A DNA stretch of 64,000 nt from Methanolobus chelungpuianus (GTDB lineage: Archaea; Halobacteriota; Methanosarcinia; Methanosarcinales; Methanosarcinaceae). Shown one piece after another: positions 1 to 64,000 of this stretch (positions within the stretch are counted from its first letter, which is position 1; each line of letters opens with the position of its first letter). Both the position numbers and the translations under genes were made by a program. The stretch lies in contig NZ_JTEO01000001.1 of NCBI RefSeq assembly GCF_024500045.1, positions 62,001 through 126,000 on the forward strand. The letters are read 5' to 3'. The notes under the pieces were generated by a model, which saw nothing but the letters and a program-made list of their open reading frames with translations, made no database searches and was not told where the DNA came from.

Positions 1-779
1 ACATCGTTCACTGTATACTCCCCAAAGTGGAATATGCTTGCCGCCAGTGCAGCATCCGCTTTTCCGTCAACGAAACCTCTGTACATGTGTTCGGGATTAC
101 CCACACCGCCGGATGCGATGATGGGTATCTCCAGTTCTTCGGAAAGCTTCCTAGTGATGGGTATGTCAAAGCCGTCGTAGGTGCCGTCCCTGTCCATGCT
201 GGTGAGGAGTATTTCCCCGGAACCCAGCTCTTCAACCTTCTTCGCCCACTGCACGGCATCAAGGCCTGTTGGCTTGCGTCCGCCGTAGATGACGACCTCG
301 TACCAGGCTTTGGTGCCGTCCTCCAGCTCCAGTATGGTCTTGTCGGTATTGTCCTCGATGTTGGTGTTCCTCTTGCAGTCGATGGCTGTGACGATGCACT
401 GTGCTCCGAAGATTTCCGAGGCTTCCTTTATAAGCTGTGGATTCTTTACCGCTGCAGTGTTGATGGACACTTTGTCTGCACCCGCCCGGAGTATCTGCCT
501 GATGTCGTCGATGGAGTTTATCCCGCCACCTACGGTCAGGGGAATGAACACTTCGTTGGCGGTCCTCTCGATGACGTTTATCATGGTGGAGCGCCCTTCA
601 TGGGAGGCCGTGATGTCCAGGAAGACAAGCTCGTCAGCGCCCTGTTCGTTGTATCTCTTTGCAAGTTCCACAGGGTCGCCTGCTTTTCTGAGTCCTACAA
701 ACTCGATACCCTTGACGACCGTCCCACCGGCCTCGTCAAGCGTTACATCAAGACATGGTATGATCCTTTTAGTGAGCAT
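1..779 (-). CDS. hisF: Imidazole glycerol phosphate synthase subunit HisF (3' end outside window)
   Basis: HisF is the cyclase half of imidazole glycerol phosphate synthase in histidine biosynthesis: with ammonia from HisH it converts PRFAR to imidazole glycerol phosphate and AICAR in the cytosol. Reading the minus strand from the ATG at 779 gives [12 protein letters not shown], with the catalytic Asp11, then phosphate-binding TIM-barrel signatures ([21 protein letters not shown]) and the C-terminal [15 protein letters not shown] segment. About 259 codons are visible, so only roughly the last ten residues are missing past position 1. No other his gene is in view. A TATA-like AT-rich stretch lies near 867-880 on the minus strand. 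The identification is firm. Confidence 0.96.
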
Positions 780-989
780 TATGACCTATCCTTTCCAATG
801 ATGTGTGTTTTTGTCTGCCGGCGAGCCTGGCAGATGGCATATATGGATAAGAAGACATTGGTTCTTTATTTAATACTTGTTGTGTAAGTTGCAAGGCTTA
901 CGGCAAAATAGTCATAAATATATACCTGATCATTGTTATGTTTTTATTATGTCCCGCTACAATCCAAATATATGAAGGCCAGTGATAAA

Positions 990-1634
990 ATGGGTTTACC
1001 TTTTACAGAAGATCAGTTTCTGAACAATTTCGCTGATTATAATTCAGACATATTTCCAGCGCAGGTTTTCCTCTACTTGCTTGCAGGACTCTCAATATAT
1101 CTTGTATTTAATAAAAAAGCTTATTCTGACAGGCTGATTTCCTGTATACTGTTTTTCCTCTGGTCTTGGATGGGTATTGTTTACTATATCCTCTTCTTCT
1201 CCTCGATTAATAAACCGGCCTACATCTTCGGGTTCCTATTCATAGTACAGGCTGCGCTCTTCCTTAAATATGGAGTGCTTGACAGAAAACTTTCCTTCAG
1301 CTTCAGCAAGAACATATACGGACTCGCCGGGTTGGCAATGATCCTGTATGGCCTTATTATCTATCCGATCTTTGGATATTTCATTGGCCACGTATACCCG
1401 TATCAGCCGACTTTTGGTGCTCCCTGCCCCACAACCATATTCACTTTCGGGCTTCTGCTATGGATTCCTGCGAGAGTGCCAAAAAAGCTTCTTGCAATCC
1501 CTCTGTTGTGGTCGTTTGTGGGATTCTCGGCTGCATTTGCCTTTGGTATCCTGGAGGATATACTGCTGCTGGTGGCTGGACTGGTGGCTGTCATTTTAAT
1601 ATGGTACAGGGACAGCAAGGGCGACACTGTCTGA
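990..1634 (+). CDS. DUF6064 family integral membrane protein
   Basis: A polytopic membrane protein of about 214 residues with six or more hydrophobic segments. It starts LPFTEDQFLNNFADYN and carries GHVYPYQPTFGAPCPTTIFTFG near the middle, both of which I recall as hallmarks of the DUF6064 family; no function is established. Reading upstream in frame is open to a TTG at 933 and an ATG at 972, but the ATG at 990 places the family's LPFT motif right at the N-terminus. A TATA-like sequence (about 914-924) stands 65-75 bases before it. The gene stands alone, convergent with the DUF1614 gene. Exact start is uncertain. Confidence 0.8.
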   Translation: MGLPFTEDQFLNNFADYNSDIFPAQVFLYLLAGLSIYLVFNKKAYSDRLISCILFFLWSWMGIVYYILFFSSINKPAYIFGFLFIVQAALFLKYGVLDRKLSFSFSKNIYGLAGLAMILYGLIIYPIFGYFIGHVYPYQPTFGAPCPTTIFTFGLLLWIPARVPKKLLAIPLLWSFVGFSAAFAFGILEDILLLVAGLVAVILIWYRDSKGDTV

Positions 1635-1662
1635 TATAATTGCTTATCTATACGAGGATCCT

Positions 1663-2367
1663 TCACACCAGCAGCACCGCAATGACTCCTGCCAGGAAAA
1701 CTCCGTCGAATGTCCCCGCGCCGCCGATACTGGCAACCGGCGCTCCTATCTTGCTTATTGCCCTCAGGTTCAGCAGGTCGGCGCCTATGAGGGTTCCCAT
1801 GGTGCCGCTGACGTAAGCTGTAATGAAGATAAGGTCGTGGGCGGCTTGTGTCATGGAGATGACAAGGGTGGAGCCAAGCGCCGCCGTAAGGGGAGGTATC
1901 AATGCGGGTGAGACTATGCCGACTCCCCTGACGGGGCGTGCTACCATCTTTGTGATAACAGCAACGATGGCGGTTGCATAAAGAACGTATGGGAAGGCTT
2001 CGGGGAAAAGGCTCAGCAGGTATAACGATACAAGGGCGGGGATAACTGCTCCTCCTACATTGATGGCAAGTGTGGTCTTCCTCAAGAAAGTCTCCCTGAA
2101 GGGCACCCTGTAACTGATGCCAAACATCCTTGCATGGCGCTGCTCCTCAATGGATATCTCCGCTTCGACAGTCCGGAGAGGGATATTGATATTGCTTCCG
2201 ATAAGGGAGAAGAAAAGCAGGATGAAAGCATCCCTCCATGAGAAGCCTATCCTGGCAAAAGCAGTGCTGGCAAGCCCGAAGAACAGCACGGAGACGACAA
2301 CGGCAACGAACAGTGTCAGGACTATGGTAAAAGCGATTTTGAACGGGCTGTAAAAAAGTGGTTGCAT
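1663..2367 (-). CDS. DUF1614 family membrane protein
   Basis: A 234-residue hydrophobic protein with a first transmembrane helix at about residues 8-30 and several more through to the C-terminus (GVFLAGVIAVLLV). The segment around SLIGSNINIPL and the Gly-rich end (PVASIGGAGTFDGVFL) match what I recall of DUF1614, a family of unknown function in archaea and some bacteria. It lies 82 bases downstream of the bifunctional-nuclease-domain gene on the same strand and may share its transcript. No enzymatic motif is visible. Confidence 0.82.
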   Translation of the reverse strand: MQPLFYSPFKIAFTIVLTLFVAVVVSVLFFGLASTAFARIGFSWRDAFILLFFSLIGSNINIPLRTVEAEISIEEQRHARMFGISYRVPFRETFLRKTTLAINVGGAVIPALVSLYLLSLFPEAFPYVLYATAIVAVITKMVARPVRGVGIVSPALIPPLTAALGSTLVISMTQAAHDLIFITAYVSGTMGTLIGADLLNLRAISKIGAPVASIGGAGTFDGVFLAGVIAVLLV

Positions 2368-2449
2368 AGTATTAATATTTCTATAGTCTGATGGTATTTA
2401 TGCCTATCACAAATACTGCCTGTCCCCCTGGATATGTCGTGAGCAGGGC

Positions 2450-2914
2450 TCAGCCTATGCTGTTGGCGTTACCGGCCCCGGAGCCCAGGAAGCTGTCCTT
2501 GTTGATCGAATCGCTCATGAACAGCTCCTTGTTTATGTATATAGGTGCATTCTGCCTGAGGGCCATTGCAATACAGTCGCTCGGCCTGGCATCGAACTCC
2601 ATGTCTGCGCCGTCCCTGCTCAGCCTGAGCCTTGCATAGTAGATATTGTCTATCTTCTCGTCAATGAGCACGCTCTCGATCTTTGAGCCCAGCCTTTCCA
2701 GCATGGCTATCATCAGGTCATGGGTCATAGGCCTTGGCATTGTCTCATTCCTCAGCACCGAATTTATGGAAATGGCTTCGGAATTGCCTATATGTATCGG
2801 CATAAGGTAGCCTTCGTCATCCTCAAGCATGACAGCAGGGACGGAACTACCCAGAATACTTATCATGAATACTCCCTTGATGCTGACTTCCTTTAAGCTT
2901 CTATCAGGTTTCAT
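2450..2914 (-). CDS. Bifunctional nuclease (BFN/DUF151) domain protein
   Basis: A small soluble protein (about 154 residues from the ATG at 2914; a GTG at 2941 is also possible) made almost wholly of one BFN/DUF151 domain. Recognisable motifs are VPAVMLEDDEGYLMPIHIG, RPMTHDLMIAMLERLG and DARPSDCIAMALR, in family order. Some relatives have reported nuclease activity, but the archaeal members are largely uncharacterised, so a biochemical role here is inference. It precedes the DUF1614 gene on the same strand. No clear Shine-Dalgarno sequence distinguishes the two possible starts. Confidence 0.87.
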   Translation of the reverse strand: MKPDRSLKEVSIKGVFMISILGSSVPAVMLEDDEGYLMPIHIGNSEAISINSVLRNETMPRPMTHDLMIAMLERLGSKIESVLIDEKIDNIYYARLRLSRDGADMEFDARPSDCIAMALRQNAPIYINKELFMSDSINKDSFLGSGAGNANSIG

Positions 2915-2998
2915 ATAATTGGGTGATTTTGCTTTATTCACTATTCACAAAGCAGGTTGATAAGCAGCGATACTTAGCATTTTGTTCCAGTGTTTATT

Positions 2999-5900
2999 TT
3001 AAGGTTTCTTCCCGGATATCTCTATCTCTCCGAACCCCCCACCTCCAGGGGTCTCAATGACAAAAACATCTCCGGGACTTACCTCACATACGGCCTTTTC
3101 CCCCAGTTCAAGAAGTACTCCATCCTTTTTAACGATATAGTTACGTCCCGCTTTTCCATCCTCTCCACCCTGCAGTCCGGAAGGTGGTATCCTTCTGTGG
3201 CCTGAAAGGATGGCAGCCCTCATGGGTTCAAGAAAGCGCAATCTCCTGATGACACCACATCCGCCGGTGTATTTTCCTCTGCCGCCGCTTCCCTCCCTGA
3301 TGGAGAATCCCTCCAGGAGCACCGGGAAGCGCCATTCCAGCACTTCGGGGTCGGTGATCCTTGAGTTTGTCATGTGGGTGTGCACCGCATCCGTTCCGTT
3401 AAAACCGTTTCCTGCACCCGAGCCGCCGCAGATGGTCTCGTAGTACTGGAACTCTGCGTTCCCGAAGGTGAAATTGTTCATGGTGCCCTGGGAGCCTGCC
3501 ATCACTCCCAGCGCCAGGAGGAGAGCGTCCACTATGGCCTGGGATGTTTCCACATTCCCGGCAACCACTGCGGCAGGATATGAGGGGTTGAGCATGCATC
3601 CCTCAGGTATGGTGATCTCCAGCGGCCGGAGGCATCCCTCGTTGAGAGGTATGTCCTCCTGCACCAGTGTCCTGAACACGTAGAGCACGGCCGCCTTGCA
3701 TACTGCCACAGGTGCGTTAAGGTTTCCGGGATGTTGTGCTGAGGTGCCGGTAAAATCAACGTGTGCAGTTCTCCTTTCCCTGTCAATGCTGACCCTCACC
3801 CTTATCACGCTGCCGTCGTCAAAGGCCTGCACAGCTTCCCCATTCCTGAGACATGTGATAACCCTTCTCACCGCCTCCTCTGCGTTGTCCTGTACATGGC
3901 TCATATACGCTTCCACAGTTTCAAGGGAAAAGTGCTCTGCAAGCTTCTTCAGTTCAGCCGCACCCTTCTCGTTGGCAGCTACCTGTGCCCGCAGGTCGGC
4001 GATGTTCTGTGAAGGATTACGTGCGGGATATGGTCCGCAGAGGAGCCATTGTTTCACCTCTTCCTCAAGGAAGCGCTCCTGCTCGACTATCCGGCTTCCT
4101 TCTGTGATGGCACCTTCCTCTCCTATGTGCCTGCTTTCAGGCGGCATGGAAGCCGGGCTTATCCCTCCAATGTCGGCGTGATGTCCCCTTGAGGCCACAT
4201 AGAACGCTATCCTGTCTTCGATAAAAACGGGTGTTATCACGGTAATATCCGGAAGATGGGTACCTCCGCTGTAAGGGGAATTGACCATGAACACATCTCC
4301 TGGCCGCATATCTCCGAACCGCCCTATCACCGACCGGACGCTCTCGCCCATGGAACCCAGGTGGACAGGGATGTGAGGTGCGTTAGCCACAAGATTGCCT
4401 TTTTTATCAAAGACCGCACAGGAGAAGTCCAGTCTTTCCTTGATGTTCACTGAATAGGCGGTGTTCCGGAGGGTATATCCCATCTGCTCTGCAATGGACA
4501 TGAAACGATTGTTGAATATCTCCAGCATAACAGGGTCTGCTTCCGCACCTATCTCCTGCTTTTGCGGTGAATGCTGCACTTTTGTGAGTATCAGGCAGTT
4601 CTTCCGGGTAAGCTCTGTCTCCCAGCCAGGCTCGATGACAACTGTTGTGTTCTCTTCCGTTATAATGGCGGGCCCGCAAATCCCGGCTTTAGTTTTCAGG
4701 CTGCTTCGCCTGATGACAGGTGTTCTGTGGAACTGGCCGGAGGTATACATAAGAGTATAGTCTGTGGCTTCATCCTGAGAGCCTGTCGATGGGAGAATAT
4801 TGTTTTCCTGCATATCTTCCCCGGAGCCTATGATCTCCACTGATATTGCTTCCACAACAAGTTTCCTGTCCTGCATGATGAATCCGAAACGTTTCCTGTG
4901 CTCACGGTCAAAGGCGGCCCTGATGCTGTCCATGTCGGCAGGATCCATTAGCAGCGGAGTGTTCGTTCCGATATATCTCACATGAACTTTATGCTGTGCA
5001 GTGATCTTTTCCTCCGTTACTCCCTGATCCAGCATCTCTTCCCTTCCATCTGTCTCCATCCTGGAAAATTCCATGCTCAGCTGCGTGAGAAGTCCTTCAT
5101 CAAGCACACGTTCGACTGCATGCTCTTTCAGTATCCTCCTGTCTGCAAGCCCCATGCCGTATGCAGAAAGTACGCCTGCAAGGGGATGGATGAAGATCGT
5201 TCTCAGTCCCAGCGAGTCTGCCACCCGGCATGCATGCTGTGCTCCGGCTCCTCCGAAACAGCAGAGAGTGTAATTCTTGACATCGTAGCCCTGCTGGATG
5301 GATATCTTCTTGATGGCGTTTGCCATATTCTCCACAGCGACCGTGAGGAAGCCCTCTGCAACTCTCTCAGGCGAATAATCCTCGCCGGTGAATGAGCCGA
5401 TCTCCTCAGCGAGTTCCCTGAATTTGTGAGCGACGGTCTCCCTGTCAAGGGGCAGGTCCGCGCCCGGGCCGAACAGGCAGGGAAAATTCTCCGGCTGTAT
5501 CCTGCCGAGCATCAGGTTGCAGTCCGTGACAGTAAGCGGCCCTCCCTTGCGATAACAGGCAGGCCCTGGGTCCGAGCCCGCGGAGTCAGGGCCCACACGG
5601 AACCTGCCCGAATCGAAGTGAAGTATGGAGCCTCCCCCGGCCGCAACTGTATGTATATGAAGCATGGGGGAACGCAGATGAACTCCTGCCACTTCGGTCT
5701 CAAAACTTCTTTCATATTCACCGTTGTAGTGTGCGACATCCGTGGATGTACCTCCCATGTCAAAGGTGATGATGTCCCTGAACCCCGCCATTTCCGACGT
5801 CCGCACAGCCCCCACGATGCCTCCTGCAGGACCGGAAAGTATACAGTCTCTGCCCCTGAAATATCGGGCATCTGTGAGGCCGCCTCCTGACTGCATGAAG

Positions 5901-6667
5901 AGCAGGCGTGTCCTTCCGCCTGCCCCCTCAAGTGTTGCAGCGATCCTGTCGATGTACCTCTTCAAAACCGGGGACAGATAGGCGTCCACCACGGTGGTCT
6001 CTCCGCTGCTTACGAATTTAATTAAGGGGCTTACCTTATGGGATAGTGAGATGTGAGTAAACCCTATATCCTCGGCTATTCTCTTAAGCTGGAGTTCATG
6101 GTCAGGATAACGGTAGGCGTGCATCAGTACTATGGCAAGGGACCTGATACCTTCTGCGTATACCTTTTCAAGCTCTTTCCGGGCCTTTCGGGTATCCAGG
6201 GGTACCAGTTCTTCCCCTCCGGCGGTGTAGCGCTCCCTCACCTCCGTAACGCTTCTGTAAAGCAGTTCAGGCCGCCTGATCTCGAGTGCAAAGATGTCGG
6301 GGCGGTTCTGGTAAGCTATACGCAGGGCGTCCCTGAATCCCTCGGTGATGACCAGGGCCGTAGGCTCGCCCTTGCGCTCCAGAAGGGCATTGGTTCCCAC
6401 AGTGGTTCCCATTTTAACGGAAGAGATATTTTCACTTCCCAGAGGATCCTGGGGCCCCAGTCCGAGTATCCTGCGGATTCCCTCCACCGCTGCATCCTGG
6501 TAATGTCCGGGGTTCTCTGAGAGCAGTTTATGGGTAAGCAGTCTCCCTTCAGGAGACCTTGCGACAATGTCAGTGAAAGTTCCGCCACGGTCTATCCAGA
6601 ATTCCCAGGAGCCCCCTTTTATTGTTTCTCTCTCCGTGGATTTTAGTGGCATTTTTTCTGAAAGCAT
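2999..6667 (-). CDS. 5-oxoprolinase-like hydantoinase, HyuA-HyuB fused in one chain
   Basis: A chain of about 1,222 residues joining a HyuA-type half (about 1-690; opens with [14 protein letters not shown], then [22 protein letters not shown] and [11 protein letters not shown], the ATP-binding ASKHA-like signatures) to a HyuB-type half (about 710-1,222; opens with [16 protein letters not shown], ends with TPGGGGFG). This is the layout of eukaryotic-type ATP-dependent 5-oxoprolinase, which opens 5-oxoproline to glutamate. Many prokaryotes have two separate genes instead. Hydantoin substrates cannot be excluded. The ATG at 6667 is preferred over a TTG at 6700 and an ATG at 6652. The gene stands alone with no PxpABC genes nearby. 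Confidence 0.9.
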
Positions 6668-6846
6668 ATTATCTCTGCCAGAATGAAGTGTCAATATCAA
6701 ATAGTAGGAAATTGTAGGATCCTCATTCTGCCGGATGTGAGGCAGCTCCGGGAGCTGTGGCGGGAACCTCCGGTATGAAAAGCTGCCTGAAGCATTCTGG
6801 ATTGTTCCAGGTACTTCTTCCCGTCCTCCTGTCCTCTTGAAGGGAT

Positions 6847-7506
6847 TTACCAGCTACGACCTTTCCCGCGCATACTCCATGCGGTTTTGCCGTCAGACCA
6901 TCCTTTACGTTTGATTTCGTCAGCAAAGATCCTCTTAACGTGTTTTGCCTCCACGGTTGCACCCTTGCCTGAAAGGAAAGTGCCATCCCTTTTCTTTATC
7001 TTGGTTATCTCAAAGTCCACATTGCCAACCCTGTCAGTGTGGCCTATTACAAACTCATATCCTCCGTGCACCCTCTTCTGCAGTGCTTCGGTATGCCTGC
7101 CCTGATGCACGGATATCTTAACGATAACCTCGTCAATGGCCCTGCCCCAGATGGTAGTGATATCTGCGGCGTTTGCGGAATCGACCCTCTTCTGGGCCGT
7201 GTCAATGGCTGTTACGATTATCGGGTATACCTCATCGTTCTCCTCGTCATCGACTATTATCTCATCGTCCACTGCCACTGTGTCCTCTGTTGTCATCCTG
7301 TTAATGCAACTGATGGAATCCTGGCCCTTGCTGATTATTACCTTTATGACTACATCCTTCGGTCTCTCGATGGTTGCGGGGTGCACTGTACCGCACTCCT
7401 GGCAGCGCACTATGATATTCTGCCCGGTCTTCAGTACGTCATGCGGCACCTCTTCCTTGGGTGAGCACGAAGGGCATACGACTTCTACTTCAACTTCTTC
7501 GCTCAT
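6847..7506 (-). CDS. HVO_0476-type zinc finger protein
   Basis: A 219-residue acidic-then-basic protein. Near the N-terminus it has CPSC followed about 25 residues later by CQEC, a zinc-ribbon arrangement, then a middle section rich in Val/Ile/Asp and a basic C-terminus ([19 protein letters not shown]). This matches my memory of the archaeal HVO_0476 family, conserved in euryarchaea and of unknown function; nucleic acid binding is a guess. The reading frame is open upstream to 7626, but the ATG at 7506 gives the family N-terminus [14 protein letters not shown]. It diverges from the lipoprotein gene across 260 bases. Confidence 0.82.
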
Positions 7507-7766
7507 GATCTCGGTTGTATCATTGTCCGGGGAATGTAAATAATTAACTGAGTGGAGTAACAGGGTGAAGATAATTTTCCGGCTCCTGTACTGTCGTTCC
7601 GGAAGTTTCCAAAGGCGTTCTGCCAATCATGCAGATGATTCCTGGATAGGGCGCCCTGGCTCTTCACAGGTGTCTTATCAGAATACCAGAAATGTTATTA
7701 TGGCCCACAACAAAAAACTGGTTTGATAACTTCTACCCTATCCGGTAGAGTGAGGGAGGTTAGGAT

Positions 7767-8585
7767 ATGGAGCGAAAGCCAGTAATGAGCACAGCACTGG
7801 TTTTTCTGGGAGTGCTTATTGTCCTTGCGTCAGGATGCACGGGCAATTCAGATTCAGAAGAAGCACCTTTTCAGGAAACGACGAATGGAGGAGTGACCAA
7901 CGAGACCGGTAATGCCAGTGAGGGGGGAATGGCGAATGATGGAGGTTCTACAGGTGAGTACCATCCTGCAATAGATCCTGCAAATTTTGTTGAGAGGATA
8001 GACAACCCGTATTTTCCACTGACGCCGGGTACGACCTTTATTTATGAAGGCGAGGATGAAGGGGCAACTATAGATGTCGAAATATATGTCACCAATGAAA
8101 CAAGAGATGTAATGGGTGTCGCCACTACCATCGTCAGGGAAACGGAATGGGAGGACGGTGAGCTGGTGGAAGATACATATGACTGGTTTGCCCAGGACAC
8201 CGACGGGAACGTATGGTATTTCGGTGAGGATTCGAAAGAGTATGAGGGCGGTGAAGTCGTGAGTACTGCAGGTTCGTGGGAGGCCGGTGTGGACGGCGCG
8301 AAACCCGGGATCATCATGCAGGCAGACCCGCGGACAGGTGATGTGTACAGGCAGGAATATTATGAGGGTGAAGCCGAGGACATGGCCGAAGTGATCAGTC
8401 TGAGTGGGAACGCCACAGTGTCTTATGGTTCATTTGAGAACTGCCTGGTTACCAGGGAATGGACGCCGCTTGAACCCGGGATAGAGGAGAATAAATATTA
8501 TGCCATGGATGTTGGCCTGATCATGGAAGAAACTGTGGAGGGTGGATCAGGAAGTCTGGAACTTGTAAATATAACCACTGAATGA
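7767..8585 (+). CDS. Secreted lipoprotein of unknown function
   Basis: A 272-residue exported lipoprotein. The N-terminus has Arg/Lys, a hydrophobic core and the lipobox LASGC (Cys24), followed by an acidic, Gly/Asn/Thr-rich linker to about residue 70. The rest is one compact beta-rich domain beginning DPANFVERIDNPYFPLTPGTTF, with many short acidic turns and no cysteines except in the late ENCLVT segment. I have seen this NPYFPLTPGT-type domain in uncharacterised archaeal and actinobacterial proteins but know no function. GGAGGTT lies just before the ATG. A hairpin follows the stop codon immediately. Confidence 0.8.
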   Translation: MERKPVMSTALVFLGVLIVLASGCTGNSDSEEAPFQETTNGGVTNETGNASEGGMANDGGSTGEYHPAIDPANFVERIDNPYFPLTPGTTFIYEGEDEGATIDVEIYVTNETRDVMGVATTIVRETEWEDGELVEDTYDWFAQDTDGNVWYFGEDSKEYEGGEVVSTAGSWEAGVDGAKPGIIMQADPRTGDVYRQEYYEGEAEDMAEVISLSGNATVSYGSFENCLVTREWTPLEPGIEENKYYAMDVGLIMEETVEGGSGSLELVNITTE

Positions 8586-8604
8586 AGGACAGCTCTGTTC
8601 CTTC
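8584..8604 (+). terminator. Hairpin at the end of the lipoprotein gene
   Basis: GAAGGACAG and CTGTTCCTTC pair across a two-base loop with one bulged T, starting inside the stop codon region, and are followed by AATTATATTTTG. The position and T-rich tail suggest a terminator or an mRNA-end stabiliser; archaeal termination depends mostly on T-tracts, so this is moderate support only. Confidence 0.45.
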
Positions 8605-8713
8605 AATTATATTTTGAGGGCCGTTCTTGAAGAACACGCTTACTTGCCATATGTATGCAGCCTGGCTTTTTTACTGCATAGGCACAAAAATGAGCGAGGT
8701 GAGTAGTTGCAGC

Positions 8714-9589
8714 CTAATGCTGCCTCTCACTTGCGGCATGGGCCGCGATGAATTCCCTCAGCAGCTTCGTGCCAAGCAGTGCGCTCTGGCCGTTGTCGTA
8801 CTCCGGGGCTATTTCTACGATATCGAAACCCACGCACATGGGTGCGAGCCTGTGGATCACCTCACGGACCTCTATATCGCTGAGGCCGAAAGGCTCGGGA
8901 GTACCTAGGCCGGGTGCATATGCCGGGTCGAGAGCATCCATGTCCAGGGAGAGATATATCTTCGAGCAGCCAAGATAATCAATGATCTCCTCAAGGACCT
9001 TCCTGATACCTTTCTTGCGGACATCGTCAGGAGTATAGTACCTGATGTTGTTCTCCCTTGCGAACACCCATTCTTCCTTTGGCCCGCTGCGCACGCCGAT
9101 GGTCACATACCTGTCAGTGACCTCGTTGAGGACATGCTTTGAGACACAGGCATGGTTATACTTGACCCCTCCATACTCCTCGCGCAGGTCGAAATGCGCA
9201 TCCAGTACCACAAAGCCGATCTTCTCATCCGAGTACCTGGCACAGGCTTTTACGCAGGGCAGGGTGAGCGAGTGCTCTCCTCCCAGCATGATAGGGATTT
9301 TTCCGTCTGCTACAATGGGTTCGACTGCAAGGGTCAGTTCCTCAAGTGTCTGGTCCACCGTGGAATAGTGCTCGAGGTTGCCTGCATCATGTATCATCAG
9401 GTCCTCGTAATCTACGTCAAAATAGGCATTATAAGTTTCAAAATTTGCAGATGCCTTCCTCATGGCATCCGGCGCCCACCGGCTTCCTGACCTGTATGAT
9501 GATGTCCCGTCGAAAGGCACACCGAATATCACATATCTGGCAGATGCGTAATCCGACAGGGCATCCATCATTTCAGGCTTATGGAACAT
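8714..9589 (-). CDS. speB: Agmatinase (arginase/ureohydrolase family)
   Basis: Cytosolic manganese enzyme, 291 residues, that by family splits agmatine into putrescine and urea. The metal-binding signatures are all present: GGEHS (His106), DAHFD (Asp130, His132, Asp134) and SLDMDALDP near residue 212. Substrate choice within the family cannot be read with certainty; agmatine is inferred from the overall similarity to archaeal SpeB and from its position 21 bases behind the aIF5A gene on the same strand. Deoxyhypusine synthesis on aIF5A needs a polyamine, so the pair makes metabolic sense. Confidence 0.9.
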   Translation of the reverse strand: MFHKPEMMDALSDYASARYVIFGVPFDGTSSYRSGSRWAPDAMRKASANFETYNAYFDVDYEDLMIHDAGNLEHYSTVDQTLEELTLAVEPIVADGKIPIMLGGEHSLTLPCVKACARYSDEKIGFVVLDAHFDLREEYGGVKYNHACVSKHVLNEVTDRYVTIGVRSGPKEEWVFARENNIRYYTPDDVRKKGIRKVLEEIIDYLGCSKIYLSLDMDALDPAYAPGLGTPEPFGLSDIEVREVIHRLAPMCVGFDIVEIAPEYDNGQSALLGTKLLREFIAAHAASERQH

Positions 9590-9610
9590 ACGTGACTAGT
9601 TTAAGTGAGA

Positions 9611-9994
9611 TTATCTAAGGTCGATCCTCATCTTGCCCATGGCTGTGATGTAGGTGATCTCTTCTCCTTCCTTTATCCTGTCCCTGTACTCCTCGGGAAC
9701 CGGCAGTTCGAAGGTTGAGAAGTCTCCCATGTCCATGAGCTGGACGATGTCCCCGCCAAAGGAGAGCACCTGTGCTGTCTTCCTCTCGACTATGGGAACG
9801 TACGCCTTGTCAGAAACAGGGCCCACAATTGACCTTTTCTGGTTGTCGAAGAGTCCTATGACATCTATCCTTGCTTTTGCAGAACCGTGCTTTCCGGGCT
9901 TGGACTTGGATATGCTCTTGATAACACATGGCTCGTCATCGACAATTACGTATTTACCTTCTTTGAGTTCCTTGACTTCAACTTGTACTTTCAT
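9611..9994 (-). CDS. eif5a: Translation factor aIF5A
   Basis: A 127-residue factor that helps the ribosome through difficult peptide bonds such as polyproline. The N-terminal SH3-like domain carries the hypusination loop SKSKPGKHGSAKA with the modifiable lysine at residue 35; the C-terminal OB domain ends YITAMGKMRIDLR. The start is supported by GGAGGATC ending a few bases before the ATG, and two TATA-like sequences lie near 10,055-10,075 on the minus strand. Agmatinase follows 21 bases downstream, most likely on the same transcript. The full length and every motif agree with the archaeal family. Confidence 0.97.
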   Translation of the reverse strand: MKVQVEVKELKEGKYVIVDDEPCVIKSISKSKPGKHGSAKARIDVIGLFDNQKRSIVGPVSDKAYVPIVERKTAQVLSFGGDIVQLMDMGDFSTFELPVPEEYRDRIKEGEEITYITAMGKMRIDLR

Positions 9995-10125
9995 TTATGA
10001 TCCTCCATTGGAAAGTTAAACTATGATCGTAATTCGTGGGGTATAATTCCCTGTTCTATATATCAATTTAACCTATATATCCCACAAGAACCGGAAATAC
10101 TTTATAGCAGGCATAACTAACGCAT

Positions 10126-11853
10126 TCAACTATATAAATCAATTTGTTCGCCCAGACCCAGTTCCTGTAATTTTTCCCTTGTTGGCCTTCCTTTTTCATC
10201 CCATCCCCTGAAATGGTAGTAGTCATCAAGGGCGTTCATGAATGCTTCCCTGTCAAGACCGTCCTTCCCGAAAAACCTCTCCGGCAGGGTGTCATCCTTC
10301 CGTGAGAATCCCTCCCTTACATTGAGCATTCTCTCCAAGTTATAGATGCGTTCCCCGCAACGCAGCAGCCTCTCTGCAGTGTAGTTCTTCCCGGTTGCGG
10401 CGTTGAGAAGGGATGCAAGCTCCCCCTCTCCTAGAGCGAGAACAGCAAAAGGACAGATAACAAGAGAATCAATGACCGCCGCAAGATTCTCGAAGTACTG
10501 TACAAGGGCTGCCTTGCCATCAAAAGTGAGCCTGTTGAGGACCATGGGCTTTCCCATCACTTCCGGTGCTGCCATGAAAGCGCTCAGGTGACATCCTCCC
10601 CTGTTGGATGTGGCATAGGCAAGAGCCATTCCTGCCATGCTCCGGGGATCGTATCCCGGAATATCAAGCCCTTTGACGCTCATGCTTCCCCGACCTTTTT
10701 CCATGGAGCACAGGTACGAGTACGAGCCTGCAGCAAGTTCACTTCTCCCTTCTCCCATGTCCCTGACAAGCGCCATAAGCTCCTCCTCACCAAGTCCGGC
10801 GCCCTGCAGCTCCATGTATGCCGCAATGGCAGACCCGCAGGACAGGGGATCCATCCCATAATCCGTACACATGCTATTGATCTTGGTAATGATTTCCGGA
10901 TCGTGCCCGCCGATATTTGGCCCAAGCGCCCACAGGGAATCATAGTCCGGTACCTGGAAGCCATCCTCGAATGTTCTCCTGCAACCCCCAGGGCAGGCAA
11001 AGCATGGTGTCTTTTCGGTCCGGTAGTTCTCCTTAATAGACTCACCTGATATCCCCTGCCCCGAAGATGATCCAGTGTTCCTGAAATTATCTGCAGGCAG
11101 AATACCCATATAGCTTAACAGGTCCGCAAAGACTGCTGTTCCGTAATTGGCAAGTCCCTTCGATACAGGAGGATTTGCAATGAGCAGCCTGTTCATCCTC
11201 TCCACGGCCTTTCCATAAGCTTCCGGTTCGGCTATCTCCGGCTTATTGCTTCCCTTCACAACAACAGCCTTGAGATTCTTTGAGCCCGCCACCGCCCCAT
11301 GTCCTCCGCGCCCGGCAACATAGCCATCACTCACCATGCCTGCCATGGGCACCAGCCTCTCTCCTGCTCTTCCGATACATGCTACCTTCCCCCTGGTGCC
11401 AAGAACTGATGCTGTTTCACCTGTGTTCTTTCCCCACAGATGGTCCGCAGGCAGTATCTCCACTTCCTCATCCTCTATGCGGATATATACAGGCTCGGCG
11501 GCCTTTCCTGTCACTATCAGGCAGTCCACTCCTGCAAATTTCATCTCGGCCCCGAACAGGCCGCCGGCATTGGAGTCAAAGATTGTCCCGGTAAGGGGTG
11601 ATCTTGTTGTTATCGTGAAGTGTCCTGACATAGGCGCCGTAGTGCCTGTAAGCGGCCCGGTGCAGAGGATAAGCGGATTTTCCGGGCTCAGCGGTTCTGT
11701 ATGGGGTCCGGTCAGGTCGGCCATCAGTCTGCAGGCAAGTCCGCGCCCGCCGATGAACTGTTCAGCATCCTTTTTCTTTGTCCTCGACTCCGTGACCGAG
11801 TTGCTTCCCAGGTCCACTGCTATTGTCCTTCCCGTCCATCCGAACATGTTCAT
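10126..11853 (-). CDS. Aldehyde:ferredoxin oxidoreductase family tungsten/molybdenum enzyme
   Basis: A 575-residue cytosolic enzyme of the AOR family, which oxidises aldehydes to acids with ferredoxin as acceptor using a bis-tungstopterin and a [4Fe-4S] cluster. It has the N-terminal domain (AVDLGS...QFIGGRGLACRL), the pterin-binding FTITTRSPLTGTIFDSNAGG segment, CFACPGGC (Cys284, 287, 291) and a later Cys in VICPFAVL as the probable fourth cluster ligand. The ATG overlaps the stop codon of the MGMT gene by four bases (ATGA), so it is the last gene of a three-gene run. The actual aldehyde is unknown. Confidence 0.92.
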   Translation of the reverse strand: MNMFGWTGRTIAVDLGSNSVTESRTKKKDAEQFIGGRGLACRLMADLTGPHTEPLSPENPLILCTGPLTGTTAPMSGHFTITTRSPLTGTIFDSNAGGLFGAEMKFAGVDCLIVTGKAAEPVYIRIEDEEVEILPADHLWGKNTGETASVLGTRGKVACIGRAGERLVPMAGMVSDGYVAGRGGHGAVAGSKNLKAVVVKGSNKPEIAEPEAYGKAVERMNRLLIANPPVSKGLANYGTAVFADLLSYMGILPADNFRNTGSSSGQGISGESIKENYRTEKTPCFACPGGCRRTFEDGFQVPDYDSLWALGPNIGGHDPEIITKINSMCTDYGMDPLSCGSAIAAYMELQGAGLGEEELMALVRDMGEGRSELAAGSYSYLCSMEKGRGSMSVKGLDIPGYDPRSMAGMALAYATSNRGGCHLSAFMAAPEVMGKPMVLNRLTFDGKAALVQYFENLAAVIDSLVICPFAVLALGEGELASLLNAATGKNYTAERLLRCGERIYNLERMLNVREGFSRKDDTLPERFFGKDGLDREAFMNALDDYYHFRGWDEKGRPTREKLQELGLGEQIDLYS

Positions 11854-12221
11854 TCCCTGCCTGAAGATACCCTTGATTCCATATCAAGCATTTTCTTCTT
11901 AAGTTCCGTTTTCTCTCCGCAGGTCTCCCCGCAAAAGCCGCCAATACCAGATGATGAAACTACCCTGTGACAGGGTATGATTATCGGGTACGGGTTCTTC
12001 GCAAGCGCACTTCCCACTGCCCGCGCAGCTCCCTCCTTTCCTATGCGGCAGGCAAGCTCGGCGTAGGTTACGGTCTGCCCGTAGGGGATCTTCCTTACTT
12101 CGGTGAGCACTTCCTGCTGGAACTCCGTAAGGTCGCTCAGATCGGGTTCGTAGCCTGAGAAATCCACATCTTCCCCGCTGAAATAGCGGAGTATGTCCTG
12201 GAAAACTGCGTTCCGTTTCAT
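11850..12221 (-). CDS. ogt: Methylated-DNA-protein cysteine methyltransferase (MGMT/Ogt type)
   Basis: A 123-residue suicide repair protein that takes the methyl group from O6-methylguanine onto its own cysteine. It contains the whole C-terminal DNA-binding and catalytic domain: FQQEVLTEVRKIPYGQTVTYAE, the Arg-finger helix with AARAVGSALAKNP, and the active site IIPCHRVV (Cys84). The N-terminal ribonuclease-like domain found in longer relatives is reduced to about 30 residues. Four-base ATGA overlaps on both sides, with the metalloprotease gene upstream and the AOR gene downstream, show co-transcription. Confidence 0.93.
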   Translation of the reverse strand: MKRNAVFQDILRYFSGEDVDFSGYEPDLSDLTEFQQEVLTEVRKIPYGQTVTYAELACRIGKEGAARAVGSALAKNPYPIIIPCHRVVSSSGIGGFCGETCGEKTELKKKMLDMESRVSSGRE

Positions 12222-12922
12222 TTTTCCTTTTCGCCGAATATCTCCTTCTCAAGTCTCTCCCTTTTCTTCCTGGAGTGCAGCCATCCTCCACCGTGGTAGA
12301 ACACGATCCCGGCCCCAAGCAGGGCTCCCAGGATTATCAGGGGCAGTGTCCTCTGTACGAGCAGCGGGTCGATGTCGTCCATACGGTCGTAGGTCGGATA
12401 CATGATATCCTTCCTGTTGTTGCTGTGGCCCAGTCCCAATGCATGTCCGATCTCATGCTTTGCTATCTCCTGCATGTTGGAATCCCCATACTGTCTCCAT
12501 GAATATCCCGCGTAGTTGCCTGTTTCCAGCACGATATCCACATGCTCGTACCTGCCGTTCACTTCATATGGCCTGGCAAAGCCTGCGACGCCGCTCTCAA
12601 CTCCCGCCTCCGCTTCGAGGTTTTCCACCCACATGATAAGGATATCCGCATCGTTCACGTCCACTATCCTGAACTCAGGAGTGTATCCTAGTTTACCGTT
12701 CCCTCCCTCGCTCCAGTAGTCAAGGGCCTTCTCCACCTGCACCCTGTAGCTGGGGCTGTAATGGGCTGGTACGTTCCTGTCGTCTATGTGAACGGTGATA
12801 GTCTCGTTACCCCATGGATCAGGATTAAGTTCAGGATATATATTCTCTGACGGGGAAAGGAGCACTGCAAGGAAAAGCAGTGCCAGGACCGCAAGCATTG
12901 CTGTTCTTCTGTTGTTTTGCAT
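12218..12922 (-). CDS. Membrane-anchored matrixin-type (M10-like) zinc metalloprotease
   Basis: A 234-residue protein with an N-terminal hydrophobic segment (about 8-24), an extracellular-type domain and a C-terminal membrane helix (about 193-213) followed by a basic/acidic tail (SRKKRERLEKEIFG). The zinc site KHEIGHALGLGHS gives His156, Glu157, His160 and His166, and Met174 in KDIMYPTYD serves as the Met-turn, together a metzincin/matrixin signature. It probably cuts proteins outside the cell. Its stop codon overlaps the MGMT start by four bases, an unexpected partner. A TATA-like CTATATAATATA lies just upstream on the opposite side of the start. Confidence 0.88.
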   Translation of the reverse strand: MQNNRRTAMLAVLALLFLAVLLSPSENIYPELNPDPWGNETITVHIDDRNVPAHYSPSYRVQVEKALDYWSEGGNGKLGYTPEFRIVDVNDADILIMWVENLEAEAGVESGVAGFARPYEVNGRYEHVDIVLETGNYAGYSWRQYGDSNMQEIAKHEIGHALGLGHSNNRKDIMYPTYDRMDDIDPLLVQRTLPLIILGALLGAGIVFYHGGGWLHSRKKRERLEKEIFGEKEK

Positions 12923-13039
12923 CTGTCTCTCTACAAAGTATCAAGGTCCTATATAATATACCTGATGACATTCCCTGCCATCACAGTATCCCTCCTTCCC
13001 GGCGTAAAGATAATCACTCATCAGTACAAAGCACCCTAC

Positions 13040-13864
13040 ATGCAAAAACGCGTGGCTGTAGTATTTGACAGTGCAGGTACCCTCCTGCGGATGTATCGTG
13101 TGGCAAGGGAGGCTGCCACAGGTATGATCCTTGATGATATCCAGACCACTCTTCTGGTGGCCCTTAAACCCCGCAGGGCTCTTGTAGTTATGAACGGTGA
13201 TCTTGAAAGTATCATCTTTTCGTGTCCGCCCATGACATTCCATCAGTTCCTCGAAGCGTACGGGGTCTCTATCGAGATAAGCTGCTCTAGCGGTCCCATA
13301 GAGCTGGACGAAGCATACGGGATAATACAAAAGAGCAGTGTGTGCGTTGACGATCTCAGGGGCGTGATATCTATTGTAAGGGGCCGCTGTCCTGATGTAT
13401 TCTATCTTGCTGCAGGTATCATTGTTGATGTGCAGGAGGGCACGGTGCCCTATGTGCTTAGCACAGGTGGGAGAATGTATTCAGATACGCCTCTGACAAT
13501 AAAACAGCTCAGGGAAATGGGTGCGGACGTGTTCATTGCTTCGGGAGACGGCTATCATAACCTGAACAGACTTGCAGCGACAGTGGGCATCCCGGGCAAG
13601 GATGTGTACGGGGTTGCCTCTCCCCGGGACAAGGAAAAGATCATCCTTGAACTGAAGGAAAGATACGATTCGGTTATCATGGTGGGGGATGGGATGAACG
13701 ATATACTTGCACTCCGGGCAGCAGATATCGGTATAATGACCACCCAGCAGGGAGATGAGAGACCCCGGGCATTAAGGGATGCGGCAGACAGAGTCATTGA
13801 CAACATCAATGAAGTAACAGGGATCGTGAAGCAGGTTCTGTCGCAAACCTGCAGGAGCCTCTGA
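13040..13864 (+). CDS. Soluble HAD phosphatase resembling the P-type ATPase phosphorylation domain
   Basis: A 274-residue soluble HAD-superfamily protein. Motif I is FDSAGTLL with the nucleophile Asp10; the usual acid/base Asp two residues on is replaced, as in the DKTGT of P-type ATPases. The last HAD motif, VGDGMNDILALRAADIGI, also resembles the P-type ATPase hinge. There are no membrane helices. The frame is open upstream to 12917, but the ATG at 13040 places motif I correctly. It stands 269 bases before atwA on the same strand, which suggests but does not prove a link to MCR activation. Substrate unknown. Confidence 0.85.
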   Translation: MQKRVAVVFDSAGTLLRMYRVAREAATGMILDDIQTTLLVALKPRRALVVMNGDLESIIFSCPPMTFHQFLEAYGVSIEISCSSGPIELDEAYGIIQKSSVCVDDLRGVISIVRGRCPDVFYLAAGIIVDVQEGTVPYVLSTGGRMYSDTPLTIKQLREMGADVFIASGDGYHNLNRLAATVGIPGKDVYGVASPRDKEKIILELKERYDSVIMVGDGMNDILALRAADIGIMTTQQGDERPRALRDAADRVIDNINEVTGIVKQVLSQTCRSL

Positions 13865-14081
13865 GCGGATATGGGTCAACGATCTACCTTTATTTTGAAA
13901 GTTAACGGCGCAAAGCCGATGCGTTATGTTTATGTAGTGAGTTTGATAATCCAAGTATAACTTATTTGTAAAAAACTCATTAGAATGTTGTCAGATGGTT
14001 TGTATGGGATATCGGATACTTTGGTATTAGTTTTGTGCAGACTATGCAAAACCGTTAAGTAATTTGCAAAGGTATGCATAG

Positions 14082-14126
14082 AAAGATATAATGGACAATA
14101 ACACCCATGCATCCAGTAGGCGGAGG
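14082..14126 (+). promoter_or_regulatory. TATA box and ribosome binding site of the MCR-activation operon
   Basis: AAAGATATAATGG (14082-14094) is a TATA-like box; transcription would start near 14113. GGAGG at 14122-14126 lies seven bases before the ATG at 14134 and decides that start over the in-frame ATG at 14107, which would precede the inferred transcription start. Confidence 0.55.
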
Positions 14127-14133
14127 AAACGGT

Positions 14134-15747
14134 ATGGCAGTATTTATTGAAGTCAAAGACCTTTCACTGGAATTTGACGGTGTCAAAGTTCTAAAGAACA
14201 TAAACCTGACTATCAACGAAGGAGAGGTCCTGGGAATACTTGGAAGGAGCGGTTCGGGCAAGACTGTATTGATGCATGTTTTGCGTGGTGTGGAAGAGTA
14301 TGAAGGCATAAGCGGACAGGTGATCTATCACCTAGCACGCTGTGAAAAATGCGGACACATAGAGCCTCCCAGCAAGATCGGAATGAACTGCCCGGCATGT
14401 GAAGGTGTTTTAAAAGCTTTCGAAGCTGATTTTGTAAAACTCTCCATCCATGACCCCCATAGGAGAGACATCACTAAAAGGATCGCTATCATGCTTCAGC
14501 GTACATTTGCACTATATGGTGACGACATGGTCATTGCCAATGTGGTAAATTCCCTTACTGAGATCGGAGTTTCCACTGAGGATGCAATGGGCAAGGCAGT
14601 GGACCTGCTTGAAAAGGTACAGCTTTCCCACCGCATGATGCACGTGGCCCGTGACCTGAGCGGCGGTGAGAAGCAGAGGGTTGTCCTTGCACGCCAGCTT
14701 GTCAGGGACCCCATGCTGCTTATAGCTGATGAGCCCACGGGTACCCTGGATCCCAGGACTGCCCAGGTGGTTCACGATGTCATCGACAAGGCTGTCAGGG
14801 ACTATAATATGACAATGGTGATCACATCCCACTGGTGTGATGTCATAGAGCAGCTGGCTGACAAGGCCATTGTCCTTGAGGACGGGGCAATTGTAAGTGA
14901 AGGTTCCCCGGAAAAGATAGCAAAGGAGTTCATGAATCTCGTCTGCGCCGTGGAGAAAAAACCCGATGTCGAGGTCGGCGACACCCTGATCAAGGTCGAT
15001 CACCTTGTCAAGAAGTATATATCTGTTAACAGGGGTGTTGTCTATGCTGTCAACGATATCTCTTTCGATGTAAAGGAAGGCGAGATATTCGGTCTCGCAG
15101 GGACCAGCGGAGCAGGCAAGACCACGACCTCCGAGATACTGATGGGAATAGTGCAGCCAACCAGCGGTGAAGTGAAGGTAAGGGTCGGTGACGAATGGGT
15201 CGATATGAAGAAACCCGGCCCGGAATGCAGGGGGCGTGCGGTGAAATATATGGGTATTCTCCACCAGGAGTATGGACTGTACAACCACAGGACCATCATC
15301 GACAATCTTACAGAATCAATAGGTATCGACCTGCCCTACGAGCTTGCTGTAAGAAAGGCCATTAACACACTGATATCTACCGGTTTTACTGAAGAAAAGG
15401 CAAAATCTATATTATCGAAGATGTCAGATGAGATTAGTGAAGGAGAGAGGCACAGGGTTGCGCTTGCCCAGATCCTCATGAAGGAGCCTGTCATTATCGT
15501 AATGGACGAGCCGACAGGTACCATGGACCCGATAACAAAGATGGAGGTCACAAAGTCCATCCTCAAGGCACGTGAGAAGATGGGTGACACTTTCGTTATC
15601 GTTTCACACGACATGGACTTCCTTGAGGAGATCTGCGACCGTGTTGCTCTTATGAGGAACGGGAAGATCGTTGATGTCGGTGCTCCCGCAGCAGTCCTTT
15701 CAAAACTCACGGATAAGGAGCGCATGGAAGCGGCTGCAGGCTCCTGA
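14134..15747 (+). CDS. atwA: Methyl-coenzyme M reductase activation component A2 (tandem ABC ATPase)
   Basis: A 537-residue cytosolic protein with two ABC ATPase domains that supplies ATP hydrolysis for reductive activation of the nickel cofactor of methyl-coenzyme M reductase. The first domain has Walker A GRSGSGKT (37-44), an inserted four-cysteine motif CEKC...CPAC (70, 73, 86, 89) that looks like a zinc site, signature LSGGEK and Walker B LLIADEP. The second has GTSGAGKT, a degenerate signature ISEGERHR and IIVMDEP. There are no membrane helices, so it is not a transporter. It leads a run of methanogenesis marker genes; start chosen by the GGAGG seven bases before the ATG. Confidence 0.96.
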   Translation: MAVFIEVKDLSLEFDGVKVLKNINLTINEGEVLGILGRSGSGKTVLMHVLRGVEEYEGISGQVIYHLARCEKCGHIEPPSKIGMNCPACEGVLKAFEADFVKLSIHDPHRRDITKRIAIMLQRTFALYGDDMVIANVVNSLTEIGVSTEDAMGKAVDLLEKVQLSHRMMHVARDLSGGEKQRVVLARQLVRDPMLLIADEPTGTLDPRTAQVVHDVIDKAVRDYNMTMVITSHWCDVIEQLADKAIVLEDGAIVSEGSPEKIAKEFMNLVCAVEKKPDVEVGDTLIKVDHLVKKYISVNRGVVYAVNDISFDVKEGEIFGLAGTSGAGKTTTSEILMGIVQPTSGEVKVRVGDEWVDMKKPGPECRGRAVKYMGILHQEYGLYNHRTIIDNLTESIGIDLPYELAVRKAINTLISTGFTEEKAKSILSKMSDEISEGERHRVALAQILMKEPVIIVMDEPTGTMDPITKMEVTKSILKAREKMGDTFVIVSHDMDFLEEICDRVALMRNGKIVDVGAPAAVLSKLTDKERMEAAAGS

Positions 15748-15792
15748 ACGTGTCCTGATGCCGGGTGAGCCGGTAATCTTGTCATAACAGAG

Positions 15793-17355
15793 GTGTTTGA
15801 CACGAGCGATAAAATAAAGGTAGAGGTCAATGGGAACTGGATAGAACTGCCTGAAGGTTCTGTCCTCGAGGATGCTATCAGGGTGTCAAACGCCCCTTAC
15901 AGGAAAGGTACAGCCGTGGGTATCCTTATCGAGCGTGCTGGCCAGGAAACGAAGGATGTTTCCAGGTATACCGTCAGAACATCCAGGGGTGAGTTCCGCA
16001 TAGAGCTTCATGAAGAAGCATCTCCCTCGAGAAAGACCTGGGTTTCCCATTATGCTGAGTACAGGGACATGCCTGTCCGCTGGATAAGCAGGGATGCAGT
16101 TGCTTTCGGGCCTTTCTCTTCTGACATGGTTCCCTTCAGGGGCAGCGTGGACCACAGGCGATTCGAGCTTATGTTTGCGGGTGGCTCCGATCCTGTAAAC
16201 ACTCATCTGATCCTTACCAAGGCAAGGCATTCAGCCGAGTATGGAGCTCCGGAGGAAGGCACTTTTGCAAAAGTGATCAGCGGAAAGCATGTCCTGTCTG
16301 ACCTGTCTAAGAATGACAGGATACTGGATATTGAGCCTGTCATCGAGTCTGAGGAAGCCGGGGAACACATATGCACCACAGACCTTTCAACAGGACTGGA
16401 GAACGGCTCCCGGATATTCACTTATGTGGAGATCGAGATCGACCCCGAAGCTCCCGAGGGTGCGGAACATCTCTTTGCCGTGACCCGTGACGGTACCTTC
16501 CACATTGATTCCGTTTCTTCCTCTTATATTTCCGATCACAGGTTCCAGAGCGAGCTTGTGACCTACGAGAATTTCGAATCCCGCTCTGCCGGTTCTGTCT
16601 TTGTGAGAACCGTCGGATACGGGGCAGGTAAGCTGTTCATTGCAACCGATGACAGGACATCCACTATCATGCATTCGGTGGTCGGTCACGTAGTTAAAGG
16701 ACTGGAGCTTGCCAAGATGGCACGTGAAGGCCAGAAGATCATGATAGAGAGCGCTCCTCGCCCGATAATGCTGCTTGGGATGAACTATGCTGAAGCTGAA
16801 GCAGGAATGGAGCCCCTGGGTGTGGAAGTTATCAGGGAAGGTTACATGGGGGATGACGGTTTCATTGTCACGCAAACCCCCGCTACGACAATAGGCATAT
16901 TGGGCGAGGCTAAAGTGACACTCAGAGGAGTTGATCCAGAGCATCTTATCAGGGTTGAGCTGTACAAGGACCTTGCTCCAAAGACACTCGACTTCTTCAG
17001 GCACGCCACCGGGATGCAGTACAAGCCTGTGGGCGCCCTGGCTGTGCTTATGACCTATGACAACACATATATCTTCAAGGCCATGGAAAAAGAGGCTGAC
17101 AAGTACAAGGAGATCCTGCCTGAGAACACTCCCCAGGGGAAGGTGAGAGGCGGTGAGATAGGTGTCACTAACCAGGCTGCCAAGAGGGCCGGTATGATAG
17201 GTGTCAAGCTGGAGGACAACGATCTCTTCGGACCGACCGGTGAGAGATTCGGCAGCACGAACATAATCGGGAAGGTCGTCGACACTGGCAAGCTAAAGAA
17301 CCTTAAGGAAGACGATGTCGTGTATATCATAGACAGCAGCGGGGACGAATCATGA
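15793..17355 (+). CDS. Methanogenesis marker protein 3
   Basis: A 520-residue cytosolic protein that I recognise as methanogenesis marker protein 3, a family limited to methanogens and relatives and reported in preparations of the MCR activation complex. It begins with a ubiquitin-like beta-grasp stretch (KVEVNGNWIELPEGSVLEDAI); the C-terminal part contains VELYKDLAPKTLDFFRHATG, reminiscent of a cyclophilin-like fold, and ends with an IIGKVVDTGKLKNL segment of the same type. GTG start at 15793, 45 bases after atwA; its stop overlaps the next start (ATGA). Molecular role unknown. Confidence 0.92.
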   Translation: MFDTSDKIKVEVNGNWIELPEGSVLEDAIRVSNAPYRKGTAVGILIERAGQETKDVSRYTVRTSRGEFRIELHEEASPSRKTWVSHYAEYRDMPVRWISRDAVAFGPFSSDMVPFRGSVDHRRFELMFAGGSDPVNTHLILTKARHSAEYGAPEEGTFAKVISGKHVLSDLSKNDRILDIEPVIESEEAGEHICTTDLSTGLENGSRIFTYVEIEIDPEAPEGAEHLFAVTRDGTFHIDSVSSSYISDHRFQSELVTYENFESRSAGSVFVRTVGYGAGKLFIATDDRTSTIMHSVVGHVVKGLELAKMAREGQKIMIESAPRPIMLLGMNYAEAEAGMEPLGVEVIREGYMGDDGFIVTQTPATTIGILGEAKVTLRGVDPEHLIRVELYKDLAPKTLDFFRHATGMQYKPVGALAVLMTYDNTYIFKAMEKEADKYKEILPENTPQGKVRGGEIGVTNQAAKRAGMIGVKLEDNDLFGPTGERFGSTNIIGKVVDTGKLKNLKEDDVVYIIDSSGDES

Positions 17356-17789
17356 TGGCAGAAGGGGAAAGTGATAATATCACCAAGATCGTGGTGATAA
17401 GCTCTGACAGTGTCCTGCCTGTAGATGCTGCCATGAAGATATATCAGTCCAATACCGATATAGTTATCAAGGAAACCTGTTTCGGGACAATGGTCACAGG
17501 TCCCCGGGATGCGGTGAACAGGGTCGTGAAGGAAGTGGTGGACCTTGACCGGAACCATATCTTCGTAAAAGAGAGAGGTTTCCTGCCGGGAGACGAGAGG
17601 AGGTGCCGCTCGTCCCGCGGAGGCGGCCCAAGGCCCGGGTTTCATTACCTTAGGCATGAGGTGCAGATGCTGCCCACTATCGGCAAGGCGCTCGATGCCT
17701 ATGACAGGAAAGCACCTCTCAAAGAGGCAAAGCAAAAGAAGAAGCTTGATGTCGATAAACTGGAAGACCTAATTGAATCCCAATTATGA
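17352..17789 (+). CDS. Methanogenesis marker protein 6
   Basis: A 145-residue protein matching the methanogenesis marker 6 family. It has an N-terminal alpha/beta domain (TKIVVISSDSVLPVDAAMKIY, then KETCFGTMVTGP with one conserved-looking cysteine), followed by a Gly/Arg-rich stretch (RRCRSSRGGGPRPGFHYLRHE) and a Lys-rich C-terminus. Its start overlaps the marker 3 stop by four bases; marker 5 follows after nine bases. No catalytic motif is visible and no function is established; involvement with MCR rests on conservation and position. Confidence 0.9.
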   Translation: MMAEGESDNITKIVVISSDSVLPVDAAMKIYQSNTDIVIKETCFGTMVTGPRDAVNRVVKEVVDLDRNHIFVKERGFLPGDERRCRSSRGGGPRPGFHYLRHEVQMLPTIGKALDAYDRKAPLKEAKQKKKLDVDKLEDLIESQL

Positions 17790-17798
17790 GGCAATATC

Positions 17799-18266
17799 AT
17801 GGTAAAAGTCATCATATACCCGACAAACAGCCTTATCCTTTCCGATCTGGTTGAACGGTTCGGCCATCAACCCGTTGCTATGATGGAGAAGATCAAAGAG
17901 AAGATCTCAACGGTCAGCGTGGATTCACCGCCACTGAACATTACAGCCGAGGAGCCCAAAATGGGTCTGAAGTACGCGGCAGTGGAAGTGCCTGCCGGAG
18001 TGAGAGGAAGGATGTCAATAGTAGGCCCCATGATAGAGGAGGCACAGGCAGGCATAATTGTCAACGAGTCTCCCATGGCCTTTGGCTGCATGGGCTGTGC
18101 TCGTACCAACGAACTGACAAAGTACCTGATAAGGCAGCGTGATATACCAGTCCTGGAAGTTGATTATCCGCGTGGGGATAATGAGGAAGAGGCCAAGGAA
18201 TTTGTATACAGGATCGCAGAGTTCTTAAAGTCCCTGCCCAAGGATGAAGAGGAAGATAAGGCATGA
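17799..18266 (+). CDS. Methanogenesis marker protein 5
   Basis: A 155-residue soluble protein of the methanogenesis marker 5 family. The motif [15 protein letters not shown] in the second half contains a CxxC pair that could bind a metal or act in redox chemistry. It starts at the ATG at 17799 with GAGG a few bases before, and its stop overlaps the start of marker 15 by four bases (ATGA). The acidic C-terminal tail (KDEEEDKA) is probably unstructured. Function unknown beyond association with the MCR gene group. Confidence 0.9.
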
Positions 18267-19504
18267 GTGAGAAATCCGTTGTAAAGGTAGCCCTTGTATC
18301 CTGTGGCTCTGAGTATGCAGGTGTTCATAAGGAACTTGAGTCCGTGGCAAAATCCGTTAATGCCAAACTGGTCTTCCCGGAGATAGATGTATCCTCCCTG
18401 GACAATATCGGCAGGGACTTTGGTATTGAGGCAGCCAGCCCTGACCTCAGGCTCATGATGGCAAGGGCCAGGGCCGTGGTCGAGGGAATGGCGGATGTGG
18501 ACGGAGTGTTCATCACTTCCTGCTTCAGGTGTGCAGAGGCTGCGATCGTCAGGAACGAACTCAGACGATATATCCACAAATATTCCGATATCCCTGTTAT
18601 CAGCTATTCATTCACCGAGCGCACAACGGCGGCAACCCTGATGACCCGTATGGAGGCCCTGACAACAATAGCAAGGCGGAAGCACCTGCTTGCCAGGGAG
18701 CACCAGACAGGGCTCACTGCAGGCATAGACTCGGGTTCCACTACGACCAAGGCTGTCGTGATGAAGGATGACAAGATCATCGGGTCCGGATGGGTGCCCA
18801 CGATCAAGGTCATAGAGAGTGCCACCGAGGCTTTCAACCAGGCACTAGAGCAGGCGGGTGTCAAACAGGAGGACATCCAGGCAATAGGAACCACGGGGTA
18901 CGGGCGTTTCCTGATAGGTGAGCACTTCAAGGCCAAACTGGTGCAGGAGGAGATCACCGTGAACTCCAAGGGTGCTGTCTATCTTGCAAACAAGCAGAAA
19001 GGCCCTGCGACTGTGATCGATATCGGTGGTATGGACAACAAGGCCATCTCAGTTGAGGACGGCATACCGGGCATGTTCACCATGGGTGGCATCTGCGCCG
19101 GTGCATCGGGCCGTTTCCTTGATATGACTGCCAAGAGGCTTGGTGTAGACATCACCGAACTCGGGGCCCTGGCAGTGAAAGGAATGCAGGAGAATGTGGA
19201 AATGAACAGCTACTGCATCGTTTTCGGTATTCAGTCACTGGTCAATTCCCTTGCAAAAGGCTCCACCCCGGAGGACGTCGCAGCAGCAGCCTGTTACAGT
19301 GTGGTGGAGCAGATATTCGAGCAGCAGTTGCAGGAAGTCGATGTCAGGGAGCCCCTTATCCTTGTAGGTGGCTCATCCCTTATCGAAGGAGTGCCCAAGG
19401 CACTCAGCAAGCTGCTCAAGATAGAGGTGCTGGTTCCTCCGAACTCCCATCTGATAGGTGCCGTGGGAAGCGCCCTGCTTGCATCAGGGTTCGTGGAGGA
19501 GTAG
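18263..19504 (+). CDS. Methanogenesis marker protein 15 (BcrD/HgdC-like activator ATPase)
   Basis: A 413-residue protein. Residues about 1-150 form an extra domain with SCFRCAEAA (CxxC); residues about 155-413 form an ASKHA ATPase of the 2-hydroxyacyl-CoA dehydratase activator type, with [34 protein letters not shown] (the cysteine corresponds to a cluster ligand in activators) and [11 protein letters not shown]. Such activators use ATP to fire electrons at low potential, which suits the need to reduce Ni(II) in MCR; that assignment is inference. Overlaps marker 5 by four bases; marker 17 follows after four bases. Confidence 0.92.
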
Positions 19505-19508
19505 CACC

Positions 19509-20108
19509 ATGGACGCTCTTGAGACCTTTGTCGTGGAGTCTGCTGTCCCGCAGGAAGCGGAAGCTTACAGGAGTATTATAGCAGATGTTATCTCGGAGCT
19601 TGTGCTGGGCGGGGCCATAGGGCGGATAAAAGTCGTACTCAGGCCGGAGGACTCCCTGTTCCAGATGGCTATCCTGTTGAGAGGCAGCCAGCCTCCCGTC
19701 AGGCTCGGGGATTTTGCAGACCTTGGCTATGGGGTGATGGAGCGCAAGGAGGTCAAAATATCCCTGAGGGAGGAGAAGTATCTTCCAGAGCTTCTGGAAA
19801 AGCTCTGGGCCAGATACGGGCGTGGCCAGGTACTGCAGCCCGAAAGGAAGACTCTTGTAGTGCGCCAGGATGAGGATCCCGGGAAGGAGATAGAATACCT
19901 GGGTGGCATGCTGATAGCTGACCCAAAGCAGAGCCTCCAGTCAAGGCTTATCGAGATGGCTATCAGATCGACCCCGGAGGGTTTCAGGGTACGCTATCAC
20001 TCCATGAAGGAGAACAGCTTTATTTTCGTAGCAAGCGAAGACACCCTGAAACCGGAATGGATACAGGAAGCGCATCAGATGCTTGCTGAGCTCAGGGAGG
20101 CCCGGTAA
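19509..20108 (+). CDS. Methanogenesis marker protein 17
   Basis: A 199-residue protein of the methanogenesis marker 17 family, reported together with McrC and markers 3 and 7 in the MCR activation complex. The body is alpha/beta with no recognisable catalytic motif and no cysteines that I can see. The start at 19509 (MDALETFVVESAV) is set by GGAGGAG just upstream, inside the end of the marker 15 gene; an upstream in-frame opening at 19458 is not used. The last base of its stop codon is the first base of the marker 7 start. Confidence 0.88.
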   Translation: MDALETFVVESAVPQEAEAYRSIIADVISELVLGGAIGRIKVVLRPEDSLFQMAILLRGSQPPVRLGDFADLGYGVMERKEVKISLREEKYLPELLEKLWARYGRGQVLQPERKTLVVRQDEDPGKEIEYLGGMLIADPKQSLQSRLIEMAIRSTPEGFRVRYHSMKENSFIFVASEDTLKPEWIQEAHQMLAELREAR

Positions 20109-21043
20109 TGGCTGCAGTGCTTGAACCTTATATCTACGAGGGTGGGATTCACAAGCATACCCTCATCACCGAGCTTCTCGAAGACCTGGGAGGGTACCTG
20201 ATCCAGAAGATCCCGGCAGCAACCGAAGTCACCCTGATAATGCTCATCCCCAAAAAGGATGTCCATCTTGTCGAAGAGCTGGGGAAAAAACTCCTTGGGA
20301 AGCTGACGCCAGCCCCTCTCACGGGTACCGAGATCGCTGTTGTCTCTCCCACGCTTGCAGTTCACCACCTGCCGCACTCGGCCTGTGACGTTGCCGAGCA
20401 CCTGCGCAGGGACGGGGCAAATACAAACATGATAGGCCTTGCAAGGGGAATGGGAAGAAGGGTTGCACTTTCTGCAGATTATGAAAGACGGCTCATAAAT
20501 GAGCATGATATTGCCCTGTTCTCTTTCGGGACCTTTGCGGACTGTATCAAGAACAAGAAACCCAAGCTCTTTGAAGGCATCGAGATCCCAATTGTGGTGA
20601 CAGGGGGCCCTGATCTTCTTACTGAGGATGTCCCTAATGCTGATGTCTACATTGGGAACATAGGCAGGGTAGCCCACCGCCTGCGAAAGTCGGAGGAACT
20701 GAGTTCCCTGGACATAATGAACAGGAAAGTGGCAGAGGTAGTCGGGATAATGAGGGAGGACCTTTCAAAAGACCCTCTCGCGGTGCTCCCCCCTAGGGTA
20801 ATGAAAGAGATCTATGAACAGATCCCGGAGATAGAACAGGTGCTAACGCCTGCCCCGGTGACCCTGCAGCTGGACGGGTTGCGGGTAAAGCTCCCATACG
20901 ATGAGTTCCATGGGAAGGTGGAGAACCTTGAATTCGACGAAGGGACCCGTCTTATGGAACTTGCAAGAGTGCTTCCTTCTAAGATGAAGGATTATATACT
21001 AATAAAGATCAAACGTGAATCAGAAGTAGGTTTTGCATTATAG
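20108..21043 (+). CDS. Methanogenesis marker protein 7
   Basis: A 311-residue protein of the methanogenesis marker 7 family, another reported part of the MCR activation complex. The middle contains HDIALFSFGTFADCIKNKKP and PIVVTGGPDLL, typical alpha/beta Rossmann-like segments; the C-terminal part is charged. Start is an ATG behind GGGAGG with a one-base overlap with the marker 17 stop. Only 32 bases separate it from the AhpD-like gene downstream. How it works in activation is not visible from sequence. Confidence 0.9.
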   Translation: MAAVLEPYIYEGGIHKHTLITELLEDLGGYLIQKIPAATEVTLIMLIPKKDVHLVEELGKKLLGKLTPAPLTGTEIAVVSPTLAVHHLPHSACDVAEHLRRDGANTNMIGLARGMGRRVALSADYERRLINEHDIALFSFGTFADCIKNKKPKLFEGIEIPIVVTGGPDLLTEDVPNADVYIGNIGRVAHRLRKSEELSSLDIMNRKVAEVVGIMREDLSKDPLAVLPPRVMKEIYEQIPEIEQVLTPAPVTLQLDGLRVKLPYDEFHGKVENLEFDEGTRLMELARVLPSKMKDYILIKIKRESEVGFAL

Positions 21044-21075
21044 GCAGATTCACAGGATATCGGACTTATGGGGTT

Positions 21076-21552
21076 ATGAGTATGGACATCGAAAAGATAA
21101 AAAAGATCCTGGACCAGGAGCCGGAAGATGCTGTCGCTGATATGCTTGAGGATGTGGAAGAGCGCTATGGTGAGATTCCCTATATCATAAACTTCATGAA
21201 GGATATGCCTGGCCTGTTCATCTCAAGAATGATATATGAGAACAGTGTCATGAGGCAGATGGATTTCATTGATCCAAAAACGGTTGAGCTGATAAGCATT
21301 GCAGTAGCCTCTGCACTCAGATGCGAGTATTGCCTCAAGACCCATCTGAGGGTTGCCAAACGTCTCGGAATCACAAAGGAGGAGATGTTCAGTGCTATGC
21401 TGATATCAGCTACCATTTCCAGCGCAGCGGTGCTTGCTGAGGGGACCCGTTCCCTGGACTCTCAGGTCACCAACCCCAAAAACGAAAGTTCCGGAAGGGG
21501 AAGTAATTGTTCTATCTGCAGTATTGTTTCCCAGCTTCCTGAAGAGGAATAA
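21076..21552 (+). CDS. Carboxymuconolactone decarboxylase/AhpD-like protein
   Basis: A 158-residue helical protein of the CMD/AhpD family. The redox motif RCEYCLKTH gives Cys83, Cys86 and His90 in the CxxCxxxH spacing of AhpD-type disulfide reductases or peroxidases. The C-terminal 25 residues (after GTRSLDSQV) are extra and end with a second small CSIC motif. Being only 32 bases behind marker 7 it is likely the last gene of the MCR-activation transcript; a redox or protective function there is inference. Partner unknown. Confidence 0.85.
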   Translation: MSMDIEKIKKILDQEPEDAVADMLEDVEERYGEIPYIINFMKDMPGLFISRMIYENSVMRQMDFIDPKTVELISIAVASALRCEYCLKTHLRVAKRLGITKEEMFSAMLISATISSAAVLAEGTRSLDSQVTNPKNESSGRGSNCSICSIVSQLPEEE

Positions 21553-21584
21553 GAAAAAAGTAAGACCGAGAGTAGTAAAAAAGG

Positions 21585-22469
21585 TCAATAGAGGGGGGTT
21601 CCGGCTATCAGGACACCTGCAAGGTACCCAAGGATAACTCCTCCATTGAGAAAAGGCAGTCCCGCCTGTGGTTTCCCTTTCATCACCAGTACGCTCAGTG
21701 CAATAAATCCTATTATGGTCCCGGCCATTGCTGTAATTGCAGGGATCGTTATGAACCCGGCCAGGAGCTCCGCCCCGTATTTCTGCACCAGGAAGACGTT
21801 TGCAGACACTACCAGTATTGTCGGCATTATGGCATCACCCAGGCCCATGAAGAAAGCTTCCCTCTTCTTTCCTTCTTCTTTCTTGAAAGAATCCTCAATG
21901 AAAGAGTATTTCATATGCCTGGGAATCACGAATAATATCGGGAGGCGCAGGTCCATCACGCCTTCTGCAAGGTCTATCATGTGCTTTGTCTTGTAAACTG
22001 CGATCGCATCGTATATTGCAAGAAGTGCCAACAGTATTGCCACAGGCAGGATGGAGAGTGATATCCCGAAGATGGCACTGGCCCCGGCACCTATTATGAG
22101 GCCGATGGTATTGATCACATACCATTCAGGGAACCTGTAAAGGAGGATCGTGAGCCCGGCTGCGACAGCAATGGAGATTATGTTGTTTGTCAGCGGGGAT
22201 ATGTCCGCAATGGATAGCAGGGCATAGAACACATAATACATCGTGGAACCCACGGCCAGTAATATTGTCAGCTGGATGACCCATTTCATGTTCCTTTTGA
22301 TAGCCACCAGCAGGACGAAGGTGAATGCAAGCACGAGTATGATATAGTATATGCTGTTAGCGGCAGAGTCCGGGTCCTCGAAAGCCCTCATGTCATTGGC
22401 TGCCATTGGTGCTGCAAGCAGCAAGGCGATCATCTGCACTACTATTATAATGCCTGCCATTGCAAGCAT
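21585..22469 (-). CDS. Presenilin-family intramembrane aspartyl protease
   Basis: A 294-residue protein with about nine hydrophobic segments. It has the three presenilin/signal-peptide-peptidase signatures: YD with Asp154 (LLAIYDAIAVYKTKHM), GxGD with Asp212 (FFMGLGDAIMP) and the PAL-like LPFLN at 271-275. Archaeal relatives cleave within membrane helices; physiological substrates are unknown. The ATG at 22469 is chosen because AAGGA lies nine bases before it; in-frame TTG codons at 22508 and 22568 are possible. Convergent with the AhpD-like gene, divergent from a small membrane protein. Confidence 0.88.
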   Translation of the reverse strand: MLAMAGIIIVVQMIALLLAAPMAANDMRAFEDPDSAANSIYYIILVLAFTFVLLVAIKRNMKWVIQLTILLAVGSTMYYVFYALLSIADISPLTNNIISIAVAAGLTILLYRFPEWYVINTIGLIIGAGASAIFGISLSILPVAILLALLAIYDAIAVYKTKHMIDLAEGVMDLRLPILFVIPRHMKYSFIEDSFKKEEGKKREAFFMGLGDAIMPTILVVSANVFLVQKYGAELLAGFITIPAITAMAGTIIGFIALSVLVMKGKPQAGLPFLNGGVILGYLAGVLIAGTPLY

Positions 22470-22552
22470 TGGTGCGTATTCCTTAACGCTGTTTTTTTCT
22501 AAGCTCAATATCGCAACTCCCGTTGTCAAATATCCAGTAGTTGAACAATAGC

Positions 22553-22586
22553 TGCAAATGTTTTGCAAATGTTTATATTTATTACA
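22553..22586 (-). promoter_or_regulatory. Tandem 11-base repeat inside the presenilin promoter
   Basis: TGCAAATGTTT occurs twice in a row without a gap (22553-22563 and 22564-22574 on the + strand), followed by the weaker copy TACAAATATGTT. On the minus strand the AT-rich TATA-like box lies at about 22575-22586, so the repeats fall between box and inferred transcription start, where a repressor could act. Confidence 0.45.
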
Positions 22587-22689
22587 AATATGTTAGAGGT
22601 AGATGCAGTATTTAATTCTATGCCAATCTTTATTAAAAAGAAAATAATATAAATAGCAAGGAAACTCATATAACTCAAGAGGGAACGTA

Positions 22690-23013
22690 ATGGAAAGCCG
22701 TGACATAATATTCTCTATCGTAATGGTAGTATCTGCATTTGTTCTTACCTATGAATGGCTTGGAAGGTTCAAATACAGCCCTGCAAACGCTTTAATAGTA
22801 CTTTCCGCTATGGTAATGGTGGGAGCCCTTGCCGCGATGATCCTTTCAGTGGACATGCGCCTGAGAAAGATCGATCATATACTGGAGGCAAAGGAACGCT
22901 CCCTGAGGATCAATGTACAGAGTGTTGAAGGCAACCTGGATAAAAGAGTGAATGAAGTACTTGTGAAAATGGATGAGATGATGGACTCTCTTGACAGGAC
23001 ACGTTACAGATAA
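22690..23013 (+). CDS. Small two-helix membrane protein, unknown
   Basis: A 107-residue protein with two hydrophobic helices (about 6-22 and 33-53) joined by a short loop and followed by a charged, probably coiled-coil cytoplasmic tail (LRKIDHILEAKERSLRIN onward, ending MDEMMDSLDRTRYR). I recognise no family. GAGGG lies eight bases before the ATG and the TATA-like ATAATATAAATAG near 22644-22656 is well spaced, so it is a real, separately expressed gene. Function unknown. Confidence 0.7.
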   Translation: MESRDIIFSIVMVVSAFVLTYEWLGRFKYSPANALIVLSAMVMVGALAAMILSVDMRLRKIDHILEAKERSLRINVQSVEGNLDKRVNEVLVKMDEMMDSLDRTRYR

Positions 23014-23067
23014 TTTTCCCGCCTTTCAATTGTTTGTCAAAAGTACCGACTACAAATCCGAAAACCA

Positions 23068-23087
23068 TATATACGTCGAATGACGTA
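23068..23087 (+). promoter_or_regulatory. TATA box followed by a perfect palindrome
   Basis: TATATA at 23068-23073 is followed at once by TACGTC-GAAT-GACGTA (23072-23087), a perfect six-base inverted repeat around four bases. Transcription would start near 23096. The overlap of palindrome and promoter is typical of a repressor operator for the small downstream gene. Confidence 0.5.
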
Positions 23088-23128
23088 GTATGATTCGATA
23101 GTTTTCATTCTATTACAGAGGTGCGTAT

Positions 23129-23416
23129 ATGCGCATTAACTTAGAGCCGGTAGGTATTATCAAGAAAGCTGGGAAATGCTCCGAGGTTCTGATATACTCT
23201 GAGTTTGAGCAACTGATCAAGAACATTGTCTCAAAGATGAGTAAGAACGAGGAAGCAGGACGCAATCTGCTTATAATACACAAAAATAAACTCAATAACG
23301 ATATCCATCAGGTACAGATTACAAAAACAAATCTTATCGATTGGGCGGGAAACATCCTTAGAGTGGGGAAAATAGATGCCAATGATGATTCCGTCATCGA
23401 TGTCAGGTTGGAATAA
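23129..23416 (+). CDS. Small protein resembling a shortened TrmO (UPF0066)
   Basis: A 95-residue soluble protein. The start INLEPVGIIKKAG...VLIYSEFEQLIKNI resembles the beginning of TrmO/UPF0066 proteins (PIGxI, then the E-hY-x-hxxhhh segment), and the end QVQITKTNLIDWAGNILRVGKIDANDDSVIDVRLE resembles their VxLL-x-h-x-GNxLxVxGhDAxDGTPhLDIKP region. The middle, with most S-adenosylmethionine-contacting residues, is largely missing, so tRNA methylation seems unlikely. GAGGTG precedes the ATG. The family link is my own alignment by eye. Confidence 0.55.
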   Translation: MRINLEPVGIIKKAGKCSEVLIYSEFEQLIKNIVSKMSKNEEAGRNLLIIHKNKLNNDIHQVQITKTNLIDWAGNILRVGKIDANDDSVIDVRLE

Positions 23417-23458
23417 ATAGTTTCAGCCAGTGGAGTAAAAGGACAGGGAGGGCATTAA

Positions 23459-24475
23459 ATGGGTGTTGATCTAGGGGACCTCCTGAAAAAGAAACCCGTA
23501 GAACTATCGGATCTTTCGTCGAAGGTCATCGCCATAGATGCCTATAACACGCTTTATCAGTTTCTCAGTATTATACGCCAGAGGGATGGTACTCCCTTAA
23601 AGGATTCAAAGGGGAATGTCACCTCCCATCTCTCAGGCCTGCTTTACAGGATGTCGAGCCTCATGGAGGCAGGCATAAAACCTGTCTTTGTATTTGACGG
23701 AAAGCCCCCTGAGATGAAATCCTCCACCATAGAGAAGCGTGTGGAGGCCCGTGAGAATGCAAAGATCAAATGGACCCAGGCACAGGAGGCCGGGCTCGCA
23801 GAGGAAGCCTACAAATATGCTCAGGCATCTTCCCGCGTGGATGCGACAATCGTCGAAGACTCCAGGAAACTGCTGGATGCGATGGGTATACCCTTTGTGG
23901 ATGCACCCTCTGAAGGTGAGGCCCAGGCTGCCTACATGGTGAGCAGGGGGGATGCGGATTACACCGGTTCCCAGGATTATGATTCCCTGCTATTCGGTGC
24001 TCCCCGTGTGGTCAGGAACCTTACGGTATCAGGAAAAAGGAAAGTGCCCAGGAAGAATCTCTATGTGGATGTGAAACCGGAAATAATGCAGCTGGAGGAA
24101 ACCCTTAACGGGCTGGGCATAAGCCGCGAGCAGCTGATAGATATTGCCCTCTGCGTGGGTACGGATTATAATCCGGGTCTTGCAAACATAGGTCCCAAGA
24201 AAGCCCTCAAGCTTGTTAAGGAGCATGGCGGCATAAAGGAAGTCCTTGCAAGGACCGGCAACGAGATCCCCGGGCTGGCTGACATAAAGGAATTCTTCAT
24301 GAACCCGCCTGTTACGAAGGATTACGCACTCAGGTGGAAGAAACCAAAAACGGACTCGGTCCTGCAGCTGCTTTGCGACGAGCACGATTTTTCCCGCGAG
24401 AGGGTCACCAAGGCCTTGGAAAAGCTGGAAGCGTCTTCCGGTGCAGGCCAGAGGACACTTGACAGCTGGTTCTAA
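23459..24475 (+). CDS. fen: Flap endonuclease 1
   Basis: A 338-residue structure-specific nuclease that removes 5' flaps during Okazaki fragment maturation and repair. N-region: [12 protein letters not shown] and [12 protein letters not shown] with the first metal-binding Asp; I-region: [33 protein letters not shown] with the acidic metal ligands; H3[22 protein letters not shown]. The C-terminal GQRTLDSWF is the PCNA-binding PIP box. GGGAGGG precedes the start. It is full length for the archaeal family. Confidence 0.97.
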
Positions 24476-24501
24476 ATTTTGATTGTAACTTATACTTGTT
24501 C

Positions 24502-26049
24502 TCAGCCGTTCCTGACAAGCAGGGAAGTCCCTGTCATCTCCTCCGGCTTGCCGATGCCAAGGAGTTCCAGCATGGCAGGTGCAATATCCGCGAGCTTTCC
24601 GGGTTTGAGTGTAATGCCTTCACCACCGTTTACAAGGATGCACCTAACAGGATTGGACGTATGTGCAGTATGAGGCTCTCCTGTGGCATAGTCTATCATC
24701 TTTTCTGCATTGCCGTGGTCCGCTGTAATAAAGGCCGCTCCTCCCACGCTTACCAGCGTGTCGGTAATCCTGCCCACGCACTCATCAACAGCCTCAACCG
24801 CCTTTACAGTGACATCCATGGTACCGGAATGTCCCACCATGTCCATGTTGGCGAAATTGAGGATAATGACATCATACTTCCCGGACCTTATCCTCTTTAT
24901 CAGTTCGTCGGTGACCTCATAGGCACTCATCTCAGGCTTGAGGTCGTAGGTCGCGATCCGGGGGGAGGGCACAAGGCATCTCTCCTCACCTTCGTTCTGT
25001 TTCTCCACGCCTCCGTTGAAGAAGAAAGTTACATGGGCGTATTTCTCTGTCTCGGCAATACGGAGCTGCTTGAGACTTTCCCTGCTCAGCACTTCTCCCA
25101 GGGTGTTCTCAATATTCTCGGGCGGGAAGGCAATAGGCACTTCAAGTGTCTCGTCGTACTCTGTCATACATACAAAGAACACTTCAGGGGACGCCCTTCT
25201 TTCAAAACCGTCGAAATCCCTGTTCACAAATGAATATGTCAGCTGGCGGGCCCTGTCCGGTCTGAAGTTGTAGAACACAAGTGAGTCCCCGTCCCTGATG
25301 GTTGCCAGCGGTATCCCCTGTTCATCAGTTATCACAGTAGGCTTCACGAACTCATCGTTCTCCCCTCTCTCATAGGCCAGCTCGATGGCGGATACCGGAT
25401 CCCTTGCGATAAGTCCTTCTCCCTGGGTGAGGGCGTCATATGCAAGTTGCGTGCGCTGCCAGCGTTTGTCGCGATCCATTGAATAATACCTGCCCATGAC
25501 CGTGGCAACCTTTCCGAACCCAATTGAGCGGCAGAACTCCTCGTGTCCCTTCATGTCCTCAAGGGCAGCCCTCGGAGGAACATCCCTGCCATCCAGGAAA
25601 GCATGTATGTAAATGTTCTCAAGCCCTTCTTTTTTTGCCATCTCTGTGAGGGCCCTGAGATGCTCCATGTGACTATGTACTCCCCCATATGAGAAAAGCC
25701 CCATGACATGGAGGGAGGACTTGTTCCTTTTCACATTATCCATGGCCTGAAGCAGCACAGGGTTCCTGAAAAAGTCCTTATCCTCGATAGACTTATTGAT
25801 CCTGGTAAAGTCCTGGTAGATTATCCTTCCTGCACCGATGTTAAGGTGCCCGACCTCTGAGTTTCCCATCTGTCCTCTCGGGAGGCCCACCGGCTCCCCC
25901 GCAGCCTCCAGGAGGCACCATGGGTATTTGTCCGTAAGGCCGTCAAGCACCGGTGTCCTGGCGGCAAGCACTGCATTTCCTATTGTTTCCTGTGTGTAAC
26001 CCCATCCGTCAAGTATCATGAGCATAAGGGGTTTTCTGATATTGAGCAT
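24502..26049 (-). CDS. gpmI: Cofactor-independent phosphoglycerate mutase
   Basis: Converts 3-phosphoglycerate and 2-phosphoglycerate in glycolysis and gluconeogenesis without 2,3-bisphosphoglycerate. About 515 residues of the alkaline phosphatase superfamily: LMILDGWGY (metal-binding Asp), [17 protein letters not shown] (phosphorylated serine), the VHSHMEHL and DGRD segments, and [13 protein letters not shown] plus ITADHGNAE for the second metal site. This is the bacterial GpmI type, not the archaeal ApgM type. The ATG at 26049 is preferred over 26076 for alignment with the family N-terminus, without a strong ribosome binding site for either. Confidence 0.95.
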
Positions 26050-26206
26050 GTAAGTAAAATAGTCCTGAAGGTTCATAAATGCGTTGTTTTCAGGATATGC
26101 AGAACTGGGTATCTTTGACGTCCTCTGATAAGGAATAATCTGGCAATACCTGAATGACAGGGAAAATCATAGGTAAAGATGCAGGAAACATCTTCCTCAC
26201 TTACCC

Positions 26207-26551
26207 TCAGGATGCTTTGATGTGTGACAGCAGCAGATTGAACTGCAGCAAAAGGTTGCTTTCAAGAAGGAAAATATCTTCTCCGGTCCTGTCTTTCCCT
26301 GTGGCATTGAGCACAGTGAATTCAAGGTCCTTCTCAGCTTCTGTGCGGATCAGGGCGAACGGGTCTGCAGAATCCTTCTTTCTTGCTGCCACTGTCCTGT
26401 TAAGGGCAAAGGGATCAAGATAGTTGTTTATCCACAGGTCGAGCTCTCTCCTGTATCGTGCGGAAAGCGGCATGTTTTCTATCAGGTCCAGTGCATGCTT
26501 CCTGTTCTCTTCATAGTACGCAATCCATTCGGTGTTAATACCCCCTGGCAT
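26207..26551 (-). CDS. Hypothetical protein, 114 residues
   Basis: A small soluble, largely helical protein (start MPGGINTEWIAYYEENRKHA, a middle with two DPFAL repeats at about 46-50 and 63-67, an end rich in leucine, LLESNLLLQFNLLLSHIKAS). No family recognised. AGGAT lies six bases before the ATG, supporting expression. It sits alone between gpmI (130 bases away, same strand) and msrB (opposite strand). Confidence 0.6.
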   Translation of the reverse strand: MPGGINTEWIAYYEENRKHALDLIENMPLSARYRRELDLWINNYLDPFALNRTVAARKKDSADPFALIRTEAEKDLEFTVLNATGKDRTGEDIFLLESNLLLQFNLLLSHIKAS

Positions 26552-26725
26552 CTTATCCTGGCTGGAGTCCGAAACTATTCAAATGAGAGATTGTTTTCTC
26601 AATATTTATTGCTTTGTGCTAATATTTATATTTATCTATATATGAAAACATAGGTATCGACATTTATTTATCACTGTACCTGTGAGTTCTATCAGGGAAC
26701 CATTGTTTTTCTCAGGGGTTATAAG

Positions 26726-27124
26726 ATGGCAGAGAAGATTGAAAAGTCTGAAGAGGAATGGAAAAAGGTATTATCCAGGGACCAGTATCTTGTATTGAGG
26801 CAAAAAGGCACTGAGCCGGCCTTCACAGGCAAGTACTACAATCTCAAGGAAAAAGGCACCTATCTGTGCGCCGCATGCAAACAGGAGCTCTTCAGCTCTG
26901 ATGATAAGTATGAATCAGGCACAGGCTGGCCAAGTTTCACCAGGCCCATTGCTGAGGACAGGGTTATCAGGCAGGAAGACAACAGCCATTTCATGAAAAG
27001 GGTCGAGGTCCTGTGCAGCAGGTGCGGCAGCCATCTGGGTCACGTATTCGATGACGGTCCCGCGCCCACAGGTGAGAGGTTCTGTATGAATTCCATATCC
27101 CTTGACTTCAGGAAAGCAGAGTGA
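26726..27124 (+). CDS. msrB: Peptide-methionine (R)-S-oxide reductase
   Basis: Repairs methionine-R-sulfoxide in proteins in the cytosol. The 132 residues are a complete MsrB domain: zinc ligands Cys48, Cys51, Cys97 and Cys100 (LCAACKQ, CSRCG), GTGWPSF, the [21 protein letters not shown] block with catalytic Cys120. The resolving cysteine seen in some relatives is not obvious. An AT-rich TATA-like region (about 26620-26640) lies upstream. It is a monocistronic gene, convergent with a lipoprotein gene across a hairpin. Confidence 0.96.
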
Positions 27125-27160
27125 TCAGGAACACAATGCAGGGATCAAATATCAGAAAAG

Positions 27161-27178
27161 GGCCACATGGAAGTGGCC
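27161..27178. terminator. Hairpin between convergent genes
   Basis: GGCCAC-ATGGAA-GTGGCC is a perfect six-base-pair hairpin with a six-base loop between the ends of msrB and the cupredoxin-like lipoprotein gene. It could serve both strands, but no long T-tract follows on either side. Confidence 0.35.
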
Positions 27179-27196
27179 TCCAGATAATATGCGATC

Positions 27197-27607
27197 TCAC
27201 CTGACGTTTACGGTCATGGTCATTTCAGGAGTCTCCGCCTCACTGAAGTTATATGTTCCTCTGTTTTCAAATGTATAGTGATACACATTTCCATACTTCA
27301 TAACCTGGTTCTCAAAGAGCCCCTCATTGCTGACAAGGGTGTATATCTTTTGTTTGTTATTGTTTCTCCAGGTGATTGTATCTCCTCTGTTTATCTCCAG
27401 TTCAGCAGGTGAGAAATAAGTATAGTCCAGCCTTACTCCATATTCCTGGGTCGCAACGGCAGATGCTGATTCTTCTTCAGCATTCTCTTCGACTGCCGGT
27501 GCTATGGGTTGTTCCGTTGTGTCATCTGATTCTGCCTGTTCTTCCGTACACCCGGAAACTATTACGAGTGCTATTAAGAAAATAAACAACAACCACTTCG
27601 ATCTCAT
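27197..27607 (-). CDS. Lipoprotein with a cupredoxin-like domain lacking copper ligands
   Basis: A 136-residue exported lipoprotein. Lipobox IVSGC (Cys20), an acidic linker to about residue 55, then a cupredoxin-type beta sandwich: DYTYFSPAELEINRGDTITWRNNNKQKIYTL...YTFENRGTYNFSEAETPEMTMTV. In copper-binding relatives the first His stands where this protein has Ile-Tyr (KIYTL), and the C-x-x-x-H-x-x-M loop is here SEAETPEM, so Cys and His are gone and copper binding is unlikely. Role unknown; perhaps protein contacts at the cell surface. Confidence 0.75.
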   Translation of the reverse strand: MRSKWLLFIFLIALVIVSGCTEEQAESDDTTEQPIAPAVEENAEEESASAVATQEYGVRLDYTYFSPAELEINRGDTITWRNNNKQKIYTLVSNEGLFENQVMKYGNVYHYTFENRGTYNFSEAETPEMTMTVNVR

Positions 27608-27756
27608 GAATATCGCCTACCATCATTCCTTAATTACAACAGGAATTGCGTTTAGTACCATATATCATGGTGCAGTTTCTTCTTAATAAAACTTCTCAGT
27701 TCAAGATCGGATGCTTAACAGGAAATATTTAAAAACAATGTGATAAATCAACGGTT

Positions 27757-28038
27757 ATGAATATCTCCACGATAGTTCTTCTTTACCTTGTGGCTGTGAA
27801 CCTGATCGCCTTTCATCTGATGGGCACGGATAAGAAAAAAGCTAAAACCCGCGATAGCAGGATACCCGAGAAGACCCTTTTCCTCTGGGCCATTATTGGC
27901 GGAAGTATAGGTTCTATTGCAGGAATGCAGCACTTCCGCCATAAGACCCGCCATACGTCCTTTAAGATAGGGATGCCCCTCATCCTTGTATTGCAGGTCT
28001 ACTTCTTCGGGAGATATATCCTGGGCCTGTTCGTCTGA
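27757..28038 (+). CDS. DUF1294 family membrane protein
   Basis: A 93-residue membrane protein with three hydrophobic stretches. The signature MGTDKKKAKTRDSRIPEKTLFLWAIIGG...RHKTRHTSFKIGMPLI is the DUF1294 family pattern, which occurs in bacteria and archaea, sometimes fused to cold-shock domains; no function is established. It is divergent from the cupredoxin-like lipoprotein gene and converges with a CMD-family gene. Confidence 0.88.
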   Translation: MNISTIVLLYLVAVNLIAFHLMGTDKKKAKTRDSRIPEKTLFLWAIIGGSIGSIAGMQHFRHKTRHTSFKIGMPLILVLQVYFFGRYILGLFV

Positions 28039-28059
28039 TCAGCATCAAAGGTGGCTGGC

Positions 28060-28416
28060 TCAAAAGCCCAGCCTTTCCATTTCTTTGAGCACCTGCGGTG
28101 AGACATCCGTGAAATTCTGGATGCCGCCGGTCCATGCTGCTATCATCATCGCGTCCTTGATCTCCTCGGCAGTTGCCCCGAATTTCTTGAGCCTCTGGAG
28201 TATCTTGACCGCGCTCTCTGTCTTAAGGCTGGAGCAGGCGATTGCAAACACCAGGAGGTGCTTATCCTTCTTTGAAAGCCCTCCTTCCCGGTCTGCCCAG
28301 ACCGCACTGTAGAAACCTGCAAGCCCTTCCCCAAAGGCTTCATCCATCTGTCCTGCATAGCGGACCGACCTTGGCTGGAAGCCCTTTACTTCATTTACCT
28401 CTATCTCTTCTGTCAT
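28060..28416 (-). CDS. Carboxymuconolactone decarboxylase family protein
   Basis: A 118-residue helical protein of the CMD family: FYSAVWADREGGLSKKDKHLLVFAIACSSLKTESAVKILQRLKKFGATAEEIKDAMMIAAWTGG. Where AhpD-type members have CxxC, it has only one cysteine (AIACSSLKTE), so a thiol peroxidase or reductase role is doubtful. The ATG at 28416 follows a GGT-type weak site; a GTG at 28425 is the alternative. Single gene. Confidence 0.82.
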   Translation of the reverse strand: MTEEIEVNEVKGFQPRSVRYAGQMDEAFGEGLAGFYSAVWADREGGLSKKDKHLLVFAIACSSLKTESAVKILQRLKKFGATAEEIKDAMMIAAWTGGIQNFTDVSPQVLKEMERLGF

Positions 28417-28513
28417 AATTACCACTGGGAATTTAGCAGGAAATAATTTAATGTTTTCTTAGGCTGCCTGTAAGGTTGCATATATCTATGATTAGCCAGA
28501 TACTCCCTTTTGG

Positions 28514-29011
28514 ATGGAATCCGAACAACTCCTCAGCGCCCTGAAGAAGGAAGCGCGGCAGATCACGGACCAGGACATCTGCCTTGCAAGGGCAGCAATC
28601 TTTGACAGCGTGAAGGACCTGCCTGAAAAGTACAGAAGAGCTTATTCTTCCGATTATTTCTCTCATCTCTACCAAGCCTTCCAGGAGCTCAGGATATGCA
28701 GATATCCCGATAAAAGCGAGCCGATCGATGATGAGGAATACAGGAGCCTGCTAGTGAGAATATGCCATCAGACCGATGATGGGAACAGCAAGCATAAAGC
28801 ATTTCATCGCTTTGCATCTGTGGTCATCCCCTATCTTGTGTTCATTGCAAAAAGGACTATCCATCCTGTCGGGATGATCTTTCCCGGCGGGCTTATGATA
28901 GTTTCTCATGAAGGTGAGTACTACTGTCCTGTCAAGAACAAGCAATCAGATGTTGATGTGGCAGTATGCGATCTTTGCAGGTGCAGGGACAGCGAAGAAC
29001 TGGATCCCTGA
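28514..29011 (+). CDS. DUF2115 (UPF0305) family protein
   Basis: A 165-residue protein matching the DUF2115/UPF0305 family of methanogens. The C-terminal block HPVGMIFPGGLMIVSHEGEYYCPVKNKQ followed by CDLCRCRD is characteristic, with three clustered cysteines that may bind a metal. The N-terminal half is helical and charged. It starts 60-odd bases before a radical SAM gene on the same strand and may be co-transcribed with it. Function unknown. Confidence 0.85.
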   Translation: MESEQLLSALKKEARQITDQDICLARAAIFDSVKDLPEKYRRAYSSDYFSHLYQAFQELRICRYPDKSEPIDDEEYRSLLVRICHQTDDGNSKHKAFHRFASVVIPYLVFIAKRTIHPVGMIFPGGLMIVSHEGEYYCPVKNKQSDVDVAVCDLCRCRDSEELDP

Positions 29012-29070
29012 GTATCTCAATTCATGCAATGACATCATTTTGTGTCAATTGGCATTAAGAGGGAATTACC

Positions 29071-30105
29071 ATGCCTGAACCTTTGTTCCTGAAACAGTAC
29101 CTGAAGATCGCAAACAATGGATTGCCTTCAAGAGCCGGGCTCTTGAAAAGGATACCTGTTGTCTTTAATGAGGATTCCGGTGAAGAAGAGCTCTGGAAAA
29201 TCCATGACGAACACATGGGTAAATACAGGAAGTGTAAAAGACGGATATACTGCTTCAATGAAGAGATCAGCCAGGCAAAAGCAGAGAAGAGTCTTCTTGA
29301 CCTGAAGATAAGGATCGCGGAAAGAGTTATCGGGAATTGCCACCTGTGCCGGCGCAGGTGTGGTGTGGACAGGAACAGAGGAGAGAAGGGGTTTTGCAGG
29401 CTGACGGACACTTCCAGGTACGCTGCCGAGTTCCTGCACATGGGAGAGGAGCCGGAGCTTGTGCCATCACATACGATATTCTTTACCGGGTGTGTGTTTT
29501 CCTGCGTCTGCTGCCAGAACTGGGACATATCCATGCATCCTGAGCGCGGAAGAGAGATAGGTCCTGTCGAGCTTGCCCGCAAAATCGATCAAATGCGGTT
29601 TAAGGGAGCCAGGAACCTGAACCTGGTGACACCTACTCCACACCTCAACAATATGCTCAAGATCATAAGGGAAATTTCCGTAAATACGCCTGTAGTATGG
29701 AATTCCAATATGTACCACTCTCCTGAGGCCGGAAAGCTGCTTGAGGGCGTGGTGGATGTGTTCCTTGCCGATCTCAAGTACGGGAACAACGAGTGCGCAC
29801 TGAAGTATTCAAAAGCCGGGAGATACATGGAAACCGTCGCATCCAACCTGAAATTTGCAAGCAGTGATGCGGAAATACTGATTCGCCACCTGGTGCTCCC
29901 CGGACATCTGGACTGCTGTACCCGAAAGGTAGTTGACTGGACTTCCCGGAACATACCGGAAACCCGCTTCAACCTTATGTTCCAGTACAGGCCGGAGTAT
30001 CTTGCCTGCAGGTATCCTGGGATTGACAGGTGCCTGAGCCGGCAGGAGACGGAAAAAGCCATAGCAATGGTAAAAGAGGCAGGACTGAAGGATGTGCTGC
30101 TTTGA
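29071..30105 (+). CDS. Radical SAM protein, PflX/COG1313 type
   Basis: A 344-residue radical S-adenosylmethionine enzyme. An N-terminal cysteine segment CHLCRRRCGVDRNRGEKGFCRL precedes the 4Fe-4S motif CVFSCVCC (CxxxCxxC) within FFTGCVFSCVCCQNWDISMHP. The order matches the PflX family (related to pyruvate formate-lyase activating enzyme), whose true substrates are unknown. No glycyl-radical enzyme gene is nearby. It follows the DUF2115 gene by about 60 bases, a possible functional partner. N-terminal 90 residues are less conserved-looking and basic. Confidence 0.85.
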   Translation: MPEPLFLKQYLKIANNGLPSRAGLLKRIPVVFNEDSGEEELWKIHDEHMGKYRKCKRRIYCFNEEISQAKAEKSLLDLKIRIAERVIGNCHLCRRRCGVDRNRGEKGFCRLTDTSRYAAEFLHMGEEPELVPSHTIFFTGCVFSCVCCQNWDISMHPERGREIGPVELARKIDQMRFKGARNLNLVTPTPHLNNMLKIIREISVNTPVVWNSNMYHSPEAGKLLEGVVDVFLADLKYGNNECALKYSKAGRYMETVASNLKFASSDAEILIRHLVLPGHLDCCTRKVVDWTSRNIPETRFNLMFQYRPEYLACRYPGIDRCLSRQETEKAIAMVKEAGLKDVLL

Positions 30106-30197
30106 TGTTCTTAGGCTTTGCTGCTTTTAGATTTGCAGCTAGTATGTTGAAGAACTGCTTCAGGCAGCTTGCAGGGTGGGCAGGGAACGAGTCGATC

Positions 30198-30653
30198 TCA
30201 TGCATTCTCTGCAAGCTGTTTTAACTTTTGCAGTGCTTCAGGCCAGGTAGCCTGGAACATCTGCTCGTATTCTCCTTCTGCTGTGTCCACATCTACCAGC
30301 ACTTCTGTTGTGCTGCCCACTTCCTTAAATGTATAGTTCTCAAGTGCACCGGCCCATCCCTTTACTGATTCGCTTGTAGTGTCTTCTTTTCCGTCTTGAA
30401 CGATGCCTATGTGCTCTATAGAAATATACTCGTAGGGCCGGTTCTCTTTTATACGGCTCACCATGCCGGACATAGCACCTGTTTCTTCAGGTCCAAGGAA
30501 GAGCATCTTGCTTCCTTTGCTCCAGTCGCCTACATAGTGGGAACCGGGTCCAAATACATCTGTCCACAGCCGATAGGTATCCCTGCCGAGCATAGTGTTC
30601 CATACCTTCTCTCTCGACGTGTTGATACCGATTGAAAAATGAAGTTTGTGCAT
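30198..30653 (-). CDS. SRPBCC/AHSA1-like ligand-binding domain protein
   Basis: A 151-residue single-domain protein of the START/SRPBCC fold: it begins MHKLHFSIGINTSREKVWNTML, has the GSHYVGDWSKGSKMLFLGP strand pair and ends with a long amphipathic helix (YEQMFQATWPEALQKLKQLAENA). Such proteins bind hydrophobic ligands or assist chaperones; no ligand is evident. The ATG at 30653 is chosen because AGGGGAAAATAGG precedes it. Convergent with the radical SAM gene. Confidence 0.82.
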   Translation of the reverse strand: MHKLHFSIGINTSREKVWNTMLGRDTYRLWTDVFGPGSHYVGDWSKGSKMLFLGPEETGAMSGMVSRIKENRPYEYISIEHIGIVQDGKEDTTSESVKGWAGALENYTFKEVGSTTEVLVDVDTAEGEYEQMFQATWPEALQKLKQLAENA

Positions 30654-30851
30654 CCTATTTTCCCCTTTCACATTCCCTTCCGGAATCCCGTTTGCTCTCA
30701 ATCCCAGTTCCCTTCCATCGTTTTTTGTCCTTGCCGGCGCCAATATACTTCCAATAAGCAAGGATACTGTATAATTTTAGTCGGGGGTCATAAAATAAAT
30801 ATCTATTGTATTTTGGTTCTGTAGTAGGGAATATTCAAGAAAAATCAAAGT

Positions 30852-30923
30852 AGTCCTGCGCGGATTCGAACCACGGTCTTCGGCTCCAAAGGCCGAAAGG
30901 ATTGACCACTACCCTACAGGACT
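30852..30923 (-). tRNA. tRNA-Gln (anticodon TTG)
   Basis: On the minus strand 72 bases fold as a cloverleaf: acceptor AGTCCTG pairs with CAGGACT, the T arm contains GGTTCGAATCC, and the anticodon stem TTCGGC/GCCGAA closes the loop CTTTGGA, giving anticodon TTG. CCA is not encoded. A TATA-like CATTTATTG lies about 20-25 bases upstream on the minus strand. It stands downstream of the DRG-type GTPase gene's 3' end only in position; transcription is separate. Confidence 0.95.
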
Positions 30924-30973
30924 ACGTTGGTCAGCACAATAAATGCATGATGGTACTTATTTTTTGTGCAGGC

Positions 30974-32065
30974 TCATTTTGCGATGATGAGGGTCAAAAG
31001 ATCCTTGTCGTGCATGACATGGTCAAGGCCTGCTCTCTGTCCGGGGTGCTTGGCCGAAGTGCCCCAGACAAGGGCGTACCTGAACTTTCTTCTGAAATCA
31101 CGGTGCAGGCGGTCACATATGTCGCCGACTGTGATACCTTTGCGGACAATGAGCGGCTCCTCCATGTCGGCAGGGCCTCCCTGGGGCTTGAGGTATATCC
31201 TTATGAAATCCAGGGCATCGTAAATGACATCCCTGACCTCCGCCAGGTTCTTTTCCTTGTCCGCTGAGATGTAGGTCGCATCGGGAAACTCCTCCCTGCA
31301 CTTGCCCAGCGTGTACTCATCCGCCATGTCTACCTTATTTGCTACAACGACTGCCGGCACATAGACCCTGTTGCCCATGATCACGTCAATGAGCTGGTCC
31401 ATGTTGATATTCTCCCTGATGAGCACGTGGGCATTGTGGATCTTGTACTCGCCCAGGATAGTCTTGATAAGTTCGTCGGGCATATCAAGCTCGATGGTAC
31501 TGCTGATAGTGACACCTCCGCGGTCCTGTTTCTTGATGACCACGTCGGGATGCTTCTGGTTCAGGCGTATTCCTGCATCGTATAGCTCCTGGGTGAGTAC
31601 CTGATAGTGCTGGGGCTGGAACACGTCCAGCAGGAACAGCACAAGGTCGCAGTTCCTCACCACCGCGATGACTTCCTTGCCGCGTCCGCGCCCGCTTGCC
31701 GCACCCTTTACAAGTCCCGGCACGTCCAGTATCTGGATGGTCGCATTCTTGTACTCCAGAACCCCTGGGATAACATCAAGCGTGGTGAACTCATAGGCGC
31801 CCACCTCCGAATGTGCACCGGTGAGCTTGTTCAGCAGGGTGGATTTGCCGACTGAAGGGAAACCTACCAGGGTAACCGTGGCGTCGCCTGATTTCCTTAC
31901 AGAATAGCCTTCTCCGCCTGACTTGCTGGAGGCTTTTTTCGTAACCTCGTCCCGCAGCCTGGCAAGTTTGGCCTTAAGCCTGCCTATGTGGAAGGAAGTA
32001 GCCTTATTGTATGGCGTTTTTCTTATTTCTTCCTCTACTGCTATTATTTCTTCATTTATGCTCAT
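30974..32065 (-). CDS. DRG/Obg-family GTPase with TGS domain
   Basis: A 363-residue GTPase of the archaeal/eukaryotic DRG group, linked to translation and ribosomes. An N-terminal helical arm (IAVEEEIRKTPYNKATSFHIGRLKAKLARL) precedes the G domain: G1 GFPSVGKSTLLNKL, G3 DVPGLVKGAASGRGRG, NKVD. The C-terminal TGS domain includes EPLIVRKGITVGDICDRLHRDF and VWGTSAKHPGQRAGLDHVMHD. The ATG at 32065 has AGGTG five bases upstream and is preferred to the GTG at 32071. The family is well known in archaea. Confidence 0.94.
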   Translation of the reverse strand: MSINEEIIAVEEEIRKTPYNKATSFHIGRLKAKLARLRDEVTKKASSKSGGEGYSVRKSGDATVTLVGFPSVGKSTLLNKLTGAHSEVGAYEFTTLDVIPGVLEYKNATIQILDVPGLVKGAASGRGRGKEVIAVVRNCDLVLFLLDVFQPQHYQVLTQELYDAGIRLNQKHPDVVIKKQDRGGVTISSTIELDMPDELIKTILGEYKIHNAHVLIRENINMDQLIDVIMGNRVYVPAVVVANKVDMADEYTLGKCREEFPDATYISADKEKNLAEVRDVIYDALDFIRIYLKPQGGPADMEEPLIVRKGITVGDICDRLHRDFRRKFRYALVWGTSAKHPGQRAGLDHVMHDKDLLTLIIAK

Positions 32066-32136
32066 TTGCACCTACAATACCGTGCTAAACTAAAAAAGAT
32101 TTTCCCGGATAAGTTACCCATCATCCATCCGTCCCA

Positions 32137-34047
32137 TCAGAAAGACAATATCATTTCGCCCGTTCTCCCGTAGGTGCGCAGCCCTGCCGGGAGTCTTTCT
32201 GAGAATTCCTCTGAGACCAAAGTCCTCAGAAGCACCTCTATCTCCGGTGCATCCAGCACCTCTCTGCGTACCACAAGATCGAACTCATCCTCGGTCACAG
32301 GAAAGAACGCAAGACCTGCCTCCTCCGCAGCAGCTCTCAGGCCGAATCCTACATCTGCTCTTCCATCCTTTATGCTCTCACAGACCGAGCGATGTGTCTT
32401 TGATCCGGAGTTGTAGCCTTCAATAGTCTTTGTAAGTTCAGCTCTTGAAATGCCCTTCTGCTCAGCCAGCCTGCCCAGTTCCATATCCAGTATGGCCCTT
32501 GTTCCCGAACCGCGGTTCCTGTTTATCAGGCGCAGGCCCGGAAGGTCATCAATTCCCCCTACCTTTGTCTCCGGGCGGAAGATGAGTCCCAGTTCGCGTT
32601 TGTACCCTTTGACAAGCACGACATCAGTAAGCCCCATCTTCCTGATGACATGTGAGTTGTATTCCCCTTCAGCATCAGGCATATTGACCCCTGCAATGTC
32701 GGTGGTTCCCCCGGCTATGGCAGTGAATCCTGCACTGGAACCCATGTTGAGTGTCCTGATAATCTTTCCTGTCACATCCTCCAGCAGGTCAACACCAAGA
32801 CACTGCCCTCCTACGAACATTATGTCCGGGCTTCTTGCATTCCCGAACATGGTAACCTCCACGGGACTGCCTGCCTCTATATACTCCGTATGCGCCCTGA
32901 TCTCAATAATGCCGTCCGCATCTGCAAGGGTTGTAATAGCGCCCGAGGTCTTATCTGCGGGGTATGCCCTGCCGCGCACCACTCCCACTGGGAACAATTC
33001 CTCACGGCCGCCTGAGCGAATGCCTGTGCCCATGACCGCCTGCACCTTTGTCTTAAAGGAAGGTGCGACTTCCAGTGAATTGTATAATATGGGTGCTACG
33101 AACTCGTTGAATATGCTCAGCGCCGAGGTTGGATTTCCCGGCAGGCCGATAGTGGGCACTCCGTTTATCATCCCGATGACTACAGGCTTGCCCGGCTTGA
33201 TGGATATCCCGTGGGCGAGTGTCTCTCCTTTTTCCTCAATGATCCGGTACATGATGTCACCGATGCCGGCCGAAGTGCTGCCAGAAGTGAGAACGATATC
33301 GCACTCATTTATGGCCCTCTCAAGGGCCTCTTCCATCTGTTTCTCATCATCAGGGACGATGCCGTACATCCTGGGGACCGCGCCGCATTCCTCTATATTT
33401 GAGGCAATAGCATATGAATTAGCGTCAAATATCTTCCCGGACAGCAGTTCCTTCCCCGGTTCGACGAGCTCGTCACCTGTAGAAATGATCCCTACGAGCA
33501 GCCTCTTTACAGGCACTTCCATTATTCCAATGGATGCCAGCACACCTACTTCCCGCGATCCTATGCGCGTATTCCTCCTGAGCACGCGCTCCCCTTTCAT
33601 TATGTCACTGCCTGCCCTCATGATGTTCTCGGCGATGTGCACAGGCTGGTAGATAAGCACATCATCACCGACCTGCTTGGTCTGCTCCACCATTATGACC
33701 GCATCAGAGCCTTCAGGAATAGGCGCGCCGGTGGAGATCTCTATGGCCTCACCATCACCAACAAAGAATTTCCCTGCGCAGCCTGCCGGAATGGATGCAG
33801 TCACCCTTAATGTCACAGGCTCGGGCTCGGTGGCCCTGTAAGTGTCTCTGGCACGCAGGGCATAACCATCCTTAACGGAACGGTTGAATCCGGGAACATC
33901 AACACCGGAGAGCACATCCTCTGCCAGGATGCGCCCCGTGGCATTGCCAATGCATACATATTCGGTGCCTGGTGCCACTTTAATATGGTTGACCAGTCTC
34001 CTTGCCTCGTCCACAGGGGTGAGCTCTCTGAATTCCTTGCGTTCCAT
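32137..34047 (-). CDS. moeA: Molybdopterin molybdenumtransferase MoeA fused to a PBP-like domain
   Basis: About 636 residues. Residues 1-400 are a full MoeA (GRILAEDVLSGVDVPGFNRSVKDGYA, STGAPIPEGSDAVIMVE, GIISTGDELVEPG, LTSGSTSAGIGD, IGLPGNPTSA), which inserts molybdate or tungstate into adenylated molybdopterin. Residues about 415-636 are a periplasmic-binding-protein-like domain (SPDIMFVGGQCLGVDLLED, LINRNRGSGTRAILDMEL, GYNSGSKTHRSVCESIKDGRADVGFGLRA) like those in LysR regulators and ModA, likely a ligand sensor or metal presenter. The ATG at 34047 is chosen over a TTG at 34068. A small membrane protein gene lies seven bases upstream. Confidence 0.94.
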   Translation of the reverse strand: MERKEFRELTPVDEARRLVNHIKVAPGTEYVCIGNATGRILAEDVLSGVDVPGFNRSVKDGYALRARDTYRATEPEPVTLRVTASIPAGCAGKFFVGDGEAIEISTGAPIPEGSDAVIMVEQTKQVGDDVLIYQPVHIAENIMRAGSDIMKGERVLRRNTRIGSREVGVLASIGIMEVPVKRLLVGIISTGDELVEPGKELLSGKIFDANSYAIASNIEECGAVPRMYGIVPDDEKQMEEALERAINECDIVLTSGSTSAGIGDIMYRIIEEKGETLAHGISIKPGKPVVIGMINGVPTIGLPGNPTSALSIFNEFVAPILYNSLEVAPSFKTKVQAVMGTGIRSGGREELFPVGVVRGRAYPADKTSGAITTLADADGIIEIRAHTEYIEAGSPVEVTMFGNARSPDIMFVGGQCLGVDLLEDVTGKIIRTLNMGSSAGFTAIAGGTTDIAGVNMPDAEGEYNSHVIRKMGLTDVVLVKGYKRELGLIFRPETKVGGIDDLPGLRLINRNRGSGTRAILDMELGRLAEQKGISRAELTKTIEGYNSGSKTHRSVCESIKDGRADVGFGLRAAAEEAGLAFFPVTEDEFDLVVRREVLDAPEIEVLLRTLVSEEFSERLPAGLRTYGRTGEMILSF

Positions 34048-34054
34048 TGTAGTC

Positions 34055-34303
34055 TTACTTTTCTTCAATATACGCTATAAGCGTTTTGTTGAGCTTGAAT
34101 ATCCGTGATGTGACATACCAGAGGCCCAGAAGGTACACTATCCATGTGGGAATGGAGAGCCATTTCAGGGTAGGATTATCGTCAAGGGCCTCAAAGACTA
34201 TCAAAAGTGTCACAGGCATCAGCAGCAGTATGGCCATTACCGAATCGTTCAGGTATTTCAGGTTCTCCATCACTACTTTGCCTTTTTCTCCTGCTATATC
34301 CAT
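34055..34303 (-). CDS. Small membrane protein, unknown
   Basis: An 82-residue protein with two hydrophobic helices (about 21-38 and 48-66) and short charged ends; no family recognised. AGGAATTAC precedes its ATG. Its stop codon lies seven bases before the moeA start, so the two are probably translated from one transcript, which hints at a membrane partner for MoeA or simply shared expression. Confidence 0.7.
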   Translation of the reverse strand: MDIAGEKGKVVMENLKYLNDSVMAILLLMPVTLLIVFEALDDNPTLKWLSIPTWIVYLLGLWYVTSRIFKLNKTLIAYIEEK

Positions 34304-34511
34304 TGTAATTCCTCATATAATCATTTAAACTATTATCTTTAGCCATAAACAAAATCCCCTCCTGCCTGGTAGACAGGACTACAGGATATTATTTAGCCAT
34401 TTGTATATTATTCTGATAGTATATAATTGATTAGTGCCTGATCGATGAGTGCAGGAGAGATACTAGAAAAAAGCAGTGAGAGGACTGTATCCTCCCTAAA
34501 ACTTGAGGGCG

Positions 34512-35390
34512 TTACCTGAATATCGGGGTGCCGGTACTCTGGGTGACACGCTTGAAGGCTTCTACCATCTTCTTCGTGACGGGTCCCGGCTTTCCGGTGC
34601 CTATTGCACGTCCGTCGACCTTGACAAGAGGAGCGGCCTCCGCAGCGGTACCTGTGACGAAGATCTCGTCAGCAGTGTAGAGGTCGAACATCCCCAGGTT
34701 CTCAACATGGACCTTGATGCCCATCTCTTCAAGCAGCTCGATGGCAGTTGCCCTTGTGATGCCTCTCAGGTTGTTGACTGTGGGAGGGGTGTAGACCTTG
34801 CCATTCTTGATGATGAATATGTTGTCTCCTGAGCCTTCGGAAAGGTAACCGTTGCTGTCAAAGAAGATCGCCTCATCGCCACCCTTCTCGTTGGCCTCGA
34901 TCTTGGCTAGGATGTTGTTGAGATAGTTCAGGGACTTGATGTTGGGTGAAAGAGCATCTGCTGCGTTCCTCCTGACTGCGACAGTGACGCCTGTAAGCCC
35001 GGTTTCATAAAGGTCGCCGTACATTGCTCCCCATTCCTGGCTGATGATGAATATGTTGGGTTTTGCACACTTCCTCGGGTCAAGTCCAAGGTCGCCGTTG
35101 CCTCTTGAGACGATGGGCCTGATGTAAGCGTCCCTGAGATTGTTCCTCCTGAGGGTCTCCAGGATAGCCTCCTCCATTTCCTCTTTGGTCATGGGGATCT
35201 TCAGGGCTATGGCAGTCGCGGAATCATAGAGCCTGTCAACATGCTCGCGTAACTTGAAGACGCGTCCGTTGTAAGCCCTTATGCCTTCAAAAACGCCGTC
35301 CCCGTAGAGGAAACCATGGTCATAGACAGAGGTGGTGGCCTTGGATTTGGGGACATACTCGCCGTTGTAGTAGATCAGCAGTTCACTCAT
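34512..35390 (-). CDS. ilvE: Branched-chain amino acid aminotransferase
   Basis: A 292-residue pyridoxal phosphate enzyme of fold type IV that makes valine, leucine and isoleucine from their keto acids. Motifs include [19 protein letters not shown], the Schiff-base lysine Lys152 in [14 protein letters not shown], and [12 protein letters not shown]. The phosphate-binding [13 protein letters not shown] and the [18 protein letters not shown] segment are present. GAGG lies before the ATG and an AT-rich TATA-like stretch is at about 35430-35442. Full length for the family; no other ilv or leu genes in view. Confidence 0.95.
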
Positions 35391-35549
35391 TATAAAGCCT
35401 CGTTAAGTTGATGGTAGACTTGATGTTAATCTATTATATATTTGTATTTGCCAGTCTACTTCCCTGAGACTGTATTTATATACTCTCCTCTGCGGCACAA
35501 AAGACTTTTATGCATAAACGCCTATTTCGTACCCCTGAGCATTTAAAGT

Positions 35550-35624
35550 GGTCCCGTGGCTTAGCCAGGATATAGCATCGGGCTTCTAACCCGAGGGTCG
35601 AGGGTTCAAATCCCTCCGGGATCG
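35550..35624 (+). tRNA. tRNA-Arg (anticodon TCT)
   Basis: A 75-base cloverleaf: acceptor GGTCCCG pairs with CGGGATC (one G-T pair), discriminator G; the T arm has GGGTTCAAATCCC; anticodon stem TCGGG/CCCGA closes the loop CTTCTAA, giving TCT. CCA is not encoded. A TATA-like TTTATGCATAAA lies 30-40 bases upstream. Confidence 0.96.
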
Positions 35625-35725
35625 CTTTAAATTTTTCAATTCCCAAAAAAGTAAAGCATTCTCCAGTTCAATCATCGGAATGCTTTGTCGTTTCTCTTGC
35701 AAAATCCCTGTTGATAAGGTCTATA

Positions 35726-36340
35726 TTACTTGTTTTGCGTCTTCCTGAACCACTTGTCCAGTTCTTCCCAGTCAACTATGTTCCAGAACGCATCTATGAA
35801 CTTACCTTTCTCGTTCTTGTAATCCAGATAGTAGGCGTGTTCCCATACGTCCAGAGCCATGATTATAGGATAGTCAGGCACCAGGTTCACATTATGTTTC
35901 TCGATCTGGAGGATTCCAAGCCTCTTAGTATCGCTGCAATAGGTCAATGCTGCCCACCCGGACCCTTCCACAGTCGATGCTGTCTGGCTGAATTCCTTCT
36001 TGAACCTTTCAAAGCTTCCATAATTATCCCTGATAGCTTCGCCCAGTTCACCTACCGGTTCCTTGCTGGCTTTTTCCGCGGGTGTCATCTCCCACCAGAA
36101 ATAATCATGCAGTACATGACCACCCAGGTTGAAGGAAAAAGCTTTTGCAGTTGCCTTATAGTCAAAGTCAGTTCCTTCTTCTCTGGCTTTATCCATCATC
36201 TGCAACAGTGAATTTGCATTATCCACATAGGACTGGTGGTGCTTGTCGTGATGTATCCGCAGCTGCTGCTCGGATATATATGGTTCCAGGTCAGCATAAC
36301 CGTATTTCAAAGCCGGTAACTTATAGAATTCTTTAGCCAT
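35726..36340 (-). CDS. sod: Iron/manganese superoxide dismutase
   Basis: A 204-residue cytosolic enzyme that turns superoxide into oxygen and hydrogen peroxide. The first metal-binding His lies in [15 protein letters not shown], the second in [13 protein letters not shown], and the last two ligands in [15 protein letters not shown]. Start [11 protein letters not shown] is fixed by GGAGGAGAAT just before the ATG at 36340. The frame remains open upstream to an ATG at 36454 (38 more codons), which no SOD that I know has. Metal choice (Fe or Mn) cannot be told with certainty. Confidence 0.96.
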
Positions 36341-36680
36341 ATTCTCCTCCCACTCTTTAATAGCTGATATCAGTTTTTGATATTCAGCGAATGAATCTCT
36401 GGTACTGTACCTGCAGAGGATGAGTACCTCAAAACTGTCGGCTGCATTTTCCATGCAAATATTAAGAGCACCTCTGCAGGCGGTTCTATATGCATCTTTG
36501 CACAGAATAAATATGACTGAACAGAAAATATAAACTTATGGAAATAAGATTCAGTAGATATCTTTTCCTTATGGCTCTTTTAAGTAGATACCGGAGTTTA
36601 CCTTTAACGGGTAGCTTTGCGATGCCGGGGGATGTTTAAAGAAGCACCTCCCGGGGCACTTCCTCTGGCTGGCAGGGGAT
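36341..36680. other. Intergenic region between sod and ppsA ends, with sod leader repeats
   Basis: No separate gene is supported in 36455-36680. On the sod side there are two structures: CCTGCAGAGG at 36410-36419 with its exact reverse complement CCTCTGCAGG at 36471-36480, and the imperfect inverted repeat GCTGATATCA/TGATATTCAGC at about 36363-36388. A TATA-like CTTAATATTTGC (minus strand, about 36458-36469) lies between the distant repeat halves. The remainder up to 36680 shows nothing I can name. Confidence 0.4.
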
Positions 36681-39095
36681 TTATCCCTGCTTCTCCATCT
36701 CTTTCTCTGCCTGCCGTATCCTTGGCACGATCCGCAGGACCGAGTCAGGGTTCAGGGATATCGAATCAATGCCCTCCCTCACAAGGAACTCGGCAAATTC
36801 CGGGAAGTCACTGGGCGCCTGCCCGCACAGGCCGCTATGCTTGCCGTTACGCTTTGCTCCCTGTATCGCCATGGAAACTATCCTTTTGACTGCCTCATCC
36901 CTTTCATCAAAGGACTCGGCAAGTATCTCCGAATCCCTGTCAACGCCCAGGGTCAGCTGGGTCAGGTCATTGGAGCCTATGGAAAAGCCGTCAAAGTATT
37001 TGCTGAATTCGTCTACGAGAAGGACGTTGCTTGGTATCTCGCACATCACATACACCTGCAGGCCGCTCCTGCCCCTTTCAAGGCCATGCTTCTTCATCTC
37101 GGCAAGCACTTTTTCCGCCTCGTCCACACGTCTGCAGAACGGGATCATAAGAATAAGGTTGGTGAGTCCCATCTCGTCCCTGACCTTCTTCATTGCCCTG
37201 CACTCAAGAGCAAAGCCTTCCCTGTACCTCTCATCATAATAACGGGAAGCTCCCCTGAAACCGAGCATGGGGTTGCTCTCCGCAAACTCGAAGTACCTGC
37301 CTCCCAGCAGGCTCTCATATTCGTTGGATTTGAAGTCGCTCATGCGTACGACCACTGGCTTGGGATAGAATGCGGCTGCAATGGTCCCCACTCCAAAGGA
37401 GAGCTTTTCCACAAAATAATCCTCTTTGCTGCCGTAACCTTTTGTGAGCCCCTCTATCTGTTCAAGCATAATGCTGTCCTGCACCTTTTCAGGATGCACA
37501 AGTGCCATGGGGTGGATGCGTATGTAGCTGGATATTATGAACTCCAGTCTTGCAAGCCCTATGCCGTCATTGGGGATCATTGACAGGCCAAAGGCCTCCT
37601 CGGGATTTCCAAGGTTCATCATGACCTCGGTATTTGTGCCTTCCATCTCCTTGAGGTCTACGCTTTCAGTATGGAACTTAAGTGCTCCTTCATACACTCT
37701 TCCGACGTCTCCCTCGGCACAGCTCACCGTGACATCCATGCCGGATGATAATTTCTCAGTAGCGTTCCCTGCACCTACCACCGCAGGGATTCCCAGCTCC
37801 CTGCTCACGATCGCTGCATGGCATGTTCTCCCGCCTTTATTGGTGATGATGGCTGCCGCCTTTTTCATCACAGGCTCCCAGTCAGGAGTGGTGGTATCTG
37901 CGACCAGCACTTCTCCTGCCTTGAATGAAGGAAGCACAGAAACATCTGGAATAACTCGAACTTTACCGGCTGCTATCTTACTGCCTACGCTCCGGCCCGT
38001 GACGATCACCGATGACCTCTCGTCAAGGACAAAGGTCTCAAGGACATCTTTCCTCTTCAGGGACTGCACGGTTTCGGGCCTTGCCTGTACGATGAATAGT
38101 TCCCCGGTCTCGCCATCCTTTGCCCATTCGATATCCATGGGCGATCTCTTTCCATTCTTTCCGGAGTAGTGGTCCTCTATGGTGAGTGCATAAGCTGCAA
38201 GCTGGAGGATCTCGTCATCATTGATACAGAAGCGTTTCCTGTCCGCCTCGGGAACATCCACGTTACGGGTCAGCACCCTGGAATCCCCGCGGCCGTATAT
38301 CATCTTTATCTCCTTTTCACCAAGCGTCTTGTTGATAATAGGCCTGTGTCCTTCCTTCAGTGTGGGCTTGAACACATAATATTCGTCAGGGTTCACGACC
38401 CCCTGCACTATATTCTCTCCAAGGCCGTAGGCTGCGGTTATGAACACCACATCCTCGAAGCCTGTTTCCGTATCGATGGTGAACATGACGCCGCTGGATG
38501 CAAGGTCCGAGCGCACCATTTTCATGACGCCTATGGAGAGGCCCACCTTGAAATGGTCGAAGTTGTTATTGACGCGGTATGATATCGCCCTGTCTGTAAA
38601 AAGTGATGCAAAACACCTGCTGCATGCATCTTTCAGTGAGTGGTACCCGTGGATGTTAAGGTAGGTCTCCTGCTGGCCTGCAAAGGATGCATTAGGAAGG
38701 TCTTCCGCAGTTGCCGAGCTGCGCACAGCCACGTCGGTGTCCGGCCCGTATTGTTCGCTGAGCTTGTCATACGCCTCTTTTATCTCGCTCCAGAGATCGT
38801 CCGGGATGCCTGCATCAAGAATGATGCCTCTCGCCTTCTTTCCCCTCTGCGAGAGATCGTGCACGTCTTCCGTATCCAGCCCTTCAAGGGTGTTCTTAAG
38901 TTCATTAAGAGAACCGGAAGATTCGAGAACGTGCCAGTATGCATCTGCGGTAACTGTAAACCCGTTCGGGATCCTGATACCCTTACCTGTCAGTTCCCTG
39001 TACATCTCCCCGATGGAGGCATTCTTGCCACCCACCAACGGAACATCATCTATTGTGATCTCTTCAAACCACCGGATATATTTGCTGTTTCCCAT
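36681..39095 (-). CDS. ppsA: Phosphoenolpyruvate synthase
   Basis: An enzyme of about 804 residues that makes phosphoenolpyruvate from pyruvate and ATP, yielding AMP and phosphate, the entry to gluconeogenesis in methanogens. N-terminal nucleotide-binding domain: WFEEITIDDVPLVGGKNASIGEMY, AVRSSATAEDLPNASFAGQQET; swivelling domain with the phosphorylated His in GGRTCHAAIVSRELGIPAVVG; C-terminal TIM barrel with FSIGSNDLTQLTLGVDRDS and SGLCGQAPSD. The ATG at 39095 has AGGGA closely upstream and fits the family better than the ATG at 39110. Full length. Confidence 0.96.
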   Translation of the reverse strand: MGNSKYIRWFEEITIDDVPLVGGKNASIGEMYRELTGKGIRIPNGFTVTADAYWHVLESSGSLNELKNTLEGLDTEDVHDLSQRGKKARGIILDAGIPDDLWSEIKEAYDKLSEQYGPDTDVAVRSSATAEDLPNASFAGQQETYLNIHGYHSLKDACSRCFASLFTDRAISYRVNNNFDHFKVGLSIGVMKMVRSDLASSGVMFTIDTETGFEDVVFITAAYGLGENIVQGVVNPDEYYVFKPTLKEGHRPIINKTLGEKEIKMIYGRGDSRVLTRNVDVPEADRKRFCINDDEILQLAAYALTIEDHYSGKNGKRSPMDIEWAKDGETGELFIVQARPETVQSLKRKDVLETFVLDERSSVIVTGRSVGSKIAAGKVRVIPDVSVLPSFKAGEVLVADTTTPDWEPVMKKAAAIITNKGGRTCHAAIVSRELGIPAVVGAGNATEKLSSGMDVTVSCAEGDVGRVYEGALKFHTESVDLKEMEGTNTEVMMNLGNPEEAFGLSMIPNDGIGLARLEFIISSYIRIHPMALVHPEKVQDSIMLEQIEGLTKGYGSKEDYFVEKLSFGVGTIAAAFYPKPVVVRMSDFKSNEYESLLGGRYFEFAESNPMLGFRGASRYYDERYREGFALECRAMKKVRDEMGLTNLILMIPFCRRVDEAEKVLAEMKKHGLERGRSGLQVYVMCEIPSNVLLVDEFSKYFDGFSIGSNDLTQLTLGVDRDSEILAESFDERDEAVKRIVSMAIQGAKRNGKHSGLCGQAPSDFPEFAEFLVREGIDSISLNPDSVLRIVPRIRQAEKEMEKQG

Positions 39096-39235
39096 ACTAG
39101 ATCCCTGCATCTGGAATTAAGGATAATAGGATAACATTGAACTTCAAAAGTATTATGTTTTTGCTGGCTTTCACGAACTAGGATAAGTATGTATGGATAA
39201 GCAAGAACATGTAGGTAAGCAAGGATGCGTGAATC

Positions 39236-40534
39236 TCAGCTGTCATATATTATCTCGGCGTCCACGCCAAAGATATCTTTTATCTGCGAGTTGAGCATCT
39301 TCCTTGCCTCTTCCAGTTTGCCCTCAGTTTCCTCCAGTTCTTTCCTTTCCGAATCAAGCTCGCTTAAGAGGAGGCTGGCTGAAGCCTGGCGCTGGACTAC
39401 CTGCTTCACGAGGTTCTCCCTTTCCCTGTAGACATCCAGCCGGCTTAGCTCTTCCCGGTGTGATCTTATCTCTGATACATATCGTTCTCTCTGGGCACGC
39501 AGGCCGGATATTGTTGAGGGATCCCTGAGCTTTTCTATCTGCCTGAGTATCTTGTCGTACATCTGGTCCTTAAGTCCCAGGTCCCTGTTATCAATCCTTT
39601 TTTTGAGCATGTCGAGAAACTGCCCGAGTTCATTCTCCCGGATCGAGGCAGGTTCATCCCTTATCATGCCAAGCAGCTTTCTGTTCTCAGGCGATAGCAC
39701 GTACATCTCGTTCTTGTCCTGTTTTTCCATTCTGGAAAGCGCCTTGGACATGGGCGTGAACAATCTGCTGATCTCCGCATCCACGGCAGACACCTTCCCT
39801 TCAAGTGCCCTGATCCGCTCTTCAAGGTCTCTCGCTCTTTCAAAGTCCCTGCCGCCCTCAAGTCCTTCAATCCCGGCTGTAGTAGCTGCAAGCTCCTTCT
39901 GTACAGCCTCGTACTTTGACTCAAGATCGGCCATCCTTTCACTATACTGTTCTGCAATCCTCATTTGCTGATGTATGTTCTCCACCTGTTCAGGGAGCTT
40001 TTCAAAGGCGTCTGTCCTTTTCCTTTTATTCTCAAGGAGAGCATGGAGCTCATCAAGCTGTCTTTCAAGGTTTACAAGGCTGAGGATGATGTTCTCGAAT
40101 TCCCTTGGGTAGAGGGCTTTTATGTATAACTGGCTTCTGCGGGTGTTATCTAAGGCAGTTTTAAGGACGGATCGTGCATCCATGTAGAATTCAAGTGCAT
40201 CCCTGGGTTCCCGGCCGAAAGGCACCCTTATCTTTCCTGTGACAAGGTCAAGGTTATGGGCTACATTATCCCTGTTCGAGTCTCCTGCTTTCTCCATCTT
40301 TTTGCTGGCTTCGGCAAGCGCTTCTGCCTCAAGCAGGCTTTTCTTGGCACCACTGATCTGCTTGACAGCTGCGTCTATCTCTGTATACTTCTCCCCTATC
40401 TGCGGCCTCAGTGAGCCGAATTCTTTTTCGCGCTCCTCCCTGATCAGTTCAGGGAGCTTGCTGAACTGGAGCTTTACTGGTGTGACCTCAGTATCTTTCT
40501 GCCTTTTCCCGAATATCTTCTCTATGAATTTCAT
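39236..40534 (-). CDS. Long coiled-coil protein, unknown
   Basis: A 432-residue protein, soluble and highly charged. After a basic start (MKFIEKIFGKRQKD) nearly everything from about residue 45 is predicted-looking coiled coil, with a less helical break around residues 95-130 (GKIRVPFGREPRDALEFY) and a further break near 255-300 (FTPMSKALSRMEKQDKNEMYVLSPENRKLLGMI). No ATPase motif, so not SMC-like by itself. I recognise no family. It stands between modC and ppsA on the same strand, 106 bases after modC. Confidence 0.75.
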   Translation of the reverse strand: MKFIEKIFGKRQKDTEVTPVKLQFSKLPELIREEREKEFGSLRPQIGEKYTEIDAAVKQISGAKKSLLEAEALAEASKKMEKAGDSNRDNVAHNLDLVTGKIRVPFGREPRDALEFYMDARSVLKTALDNTRRSQLYIKALYPREFENIILSLVNLERQLDELHALLENKRKRTDAFEKLPEQVENIHQQMRIAEQYSERMADLESKYEAVQKELAATTAGIEGLEGGRDFERARDLEERIRALEGKVSAVDAEISRLFTPMSKALSRMEKQDKNEMYVLSPENRKLLGMIRDEPASIRENELGQFLDMLKKRIDNRDLGLKDQMYDKILRQIEKLRDPSTISGLRAQRERYVSEIRSHREELSRLDVYRERENLVKQVVQRQASASLLLSELDSERKELEETEGKLEEARKMLNSQIKDIFGVDAEIIYDS

Positions 40535-40640
40535 TCTCTTTATGAACAGAGGGAATCCTGCGTTAAAAGCCTGTTGGAATCTCGCTTCCTGCCAGTTCCT
40601 GCAAATCCCGGATCTCCTGAGAAGGCGGTCGGTCCTGTCT

Positions 40641-41762
40641 TTAAAAGAGCACTATCCTGTTCATGTCAATGCGGATCCTGCAGGCATCTCCGGTCTGGAG
40701 ACCCCTGTTCTCCAGAAGCTGATTTGGCACTTCAGCAAAAAGCAGGTCCTGATGCTCAGGCACTTCAAGAGCCATCAGTCTGCTCGATCCCTTATTGATC
40801 GTGCTCCTCACAGATGCGCTGAAAATATTGCTCTCCTGTGTAGTGCCTTCCATATCTTCCCGGAGAATACGGATGTTCTCAGGCCGGATGCCCCAGGATG
40901 TCCTGTCCCCTGTTCTCAGTCCGGTATTGTTGGCTTTTATCAGCATTTCCCCGCTCTTCAAAAGGACAGTGCCCGACCCGTTATCCGCTTCCACCACTAC
41001 GGCGTCGCCGAAGATGTTGGACATGCCCACAAGTTCGGCAACATGCCTGTTGTTGGGATGGTAGAATACTTCCTCGGGCGTGCCTGTCTGCTGCACGCGC
41101 CCTTCATGGAAAACCACCACCTTATCAGCTATTGTGAAAGCTTCCACATGGTTGTGCGTGATAAAGAGTACCGGTATCCCGAGCTCTCTCTGTATCTGCT
41201 TGATCCTTTCCCGGAGTTTCATGCGGACGATCATGTCCAGCGCCGAGAAGGGTTCGTCCAGCAGCAGGATATCGGGTTTCGGGGCCAGCGCGCGGGCCAG
41301 CGCTACCCTTTGTTTCTGTCCTCCCGACAGCTGCGAGGGGTAATTGTCCTCAAGGCCCTCGATATGGAGCAGGTGCAGCATCTCCCGGACCCTTCTGTCC
41401 TTTTCCTCCTCGCCCCATCCTTTCAGGCCGTAGGCTATGTTCTTTTTGACATCCATGTGGGGGAAAAGGGCATAGTTCTGGAAAACGTAGCCTAGACTGC
41501 GTTCCTGGACCGGAAGGTTGATCTGCTTATGGCAGTCGAAGTACGTCCTGTCATTGACTATTATCTTACCGCCATTTGGTTCCAGCAGCCCTGATATGCA
41601 CTGGAGGGTCGTGGTCTTCCCGGAACCGGAGCGTCCGAAAAGTACCACCAGCTCGTTGCCGGCCTCGAACTTGGCATCAAGCAGGAAAGCCGGCTCTATA
41701 CCTCTCTTCTTATCGCTCTTCTTCCTGTAGTACCGTTTCCTGAAATCCACTCTGATGCCCAT
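40641..41762 (-). CDS. modC: Molybdate/tungstate ABC transporter ATP-binding protein
   Basis: A 373-residue ATPase that powers uptake through ModB. Walker A GRSGSGKT at 43-50, Q-loop VFQNYALFPH, signature LSGGQKQR, Walker B LLLDEPFSALD, and switch His in FITHNHVEA. The C-terminal 130 residues form TOBE-type domains (TSWGIRPENIRIL, then FSASVRSTINKGSSRLMALEVPEH), usual for ModC and thought to bind oxyanion. The N-terminal 20 residues are unusually basic. It follows modB by nine bases; a molybdate rather than tungstate preference is not readable from sequence. Confidence 0.93.
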   Translation of the reverse strand: MGIRVDFRKRYYRKKSDKKRGIEPAFLLDAKFEAGNELVVLFGRSGSGKTTTLQCISGLLEPNGGKIIVNDRTYFDCHKQINLPVQERSLGYVFQNYALFPHMDVKKNIAYGLKGWGEEEKDRRVREMLHLLHIEGLEDNYPSQLSGGQKQRVALARALAPKPDILLLDEPFSALDMIVRMKLRERIKQIQRELGIPVLFITHNHVEAFTIADKVVVFHEGRVQQTGTPEEVFYHPNNRHVAELVGMSNIFGDAVVVEADNGSGTVLLKSGEMLIKANNTGLRTGDRTSWGIRPENIRILREDMEGTTQESNIFSASVRSTINKGSSRLMALEVPEHQDLLFAEVPNQLLENRGLQTGDACRIRIDMNRIVLF

Positions 41763-41771
41763 ACTTCCTCC

Positions 41772-42443
41772 TCATATCCTCCAGCTGTTAACAAGTTTTG
41801 CAGTCACGGCCATGGAAAGGAAAGATATTGCCACGAGTATGATGACCAGCATATTGGCAAGCTCGCTGTTGCCTGCCTGGAATGCGCTGTATATAGAGAT
41901 CGACATTGTGTTGGTCCTTCCCGGGATATTGCCGGCGACCATGAGCGTTGCACCGAATTCCCCCACGGCCCTTGCAAAGCTCAGGACGATGCCTGCAAGT
42001 ATGCCCTTTCTGGCAAGCGGGAGCGTAATGAAGAGTGCAGTGTCAAGCTCCTTCCTTCCCAGGGTGAATGCTGCATATTCGAAATCCCTGTCCACGGCCT
42101 CGATGGCTGCCGTGGTGGTCTTGACCATCAGCGGAATAGACACTATGAAAGCCGCAATGGCAGCGGCCTCCCAGGTGAATAGTATGCTCCATCCTGTTAT
42201 GTTGTACAATATGCTGCCAAGAAAGCCGTTCCTGCCCAGGAGCACCACCAGCAGGTAACCTGTCACCGTGGGTGGAAGCACAAGGGGTAAAGTAACAAAG
42301 ATGTCTGCAAGCCATTTTCCCCTGAAATCACGTCTTGCGAGTATATATGATATGATCACGCCTGCCAGCGCCACTGCAAGCGTGGATATTACCGCAATTT
42401 TCAGTGTAATTGAAAGGGGGAACCAGATCTGTTCTATCATCAC
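41772..42443 (-). CDS. modB: Molybdate/tungstate ABC transporter permease
   Basis: A 223-residue membrane permease with about five or six helices. The coupling-helix motif RAVGEFGATLMVAGNIPGRTNT is the ModB/CysT signature, and LPLVLPPTVTGYLLVVLLG is also typical. It lies between modA (91 bases upstream) and modC (nine bases downstream). An AT-rich ACATATATTTTGG just upstream and an inverted repeat in the modA-modB gap may influence its expression. Confidence 0.94.
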   Translation of the reverse strand: MMIEQIWFPLSITLKIAVISTLAVALAGVIISYILARRDFRGKWLADIFVTLPLVLPPTVTGYLLVVLLGRNGFLGSILYNITGWSILFTWEAAAIAAFIVSIPLMVKTTTAAIEAVDRDFEYAAFTLGRKELDTALFITLPLARKGILAGIVLSFARAVGEFGATLMVAGNIPGRTNTMSISIYSAFQAGNSELANMLVIILVAISFLSMAVTAKLVNSWRI

Positions 42444-42472
42444 TTACATTCCAAAATATATGTCCTGAATCC

Positions 42473-42512
42473 TTATGTCCCCAATATAGATTTACTTTTG
42501 TTCCGGACATAA
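42473..42512 (-). repeat. Inverted repeat in the modA-modB gap
   Basis: TTATGTCC (42473-42480) and GGACATAA (42505-42512) are exact reverse complements separated by 24 bases, between the modA stop and the modB start. The same word TTATGTCC occurs inside the operator upstream of modA (43394-43401). It may be a second regulator site or an RNA hairpin that sets the modA:modB ratio. Confidence 0.45.
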
Positions 42513-42534
42513 CTGTCCTGTCAGGCGCTGCATC

Positions 42535-43341
42535 TCACTCGCTCTGAGGAATGCTGAACCCATATTGTTCCAGTATGGTTCTGCCGTTCTCTCCCGTCAC
42601 GAAGTCCACAAATCTCTGTGATTCTTCGAGATGCCGGGTGGATGAGACAACAGCTATTGGGTATGTGACGGGTGTGCTCACGGGGACAGAGGTTACCACT
42701 TCAATTGTATCCCGCCGTGCAGACGATGCGTCGGTGCTGAACACAAATCCCGCATCAGCTTCTCCCATTTCCACGTAGACAAGCACCTGCTTCACGTTCT
42801 CTCCCATGAGCATCTTGCCTGAAACGCTGCCCCACATCCCGGCGCTGACTAGTGATTCCCTTGCATATTTACCTGCGGGCACTGTCTCCGGATTCCCTAT
42901 CGCTATGTTCCTGACATCGGACCTCGTAAGGTCTTCCATGCCTGTGATCCCAAGACCGTTACCCTTTGGGACTATCAGCACGAGGGAGTTCTCCACGAAA
43001 TCCTCTCTTGTATCGTTATGTATCAAGCCCTTTGATGCAAGCATGTCCATCTGGTCCCGGGCAGCCGATGCAAACACATCTATGGGCGCTCCGCCCTCGA
43101 TCTGTGACCTGAGGGTTCCCGATGACGCAAAGTTGAAAACGACATCTATGCCCGGATTATCTGTTTCGAACTCCTTCTCCATTGCTGTGAAAGCTTCGGT
43201 AAGGCTTGCAGCAGAGGATACTGTTATTGTTGTGTTCTGCGTCGGCCTTGTACCTGTGTCAGTGTCCGTACATCCGCTCACAAAGAGCCCCATCGTTAAG
43301 ATGGCTGCAATAGCCAGGATCAGTTTTTTGCTTAGTGCCAT
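42535..43341 (-). CDS. modA: Molybdate/tungstate-binding lipoprotein
   Basis: A 268-residue exported solute-binding lipoprotein. Lipobox FVSGC gives Cys24. The mature part is a type II periplasmic-binding protein of the ModA group: TITVSSAASLTEAFTAMEKEFE, NFASSGTLRSQIEGGAPIDVFASA, DVRNIAIGNPETVPAGKYARE, GEADAGFVFSTDA and VTYPIAVVSSTRH. First gene of modABC. GGAGGAG before the ATG at 43341 decides the start against an open frame reaching 43428 that runs through the operator. Confidence 0.94.
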   Translation of the reverse strand: MALSKKLILAIAAILTMGLFVSGCTDTDTGTRPTQNTTITVSSAASLTEAFTAMEKEFETDNPGIDVVFNFASSGTLRSQIEGGAPIDVFASAARDQMDMLASKGLIHNDTREDFVENSLVLIVPKGNGLGITGMEDLTRSDVRNIAIGNPETVPAGKYARESLVSAGMWGSVSGKMLMGENVKQVLVYVEMGEADAGFVFSTDASSARRDTIEVVTSVPVSTPVTYPIAVVSSTRHLEESQRFVDFVTGENGRTILEQYGFSIPQSE

Positions 43342-43391
43342 GATTGTTACTCTCCTCCGGTAGCCTGAATAACGACAAAGATAATTTCCTA

Positions 43392-43415
43392 CGTTATGTC
43401 CGACTGTACATAACG
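43392..43415 (-). promoter_or_regulatory. ModE-type operator upstream of modABC
   Basis: CGTTATGT-CCGACTGT-ACATAACG is a perfect eight-base inverted repeat with an eight-base spacer. It closely resembles the bacterial ModE site, recalled as CGnTATATA-N6-8-TATATAnCG. It lies 50 bases before the modA start, exactly over the transcription start expected from the TATA box at 43433-43441, so a bound repressor would block initiation. No ModE gene is in the window. Confidence 0.65.
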
Positions 43416-43432
43416 GTCTCTTCCTCATTTTA

Positions 43433-43441
43433 CTATAAGTA
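43433..43441 (-). promoter_or_regulatory. TATA box of modABC
   Basis: On the minus strand ACTTATAGT preceded by an A-rich element lies about 25 bases before the inferred transcription start near 43411. The start would fall inside the ModE-like palindrome. Confidence 0.5.
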
Positions 43442-43549
43442 GTTTTCTGAAGGGGGATTCTGTTAAGTTAAGGAGTACGGACTAATGGATGAACCCACAT
43501 GAATCAGGTAGATATCTGGGATCAGAAAATTATACATTAAAACAGAAAA

Positions 43550-43569
43550 AAGCAGCATCACGGCTGCTT
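43550..43569 (-). terminator. Hairpin terminator of the cyclophilin gene
   Basis: On the minus strand AAGCAGC-CGTGAT-GCTGCTT, a perfect seven-base-pair stem, starts nine bases after the stop codon and is followed by TTTTCTGTTTTAAT. Confidence 0.6.
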
Positions 43570-43578
43570 CAAAAAGAG

Positions 43579-44010
43579 TTACTCTTCAACAATGGTGACT
43601 TTCTTCATCTTGTCTTTTGCCTTGATCTTGTTCACGACATCCATGCCTTCGATGACCTGGCCGAAGACTGTGTGGACGCCGTCAAGGTGGGGCTGTGGCG
43701 AGTGTGTGATGAAGAACTGGCTGCCGCCGGTATCCTTGCCTGCGTGGGCCATGGAGAGCGCGCCCTTGCCGTGCTTGCGCGGGTTGCCCTTGGTTTCGCA
43801 CTTGATGCTGTAGCCTGGTCCGCCGGTGCCGTCTCCCTTGGGGCACCCGCCTTGGATAACGAAATTGGGGATGACCCTGTGGAAAGTGAGCCCGTCATAG
43901 TATCCTTTCTTTATGAGCTTCTCGAAGTTCTCCACGGTCTTTGGCGCATCCTTCTCGAACAGTTCCAGTACGATGTTGCCTTTCTCGGTTTCGATGATCG
44001 CTTTCTTCAT
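43579..44010 (-). CDS. Cyclophilin-type peptidyl-prolyl cis-trans isomerase
   Basis: A 143-residue single-domain cyclophilin, cytosolic, that speeds proline isomerisation in protein folding. Key segments are [51 protein letters not shown] and [16 protein letters not shown], containing the catalytic Arg and Phe residues. The ATG at 44010 has AGGTG upstream; a GTG at 44019 is the alternative. Its promoter region contains the palindrome that ends the pilin-like cluster. Confidence 0.96.
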
Positions 44011-44050
44011 ATGATTCACCTTATTTGCAGGTTCAATGGGCGGGATTGAT

Positions 44051-44075
44051 TTAAGGGTTTCTGTAAAACCCTTAA
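44051..44075 (-). terminator. Palindrome ending the twelve-gene pilin-like cluster
   Basis: TTAAGGGTTT-CTGTA-AAACCCTTAA, a perfect ten-base-pair stem with a five-base loop, starts nine bases after the stop codon of the last cluster gene. No strong T-tract follows. It could equally be a regulatory site for the cyclophilin gene, whose start lies 41 bases further on. Confidence 0.5.
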
Positions 44076-44083
44076 TTGCTTAC

Positions 44084-45601
44084 TTATTCGAGTGTCACTT
44101 CTACATCATTGCTTGTGATGTGCAGGTATGTGAGGACGCCGCCTCCGCCATCATAAATCAAGGTGTATGTGGACTCATCCATGTTGATCTTATTGTTTTT
44201 TTTATTCTTGTTTGGCTGTGCATTATTACCTTCCAGCCACGTACACTCGATAACACCATCCTGTGACAGGAGTTTCATATAGTGCTGGGTGATGTTATTC
44301 ACTGATTGTATGCTGTTCGCATTGCTTCCGGTGATATTAATATCCGGTGTCATTCTTGTAGGGCTGATAGGACCCCAAGAATATTCTTCATCAGATTTTT
44401 GCGAATCATATTTTAGCATATAAGTGTCATTCACAAGGTCAAGTGTACTGTTTGCTTCCTTGTTTGTAGCTGAATAAACTGGGTAAGTGCTTATGCTTTC
44501 CCATACTTCCACTTGGCTGCCGTCACCAAAAGCAGCATCTGTATATGTAATAGTTAAGCCGAGAGTATAAGGATGAGGCTGACTAACTTTTTTGACTTCA
44601 TATGTCAGAGTCTTCGTTTTTGATGTAGCAGTGATTTTTGAGCCTGCAGGGTTAAAATTGGATGCATCGGTATCTACAGCTTCTAAATAGAAAGAGAAGT
44701 TGCCGATTGGTGTGGAGTTTGACTGGTTTAACTTGCCGATCTTGAACGAATTCATCAAGGGGAATGTTCCCATCTTGGGTTTTGTATCCATCTCGATGAT
44801 AGCTGTCTTATTTCTGTGGTCAAGCATAGCAGTGGTGGTTGTCAGTGTCTCTGCATACTCTGCCCACCCGTCATAGAACTCGCTGTTAAAATAGATAAGG
44901 ATCTTATCACAGTTAAGGGGGTTTGTGAAACTATTGCCCAGGGTTGTGTTTGGGTAAAGCACCACGGGCTTATTGGAGGCCTTCACCTTCATATTCACAT
45001 TTGAACTTCCTCCGACAGAGTCACTGCCTGTCACTTTCATGATCGGGAGGGTTAAAGTCTCGCCGTTATAATGGAACTCAGGCGGCGATACCATTATAGT
45101 TCCTCCATCCGGATATCTGGACCAGATGCCTCCCCCCTCATAAGCTATGATTCTGTTTCCGGAATAGTATCTTACTTTCCCCATGGATGCATTGAATCCT
45201 GTAAAATTCTGTTCATTCTCTTCATACCATTTCCATGAATTCCAGGTTCCACGGTTCGGGTAAAAACTGTTATACCAGGAGGAATCGGAAGATAAAGCTA
45301 TAACCATTATGCTGCTCTCATTGTAGGACTCCGGGTTCCCGTGCACTGCGATATTCTCTCCCATAAGGGTAAGCGACGTTGTCTGAAGAGGAGATTCTCC
45401 AAGTGATGATTTACTTGTCCTGGAGTCAAAGACCGTAAATGCCTGTTCCACCTTCTGGGCTTTAGCCATCTCCTGAGTGTCACCAATCAAAGGTGCAGTG
45501 TAAAGGAGCATCAGACCTATCGACAACAGGCTAATAACAAGAATTATTGAGATACCGATCACGGATGAAACCGCAGTATCATTTTTCAACATGGTTTTCA
45601 A
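44084..45601 (-). CDS. Pilin-like surface protein A, module 1
   Basis: A 505-residue protein and last gene of module 1. A short polar start, then KNDTAVSSVIGISIILVISL, a hydrophobic helix like archaeal Pilin_N domains, and a long extracellular-type domain rich in Ser/Thr/Asn with many N-glycosylation-type sequons. The region from about 45 to 270 (QAFTVFDSRTSKSSLGESPLQ, YEGGGIWSRYPDGG, PEFHYNGETLTLPIMK) is homologous to protein B; about 230 more residues follow, ending YLHITSNDVEVTLE. Its counterpart in module 2 is 48922-50367. Start is TTG 45601 or ATG 45592; GGGGAGAG precedes both. Resembles haloarchaeal DUF7289-type proteins (recalled, not searched). Confidence 0.8.
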   Translation of the reverse strand: MKTMLKNDTAVSSVIGISIILVISLLSIGLMLLYTAPLIGDTQEMAKAQKVEQAFTVFDSRTSKSSLGESPLQTTSLTLMGENIAVHGNPESYNESSIMVIALSSDSSWYNSFYPNRGTWNSWKWYEENEQNFTGFNASMGKVRYYSGNRIIAYEGGGIWSRYPDGGTIMVSPPEFHYNGETLTLPIMKVTGSDSVGGSSNVNMKVKASNKPVVLYPNTTLGNSFTNPLNCDKILIYFNSEFYDGWAEYAETLTTTTAMLDHRNKTAIIEMDTKPKMGTFPLMNSFKIGKLNQSNSTPIGNFSFYLEAVDTDASNFNPAGSKITATSKTKTLTYEVKKVSQPHPYTLGLTITYTDAAFGDGSQVEVWESISTYPVYSATNKEANSTLDLVNDTYMLKYDSQKSDEEYSWGPISPTRMTPDINITGSNANSIQSVNNITQHYMKLLSQDGVIECTWLEGNNAQPNKNKKNNKINMDESTYTLIYDGGGGVLTYLHITSNDVEVTLE

Positions 45602-45616
45602 AGCTCTCCCCTTCTT

Positions 45617-46390
45617 CTAGTTTATTGTAACTATCATGGGTGAATTGGCTACATATACATCAATATTAGGATGATATTCCTTGCTCATATATATGGTTTT
45701 ATTACTGCTGTTTTCCCAGACTATTGACATCTTCAGGCTTTCATTCAGGTGTTTTTCCCATGCTTCGAAATAGTCGCTAGTCACGGAGATGTTCACGCGG
45801 GATATGTTCTCGTATCTTTCCACTCTTTTTGTCCCGCCATCTGCAGTTACACGAACAAGCCCGGAGCCCGATAAGGATGTGAGACCGTCAATCTTAGCCA
45901 CAGGTATTACTAAGGCATTATTCTCATAAGTGAAACGGGGCTCTGAGACCATCACTGCCCGTCCGTTGTTATATTTCGCCCACACACCGGTGTTCTCATA
46001 ACAAATGGTGGTATCCTGGAAGCTGTTCTCGACATTCTTTACTCTTGTACCTACAGCGGATATCATCTCAACACTGTTTGTCGAAGAGTTCCACACCCCT
46101 AAATCAACATTAATAAAATTATCTCCGGCTACAGATAAGGATCCTCCGTACATCTTCATCTCTATGGACTGAGATGGTGAGTTCCCCTGTACCACTTTGT
46201 TCATATTAAGGGCCAGTACCTCGAACCCCTGCCTGATGTTCTCTGTCTGTTGTGCCTTTTGAATGTTTTCAAGCATTGGTGCGCCGGTAACTACTATTAC
46301 TCCTATGGCAAGGAGCATTATGCTCAGGATGATGCTGAAATCCACCATTTCGGAAACCGCATCCTCTGACTTTGTAAATATACTTTTCAT
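45617..46390 (-). CDS. Pilin-like surface protein B, module 1
   Basis: A 257-residue protein. SEDAVSEMVDFSIILSIMLL marks the pilin-like N-terminus and helix, followed by QQTENIRQGFEVLALNMNKV, GNSPSQSIEMKMYGGSLSV, YENTGVWAKYNNGRAVMVSE and a C-terminal NVDVYVANSPM-like strand region. It is homologous to protein A without the C-terminal extension. AGGAGGAGCTTT precedes the ATG at 46390, which rules out the open frame upstream. It sits 15 bases before gene A and 16 bases after gene C. Function unknown; probably a surface filament or envelope component. Confidence 0.8.
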   Translation of the reverse strand: MKSIFTKSEDAVSEMVDFSIILSIMLLAIGVIVVTGAPMLENIQKAQQTENIRQGFEVLALNMNKVVQGNSPSQSIEMKMYGGSLSVAGDNFINVDLGVWNSSTNSVEMISAVGTRVKNVENSFQDTTICYENTGVWAKYNNGRAVMVSEPRFTYENNALVIPVAKIDGLTSLSGSGLVRVTADGGTKRVERYENISRVNISVTSDYFEAWEKHLNESLKMSIVWENSSNKTIYMSKEYHPNIDVYVANSPMIVTIN

Positions 46391-46406
46391 AAAGCTCCTC
46401 CTGTTT

Positions 46407-46898
46407 TTAGCAGATCTCCAGCATGTTTGAGGTCGTATTATAATGCAAAATGAAATCACTTGAGCCACTGTATATTTTTGTGGGCTTGATACTGACTTCT
46501 CTGGTGGTGTACGATACGCTGACCCTTGTTTCTTCCCTTTCTTCAGACTCAAATATTATCTCTTTAGGATGGTCGGAGAACTCCACTGAGTACTCCTTGT
46601 TTGCTATTGTATCCGGGAGTGTTAGCTGGTAAGCAATATTTTCCACTTTTCCCCCGGTGTTGTTGGTTAACTGGACAGCCGTATCAATATTTGATATCTG
46701 CAAAGAGATGTCGTTGCCATGGATCTCAAACTCATCGCGCATTACGGTATGTTCTGCCCTGTCCATTAGAGCGTAGAAAGAGTTAATCAAAACGATTGTG
46801 GCTATGACTGTGATCGTAAGAGTAAGTATAAATCCTACTGACAGAGATACTGCCCTGTCGTCAAGGACCAGATTTCTGCTGGCAATTCTCGGAGTCAT
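46407..46898 (-). CDS. Pilin-like surface protein C, module 1
   Basis: A 163-residue protein: LDDRAVSLSVGFILTLTITV begins a single N-terminal helix, followed by SFYALMDRAEHTVMRDEFEIHGNDI, a segment nearly identical in the module 2 copy, and a beta-rich C-terminal half. Its ATG overlaps the stop codon of gene D by four bases (ATGA), as in module 2. Resembles small haloarchaeal pilin-like families (DUF7266-like from memory). Role unknown. Confidence 0.8.
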   Translation of the reverse strand: MTPRIASRNLVLDDRAVSLSVGFILTLTITVIATIVLINSFYALMDRAEHTVMRDEFEIHGNDISLQISNIDTAVQLTNNTGGKVENIAYQLTLPDTIANKEYSVEFSDHPKEIIFESEEREETRVSVSYTTREVSIKPTKIYSGSSDFILHYNTTSNMLEIC

Positions 46899-47713
46899 AT
46901 CTGCCCCTGCGGTAATGTTATAGGTATCGTTACGTTCATTTCCAGATGGCCGTTCTTATTAAGCGACATAGTGGCATTGAGTACATGGTATCTTCTGATC
47001 TCAAAGGGCTTTCCGTTGGTCAGATTTCCTGCTAAAGAAAAAGTCCCGCCAGCCTGGCTGCCGTTTACAATCCGGATTTTGTATTGCTCCCCTGCTGTCA
47101 TGGTATCAAAATGAAAGTCCGTATTATTGGTTAGATTTATATAGCCACTACCAATAGGCACAGTACGCAATATGTTCGTGCTGTTGCTGTCTGTAACATT
47201 GGCATAGTACATGCCACTGGAATTGAATATTCTGACTGACCAGAACATGCCTGAATGGTTGAGCGCCTCCACAACAAGGCAGTTTGGCTCATTTCCGATT
47301 GTTGATGTGTTTATTTCTAGCTCAAAGACATCAGTTTTGTTAACTCTCTCGACGACAGTCCATTCAGATTTCCCGTTACTTAGGCCATTCGCTGTGAAAT
47401 ATGGCTCCTGTAATGGACCATTACTCAGCTTGAATATAAAACCTGAAGGAGCATAACTGGTTGCCATTATATTTGTATAATTTGAAATATATGAACTGTC
47501 AATTGAGCTTCCGGTATAGGCTTTTTCGTAAGCCTGAGTAGTGATTTTCATCGTATTGGCGAAATCGAATACATTAGTTTCAATATTTGCTTCTGATGCA
47601 GTATTACTTGCATAAATTATATTATTGAGCATGACTGTCAGGACAACAATCCCCATCCCTATGGCAAAACCGGCGATCAATATCATCTGTGCAGAGTTAT
47701 TCCACTTTTTCAT
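46895..47713 (-). CDS. Pilin-like surface protein D, module 1
   Basis: A 272-residue protein starting MKKWNNSAQMILIAGFAIGMGIVV: a short polar lead with A-Q at the likely processing point and one strong helix, then NNIIYASNTASEANIETN, a helical neck, and an Asn/Ser/Thr-rich beta domain with several sequons (for example NHSGMFW, NSSGMYY). GAGGAT precedes the ATG. Base composition is visibly more AT-rich than in the module 2 copy. No ligand or catalytic motif seen. Confidence 0.8.
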   Translation of the reverse strand: MKKWNNSAQMILIAGFAIGMGIVVLTVMLNNIIYASNTASEANIETNVFDFANTMKITTQAYEKAYTGSSIDSSYISNYTNIMATSYAPSGFIFKLSNGPLQEPYFTANGLSNGKSEWTVVERVNKTDVFELEINTSTIGNEPNCLVVEALNHSGMFWSVRIFNSSGMYYANVTDSNSTNILRTVPIGSGYINLTNNTDFHFDTMTAGEQYKIRIVNGSQAGGTFSLAGNLTNGKPFEIRRYHVLNATMSLNKNGHLEMNVTIPITLPQGQI

Positions 47714-47737
47714 ACAATATCCTCTAACTTTTAATGA

Positions 47738-48376
47738 TTACATACGCCACAGGGTTAGCTTTACATCTACTACATTATAGAAATCTGTACCTGTATCGGC
47801 ATCCCTAATACCTGTGTTCTGTCTGAAAGATGAAGGGTCCATATTAGGAAAATCAGTATCCGATAAGAGTATCCTTTTGGTGATTATCACGGCGTTATCC
47901 GAAGGTTCCCCGTTGTAGATATATTTCTCCCATCTATATGTGTACTTATGGGAATCCTTGAGATCCTCTCTTAGCCATGCAACTTCTACGTTATGTGCTA
48001 TTCCTTTTCCAGCTGCGACAGTTTTTAGTATTTCTGCAGTTGAACTGTTTGTAAGCACATCGCCGTTTACTGAGCTATATTCACAGGAGTCCCATGTATA
48101 ATATGCTCCATCCCAGTTCAGTATGTCTCTTTTGAGAGGCGAGTCCTGTCCGTATTCGGCATAATCCAGTGAGTTAAGCATGTCCTGACCCAGTATCTGC
48201 AACTGCGCTTCTATATGTGCATTGGCTGTAGAGGAAGTAAGTGGGGTCAGGGATGTCGCCTGGACAGTAAAAATAATCACGCCAATTATCAGTAACAATG
48301 CCATTAAGGCTTCAAGTGTGTATATCTGAGCAGAAGGGTTTGACTTAAAGGCAGCAGTAATTTTTTTTTTCAGCAT
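47738..48376 (-). CDS. Pilin-like surface protein E, module 1
   Basis: A 212-residue protein: a basic lead, then SNPSAQIYTLEALMALLLII, a class III signal-like segment with Gln after Ala and Glu at +6. The neck after the helix, VQATSLTPLTSSTANAHIEA, is identical in the module 2 copy, and LKRDILNWDGAYY is nearly so. The C-terminal half is beta-rich (YIYNGEPSDNAVIITKRI). GGTGA before the ATG at 48376 favours it over the GTG at 48385, which would overlap the end of gene F. Confidence 0.82.
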   Translation of the reverse strand: MLKKKITAAFKSNPSAQIYTLEALMALLLIIGVIIFTVQATSLTPLTSSTANAHIEAQLQILGQDMLNSLDYAEYGQDSPLKRDILNWDGAYYTWDSCEYSSVNGDVLTNSSTAEILKTVAAGKGIAHNVEVAWLREDLKDSHKYTYRWEKYIYNGEPSDNAVIITKRILLSDTDFPNMDPSSFRQNTGIRDADTGTDFYNVVDVKLTLWRM

Positions 48377-48378
48377 GT

Positions 48379-48846
48379 TCACCACACTCTTACAGATAGA
48401 ACTGCATCCGAAGTATTACCGTCACTTTCATTCCTCAGCATCACTACCCTTATTGTCTGCCCTATATTCCCGTGTGATGGCAGTGGCTTTCCTGCAGATC
48501 TGATAATTCCTGTGGTATTCTCTAGTGTGACGTTAATATCATACCTCAGGTAAGTCCCATTCATCCCCAGCAAGTCAACAGTATCCTGGTAGTTACTGTC
48601 AGCATAGTTAAAGAAATCATCAACTCTGGTGCCATTCAGGAGATTGGTTGCTCCGGGCATGCCTGCACTCATATTCTGCTCAATTATGTTTGTCGAAACC
48701 CTGTCGGCTATCAATGTGACCTCATCTGAGTTTGACTGGAATGGGGTAAACAACCCGGATGTATAATTGAATACAAAGATAATACTGATCAGGAATATTG
48801 CAATCCCTATAAGATAATCTATGTGCATCTGACCTTTATTATCCAT
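48379..48846 (-). CDS. Pilin-like surface protein F, module 1 (first gene)
   Basis: A 155-residue protein with the clearest prepilin-type start: MDNKG followed by QMHIDYLIGIAIFLISII, i.e. KG/Q with an acidic residue at +5, matching archaeal class III signal peptides. After the helix comes SGLFTPFQSNSDEVTLIADR, almost unchanged in the module 2 copy, then a small beta domain ending VLSVRVW. First gene of module 1; GGAG and a TATA-like box precede it. Resembles haloarchaeal DUF7287-type proteins from memory. Confidence 0.82.
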   Translation of the reverse strand: MDNKGQMHIDYLIGIAIFLISIIFVFNYTSGLFTPFQSNSDEVTLIADRVSTNIIEQNMSAGMPGATNLLNGTRVDDFFNYADSNYQDTVDLLGMNGTYLRYDINVTLENTTGIIRSAGKPLPSHGNIGQTIRVVMLRNESDGNTSDAVLSVRVW

Positions 48847-48872
48847 GATACTCCATATAAATATTCAATTTA

Positions 48873-48884
48873 TTATATAAAAAG
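48873..48884 (-). promoter_or_regulatory. TATA-like box of module 1
   Basis: TTTTTATATAAT on the minus strand, centred about 31 bases before the ATG of gene F. The 75-base gap between modules 2 and 1 is very AT-rich. Transcription would begin only a few bases before the ATG. Confidence 0.45.
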
Positions 48885-48921
48885 CTACTTGCTAAACCTT
48901 AAGGGATGATTTTAACGTTAT

Positions 48922-50367
48922 TCAACTGAGAGTAACCTCAAGATCGTTCCTGCTCACATGCAGGTAAGTGATACTTCCCGGCATCCCGTCATACAATAGC
49001 GTGAGTGTTGATTCTGAATAATCTACGGGATCAGAGCTTCCCGGGGATTGAATGTTGAATATGACCGAACCGTCCATGGTGAGGAGCTTCATGTAATGCT
49101 GGGATACGGTATTCAGCGACTGGGTTTTATTTATATTGTCTTTTGTAATAACCAGATCCGGCCATGAAAAATCCCCGTTTCTTGAAATATATGCCATATT
49201 AATGGAAGAACTCAAAAGATCTACCGTCGCTGACTGATCCGCCTGTGTGCCGCTTATCGGGAAATAATCTGCACTGGTGGCTCCTTGCCAAGTTTCAGTT
49301 GTACTGCTGATGGCAGTATCCTTATATGCAATTTCAAGATTTAAGCGGGAGTTGCCGCTTTTCTGCACATAGTATGTAAGGGTCTTCGAACCGGATGTGG
49401 CAGTTATCTGATAATTGTTAGGATTCAATCCCTGACTTGATTTTGCTTCGAGGTTGAACTTGAAATCCCACATTGGTGCAGGGTTTGTGTCATTGAGGGT
49501 ACCAATCTTAAACGTCTGCTTAAGCTGGTCCTTTCCCATTTCAGGCAGCACTTCCAGTTCCACGATGGCAGTCTGGTTTGCATCATCGGTTGTTGCACTG
49601 GCATAGGTGAGGGAATTGGCGTAATCGGCCCAGGCAGTGTAGAATTCGCTCTTTATGTAGATGAGTACTTTATCCGAGCTGAGTGGGTTCACTTTCTTTG
49701 TACTGCTGGGGTCCGGATAGAGGACAGTAGGCATGTTGTTGGAATTCACGGTCACTGCAACATCGGTCCTTCCGCTGAAAACTTCGTTTCCTTTTATTTT
49801 CATTATCGGCAGGGTCAGGGTCTCTCCGTTATAGTGGAATTCGGGTGGAGATATCATAACTGCTTTTCCTGTAGGGTATTTTGACCAGACACCGCCCCCT
49901 TCATAACCGATGATGCGGTCTCCCTGCGTATAGGTAATGCTTCCCATTGGTGACTCGAACACAGTCATGTTTGGCTGACTTTCGTAAGGCTCCCAACTGT
50001 TCCAGTTGAATCTGTTGTTCATAAAACTAGTGTACCATGATCCCTCGCTGAGCTGGGCACATACCACTACGATCTGGCTGTTCTGATAGGCATTTGCATC
50101 TCCCTTGACACTGACACTTCCGTCCATTATGGAGAAGGATGTTGTCTGGCTTGGTGATTCTCCCAGTGCCACCTTGCTTGTCCTGGAGTCGAATACGGTA
50201 AATGCCTGCTCAGCCCTCTGAGCTGTGGCCATTTCCTGCATGTTTTTCATTGAAGGAGCTGAATACAGGAGGATGACGCTTGTAGATGTAATCGTCAGTG
50301 CAAGGATTATCATGACTCCTACTACTGCAGACACAGCTTTTTCAGACCGGAGCAAATTTTGAACCAC
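48922..50367 (-). CDS. Pilin-like surface protein A', module 2
   Basis: A 481-residue counterpart of the module 1 A protein. RSEKAVSAVVGVMIILALTI begins the helix; EQAFTVFDSRTSK, GESPSQTTS, RIIGYEGGGVWSKYPTGKAV, EFHYNGETLTLPIMKI and the ending YLHVSRNDLEVTLS align throughout. It is beta-rich with many Asn/Ser/Thr. GAGGT eight bases before the GTG at 50367 sets the start; an in-frame TTG at 50385 would overlap gene B'. Last gene of module 2, 75 bases before module 1. Confidence 0.8.
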   Translation of the reverse strand: MVQNLLRSEKAVSAVVGVMIILALTITSTSVILLYSAPSMKNMQEMATAQRAEQAFTVFDSRTSKVALGESPSQTTSFSIMDGSVSVKGDANAYQNSQIVVVCAQLSEGSWYTSFMNNRFNWNSWEPYESQPNMTVFESPMGSITYTQGDRIIGYEGGGVWSKYPTGKAVMISPPEFHYNGETLTLPIMKIKGNEVFSGRTDVAVTVNSNNMPTVLYPDPSSTKKVNPLSSDKVLIYIKSEFYTAWADYANSLTYASATTDDANQTAIVELEVLPEMGKDQLKQTFKIGTLNDTNPAPMWDFKFNLEAKSSQGLNPNNYQITATSGSKTLTYYVQKSGNSRLNLEIAYKDTAISSTTETWQGATSADYFPISGTQADQSATVDLLSSSINMAYISRNGDFSWPDLVITKDNINKTQSLNTVSQHYMKLLTMDGSVIFNIQSPGSSDPVDYSESTLTLLYDGMPGSITYLHVSRNDLEVTLS

Positions 50368-50377
50368 TATAAAACCT

Positions 50378-51166
50378 CTACTCAATAGTTACACTCATCG
50401 GGGATAATGTTATAAGCACATCTATTCCGGGGTTATAACTCCGGCTGACGGATACTGTCTTATTCTGGTGATCCACACTATCGACACCCATTTCCAAAGT
50501 CTCATTAAGGTACTTTCCCCAGCCTTCATAATAGTCGCTGGTGATTGTCAGGCTAACCATGGATACGTTCTCGTACATTGATACTGATATCTGCCCTCCC
50601 TGCGAGACCACCCGGGTCAGGCCTGAGCCAGATATGCTCCTGGATCCTGAAATAGTTACCATGGGGATAAGCAAGGTATTATCGTAGTATGCAAAATCCG
50701 GTTTGGAGATAGCCACCGACATTCCCTGCGGATATCTGGCCCATGTGCCTGTGTTCTCATAGGCTACATTATTCTCTCCATACTGATTCTCGATCGTCCT
50801 CATCTGCCTTTCAATGGAACGGGTATTATACGCTGAACTGCTGCTGTTCCATACCCGCATGCTCACATTCATGCGACTGGTCCCTGCGACAGATACCTGG
50901 CTCCCGTACATTTTAAGTTCCACTGATTGTGACGGTGCTTTCCCGTATGCCACTTTGTTGATATTGGGCTGCAGCACAGAGAAGCTCTGCTCAATGTTGA
51001 GGAGATGCCCTCTCTCCTGCATGTGTTCAAGCATGGGATATCCTGCAACACCAATCACGCCAAGCGCCAGGACCATGATCCCAAGGGTCAGGCTGAACCC
51101 AAGCACTTCCGAGAGAGCATCTTCGGATGCAACAATGTTTTTTCCCGTCCTTCTTCTGCTGTCCAT
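50378..51166 (-). CDS. Pilin-like surface protein B', module 2
   Basis: A 262-residue counterpart of B: ASEDALSEVLGFSLTLGIMV at the helix, then NIEQSFSVLQPNINKVAYG, APSQSVELKMYGSQVSV, NVAYENTGTWARYPQGM and SDYYEGWGKYLNETLEMG. It matches the first two thirds of A', showing that A and B are themselves ancient duplicates. GAGGATG precedes the ATG at 51166, which is ten bases after the stop of C'. Confidence 0.8.
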   Translation of the reverse strand: MDSRRRTGKNIVASEDALSEVLGFSLTLGIMVLALGVIGVAGYPMLEHMQERGHLLNIEQSFSVLQPNINKVAYGKAPSQSVELKMYGSQVSVAGTSRMNVSMRVWNSSSSAYNTRSIERQMRTIENQYGENNVAYENTGTWARYPQGMSVAISKPDFAYYDNTLLIPMVTISGSRSISGSGLTRVVSQGGQISVSMYENVSMVSLTITSDYYEGWGKYLNETLEMGVDSVDHQNKTVSVSRSYNPGIDVLITLSPMSVTIE

Positions 51167-51176
51167 GCACTCATCC

Positions 51177-51650
51177 TCAGGATATCTCAATAGTGTTGTT
51201 TATGGGGTTGTAAACCATCAGGAACTCGCCTTTCGAACTGTACAGTATGGTGGGAGTAACAGTGGTGTCCCGGGTGGAATAAGGTACCTTGACCCTTGTC
51301 TCGATCCTGTCCCCAGACATGATGGTAATGTCATTTGTAGCGTTTGAGAATTCAATTGAGTACTCTTCCCCGGCGATCCTGTCCGGAAGGGATAGCCTGT
51401 AACTGATCTTTCCGATAGTGGCTCCTGCATCCTTTGCAATGCCCACTGTTGTGTCTATGGATGCTATACGGGCTGCTATGTCGCTTCCATGGATTTCGAA
51501 CTCATCCCGCATGACCGTTTGCTCTGCCTGTCCCATCATTGAATAGAAGGACGAAAGAGCGATAACAAGCACAAGAACCGTTATGGAGAATGTGAGTATG
51601 AAGCCCAGTGGGACCGATACTGCATTCTCGTCTCCTGTCAGTCCTCTCAT
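51177..51650 (-). CDS. Pilin-like surface protein C', module 2
   Basis: A 157-residue counterpart of C: GDENAVSVPLGFILTFSITV at the helix, SFYSMMGQAEQTVMRDEFEI after it, and a beta-rich half with TPTILYSSKGEFLMVYNP. The ATG overlaps the stop of D' by four bases, exactly as between C and D of module 1. No cysteine and no catalytic motif. Confidence 0.8.
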   Translation of the reverse strand: MRGLTGDENAVSVPLGFILTFSITVLVLVIALSSFYSMMGQAEQTVMRDEFEIHGSDIAARIASIDTTVGIAKDAGATIGKISYRLSLPDRIAGEEYSIEFSNATNDITIMSGDRIETRVKVPYSTRDTTVTPTILYSSKGEFLMVYNPINNTIEIS

Positions 51651-52516
51651 GATATCCCTCCCGGCAGGATTATGGGTACTGTCCTGTTAATGCTCATCTG
51701 GCCGGAGCTCATCCTCAGTGTGGGATTCGCTACTTGGTGCCTCATAATTGTGAATGGATGGCCGGACGTAAGGTTCCCGGATATAGTGCACATGCCACCT
51801 GTGCTGTTTCCATTATAGATGTTTATCGAATAGTCCTGGCCTGCAGATGTCGGATAGTTGAACGAAGGAACCCCTGCCCCATTGATCTGGTTGCCTGTTA
51901 TGTTTATTTCCAGCGGTGTTACTGCTGTTACATTACGGTAACTGGGTATTGATGAGCTGACTATGACAGTTATATTTATAGTTCCGCTTGTATTGTACAT
52001 CCTCATTAGCCACAGGCTACTCCCGCTATGATTGACTGCTTCAATAACAAGAGGATTGGATTCATTCCCCATACTCGAGGTATTTGGTGTAAGATAGAAT
52101 ACTTCAGCAGTATCTACATTGCTCACAAGGGTCCAGTTACTTTTCCCTTCTGCAAGCCCGTTGTGGGTGAAATAGGGTTCTGAATAATCATGGTCCTGCA
52201 GGTGGAATGTGAAACCTGCTATCGCATAGTTCTGTGAGGCTTTCCTGGAATAGGATTCAATATACTTCCTATACTGAGTGTCATCAGTAGTATTATTACT
52301 GCCGTCCAGGGCGTATCTGTAGGCATCCTGATATGCTTCAGTAGTTGTCTGGATGGCATTGGCAATATCATAACGTGAGGTATCGATACTTGATTCCGAG
52401 GCCATGTTGCTGGCGTATATCACATTGTTCAGCATAACCGTTATCACAACTATGCCTACTCCGATGGCGAATCCTGCTATGAGCAGCAACTGTGCGGAAT
52501 CATTGAAACTTTTCAT
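51647..52516 (-). CDS. Pilin-like surface protein D', module 2
   Basis: A 289-residue counterpart of D: MKSFNDSAQLLLIAGFAIGV, VIYASNMASESSIDTS, then a domain with an insertion around the YRYALDGSNNTTDDTQYRKY stretch absent from D. The C-terminal region GGMCTISGNLTSGHPFTIMR matches D's GGTFSLAGNLTNGKPFEIRR, and both end in an IxLPxG motif. GGAGGATG lies upstream of the ATG. Confidence 0.8.
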   Translation of the reverse strand: MKSFNDSAQLLLIAGFAIGVGIVVITVMLNNVIYASNMASESSIDTSRYDIANAIQTTTEAYQDAYRYALDGSNNTTDDTQYRKYIESYSRKASQNYAIAGFTFHLQDHDYSEPYFTHNGLAEGKSNWTLVSNVDTAEVFYLTPNTSSMGNESNPLVIEAVNHSGSSLWLMRMYNTSGTINITVIVSSSIPSYRNVTAVTPLEINITGNQINGAGVPSFNYPTSAGQDYSINIYNGNSTGGMCTISGNLTSGHPFTIMRHQVANPTLRMSSGQMSINRTVPIILPGGIS

Positions 52517-52523
52517 GCGATCA

Positions 52524-53141
52524 CTACATCCTCCAGAGCATCATCTTTACATTGACGACGTTGTAGAACTCTGTGCTATTATCTGCATCAGGAATGCCCG
52601 TACTTTTCATGAATTCGGTTGCGTTGCCGACATCCGCATTGGACAATTGTACTCTTTTTGATATCACCACGGCGTTATTGGAAGGGTCCCCGTTGTATAT
52701 GTATCTCCTCGATACGGAGACGCCTTCTTCGTTGACCCAGCCGAAGTATACATTATGGGCTATTCCTCTCTTGACCGCAACGGCTTCCAGTGTCCTTGCA
52801 AGTGAGCTTTGCTGAAGCTCATGGGTTGGTGTTCTTACGGTCTTGTAAATAGTGCCGTTCCAGACATACTGCTCACCGTCCCAGTTCAGGATATCAGTCT
52901 TCAGTGCCGAATCCCTCCCATAAGGCGAGTATGAGAGTGCATTGAGCATGTCCTGACCCATTGTCTGTAGCTGGGCCTCTATGTGGGCATTGGCAGTGGA
53001 AGATGTAAGGGGGGTAAGTGAAGTTGCCTGCACGGTGTACACTATAATGGCGACCATAATGAGCGAGGCCATGATAGCTTCGAGTGTGTGCATCTGGGCA
53101 CGTTCCTCTTTCCCCGGCCTGAACAGCAGATCTTTCTTCAA
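52524..53141 (-). CDS. Pilin-like surface protein E', module 2
   Basis: A 205-residue counterpart of E with TTG start one base after the F' stop. A basic lead (KKDLLFRPGKEER) precedes AQMHTLEAIMASLIMVAIIV; the neck VQATSLTPLTSSTANAHIEA is unchanged between copies, followed by GQDMLNALSYSPYGRDSALK and DILNWDGEQYVW. The end NVVNVKMMLWRM corresponds to NVVDVKLTLWRM in E. Confidence 0.82.
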   Translation of the reverse strand: MKKDLLFRPGKEERAQMHTLEAIMASLIMVAIIVYTVQATSLTPLTSSTANAHIEAQLQTMGQDMLNALSYSPYGRDSALKTDILNWDGEQYVWNGTIYKTVRTPTHELQQSSLARTLEAVAVKRGIAHNVYFGWVNEEGVSVSRRYIYNGDPSNNAVVISKRVQLSNADVGNATEFMKSTGIPDADNSTEFYNVVNVKMMLWRM

Positions 53142-53142
53142 T

Positions 53143-53619
53143 TTACCACACCCTGAACGAGAGGATCAGCATTTCCGTATTGCCTGTGGCTTCATCCCTG
53201 GAGAGTATGATCCGTCTTGTCTGTCCGATGTTCACCTGAGGGGGTATCTCCTTTCCTGCACTGTAGACAATGTTGCCACTGCTGATATTCTCAGCCGTGA
53301 CGTTCAGTTCATAGCGCAGGTAGCTGCCGTTCATACCAAGGGAATTTATGGTGGACTGATAATTGGCATTATTGAGTTCACTGAAGAATTCATTCATCTT
53401 TGTAGCGTTCACAAGGTTGGGAAGGCCTTCATCTCCGGCACTGATCCTCTTTTCCACAACGTTCGTAGAGACCCTGTCCGCTATCAGCGTCACTTCATCC
53501 GAGTTGGACTGGAACGGCGTGAAAATGCCGGAGGTATAACTGAACACGAAGACAATTGCAAGCAAGAAGATCGTGATGCTTATCAGATAGTCTATGGTTA
53601 TCTGGCCTTTATCGTCCAT
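53143..53619 (-). CDS. Pilin-like surface protein F', module 2 (first gene of the cluster)
   Basis: A 158-residue counterpart of F: MDDKG then QITIDYLISITIFLLAIV, a KG/Q prepilin-like junction with Asp at +5, SGIFTPFQSNSDEVTLIADR and a beta-rich end LILSFRVW. It opens the whole twelve-gene cluster, 144 bases from the divergent mre11 start. GAGGT lies five bases before the ATG and an AT palindromic TATA-like stretch about 33 bases before. Confidence 0.83.
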   Translation of the reverse strand: MDDKGQITIDYLISITIFLLAIVFVFSYTSGIFTPFQSNSDEVTLIADRVSTNVVEKRISAGDEGLPNLVNATKMNEFFSELNNANYQSTINSLGMNGSYLRYELNVTAENISSGNIVYSAGKEIPPQVNIGQTRRIILSRDEATGNTEMLILSFRVW

Positions 53620-53644
53620 AAATACCTCAGTTACTATAATGGAG

Positions 53645-53658
53645 AATATTATAATATT
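53645..53658 (-). promoter_or_regulatory. TATA-like box of module 2
   Basis: AATATTATAATATT, almost a perfect palindrome, centred about 33 bases before the F' start, the same arrangement as in front of module 1. It may also serve the divergent mre11 gene. Confidence 0.45.
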
Positions 53659-53763
53659 CCTGTTATTTGTATGTTCTCCTTGAGCCCGATATCCTCTTCC
53701 GAAGGCAGGACGATGCTTTTAACAGGCAATCTTAAAAACGGGGAGTGCATATCATATGCCACG

Positions 53764-55380
53764 ATGGATGAAATAAGGATAATCCACACAGGGGATACTC
53801 ATTTAGGTTACCGCCAGTACCACAGTGAAGTGCGCAGGCAGGATTTTCTCGATGCATTTGCAAAGGTCATAGATGATGCTGTTGCAATGAAGGTCGATGC
53901 TGTAATTCATGCGGGCGATCTTTTCGATTCCAGGAACCCGACCCTGGATGACATACTGGAGACAATGAAACTGTTCTCCCGGCTGAAGGATGCACGGATA
54001 CCTTTACTCGCGGTGGTGGGCAATCACGAGAGCAAGCAGAGTACGCAGTGGCTCGATCTCTACGAGAGCATGGGACTTGTCATACGTCTTGGCATCACTC
54101 CTTACACGCTGGGTAATGTGGCTGTATATGGGATAGACCACGTCCCCAAGTCTCGCATTCCTATGTTTGACTATTCTGTATTCCATTCTGATAATACTAT
54201 GAATAATGCTGCTTCTGCCGAGCACAGGCTGCTTGTCATGCACCAGATGATGAAGCCCTTTGCTTTCGGGGAATGGGATGTGCAGGAAGTCCTGAACTCT
54301 CTTCCGTTCAAAGTCGATGCCGTGCTTCTTGGCGATAACCATAAGCATGAGATAATCCTCCTGAGTGAGACCTGGGTGACATATTGCGGCAGTACGGAGC
54401 GCAACGGCATCTCCGAGCTTGAGCCCCGCTCCTATAATATCGTCACAGCAGGCAGTGAGGGTATCGAGATAAGTAAAAGGATGATACCTACCAGGGATTT
54501 TGTGTTCATACCTGTCAGCCTCAGCAAGGGATCTGAAGCTTACGAGGAAATATTCTCCGCCATCAAGGAGCGTGATGTGGAGGATAAGGTAGTGTTCGTG
54601 AATATCTCTGGGGATCCTGAAATAAAGGTGAAGTTCAGTGAGATAGAGGAATTCCTGCTCTCACGCAAGGCCCTGGTACCTGGCATAAGGGACCTGAGGA
54701 CAGGCGATATTTCCGTAGAAGACCCTTCGTTATCTTTCTGTTTTACGGACCCCGATGAGGCTGTCAAAAAGGAGCTAAGGGGGATGCACCTGACCCGGGG
54801 TGGCCTGATGCTGGATGAGATAATCCGGGACCCTGTGGTGGTAAAGAGCAGGGTAGACACTGAAGTGGAAGACCGGCTTGGCGAACTGCTCGAGGGGATG
54901 GATTTCACGGACAAGGTGGATGTCCCTAAAAGGCCGGCACTGCAGGAGGATGGGTATGAGGAAGCCCTGACCCCCGGATCCCCGGAAGAAACTGCGGCTG
55001 CTGCAGAAGGGATCATCGAACCTGTCAGGGCAGATGACCTTTATGCGGTGCCAGTCAGGGAACAACAAGAACCGGCACCGGAAGCTGCAGCAGGGGTTAC
55101 AGGGAATGAAGCTGAAAGGCAGTTCCCGGATGCAAGTGGATCTGCAGGCGTCAAAGGGGCGGCTTCAGAGCACGCGGCCCCAACAGGCAGCCAGCAGCAG
55201 CTGACCCTTATCGGGAACAATAACCAGGACTATCCGGCCAGGGAGAGTGACATTCCGGAAAGTGATCCCCTCAAGAGTACCCCGGAGCCTGTTCCGGAAA
55301 AAGGACCGGAGATGCCTGAAGATAAGAAACATAAGACCGCCTCCGGACCACGGCAGTATAACCTTGGTGACTACCTATGA
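53764..55380 (+). CDS. mre11: DNA double-strand break repair nuclease Mre11
   Basis: A 538-residue nuclease subunit that trims DNA ends with Rad50. The metallophosphoesterase core is clear: IRIIHTGDTHLGYRQYHS, AVIHAGDLFDSRNPTLDD, LLAVVGNHES and LLGDNHKHE. From about residue 395 on the C-terminal tail is acidic, Pro/Glu/Ala-rich and probably disordered, ending DGDYL-like (NLGDYL), a likely Rad50-binding end. The ATG at 53764 fits the family; an in-frame ATG at 53713 is an alternative, and the frame upstream overlaps gene F'. Stop overlaps the rad50 start (ATGA). Confidence 0.94.
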   Translation: MDEIRIIHTGDTHLGYRQYHSEVRRQDFLDAFAKVIDDAVAMKVDAVIHAGDLFDSRNPTLDDILETMKLFSRLKDARIPLLAVVGNHESKQSTQWLDLYESMGLVIRLGITPYTLGNVAVYGIDHVPKSRIPMFDYSVFHSDNTMNNAASAEHRLLVMHQMMKPFAFGEWDVQEVLNSLPFKVDAVLLGDNHKHEIILLSETWVTYCGSTERNGISELEPRSYNIVTAGSEGIEISKRMIPTRDFVFIPVSLSKGSEAYEEIFSAIKERDVEDKVVFVNISGDPEIKVKFSEIEEFLLSRKALVPGIRDLRTGDISVEDPSLSFCFTDPDEAVKKELRGMHLTRGGLMLDEIIRDPVVVKSRVDTEVEDRLGELLEGMDFTDKVDVPKRPALQEDGYEEALTPGSPEETAAAAEGIIEPVRADDLYAVPVREQQEPAPEAAAGVTGNEAERQFPDASGSAGVKGAASEHAAPTGSQQQLTLIGNNNQDYPARESDIPESDPLKSTPEPVPEKGPEMPEDKKHKTASGPRQYNLGDYL

Positions 55381-58037
55381 GGATAAAACGACTGAAGATA
55401 GAGAATATCAGGAGCTATAAGGAGCTTGATCTCTCCTTCCAGGACGGCGTTACTGTAGTCTCCGGGGTCAATGGGAGTGGTAAGTCCAGCCTCCTGGAGG
55501 CCTGCTTTACCTGCCTTTTCGGAAGCAAGACGCTGGACAAGGACTTTGTAATATCGGATATCATCCGCAAAGGCGCTACAAAAGCTTCCATTACTCTTGA
55601 GTTCGAGCAGAACGGCCATGACTATTCAGTGGAGCAGTTCTTCAGGAACGATCCCGAGAAAGGGCGCGCTTCAAACACCGGTGCTATTCTCAGGAGGGAC
55701 TCGGAGATCCTTTTCGACCAGCCTACCCGCACCTATGATGCTATCCGCTCCCTGCTCAGCATGGACGAAGAAGCGTACAGGAACTGCGTTTACATCAGAC
55801 AGGGTGAGATCGACGTACTGATAAACTCCAAGCCGAAGGACAGGCAGAAGATGATAGATGACCTGCTGCAGCTTGGAAAACTGGAGGAGTACAGGGAGAG
55901 GGCGTCAAGTGCACGCATAGGGGTCGGGCGCCACCAGAAAGATACTGAGCGCCGTATCAGGGAGGTGGATGCAGCTGTCAGGGCCATAGAGGATTCAAAC
56001 CCTGCAGAGAGGCTTGCAGAGTTGCGGACCCTTTCCGGGAACCTCGAGAGGGAGATATTCTCGCTCAATGAGAAGAGAGATCGTGCGCTCTCATTGAAGG
56101 AGGAGACCTTAAAGAAGATAGCGGAGTTCAGGGAACTGGCAGCAAGGAAAACTTCTGTCCAGTCCCAGGTAAAGGAACTTGCCGAGAAGAAGGATCGCGC
56201 CTACCTGCAGATAGGGTCTGCTGAGAAGAGTATTATCTCCGCAAGGAACGCCCGGGAAGGGATACTGGACAGGATACGGGAAACACGTTCAGGTCATGGC
56301 TTTGAAGATGGTGATCTGGAGGTCATCCTCTCGGGTATAGAGTCCGGCGAGCGCTCTCTGAGGGACCGCATGAGCGGTATCAGCAAGAACAGGGCAGTCC
56401 TTGAGAAGGAACAGTCCAATCTTGCCGAATCCCTGGCAGAGAACAGGAAGCAGCTTGGAGAACTTGAGAGGTCGGTCTCACAGGGAAAGGAAAAATTAGC
56501 AGGCCTGCAGTCAGAAGCAGAGGCAGCACGCGCCAGGATCGTGCAGCTTGAAGAGAAGAGATCCTCTGTTATAGCAAATCTTGAGCCCCTGGGATTGACA
56601 GTGGAAAAACTGGATAATATTGAGGAGATCTTCGACCTTGTCACAGACCAGCAAAAGAATCTCCACGGCAAGGAGAAAGAGCTCACGGTAAAGCTGTCTG
56701 AGATACAGGAGCGTATGAAAAGGTCCGGGGATCTCCTGAGCAAAGGCAAGTGTCCCACATGCATGCAGGACCTTAAAGGCTCATGCATTGAAGAATCCAC
56801 AGCTGCGGATTCACAAAAAGCAAAAGAGCTTCAGGCAGAGATGGCTGCACTGAAGAAGAAGCAGGAAAGCCTGGACTCCAAGCTGGGCCGTGTCAGGGAG
56901 GCCCGAACCTACCGGAACGATATGGAAACAGCCGGCAGGGAGATCAAATCTCTGGAAGACACTATTAAAGGTCTTGAGAAAGTGGGCACAGAATACAGGT
57001 CCATGATAGCTGACTACGATAAGAGGAAAGAGGATCTGTCTTCCCGAAGGTCTCTTATTGAGGAATCCTCCGGGGGACTACAGGGCCGTATACAGGTGCT
57101 TAAGCAGGAACTTGAGGCAAGTGAAAAAGAGCATGCTACGTCAATGAAACTCATCGAGGCTGCCCGCAAGGTTCGTATGGACCTTCTGGAAAGCGACAGG
57201 ATAAGAGCTGACATCTCCCAGACGGAGGAGAGGATCTCCGGCCTGAGGGAAATGATCTCTATCTTTGATTCCCAGATAGCTGAGAAGCAGGAGTCACTCA
57301 GGGAGATCGATTCCAGGAGCGGGGGTTTCGATATCGATAAGCTCCAGTCCCTCCTGAGGGACTACGAAGAAGCGTTCGGGGTCATAAGCTCTGAGATCGA
57401 AAGGCTGCACAAGGAAAGGGAAAGCGTGTCAAAGCAAGCCGGGATGCTTGAAAATGAGCTCAGGCGGCTTGAGGAACAAAAGGCGACCCTTGGCCGGCTG
57501 AACAACAGGGTGGAATATCTGAATGCCATCTATGCAGATGCCGAGGAGCTCGAGGCGATGTACATGCGCATCCGTTCCCAGTTACGTTCCAATAACATAG
57601 GGGCCCTGGATACTTTCATCAATGAGATATTCGCATTCATGTACACTAACAATGCCTACTCGCATGTCAGGCTTGATGCGGATTATAATCTGACGGTCTT
57701 CGAGAAGGACGGGACCTCCCTTGAGCCCCGGCTTCTCAGCGGAGGAGAGAGGGCCCTGTTCAATCTGGTACTGAGATGTGCAATTTATCGCCTGCTCTCC
57801 CTGGGTGTTGCAGGCAGGCAGGCGGGGCTTCCCCCGCTTATCATGGACGAGCCTACGGTTTTCCTTGACAGGGGGCATGTGAACCAGCTCATCAAGCTGA
57901 TAGACATGATGCGCGATATAGGCGTTGGACAGATCCTTGTGGTCTCACATGATGAATCTCTGATAGACTCCGCAGATCATGTTTTCACTGTAGAGAAGGA
58001 CCCGGTGACTAACAGCTCGTCAATCACAGCAAAATAA
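55377..58037 (+). CDS. rad50: DNA double-strand break repair ATPase Rad50
   Basis: An 886-residue SMC-like ATPase. Walker A GVNGSGKS at 30-37, long coiled coils on either side of the zinc hook CPTC (459-462), which dimerises two molecules, then signature LSGGERALFNLVLRCAIYRLL and Walker B LIMDEPTVFLD, with switch His in VVSHDESL. It shares a four-base overlap with mre11, as in most archaea. Full length. The nurA and herA genes often found with it are not in the window. Confidence 0.96.
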   Translation: MRIKRLKIENIRSYKELDLSFQDGVTVVSGVNGSGKSSLLEACFTCLFGSKTLDKDFVISDIIRKGATKASITLEFEQNGHDYSVEQFFRNDPEKGRASNTGAILRRDSEILFDQPTRTYDAIRSLLSMDEEAYRNCVYIRQGEIDVLINSKPKDRQKMIDDLLQLGKLEEYRERASSARIGVGRHQKDTERRIREVDAAVRAIEDSNPAERLAELRTLSGNLEREIFSLNEKRDRALSLKEETLKKIAEFRELAARKTSVQSQVKELAEKKDRAYLQIGSAEKSIISARNAREGILDRIRETRSGHGFEDGDLEVILSGIESGERSLRDRMSGISKNRAVLEKEQSNLAESLAENRKQLGELERSVSQGKEKLAGLQSEAEAARARIVQLEEKRSSVIANLEPLGLTVEKLDNIEEIFDLVTDQQKNLHGKEKELTVKLSEIQERMKRSGDLLSKGKCPTCMQDLKGSCIEESTAADSQKAKELQAEMAALKKKQESLDSKLGRVREARTYRNDMETAGREIKSLEDTIKGLEKVGTEYRSMIADYDKRKEDLSSRRSLIEESSGGLQGRIQVLKQELEASEKEHATSMKLIEAARKVRMDLLESDRIRADISQTEERISGLREMISIFDSQIAEKQESLREIDSRSGGFDIDKLQSLLRDYEEAFGVISSEIERLHKERESVSKQAGMLENELRRLEEQKATLGRLNNRVEYLNAIYADAEELEAMYMRIRSQLRSNNIGALDTFINEIFAFMYTNNAYSHVRLDADYNLTVFEKDGTSLEPRLLSGGERALFNLVLRCAIYRLLSLGVAGRQAGLPPLIMDEPTVFLDRGHVNQLIKLIDMMRDIGVGQILVVSHDESLIDSADHVFTVEKDPVTNSSSITAK

Positions 58038-58171
58038 TTTGAGTGATAAGGAAAGGCTTATTAACCATCTATATTAAAAAAGCAACCATAAGTTATATTA
58101 TACTATTGTCCATATAATATATCAGTATTTTTGAAACACCTGAGGGACCGAATGGATCTGCGAGGCTTTGC

Positions 58172-58993
58172 ATGAATGAGAACAGAGACTTTATCATTGA
58201 GCGGCTTGAACGCCAGTTGAAGGAAAAGGAAGCGGAACTCGAGGACATCAAGAGCACATTGCGTGATTCTATCCTCCGGGAGATACGCAGTGACCTTAAG
58301 AGTGATTTCGATATCAATAACCGCATTGTCAGCCTTGAGCACAAGATCCAGGCGCTGACCAGTAACCTCAACGGCGTAATGGATGAACTGCTCGACCAGA
58401 AGTCAATGATCCGGTCCCTGAGTGAGCTCTCGATGCCCAGGCAGAGGAAAGAAGAGGTCAAGTCACCAGCGCCCGTGGAGAAGATCGTGGAGAGGCCAGC
58501 AGAGAAAATTGCCGATCGTACGGAACCGAAGCTATACAGGCCTGAACCGGAGCCGGTAGCGGCTCCCCCAAGGGTAAGCCCTCCTCCAAGTGCTCCTATA
58601 ATCACAGCACCGACAAGACAGTTCGTTCCTCCCCAGCCCGCAGTTCCGGCTAACAGGGCCAATGTCTCGGTCCGGTCAACAGAGCAGGCCCGGAACGATT
58701 CCCGTAATGCTGCTGCAAGGCCGGGAAATGTACGCCTGAATATCAGGGAAGTGGCTCCCCAGGCTGAACCCCTGCCTCCTCAAAGGCCGGAGCCCCATTC
58801 AGAGTACATAGTCGCAGAGACTGATGATGAGCGGCAGCTCCGCAAGACCCGTGCTCCACAGCGTAATTCATGTGACTATATAGTTGCTGAGGATGAGAAT
58901 GCTGCAAAGCGCAGGCAGGCTGAGACGGAATACGAAACTGTCGAATCACGTGACAACGAAGATGCAGTGGTAACCATTACCCGCAGGAAATAG
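58172..58993 (+). CDS. Coiled-coil protein with C-terminal YIVAE repeats, unknown
   Basis: A 273-residue soluble protein. Residues about 5-85 form a coiled coil (ERLERQLKEKEAELEDIKST, SLEHKIQALTSNLNGVMDEL), 90-200 are Pro/Arg/Glu-rich and probably disordered, and the C-terminus carries two clear repeats, EYIVAETDD and DYIVAEDEN, with a weaker third, EYETVESRD. I recognise no family. GAGG precedes the ATG. It stands 134 bases after rad50 and 25 bases before smc on the same strand, so it may work with SMC; that is inference from position. Confidence 0.7.
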   Translation: MNENRDFIIERLERQLKEKEAELEDIKSTLRDSILREIRSDLKSDFDINNRIVSLEHKIQALTSNLNGVMDELLDQKSMIRSLSELSMPRQRKEEVKSPAPVEKIVERPAEKIADRTEPKLYRPEPEPVAAPPRVSPPPSAPIITAPTRQFVPPQPAVPANRANVSVRSTEQARNDSRNAAARPGNVRLNIREVAPQAEPLPPQRPEPHSEYIVAETDDERQLRKTRAPQRNSCDYIVAEDENAAKRRQAETEYETVESRDNEDAVVTITRRK

Positions 58994-59018
58994 TCCTTTG
59001 TAAAGAAAGGGGAATCAC

Positions 59019-62000
59019 GTGCATATTAAGGAAATTGAGTTCATAAACTTCAAGTCCTTCGGAAAAAAGGTCAGGATCCCTTTCTACGAAGGTTTTACCA
59101 CCATATCAGGGCCAAACGGCAGTGGTAAATCCAATATAATAGATGGCATCCTCTTTGTGCTGGGACTCTCAAGCTCACGCACAATGAGGGCCGAGAAGCT
59201 GACGGATCTTATATACAACGGCGACAGTGCAAAAAAACCGGATTTTGCCCAGGTCACTATCAAGTTCGATAATTCTGACCATAAGATGCCTGTGGCAAGT
59301 GATGAGATCTCTATCACTAGGAAGATACGCGAGACAGATACGGGCTACTATAGCTATTTCTATTTTAACGGCAAGGCTGTGAGCCTCACAGATATCCATA
59401 CCCAGCTGGCAAAGGCCGGGGTTACTCCCGAAGGCTACAATGTCGTGATGCAGGGTGACGTCACCCGTATTATCAATATGACGCCGGTGGAAAGGCGCAA
59501 GGTCATTGATGAGATCGCGGGTGTTGCTGAGTTCGACAGCAAGAAGGAAAGGGCCCTGAACGAGCTTGAGATCGTGCGTGAAAGGGTTGAGCGTGTTGAT
59601 ATCATCATAGAGGAGGTCGGCCAGCAGCTTGGTAAGCTCAAGGAGGAGCGCGATCAGGCACTCAAATACCAGTCCCTCAAGGCAGAGAAGATGAAGTTCG
59701 AAGGTTTCGTTCTCCTTGCCAAGCTCAAGGATGCAAGAACTGAGCTTAGTTCGGTCACTGCTGATATCGAAGCCAAGGAAGGCGTGCTTGAAAATCTATC
59801 CGCTGCGCTTGCAGAGAGGCAAAGCAAGGTGGAAGAGCTTGAAAAAGCCCTGGACGAGCTGACCTCCTCCATCCAGAAGACAGGTGAGGACGAGCAGATC
59901 CAGATTAAGAAGGAGATCGAAGGGATAAGGGGAGAGATGTCCCGCTGCAGGGACAGCATCGAGCTTGCAGACAACGAAGTGGAGGACATCGAAGCCAGGC
60001 GAAGGAAGACCTTTGTGGAGATCGATGAGCTCAAAGGCAAGCTTCAGACGCTGGACTCTAAGATATCAGAGGAATCCGAACGTAAGGACACTATCCAGGC
60101 CGAGATGTCCGAGCGCAGGACCCAGCGGATGATACTCCAGAGCAAGATCGCGGATGTGGATGCCAAGTTCGCACAGACACGGGATGAGATCTCCACTCTA
60201 AGATCGCAGCTGGAAACAGCGAAAAACGGGAAGAACGAGCTGATGCGCAGTGAGGACCGCCTGCTGGACTCCCTCAGAAGGAAATCCGCTGAAGTGCGTG
60301 ATATCGAAAGTGAGATCGAGGACGCAAGATCGAAATCGCAGTCCTCCGAAAGTGACACCCTTTCGGTACAGTATGATATTGACAAGCTCAACGAGAAGAT
60401 CGACTCCCTCACGAGGGACATTGACGATCTTGAGCGCAACCGCGCCCAGATACAGTCCGTGATAAAGGACCTTGAGGCCGAGCTGCGCAACTACGAGAAG
60501 GACTACGCCCGCATCGAGGTGCGTGTCAGGGGTGCCGAAGACCATAGCAGCTACTCAAAGGCTGTTGAGATGGTGATGAATGAGAAGAAGCACCATGGAC
60601 TTCCGGGGATATATGGCACCATCGCAGAGCTTGGAAGCGTGGACCAGAAGTACTCCGCCGCCCTTGAGATAGCCGCAGGCGGCAAGATGCAGGCCGTGGT
60701 CGTTGAGAACGATGAGGACGCTGCAAGAGCCATTGATTATCTCAAGCAGAGGCAGGGCGGCAGGGCAACATTCCTTCCCCTGAACAAGATGGAGCAGCGC
60801 AGGCCCTATAAGGACCTCTCCGACAGGCAGGGTGTTGTTGGTTATGCCATAGATCTCATTGATTTTGACCCTAAGTTCGAGTCTGCCTTCTGGTACGTTT
60901 TCAGGGACACTCTGATCGTCGACACACTGACCAATGCCCGCCGCCTGATGGGTGGCCTGAGGATGGTGACCCTGGAAGGCGACATGGTGGAGAAGAGCGG
61001 CGCAATGGTTGGAGGCTCCAAGCAGCAGCGCTCCGGTCTTTCGTTCGCGGCTTCTGAGAAGGATAAGCTTGTGAAACTTGCCGAGAAGATAACTGAGTTC
61101 GATTCAAGGCGCAGTACTGCTATCAAGAAACTGGACCAGATCGAAGGGCACATCTCCCAGGTCAACCGTGAGATCAACGAACATGACAAGGAGATATCCA
61201 AGAAGGAGATGCACATCGAAGAGATAGCAGGAAGGGGTGAGCGCCTCACCCAGCTTATCGAATCCAAGAATGCCGAACTTGCGGCTATTGAAGAATCCCG
61301 TAAGCAGCTCAGGGAGGAAATGGAAAGGATAGTCTCTGACAAGGAGGAGAAGGGCCTGGCTGTGGAATCACTGGAAAGGGATATCGCCGTGCTTGAAGAA
61401 AAGCTTGCCGGCTCCCAGGTTCCTGAACTTAACCGCCAGGCAGAGCAGCTGGATGAGGAGATCAGGCGCCTTGACAACAGGGTACGTGATATTGAATCCG
61501 ATATAAATGCGCTTAAACTCGACAGGGACTATTCCAACTCCAAAATGGAAGAGAACAGGGAGCTTATCAGGACAATGGAGGAGAAGAAATCCTCCCATAA
61601 GCAGCGTGTAAAGGAGCTTAAGGACCAGATAGAGGAGCTCGAGAAGTCCCTACTTGAGAAAAAGCAGCGTGAAGAAGAGCTTGCCGGAAAGCTGAAGGAA
61701 CTGCAGCAGCAGCGTGCCAACCTCCACGAGGAGCACATAGCTGCTAGGAAGCAGCTGGATGCGACCAGGTCCAAATATGATGAGGCCCAGCGTCACAAAA
61801 TGGCACTGGAAGCCACGAAAATTGCCCTGGATGAGCAGGTGGGCGAGCTGGGTGAGGAGCTGCAGAGGCGTGGTATCGAGGATACCGATGAAGTTCCCAA
61901 TTACGAGACCGTGCGTACAAGGATAGCTTCCATAGAAAAGGCCATGGAGAGGCTTGAGCCGGTCAACATGAGGGCCATTGACGAGTACGATGAGGTGGAA

Positions 62001-62543
62001 CTGCGGCTCAACGAGCTTGTCACAAGGCGTGACACCCTTTCCCGGGAAAGGGAGCAGATACTTGAAAGGATCCAGCAGTATGAGCAGCTTAAGAAAGATA
62101 CTTTCATGACGACATTCCACGGGATCAACGGACCTTTCAAGGAGATATTCAACGAGCTTTCCGATGGTTCAGGGGAGCTTGTCCTTGATAGTTACGATGA
62201 CCCCTTCTCCGGCGGGCTCACTCTGAAGGCGCAACCCCGGGAGAAGACCCTGCAGCGCCTGGAGGCTATGTCCGGAGGAGAAAAGAGTCTCACTGCCCTG
62301 GCATTCGTGTTCGCTATCCAGCAGTACCGTCCTGCCCCGTTCTATGCATTCGATGAAATAGACATGTTCCTTGACGGTTCCAATGCAGGAAAAGTTGCCC
62401 AGCGTGTCAAAAAGGCCGTGGAAAATGCCCAATTCATTGTGGTCTCCCTGAGGAAACCCATGATAGAGGCTGCCGAAAGGACAATAGGAGTGGCCATGCA
62501 GGAAAACAATATTACAAGCATCACAGGGGTGAAATTGCGTTGA
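59019..62543 (+). CDS. smc: Chromosome segregation protein SMC
   Basis: A 1,174-residue condensin core. Walker A GPNGSGKS at 31-38; coiled coil from about 170 to 500; hinge about 510-660 (KKHHGLPGIYGTIAELGSVD, GGSKQQRSGL at its end); returning coiled coil; signature MSGGEKSLTALAFVFAIQ and Walker B FYAFDEIDMFLDGSN. GTG start at 59019 with AGGGGA before it. Its last codons overlap the scpA TTG start by four bases. With ScpA and ScpB it compacts and segregates chromosomes. Full length. Confidence 0.97.
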   Translation: MHIKEIEFINFKSFGKKVRIPFYEGFTTISGPNGSGKSNIIDGILFVLGLSSSRTMRAEKLTDLIYNGDSAKKPDFAQVTIKFDNSDHKMPVASDEISITRKIRETDTGYYSYFYFNGKAVSLTDIHTQLAKAGVTPEGYNVVMQGDVTRIINMTPVERRKVIDEIAGVAEFDSKKERALNELEIVRERVERVDIIIEEVGQQLGKLKEERDQALKYQSLKAEKMKFEGFVLLAKLKDARTELSSVTADIEAKEGVLENLSAALAERQSKVEELEKALDELTSSIQKTGEDEQIQIKKEIEGIRGEMSRCRDSIELADNEVEDIEARRRKTFVEIDELKGKLQTLDSKISEESERKDTIQAEMSERRTQRMILQSKIADVDAKFAQTRDEISTLRSQLETAKNGKNELMRSEDRLLDSLRRKSAEVRDIESEIEDARSKSQSSESDTLSVQYDIDKLNEKIDSLTRDIDDLERNRAQIQSVIKDLEAELRNYEKDYARIEVRVRGAEDHSSYSKAVEMVMNEKKHHGLPGIYGTIAELGSVDQKYSAALEIAAGGKMQAVVVENDEDAARAIDYLKQRQGGRATFLPLNKMEQRRPYKDLSDRQGVVGYAIDLIDFDPKFESAFWYVFRDTLIVDTLTNARRLMGGLRMVTLEGDMVEKSGAMVGGSKQQRSGLSFAASEKDKLVKLAEKITEFDSRRSTAIKKLDQIEGHISQVNREINEHDKEISKKEMHIEEIAGRGERLTQLIESKNAELAAIEESRKQLREEMERIVSDKEEKGLAVESLERDIAVLEEKLAGSQVPELNRQAEQLDEEIRRLDNRVRDIESDINALKLDRDYSNSKMEENRELIRTMEEKKSSHKQRVKELKDQIEELEKSLLEKKQREEELAGKLKELQQQRANLHEEHIAARKQLDATRSKYDEAQRHKMALEATKIALDEQVGELGEELQRRGIEDTDEVPNYETVRTRIASIEKAMERLEPVNMRAIDEYDEVELRLNELVTRRDTLSREREQILERIQQYEQLKKDTFMTTFHGINGPFKEIFNELSDGSGELVLDSYDDPFSGGLTLKAQPREKTLQRLEAMSGGEKSLTALAFVFAIQQYRPAPFYAFDEIDMFLDGSNAGKVAQRVKKAVENAQFIVVSLRKPMIEAAERTIGVAMQENNITSITGVKLR

Positions 62544-63379
62544 GCGAACTTATTGAGGATATAGATCCGGATATAGGTATCCCTCTGGATACAATTCAGC
62601 CGATGGAGTCTGTCCTGCCGGGATTCATAGACCCTGAATTTATGGAAACTCTCAGGGGACTGGGCGTTGACAGTTCCCGGATAGAGTTCTCGGAGGATGT
62701 GCTCAGCGAGCCTGTGGAGATACTGGTCAATCTTGCTAAGAACGGGGATATCAATCCTTGGGATATCGATATAGTTAATGTGACTGACATATTCCTCGAG
62801 CGTATAGAGCAAATGCAGATGATGGACCTGCGCATCTCGGGCAGGACACTGCTGTATGCCTCTATTCTCCTGAGGATGAAGTCCACAGGTATTATCCAGG
62901 AGGAACAGGAGGACTATGGGTTCGAAGATTTAGGGGATGACCTTGACTTCTATGATGTGGATGATTATCCCGTGCCAAAACTTCCCATCCGCCGCCAGGC
63001 AGCACGCCCGGTAACCCTACAGGAGCTTATACTTGAGCTTCAGAAAGCTGAAAAGGTGGAGACCCGAAGGAAAGACCGCAGCATCCGCAGGAGACTTGAG
63101 GAACGCTCTGCCGTAACCACTGATGAGGTGCTGGGTATCGCCCACGAAGAGGACATCCTGGGACGTGTCAAAAGCCTCGGGGAGAAGCTCAGACATGAGC
63201 TTGAGAGCCAGGAGTTCGTGAAGCTCTCCGATCTCCTGGGCGAGGACCGATCCGAGAACATAATGACCTATGTGTCCCTGCTTTTTCTTGCAACCGAGAA
63301 GAAGATATGGCTTACGCAGAGGGAACTCTTTGGCGAGCTGTACGTGTATCCTTTCAGTGGAGGCACTGAGGCAGTATAA
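62540..63379 (+). CDS. scpA: Segregation and condensation protein A
   Basis: A 279-residue kleisin that bridges the SMC heads. The SMC-binding N-terminal part reads VEILVNLAKNGDINPWDIDIVNVTDIFLERIEQM and RTLLYASILLRMKS, typical of ScpA; the C-terminal winged helix is near YVSLLFLATEKKIWLTQRELFGELYV. The first 55 residues, before the kleisin core, are acidic and extra. Start is TTG at 62540 overlapping the smc stop (TTGA), with AGGGGTG upstream. scpB follows after 17 bases. Confidence 0.92.
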   Translation: MSELIEDIDPDIGIPLDTIQPMESVLPGFIDPEFMETLRGLGVDSSRIEFSEDVLSEPVEILVNLAKNGDINPWDIDIVNVTDIFLERIEQMQMMDLRISGRTLLYASILLRMKSTGIIQEEQEDYGFEDLGDDLDFYDVDDYPVPKLPIRRQAARPVTLQELILELQKAEKVETRRKDRSIRRRLEERSAVTTDEVLGIAHEEDILGRVKSLGEKLRHELESQEFVKLSDLLGEDRSENIMTYVSLLFLATEKKIWLTQRELFGELYVYPFSGGTEAV

Positions 63380-63396
63380 AGAGGTGCACTGCAAGA

Positions 63397-64000
63397 ATGA
63401 GTGACAGGGAAGCAATCGAGGCGGCTCTTTTTGCTGCCGGTTCGGCTATTGATGCTGCAACACTGGCAAGACTGATCAACAAGCCCAAAAAGCAGGTCGT
63501 TCCAATAGTCAGGAGCCTGATCGATGATTATGCGGCACGCGAAAGTGGTATCGAGATACTCGATATTGGAGAACGCTACGTGATGCAGGTAAAACCGGCC
63601 TACACGGATATAGTGCGTCCATTCGCGCCCAAGGAGTTGAGCGCCCCGATGCTGCGCACCCTTTCCATGATAGCGTATCACCAGCCTATTGTCCAGTCGG
63701 ACCTGATAGACCAGCGGGGTAACTCCGCTTACGATCACATACGTGAGCTTAAGGAGAGAGGGCTCATCGAGGCAGTTCCCCACGGCAGGACCAAATTGCT
63801 GAAAACGGCTCCCCTGTTTGCGGATTATTTCGGGCTTGAGTCCAATGACCCTGAGCTTATCAAAAAGAAGATCGTGGAGCTTTCCAGACAGCAGAGCGGA
63901 CAGAGCGGTCTCAACAAATGGCTTGGGCGCAGGTTCGTAGGAGTCACTCCCATGTACGAGTCCCTTATGGAGATGTGCGGCATCCGTGAATACCGGGTCA
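63397..64000 (+). CDS. scpB: Segregation and condensation protein B (3' end outside window)
   Basis: The first 201 codons of ScpB: MSDREAIEAALFAAGSAIDA, two winged-helix domains (second near SAPMLRTLSMIAYHQPIVQSDL and RGNSAYDHIRELKERGLIEA), a pattern typical of the family. GAGGTG stands ten bases before the ATG. It lies 17 bases after scpA in the smc-scpA-scpB operon and binds the ScpA middle region. About the last few residues or a C-terminal tail lie beyond position 64,000; most ScpB proteins are 180-220 residues long. Confidence 0.93.
   Translation, partial: MSDREAIEAALFAAGSAIDAATLARLINKPKKQVVPIVRSLIDDYAARESGIEILDIGERYVMQVKPAYTDIVRPFAPKELSAPMLRTLSMIAYHQPIVQSDLIDQRGNSAYDHIRELKERGLIEAVPHGRTKLLKTAPLFADYFGLESNDPELIKKKIVELSRQQSGQSGLNKWLGRRFVGVTPMYESLMEMCGIREYRV

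Follow-up and report, generated by a model that had tools for sequence, protein, structure and literature searches.

A probable ModE-type operator at the modABC promoter of Methanolobus chelungpuianus and a single-Mop regulator encoded elsewhere in its genome

The modABC operon and its promoter

The window analyzed here, a stretch of 64 kb from Methanolobus chelungpuianus, carries a molybdate uptake operon on its minus strand. The modA gene (42535-43341) encodes a molybdate-binding lipoprotein of 268 amino acids (TIGR01256, 205.6 bits against a cut-off of 62.5; PF13531), modB (41772-42443) a permease (TIGR02141, 233.6 bits against a cut-off of 182.6), and modC (40641-41762) an ATP-binding subunit with a C-terminal TOBE domain (PF00005 and PF08402). 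ModA and ModB scored above their NCBIfam cut-offs, while ModC remained below its own (TIGR02142, 252.8 bits against 285) and yet has both the ABC and the TOBE domains. By direct reading, CGTTATGT-N8-ACATAACG forms a perfect inverted repeat with a spacer of 8 at 43392-43415 on the minus strand, and the full 24-mer is CGTTATGTCCGACTGTACATAACG. The longest modA open reading frame, which extends to 43428, would span this palindrome. However, the start that aligns in relatives is the ATG at 43341, 50 bp past the palindrome. Because this start is conserved and a Shine-Dalgarno-like GGAGGAG precedes it at 43352-43358 on the same strand, the palindrome belongs to the promoter or the 5' untranslated region.

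A TATA-like box had been placed at 43433-43441 in a preliminary description of this DNA, and TACTTATAG is indeed read there on the minus strand. From its sequence and the genus alignment, we regard it as the likely TATA box of the modABC promoter. It lies just upstream of the palindrome, 18-26 bp before it, and a TATA-like stretch is similarly placed across the genus alignment. At the archaeal TATA-to-start distance, about 26 nt from the centre of the box, transcription is expected to begin at 43408-43413 (minus strand), inside the palindrome. Given this spacing and its recurrence throughout the genus, the palindrome should cover the transcription start.

Resemblance to the E. coli operator

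Palindromy alone is unremarkable, since the window holds three perfect 8-N8-8 palindromes. We therefore used an independent query, the arms of the E. coli K-12 modA operator taken from the genome record (L103:2547-2570). Compared with the site in the window, 15 of their 16 bases are identical and a single one differs, and the spacer is 8 in both. The claim of the preliminary description that a perfect palindrome here closely resembles the bacterial ModE site was thus borne out. When the whole window was scanned with the E. coli arms, the site was the best match with 15/16 and the next best reached 12. In 200 synthetic windows generated by a first-order Markov model with the same dinucleotide make-up, the maxima were 11 (25 windows), 12 (136), 13 (37), and 14 (2), and none reached 15. 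The site was also the sole match with three or fewer mismatches in the 64 kb, against a mean of 0.11 in shuffled sequences. What stands in the promoter of this molybdate uptake operon is an inverted repeat of the E. coli kind with the right spacing.

Conservation before modA

We examined conservation in a set of 40 genomes, 25 of which belong to the genus, including that of the window. Relatives of modA were found in 38 of them, and the 30 loci listed by the search were examined. In all 24 modA loci of the genus, an operator that matches in 14 or more of the 16 arm positions lies 72-94 bp ahead of the start of the modA match, while 600 control segments reached at most 11 and 1500 mononucleotide shuffles at most 13. 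Conservation in related species had been named beforehand as a test that could refute the proposal, and the proposal came through it. A chance palindrome, for which the other perfect palindromes in the window might speak, is refuted by this same placement in 24 of 24 loci and has a practically negligible likelihood. The 25th genome of the genus (G017) has no close modA and carries a 16/16 site before a second binding-protein gene. The operators of G012 and G020 are the weakest of the 24, both at 14/16, and the latter persists despite a broken modE gene.

Outside the genus, the operator was absent from the six order-level modA loci (at most 10/16), five of which come from genomes in which no ModE was detected. 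In G036, which does encode ModE, the C54 copy of the two modA genes is without a site. We also scanned 18 loci on named contigs (15 archaeal and 3 bacterial; six further bacterial loci, L034-L039, were left out). At least 13 of the 16 arm bases were found in 14 of the 15 archaeal loci and in none of the three bacterial ones. Seven of these archaeal contigs were counted as the same as contigs of the genome set, which leaves eight independent loci outside the genus, seven of them with at least 13. A modA locus of a Methanosarcina metagenome-assembled genome (L033) has no site.

The alignment of the genus sequences also bears on whether the palindrome acts as DNA or RNA. Being at or just past the expected start, it would be at least partly transcribed, and it might be envisaged to act in the modABC leader as a hairpin or riboswitch. 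However, the downstream half ACATAACG hardly varies, with 23 or 24 of the 24 sequences agreeing at every position. The TATA-proximal half is slightly variable, and six of the 24 sequences have G in place of A at position 5. None of the eight pairs changes on both sides in the 24 sequences, whereas a genuine RNA helix beside such a site elsewhere, described below, does covary. A search of 43250-43560 against Rfam gave no match up to E 1, either to the Moco riboswitch or to any other family. These three observations, the lack of compensatory pairs, the nearly invariant half, and the lack of an Rfam match, argue for a protein-bound DNA motif, and we rejected the RNA reading of the operator as very improbable.

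A single-Mop ModE-type regulator

The genome of the window (2.6 Mb in 71 contigs, 99.99% complete) contains one ModE match (G000:C4:130588-130824). The preliminary description had stated that the window has no modE gene and had proposed a search of the genome for a ModE-type homologue. This match answers both points as far as the search reaches: it is the only one in the genome, lies on contig C4 and not on that of the window, and was recovered again when an alignment of archaeal and E. coli ModE served as the query. The proposal also came through its second refuting condition, the lack of a ModE homologue. The open reading frame (L001:1246-1785, minus strand) encodes 179 amino acids, with a winged helix at residues 17-95 and one Mop domain at 110-176. 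The helix-turn-helix domain matched TIGR00637 with an E value of 4e-17 and 63.3 bits, below the curated cut-off of 98.5. That cut-off was passed by just two of the seven control genomes with a match, among which were Methanosarcina acetivorans and E. coli. The Mop domain scored 60.2 bits with TIGR00638, above the cut-off of 55, and 57.3 bits with PF03459. Relatives of the protein in the PDB include E. coli ModE (1o7l/1b9m), 2ijl, and Mop and di-Mop proteins. In an alignment with E. coli ModE the identity is 26%, and the ISYKxAW helix, GGK, and the Mop residues SARN, T148, and K168 are kept.

E. coli ModE has two Mop domains, according to the available part of a published account (PMC545781), and its row in our alignment is longer, as would fit two such domains. 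The archaeal protein has the winged helix and a Mop domain and lacks the two tandem Mop domains of canonical ModE. Among 30 ModE loci examined, 28 gave an open reading frame with SYKxAW, of 177-203 amino acids by the first Met, and each of the 28 has one SARN-type motif; no such frame was found in the other two (L049 and L056). Because of this single Mop domain and the uniform count of one motif in all 28 frames, we name the protein, as judged from its sequence, a single-Mop ModE-type regulator and not a canonical ModE. In G020, in-frame stops and a shift of frame interrupt modE (L162 / G020:C14:21972-22501), which lies in two pieces.

Co-occurrence of ModE and its sites

ModE was found in 32 of the 40 genomes, including the broken copy of G020. 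All seven order-level genomes that bear ModE (G027, G030, G031, G032, G035, G036, and G038) have a site with two or fewer mismatches shortly before a molybdenum/tungsten uptake gene or a moeA gene, which encodes MoeA. Among the eight order-level genomes without ModE, such a site in context was seen in only one (G039, 61% complete, before a binding-protein gene). In both G026 and G034 a single site lies inside a coding frame, and G025, G028, G029, G033, and G037 have none. This co-occurrence in the 15 genomes, 7/7 against 1/8, has a Fisher p of 0.0014. Raw counts of order-level sites at two mismatches showed no excess over the reversed-pattern control (13 against 12), so that gene context carries the argument. 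That context involves some judgement: in G027, G032, and G035 some sites fall inside a mechanically called frame whose internal start was judged to be the true one, and the uptake genes of G031, G032, and G035 were assigned by reading the translations, without a family search. Overall, the site is kept where ModE is present and absent where it is not, with the exceptions of G039, the C54 copy in G036, and L033.

In G030 (L150) and G038 (L151), which belong to another family of the order, modE adjoins tupA-like or moeA genes whose promoters bear operators, and the regulator is thereby linked to its targets there.

ModE binding to the palindrome is a prediction from sequence, and the palindrome could in principle belong to an unrelated regulator. 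The close sequence match with the E. coli operator and the co-occurrence with ModE speak against this, and we consider it very unlikely. We counted against the ModE reading itself the score of the helix-turn-helix domain under the cut-off, the one Mop domain, the separation of modE from modABC in this genome, the raw order-level site counts, the C54 copy in G036, L033, the 14/16 sites of G012 and G020, and the broken modE of G020. Taking these results together, the palindrome is very probably the operator of a ModE-type repressor controlling modABC, whose metal-loaded dimer would sit over the transcription start.

Other candidate targets in the genome and the genus

The preliminary description had also proposed a search for further copies of the palindrome. 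This turned up no second target: three further sites exist in the genome of the window, each with three mismatches and inside a coding frame, and because the reversed-pattern control gives 10, we took them as chance matches. The modABC operon is the only credible ModE target found in this genome, and its operator the only intergenic copy found.

The 27 genomes of the genus that were searched contain 71 sites with two or fewer mismatches, against 23 for the control. We opened the regions of such sites in relatives (20 and then 13 stretches) and applied Pfam to one or two representatives per gene group. Besides modA, the sites precede modA2 (a second molybdate-binding-protein gene), Peripla_BP_2 genes, and genes for S-layer-domain proteins; the genome of the window has no such further sites. 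Peripla_BP_2 genes of the FecB/BtuF type with sites were seen in G001, G005, G006, G008 (two sites), G019, G022, and G041. The sites lie 31-33 bp before the gene in L131, L135, L143, L144, L145, L149, and L136, and farther in L146. These genes are candidates for a second route by which the genus takes up molybdate or tungstate. In G001, G004, G005, and G006 (L130, L132, L134, and L148), sites precede genes that encode S-layer-domain (PF07752) proteins of roughly 410-450 amino acids; metal control of such a cell-surface protein would be unexpected.

A leader RNA beside the modA2 operator in relatives

Directly past the modA2 operator of relatives lies a conserved element of 62 nt, which comprises the consensus CTCCGAACATTGCTACTT and then a hairpin of 11 bp. 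Copies include L133:3427-3512 (G001), L139:3529-3614 (G002), and 17 further ones, for example in L138, L140, and L165-L173. The stem covaries: in 19 aligned copies, 8 of the 11 pairs change on both sides, a number that none of 500 shuffles reached and that compares with at most 2 in slid controls. A covariance model found strong copies in 18 genomes of the genus and in G122, out of 185 genomes of the order, and no copy in the genome of the window. Weak matches in G036 and G143 (E 0.003 and 0.009) were excluded from the count. Six loci tested against Rfam 15 gave no match to the leader RNA up to E 0.1.

In six genomes (G002, G007, G008, G011, G013, and G021), no modA2 follows the element within the stretch examined. 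The element without the gene adjoins the same pyridoxamine-oxidase-like gene, as read from its translation, that neighbours modA2 in G001, G004, and G019. Because the neighbour is the same with and without modA2, the gene appears to have been lost in these six genomes while the promoter, the ModE site, and the RNA stayed. We searched the 27 genus genomes for trans targets, as complements of the conserved 5' stretch with two or fewer mismatches. Sixteen of the 22 matches were the element itself, and the remaining six, in six different genomes, showed no pattern as far as the match positions tell. We raise only tentatively the idea that the ModE regulon of sister species includes a free-standing small RNA. 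If true, this would mean that molybdenum controls a small RNA in archaea. Neither the FecB-type and S-layer targets nor the leader RNA were met in the literature searched; the searches were not aimed at the first two, and we do not claim that any of these is unpublished.

Proposed switch and comparison with known ModE systems

The operator sequence, where it lies, how well it is conserved, the regulator gene, and the co-occurrence of the two were observed directly; from them we infer binding, its ligand (molybdate or tungstate), repression, and the transcription start. When the metal is plentiful, molybdate (or tungstate) would be bound by the single-Mop ModE, whose gene lies in another part of the genome, and the ModE dimer would occupy the two CGTTATGT half-sites. 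The bound dimer would cover the start of transcription just past the TATA box and block either the recruitment of RNA polymerase or the start itself, whereby modABC would be turned off and metal uptake would stop. When the metal is scarce, ModE would be released from the operator. ModE might instead bind without being a simple molybdate co-repressor, for example by responding mainly to tungstate or by acting as an activator. Similar sites precede tungstate-type transporters in G030 and G038 (PBP_like_2 binding proteins, TupA-like by reading), and a dual regulatory role is annotated for E. coli ModE. However, the site is placed over the expected start and not on the upstream side of the TATA box, a placement that favours repression over activation, and we hold this alternative to be rather unlikely while giving it some weight. 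Repression by metal-loaded ModE would provide a concrete metal switch for a methanogen, in whose genome only one credible target site was found.

A ModE-type switch is already known in bacteria and already reported for archaea. By its title, a 2003 paper of Studholme and Pau (BMC Microbiol 3:24) reportedly describes an element recognised by ModE as conserved in Archaea. The archaeal operator shares with that of E. coli 15 of 16 arm bases, the 8-bp spacer, the position before modA, and the modABC gene order. The promoter is of the sigma-70 type in E. coli and of the TATA type in the archaeon. The E. coli operator ends 19 bp before the modA start, whereas the archaeal one lies 50 bp before the start codon, and modE is close to modABC in E. 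coli and unlinked in the genome of the window. Control of modABC by ModE in Methanosarcinales is stated in the accessible portion of a 2022 paper (PMC9765008). As far as the available part of another account goes (PMC545781), the modDABC site of Geobacter sulfurreducens resembles the E. coli consensus, as does the archaeal site. In the same part, Desulfovibrio is described with sites of the form CGGTCACG-N14-CGTGACCG and a ModE that consists of the DNA-binding domain only, without Mop, in contrast to the single Mop domain of the archaeal protein. The operator is nearly letter-identical in a bacterium and an archaeon, despite their different promoter machineries and an archaeal regulator predicted to bind metal with one domain where the bacterial one has two.

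Follow-up and report, generated by a model that had tools for sequence, protein, structure and literature searches.

A tandemly duplicated six-gene set of type IV pilins in Methanolobus chelungpuianus, and a single motor that may assemble both copies

The closest described counterpart of the genes considered here is the pilin set of the euryarchaeal clade-2 PilB4-type system, exemplified by the pilB4 locus of H. volcanii, which has been assigned its own major pilin (Makarova, 2016; PMC4858521). In H. volcanii, PilB3-C3 rescues a pilB1-C1 deletion, so that a motor need not be tied to a single pilin set (PMC6491452). S. sanguinis provides known examples of minor-pilin tip complexes that bear lectin modules (PMC9934059), and the processing sites of characterised archaeal prepilins include KGQV, RAQI, RAVS, and DAVS (PMC4371748).

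The window analysed here, a 64-kb stretch of the Methanolobus chelungpuianus genome, contains 12 consecutive minus-strand ORFs that form two six-gene sets, modules M1 and M2, each in the order F-E-D-C-B-A. The features of the locus and its flanks are:

48922-53619, minus: module M1, adjoining mre11-rad50
53143-53619, minus: F1, pilin-like, DUF7287, 158 aa, processing motif KGQI
52524-53141, minus: E1, DUF7288, 205 aa, motif RAQM
51647-52516, minus: D1, DUF7261-like (below the Pfam cut-off), 289 aa, motif SAQL
51177-51650, minus: C1, DUF7266, 157 aa, motif NAVS
50378-51190, minus: B1, DUF7289, 270 aa or less, motif DALS, likely start ATG 51166
48922-50385, minus: A1, DUF7289 and DUF7308, 487 aa, motif KAVS; a pilin part and a C-terminal lectin-like beta-sandwich (residues 281-468)
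44084-48846, minus: module M2, adjoining the peptidyl-prolyl isomerase gene
48379-48846, minus: F2, DUF7287, 155 aa, motif KGQM
47738-48385, minus: E2, DUF7288, 215 aa, motif SAQI, likely start ATG 48376
46895-47713, minus: D2, DUF7261-like, 272 aa, motif SAQM
46407-46898, minus: the C2 gene, DUF7266, 163 aa, motif RAVS
45617-46390, minus: B2, DUF7289, 257 aa, motif DAVS, revised start ATG 46390
44084-45601, minus: A2, DUF7289 and DUF7308, 505 aa, motif TAVS
48871-48884, minus: CTTTTTATATAATA, resembling a TATA box, about 25-40 bases ahead of F2 within the 75-bp A1-F2 spacer
53645-53657, minus: AT-rich TATA-like sequence upstream of F1, a weaker case than the F2 box
44051-44075, minus: inverted repeat TTAAGGGTTT-TACAG-AAACCCTTAA between A2 and the PPIase gene, read from the sequence
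43579-44019, minus: peptidyl-prolyl isomerase (PPIase) gene, the M2-side flank of the locus in Methanolobus
52981-55380, plus: ORF with mre11, the M1-side flank, divergent from F1
55377-58037: rad50, after the mre11 ORF

A first-pass annotation had described two sets of the same gene order, with a shared overlap of D and C and similar gaps downstream, and we found the 12 ORFs as it described them. The overlap is the four-base ATGA in both copies (51647-51650 in M1, 46895-46898 in M2), and with the likely starts the gaps measure 10 and 10 bases between C and B and 16 and 15 bases between B and A. E, B, and A probably start at internal codons or at TTG; for B2, the most likely start is ATG 46390 and not the TTG further upstream that gives the longest ORF. 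The ORF with mre11 begins well before the true start of that gene. Judged from its sequence, the inverted repeat beyond A2 is possibly a transcript end. No secretion substrate or uptake gene was recognised at the locus, and motor genes were absent within 10 kb in every named Methanosarcinales locus compared. An archaellum locus would be marked by FlaHIJ and archaellin genes, and no FlaI/FlaJ homologue was found at this one.

All 12 products are type IV pilins, on the combined evidence of their Pfam families, their processing motifs, the models of C and A, and the C profile. Each has a single hydrophobic stretch, which is N-terminal and lies behind a short polar leader, and the bodies contain 21-32% Asn, Ser, and Thr, compared with 14-16% in two neighbouring cytosolic proteins; the first-pass annotation had noted the N-terminal helix, the polar lead, and the Asn/Ser/Thr-rich body, and its pilin-like assignment is borne out by the Pfam families and the models. 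Class-III processing motifs are present in all 12 proteins, with KGQ in F, xAQ in E and D, and xAVS or xALS in C, B, and A; KGQ, RAQ, RAVS, and DAVS are among the archaeal prepilin sites reported previously (PMC4371748). The predicted structures of C (helix 8-74, i.e. 67 residues, plus a beta domain; pLDDT 88) and A (helix 19-73 followed by several beta domains; pLDDT 89) both show the pilin arrangement of a 55-67-residue N-terminal helix on a C-terminal beta domain. Foldseek searches with the two models gave no reliable PDB or viral match, and on the structure side the pointers to pilins (for C) and to lectin folds (for A) come only from VIA re-alignment. The best such match of C was to PilA5 of T. 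thermophilus at Z 4.5, a score that unrelated long helices equalled. When profiles were compared with PDB sequences, that of C matched the archaeal pilins 8fj5 (E 2.8e-4) and Natrinema PilA2 8gi2 (E 1.3e-3), and that of E matched no pilin.

The two sets pair gene by gene. Same-letter proteins carry the same Pfam families (see the list above), with no NCBIfam family reaching its cut-off, and are 61 (F), 56 (E), 49 (D), 48 (C), 47 (B), and 48% (A) identical between M1 and M2 in MAFFT alignments. In an all-against-all phmmer comparison of the 12 proteins, same-letter pairs scored 157-429 bits and cross-letter pairs at most 10 bits, except for A and B, which reach 73-90 bits because both carry DUF7289. 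Profile-profile alignment with hhalign gave E-values of 1e-70 to 1e-173 for the same letters, so that each protein is closest to its namesake, as the first-pass annotation had supposed. The D body and the lectin-like stretch of A show the greatest divergence between the modules. The 20-residue peptide that is unchanged between the two E proteins is conserved throughout the E family, and the longest exact DNA match between M1 and M2 is only 16 bases; the peptide thus reflects an old constraint and not a recent duplication or gene conversion.

Of 393 genomes drawn from across the phylum, 261 contain DUF7288, the Pfam family of E, and in several genomes of other families homologues of F, E, D, C, B, and A lie directly beside PilB/PilC genes whose closest match in the M. 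chelungpuianus genome is the pair on contig C5. Phylogenetic position and gene content mark these genomes as probable haloarchaea, for which the first-pass annotation had mentioned similar sets. M1 and M2 belong to a described pilus type, the euryarchaeal clade-2 PilB4-type. A and B (DUF7289) resemble the arCOG02911 minor pilin of that type by description, in size range and duplication habit only.

The duplication is old. M2 forms one clade in each of six gene trees, one per letter (support 0.96-1.0), and a bootstrap tree of concatenated sets from 28 modules recovers M2 with 100 and M1 with 98. Modules from Methanomethylovorans-like genomes fall inside both M1 and M2, and those of Methanoperedens fall outside, which dates the duplication before the split of Methanolobus from Methanomethylovorans and after the split from Methanoperedens; with the rooting used, the node that unites M1 and M2 against the outgroup receives a bootstrap of 50, which leaves the precise depth soft. 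A duplication confined to Methanolobus is rejected by two Methanomethylovorans-like genomes that carry M2-type modules, and lineages with M1 only have presumably, in some cases, lost M2. Gene conversion or mixing between modules left no sign in any of the six trees. Synonymous sites are saturated between M1 and M2, and this saturation, together with the 16-base longest match and a split older than the genus, rules out a recent or artefactual duplication, as the first-pass annotation had argued from divergence. Values of dN/dS against the nearest relatives are 0.07-0.19 for every gene of both modules, which points to purifying selection on both sets. The whole set has also been duplicated in tandem, independently, in another family, probably Methanocella judging from its tree position; the copies there are sisters with a bootstrap of 100.

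The machinery that such pilins would need, and that the first-pass annotation had proposed to look for (an ATPase, TadC, and a prepilin peptidase), is encoded elsewhere in the genome. There are three secretion ATPases: that of the archaellum and two others, on contigs C2 and C5, each with a TadC and without pilins nearby, the contig C2 pair lying beside a MinD-like gene. PilA-type pilin genes are found away from the motors, and a single prepilin peptidase gene (Peptidase_A24) was recognised. In 64 genomes from other genera of the family, the set (traced by DUF7288) and the contig C5-type ATPase are distributed as 31/3/3/27, with the two occurring together in 31, neither in 27, and 6 discordant (p 2e-11), compared with 10 discordant genomes for the contig C2-type ATPase; in other families of the order, co-occurrence with the set gives p 1.7e-6 for the contig C5 type versus 0.10 for the contig C2 type, all of these p-values being computed from raw genome counts that ignore shared ancestry. 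Every Methanolobus genome with a contig C5 orthologue has exactly one, genomes with four modules included; two Methanolobus assemblies, G013 (70% complete) and G017 (94%), gave no match to this ATPase. The motor is encoded apart from the locus, and its pairing with the set is suggested by co-occurrence and by linkage in distant relatives. Together, the co-occurrence and the single contig C5 copy, even in four-module Methanolobus, favour one motor for two or more sets.

We consider it fairly probable that M1 and M2 are paralogous PilB4-type pilin sets with their own promoters, assembled in trans by the one contig C5 motor into alternative filaments. Each module would be expressed from its own promoter, the cell's one prepilin peptidase would process the pilins of both, and one PilB4-like ATPase/TadC pair would assemble them. 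The small PilA-like subunits, namely C and perhaps F, could form the shaft, with E, D, B, and A as minor subunits that start and cap the fibre, and A, as a modular pilin with a lectin-like domain, would present an adhesive tip. With two sets, one motor could build filaments with different surfaces or tips. The earlier suggestion of two versions of one multi-subunit structure agrees with this, in that both are full paralogous sets under purifying selection whose M1/M2 split is kept in all six gene trees. Alternative or condition-specific use of the two sets is a hypothesis.

The tip role proposed for A starts from its predicted model, in which residues 281-468, approximately the DUF7308 stretch, align in VIA with many galectin/ConA-like chains. 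Against the lectin-bearing minor pilin PilC of S. sanguinis (7oa7), this part gives Z 7.1 with an rmsd of 3.2 over 120 residues; no sequence match was found. At Z of about 7 the match is a fold resemblance, possibly a common arrangement, and no proof of glycan binding. A is a candidate lectin-like tip protein, with a proposed tip position and a putative binding of glycans. It points to a possible lectin-tipped archaeal pilus, which might have a role in the attachment of methanogens to surfaces or partners.

The locus varies within Methanolobus. A third, divergent module (M3), with a long F, a short D, and no A, lies between M1 and M2 in other species and is usually accompanied by an adhesin-like gene of about 1965 codons. 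Based on DUF7288 matches, with match strength and spacing deciding the module class where the locus had not been fetched, M1 and M2 occur together in about 12 Methanolobus genomes including M. chelungpuianus, M1 and M3 in about eight, and three or four modules in six; one genome has M3 only, at the same site. A TATA-like box precedes F in 12 of 23 M1, 12 of 13 M2, and 8 of 9 M3 modules (shuffle means 4.1, 3.4, and 2.8), and such separate boxes make a condition-specific use of M1 and M2 possible, nothing more. We tentatively suggest that the site between the PPIase gene and mre11-rad50 is a cassette locus for interchangeable pilus sets. It would hold between one and four modules (M1, M2, and M3, the last at times in two copies) that differ in their exposed domains and are all served by a single motor. 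If so, species could gain, lose, or switch the exterior of their filaments with the machine unchanged.

Other arrangements of motors and pilins are less probable. M1 could be served by the contig C5 PilB/PilC and M2 by the second non-archaellar pair on contig C2. The nearly complete genome of one relative (G039) fits this: the contig C5 motor is absent and the contig C2 motor kept, M1 has been disrupted by a frameshift and a TnpB-like insertion, and M2 looks intact, a pattern in which M2 may use another motor. Genomes with a recognised M2 also have the contig C2 motor. However, this motor occurs in many genomes with M1 only or with M1 and M3, and so is independent of M2; moreover, M1 and M2 are sisters, the set of distant relatives adjoins contig C5-type motors, and G039 is the one informative genome, so we regard module-specific motors as unlikely. 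Slightly better placed, though still doubtful, is a scheme in which M1 and M2 co-assemble or act as alternative sources of minor-pilin tip complexes, the shaft being made of PilA-type pilins from elsewhere in the genome. It would make use of the PilA-type genes that lie away from the motors, it has a precedent in the lectin-bearing tip complexes of S. sanguinis (PMC9934059), and the exposed parts, the D body and the lectin-like part of A, are those that differ most between the modules. Yet the set has a major pilin of its own according to Makarova (2016; PMC4858521), C is small and PilA-like, and some relatives have the set and a contig C5-type motor without a contig C2-type motor.

We give little credence to a pseudopilus for protein secretion or DNA uptake in place of an adhesive or surface filament. 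Such uses exist among type IV filament machines, and in outline a cluster of unequal pilins is reminiscent of minor-pseudopilin sets, but the locus lacks a recognisable substrate or uptake gene, A carries its lectin-like domain, and the host cell has no outer membrane. A shade more improbable still is a redundant leftover of duplication with no functional difference between M1 and M2: the decay of M1 in G039 and a module number that varies from one to four between species would suit it, whereas both full sets are conserved in many Methanolobus at the low dN/dS given above, and the M1/M2 split is kept by all six genes.

The M. chelungpuianus genome is simple: beside the archaellum motor it has two further motors, a single recognised prepilin peptidase, and the two pilin sets. 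The modular-evolution proposal for archaeal pili raises the question of whether several complete pilin sets can share one pilus motor, and the arrangement described here is a natural test of it. What is new here is that a complete pilin set was duplicated long ago and both copies were maintained while the matching motor is single, together with a site that may be cassette-like and a candidate lectin-like tip protein. The first-pass annotation is extended in four respects: the sets belong to a described type (PilB4-type), their duplication predates the genus, the locus varies and has room for a third module, and the matching motor is single-copy.

Among known systems, the archaellum belongs to the same superfamily of type IV filament machines as M1 and M2, and its operon in M. 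chelungpuianus lies elsewhere, on contig C4, with its own FlaI/FlaJ. S. sanguinis PilC (PMC9934059) is, like A, a large modular pilin; its ConA-like C-terminal module has a possible counterpart in the lectin-like part of A, and a tip position is proposed for both. A differs in being archaeal, in showing no sequence similarity to PilC, in belonging to a six-gene set with other partners, and in that its glycan binding is putative. The PilA pili of H. volcanii, with PilB3/PilC3, and the PilB1 system (PMC6491452) likewise include pilins, the PilA ones, that are encoded apart from the motor, but they use other pilin families, and no tandem duplication of a whole set is described there. PilB4-type pili (PMC4858521) come closest, as they too comprise several distinct pilins, including duplicated members of 250-550 aa (here A and B), and the same kind of PilB/TadC motor is present in the M. 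chelungpuianus genome. In contrast to PilB4-type loci, this motor lies away from the pilin locus, and it is the whole pilin set that has been duplicated and long kept and the motor that has not, the reverse of many cases described by Makarova (PMC4858521).

At the same site between the PPIase gene and mre11-rad50, other Methanolobus carry a divergent third pilin module (L085:1-9277, L088:1-9320 and L139:1849-11169), which comprises F (~320 aa), E (175 aa), D (154 aa), C (147 aa) and B (245 aa), lacks A, and is accompanied by an adhesin-like ORF of ~1965 aa. In genome G039, the counterpart of M1, one of the two window modules, is decayed (L136:6461-10710), with a frameshifted F, a missing A and a truncated B adjoined by a TnpB-like ORF. 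This genome also lacks the C5 motor, the PilB/PilC (ATPase/TadC) pair found on contig C5 of the window genome, and its copy of the second module, M2, is intact at a separate place (L137). A Methanolobus E gene (G014:C29:151957-152517) contains a single in-frame TAA, possibly reflecting a pseudogene or an assembly error.

Downstream of the pilin locus, genes for the ATPase, permease and binding protein of a molybdate/tungstate-type ABC transporter occupy window positions 40641-43428, as judged from sequence only.

Modules are head-to-head in the Methanoperedens-related loci L094:2030-14333 and L107, one with a C of 605 aa and a D of ~555 aa. Family f3 genomes contain ORFs of ~1470-1690 codons with a DUF7288-like N-terminus (e.g., G095:C26:19152-19415), whose predicted products may represent a giant modular pilin. 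In a family other than that of Methanolobus, the whole six-gene set has undergone an independent tandem duplication (L125:2939-13546), and an adjacent cluster encodes additional small proteins with a single helix.
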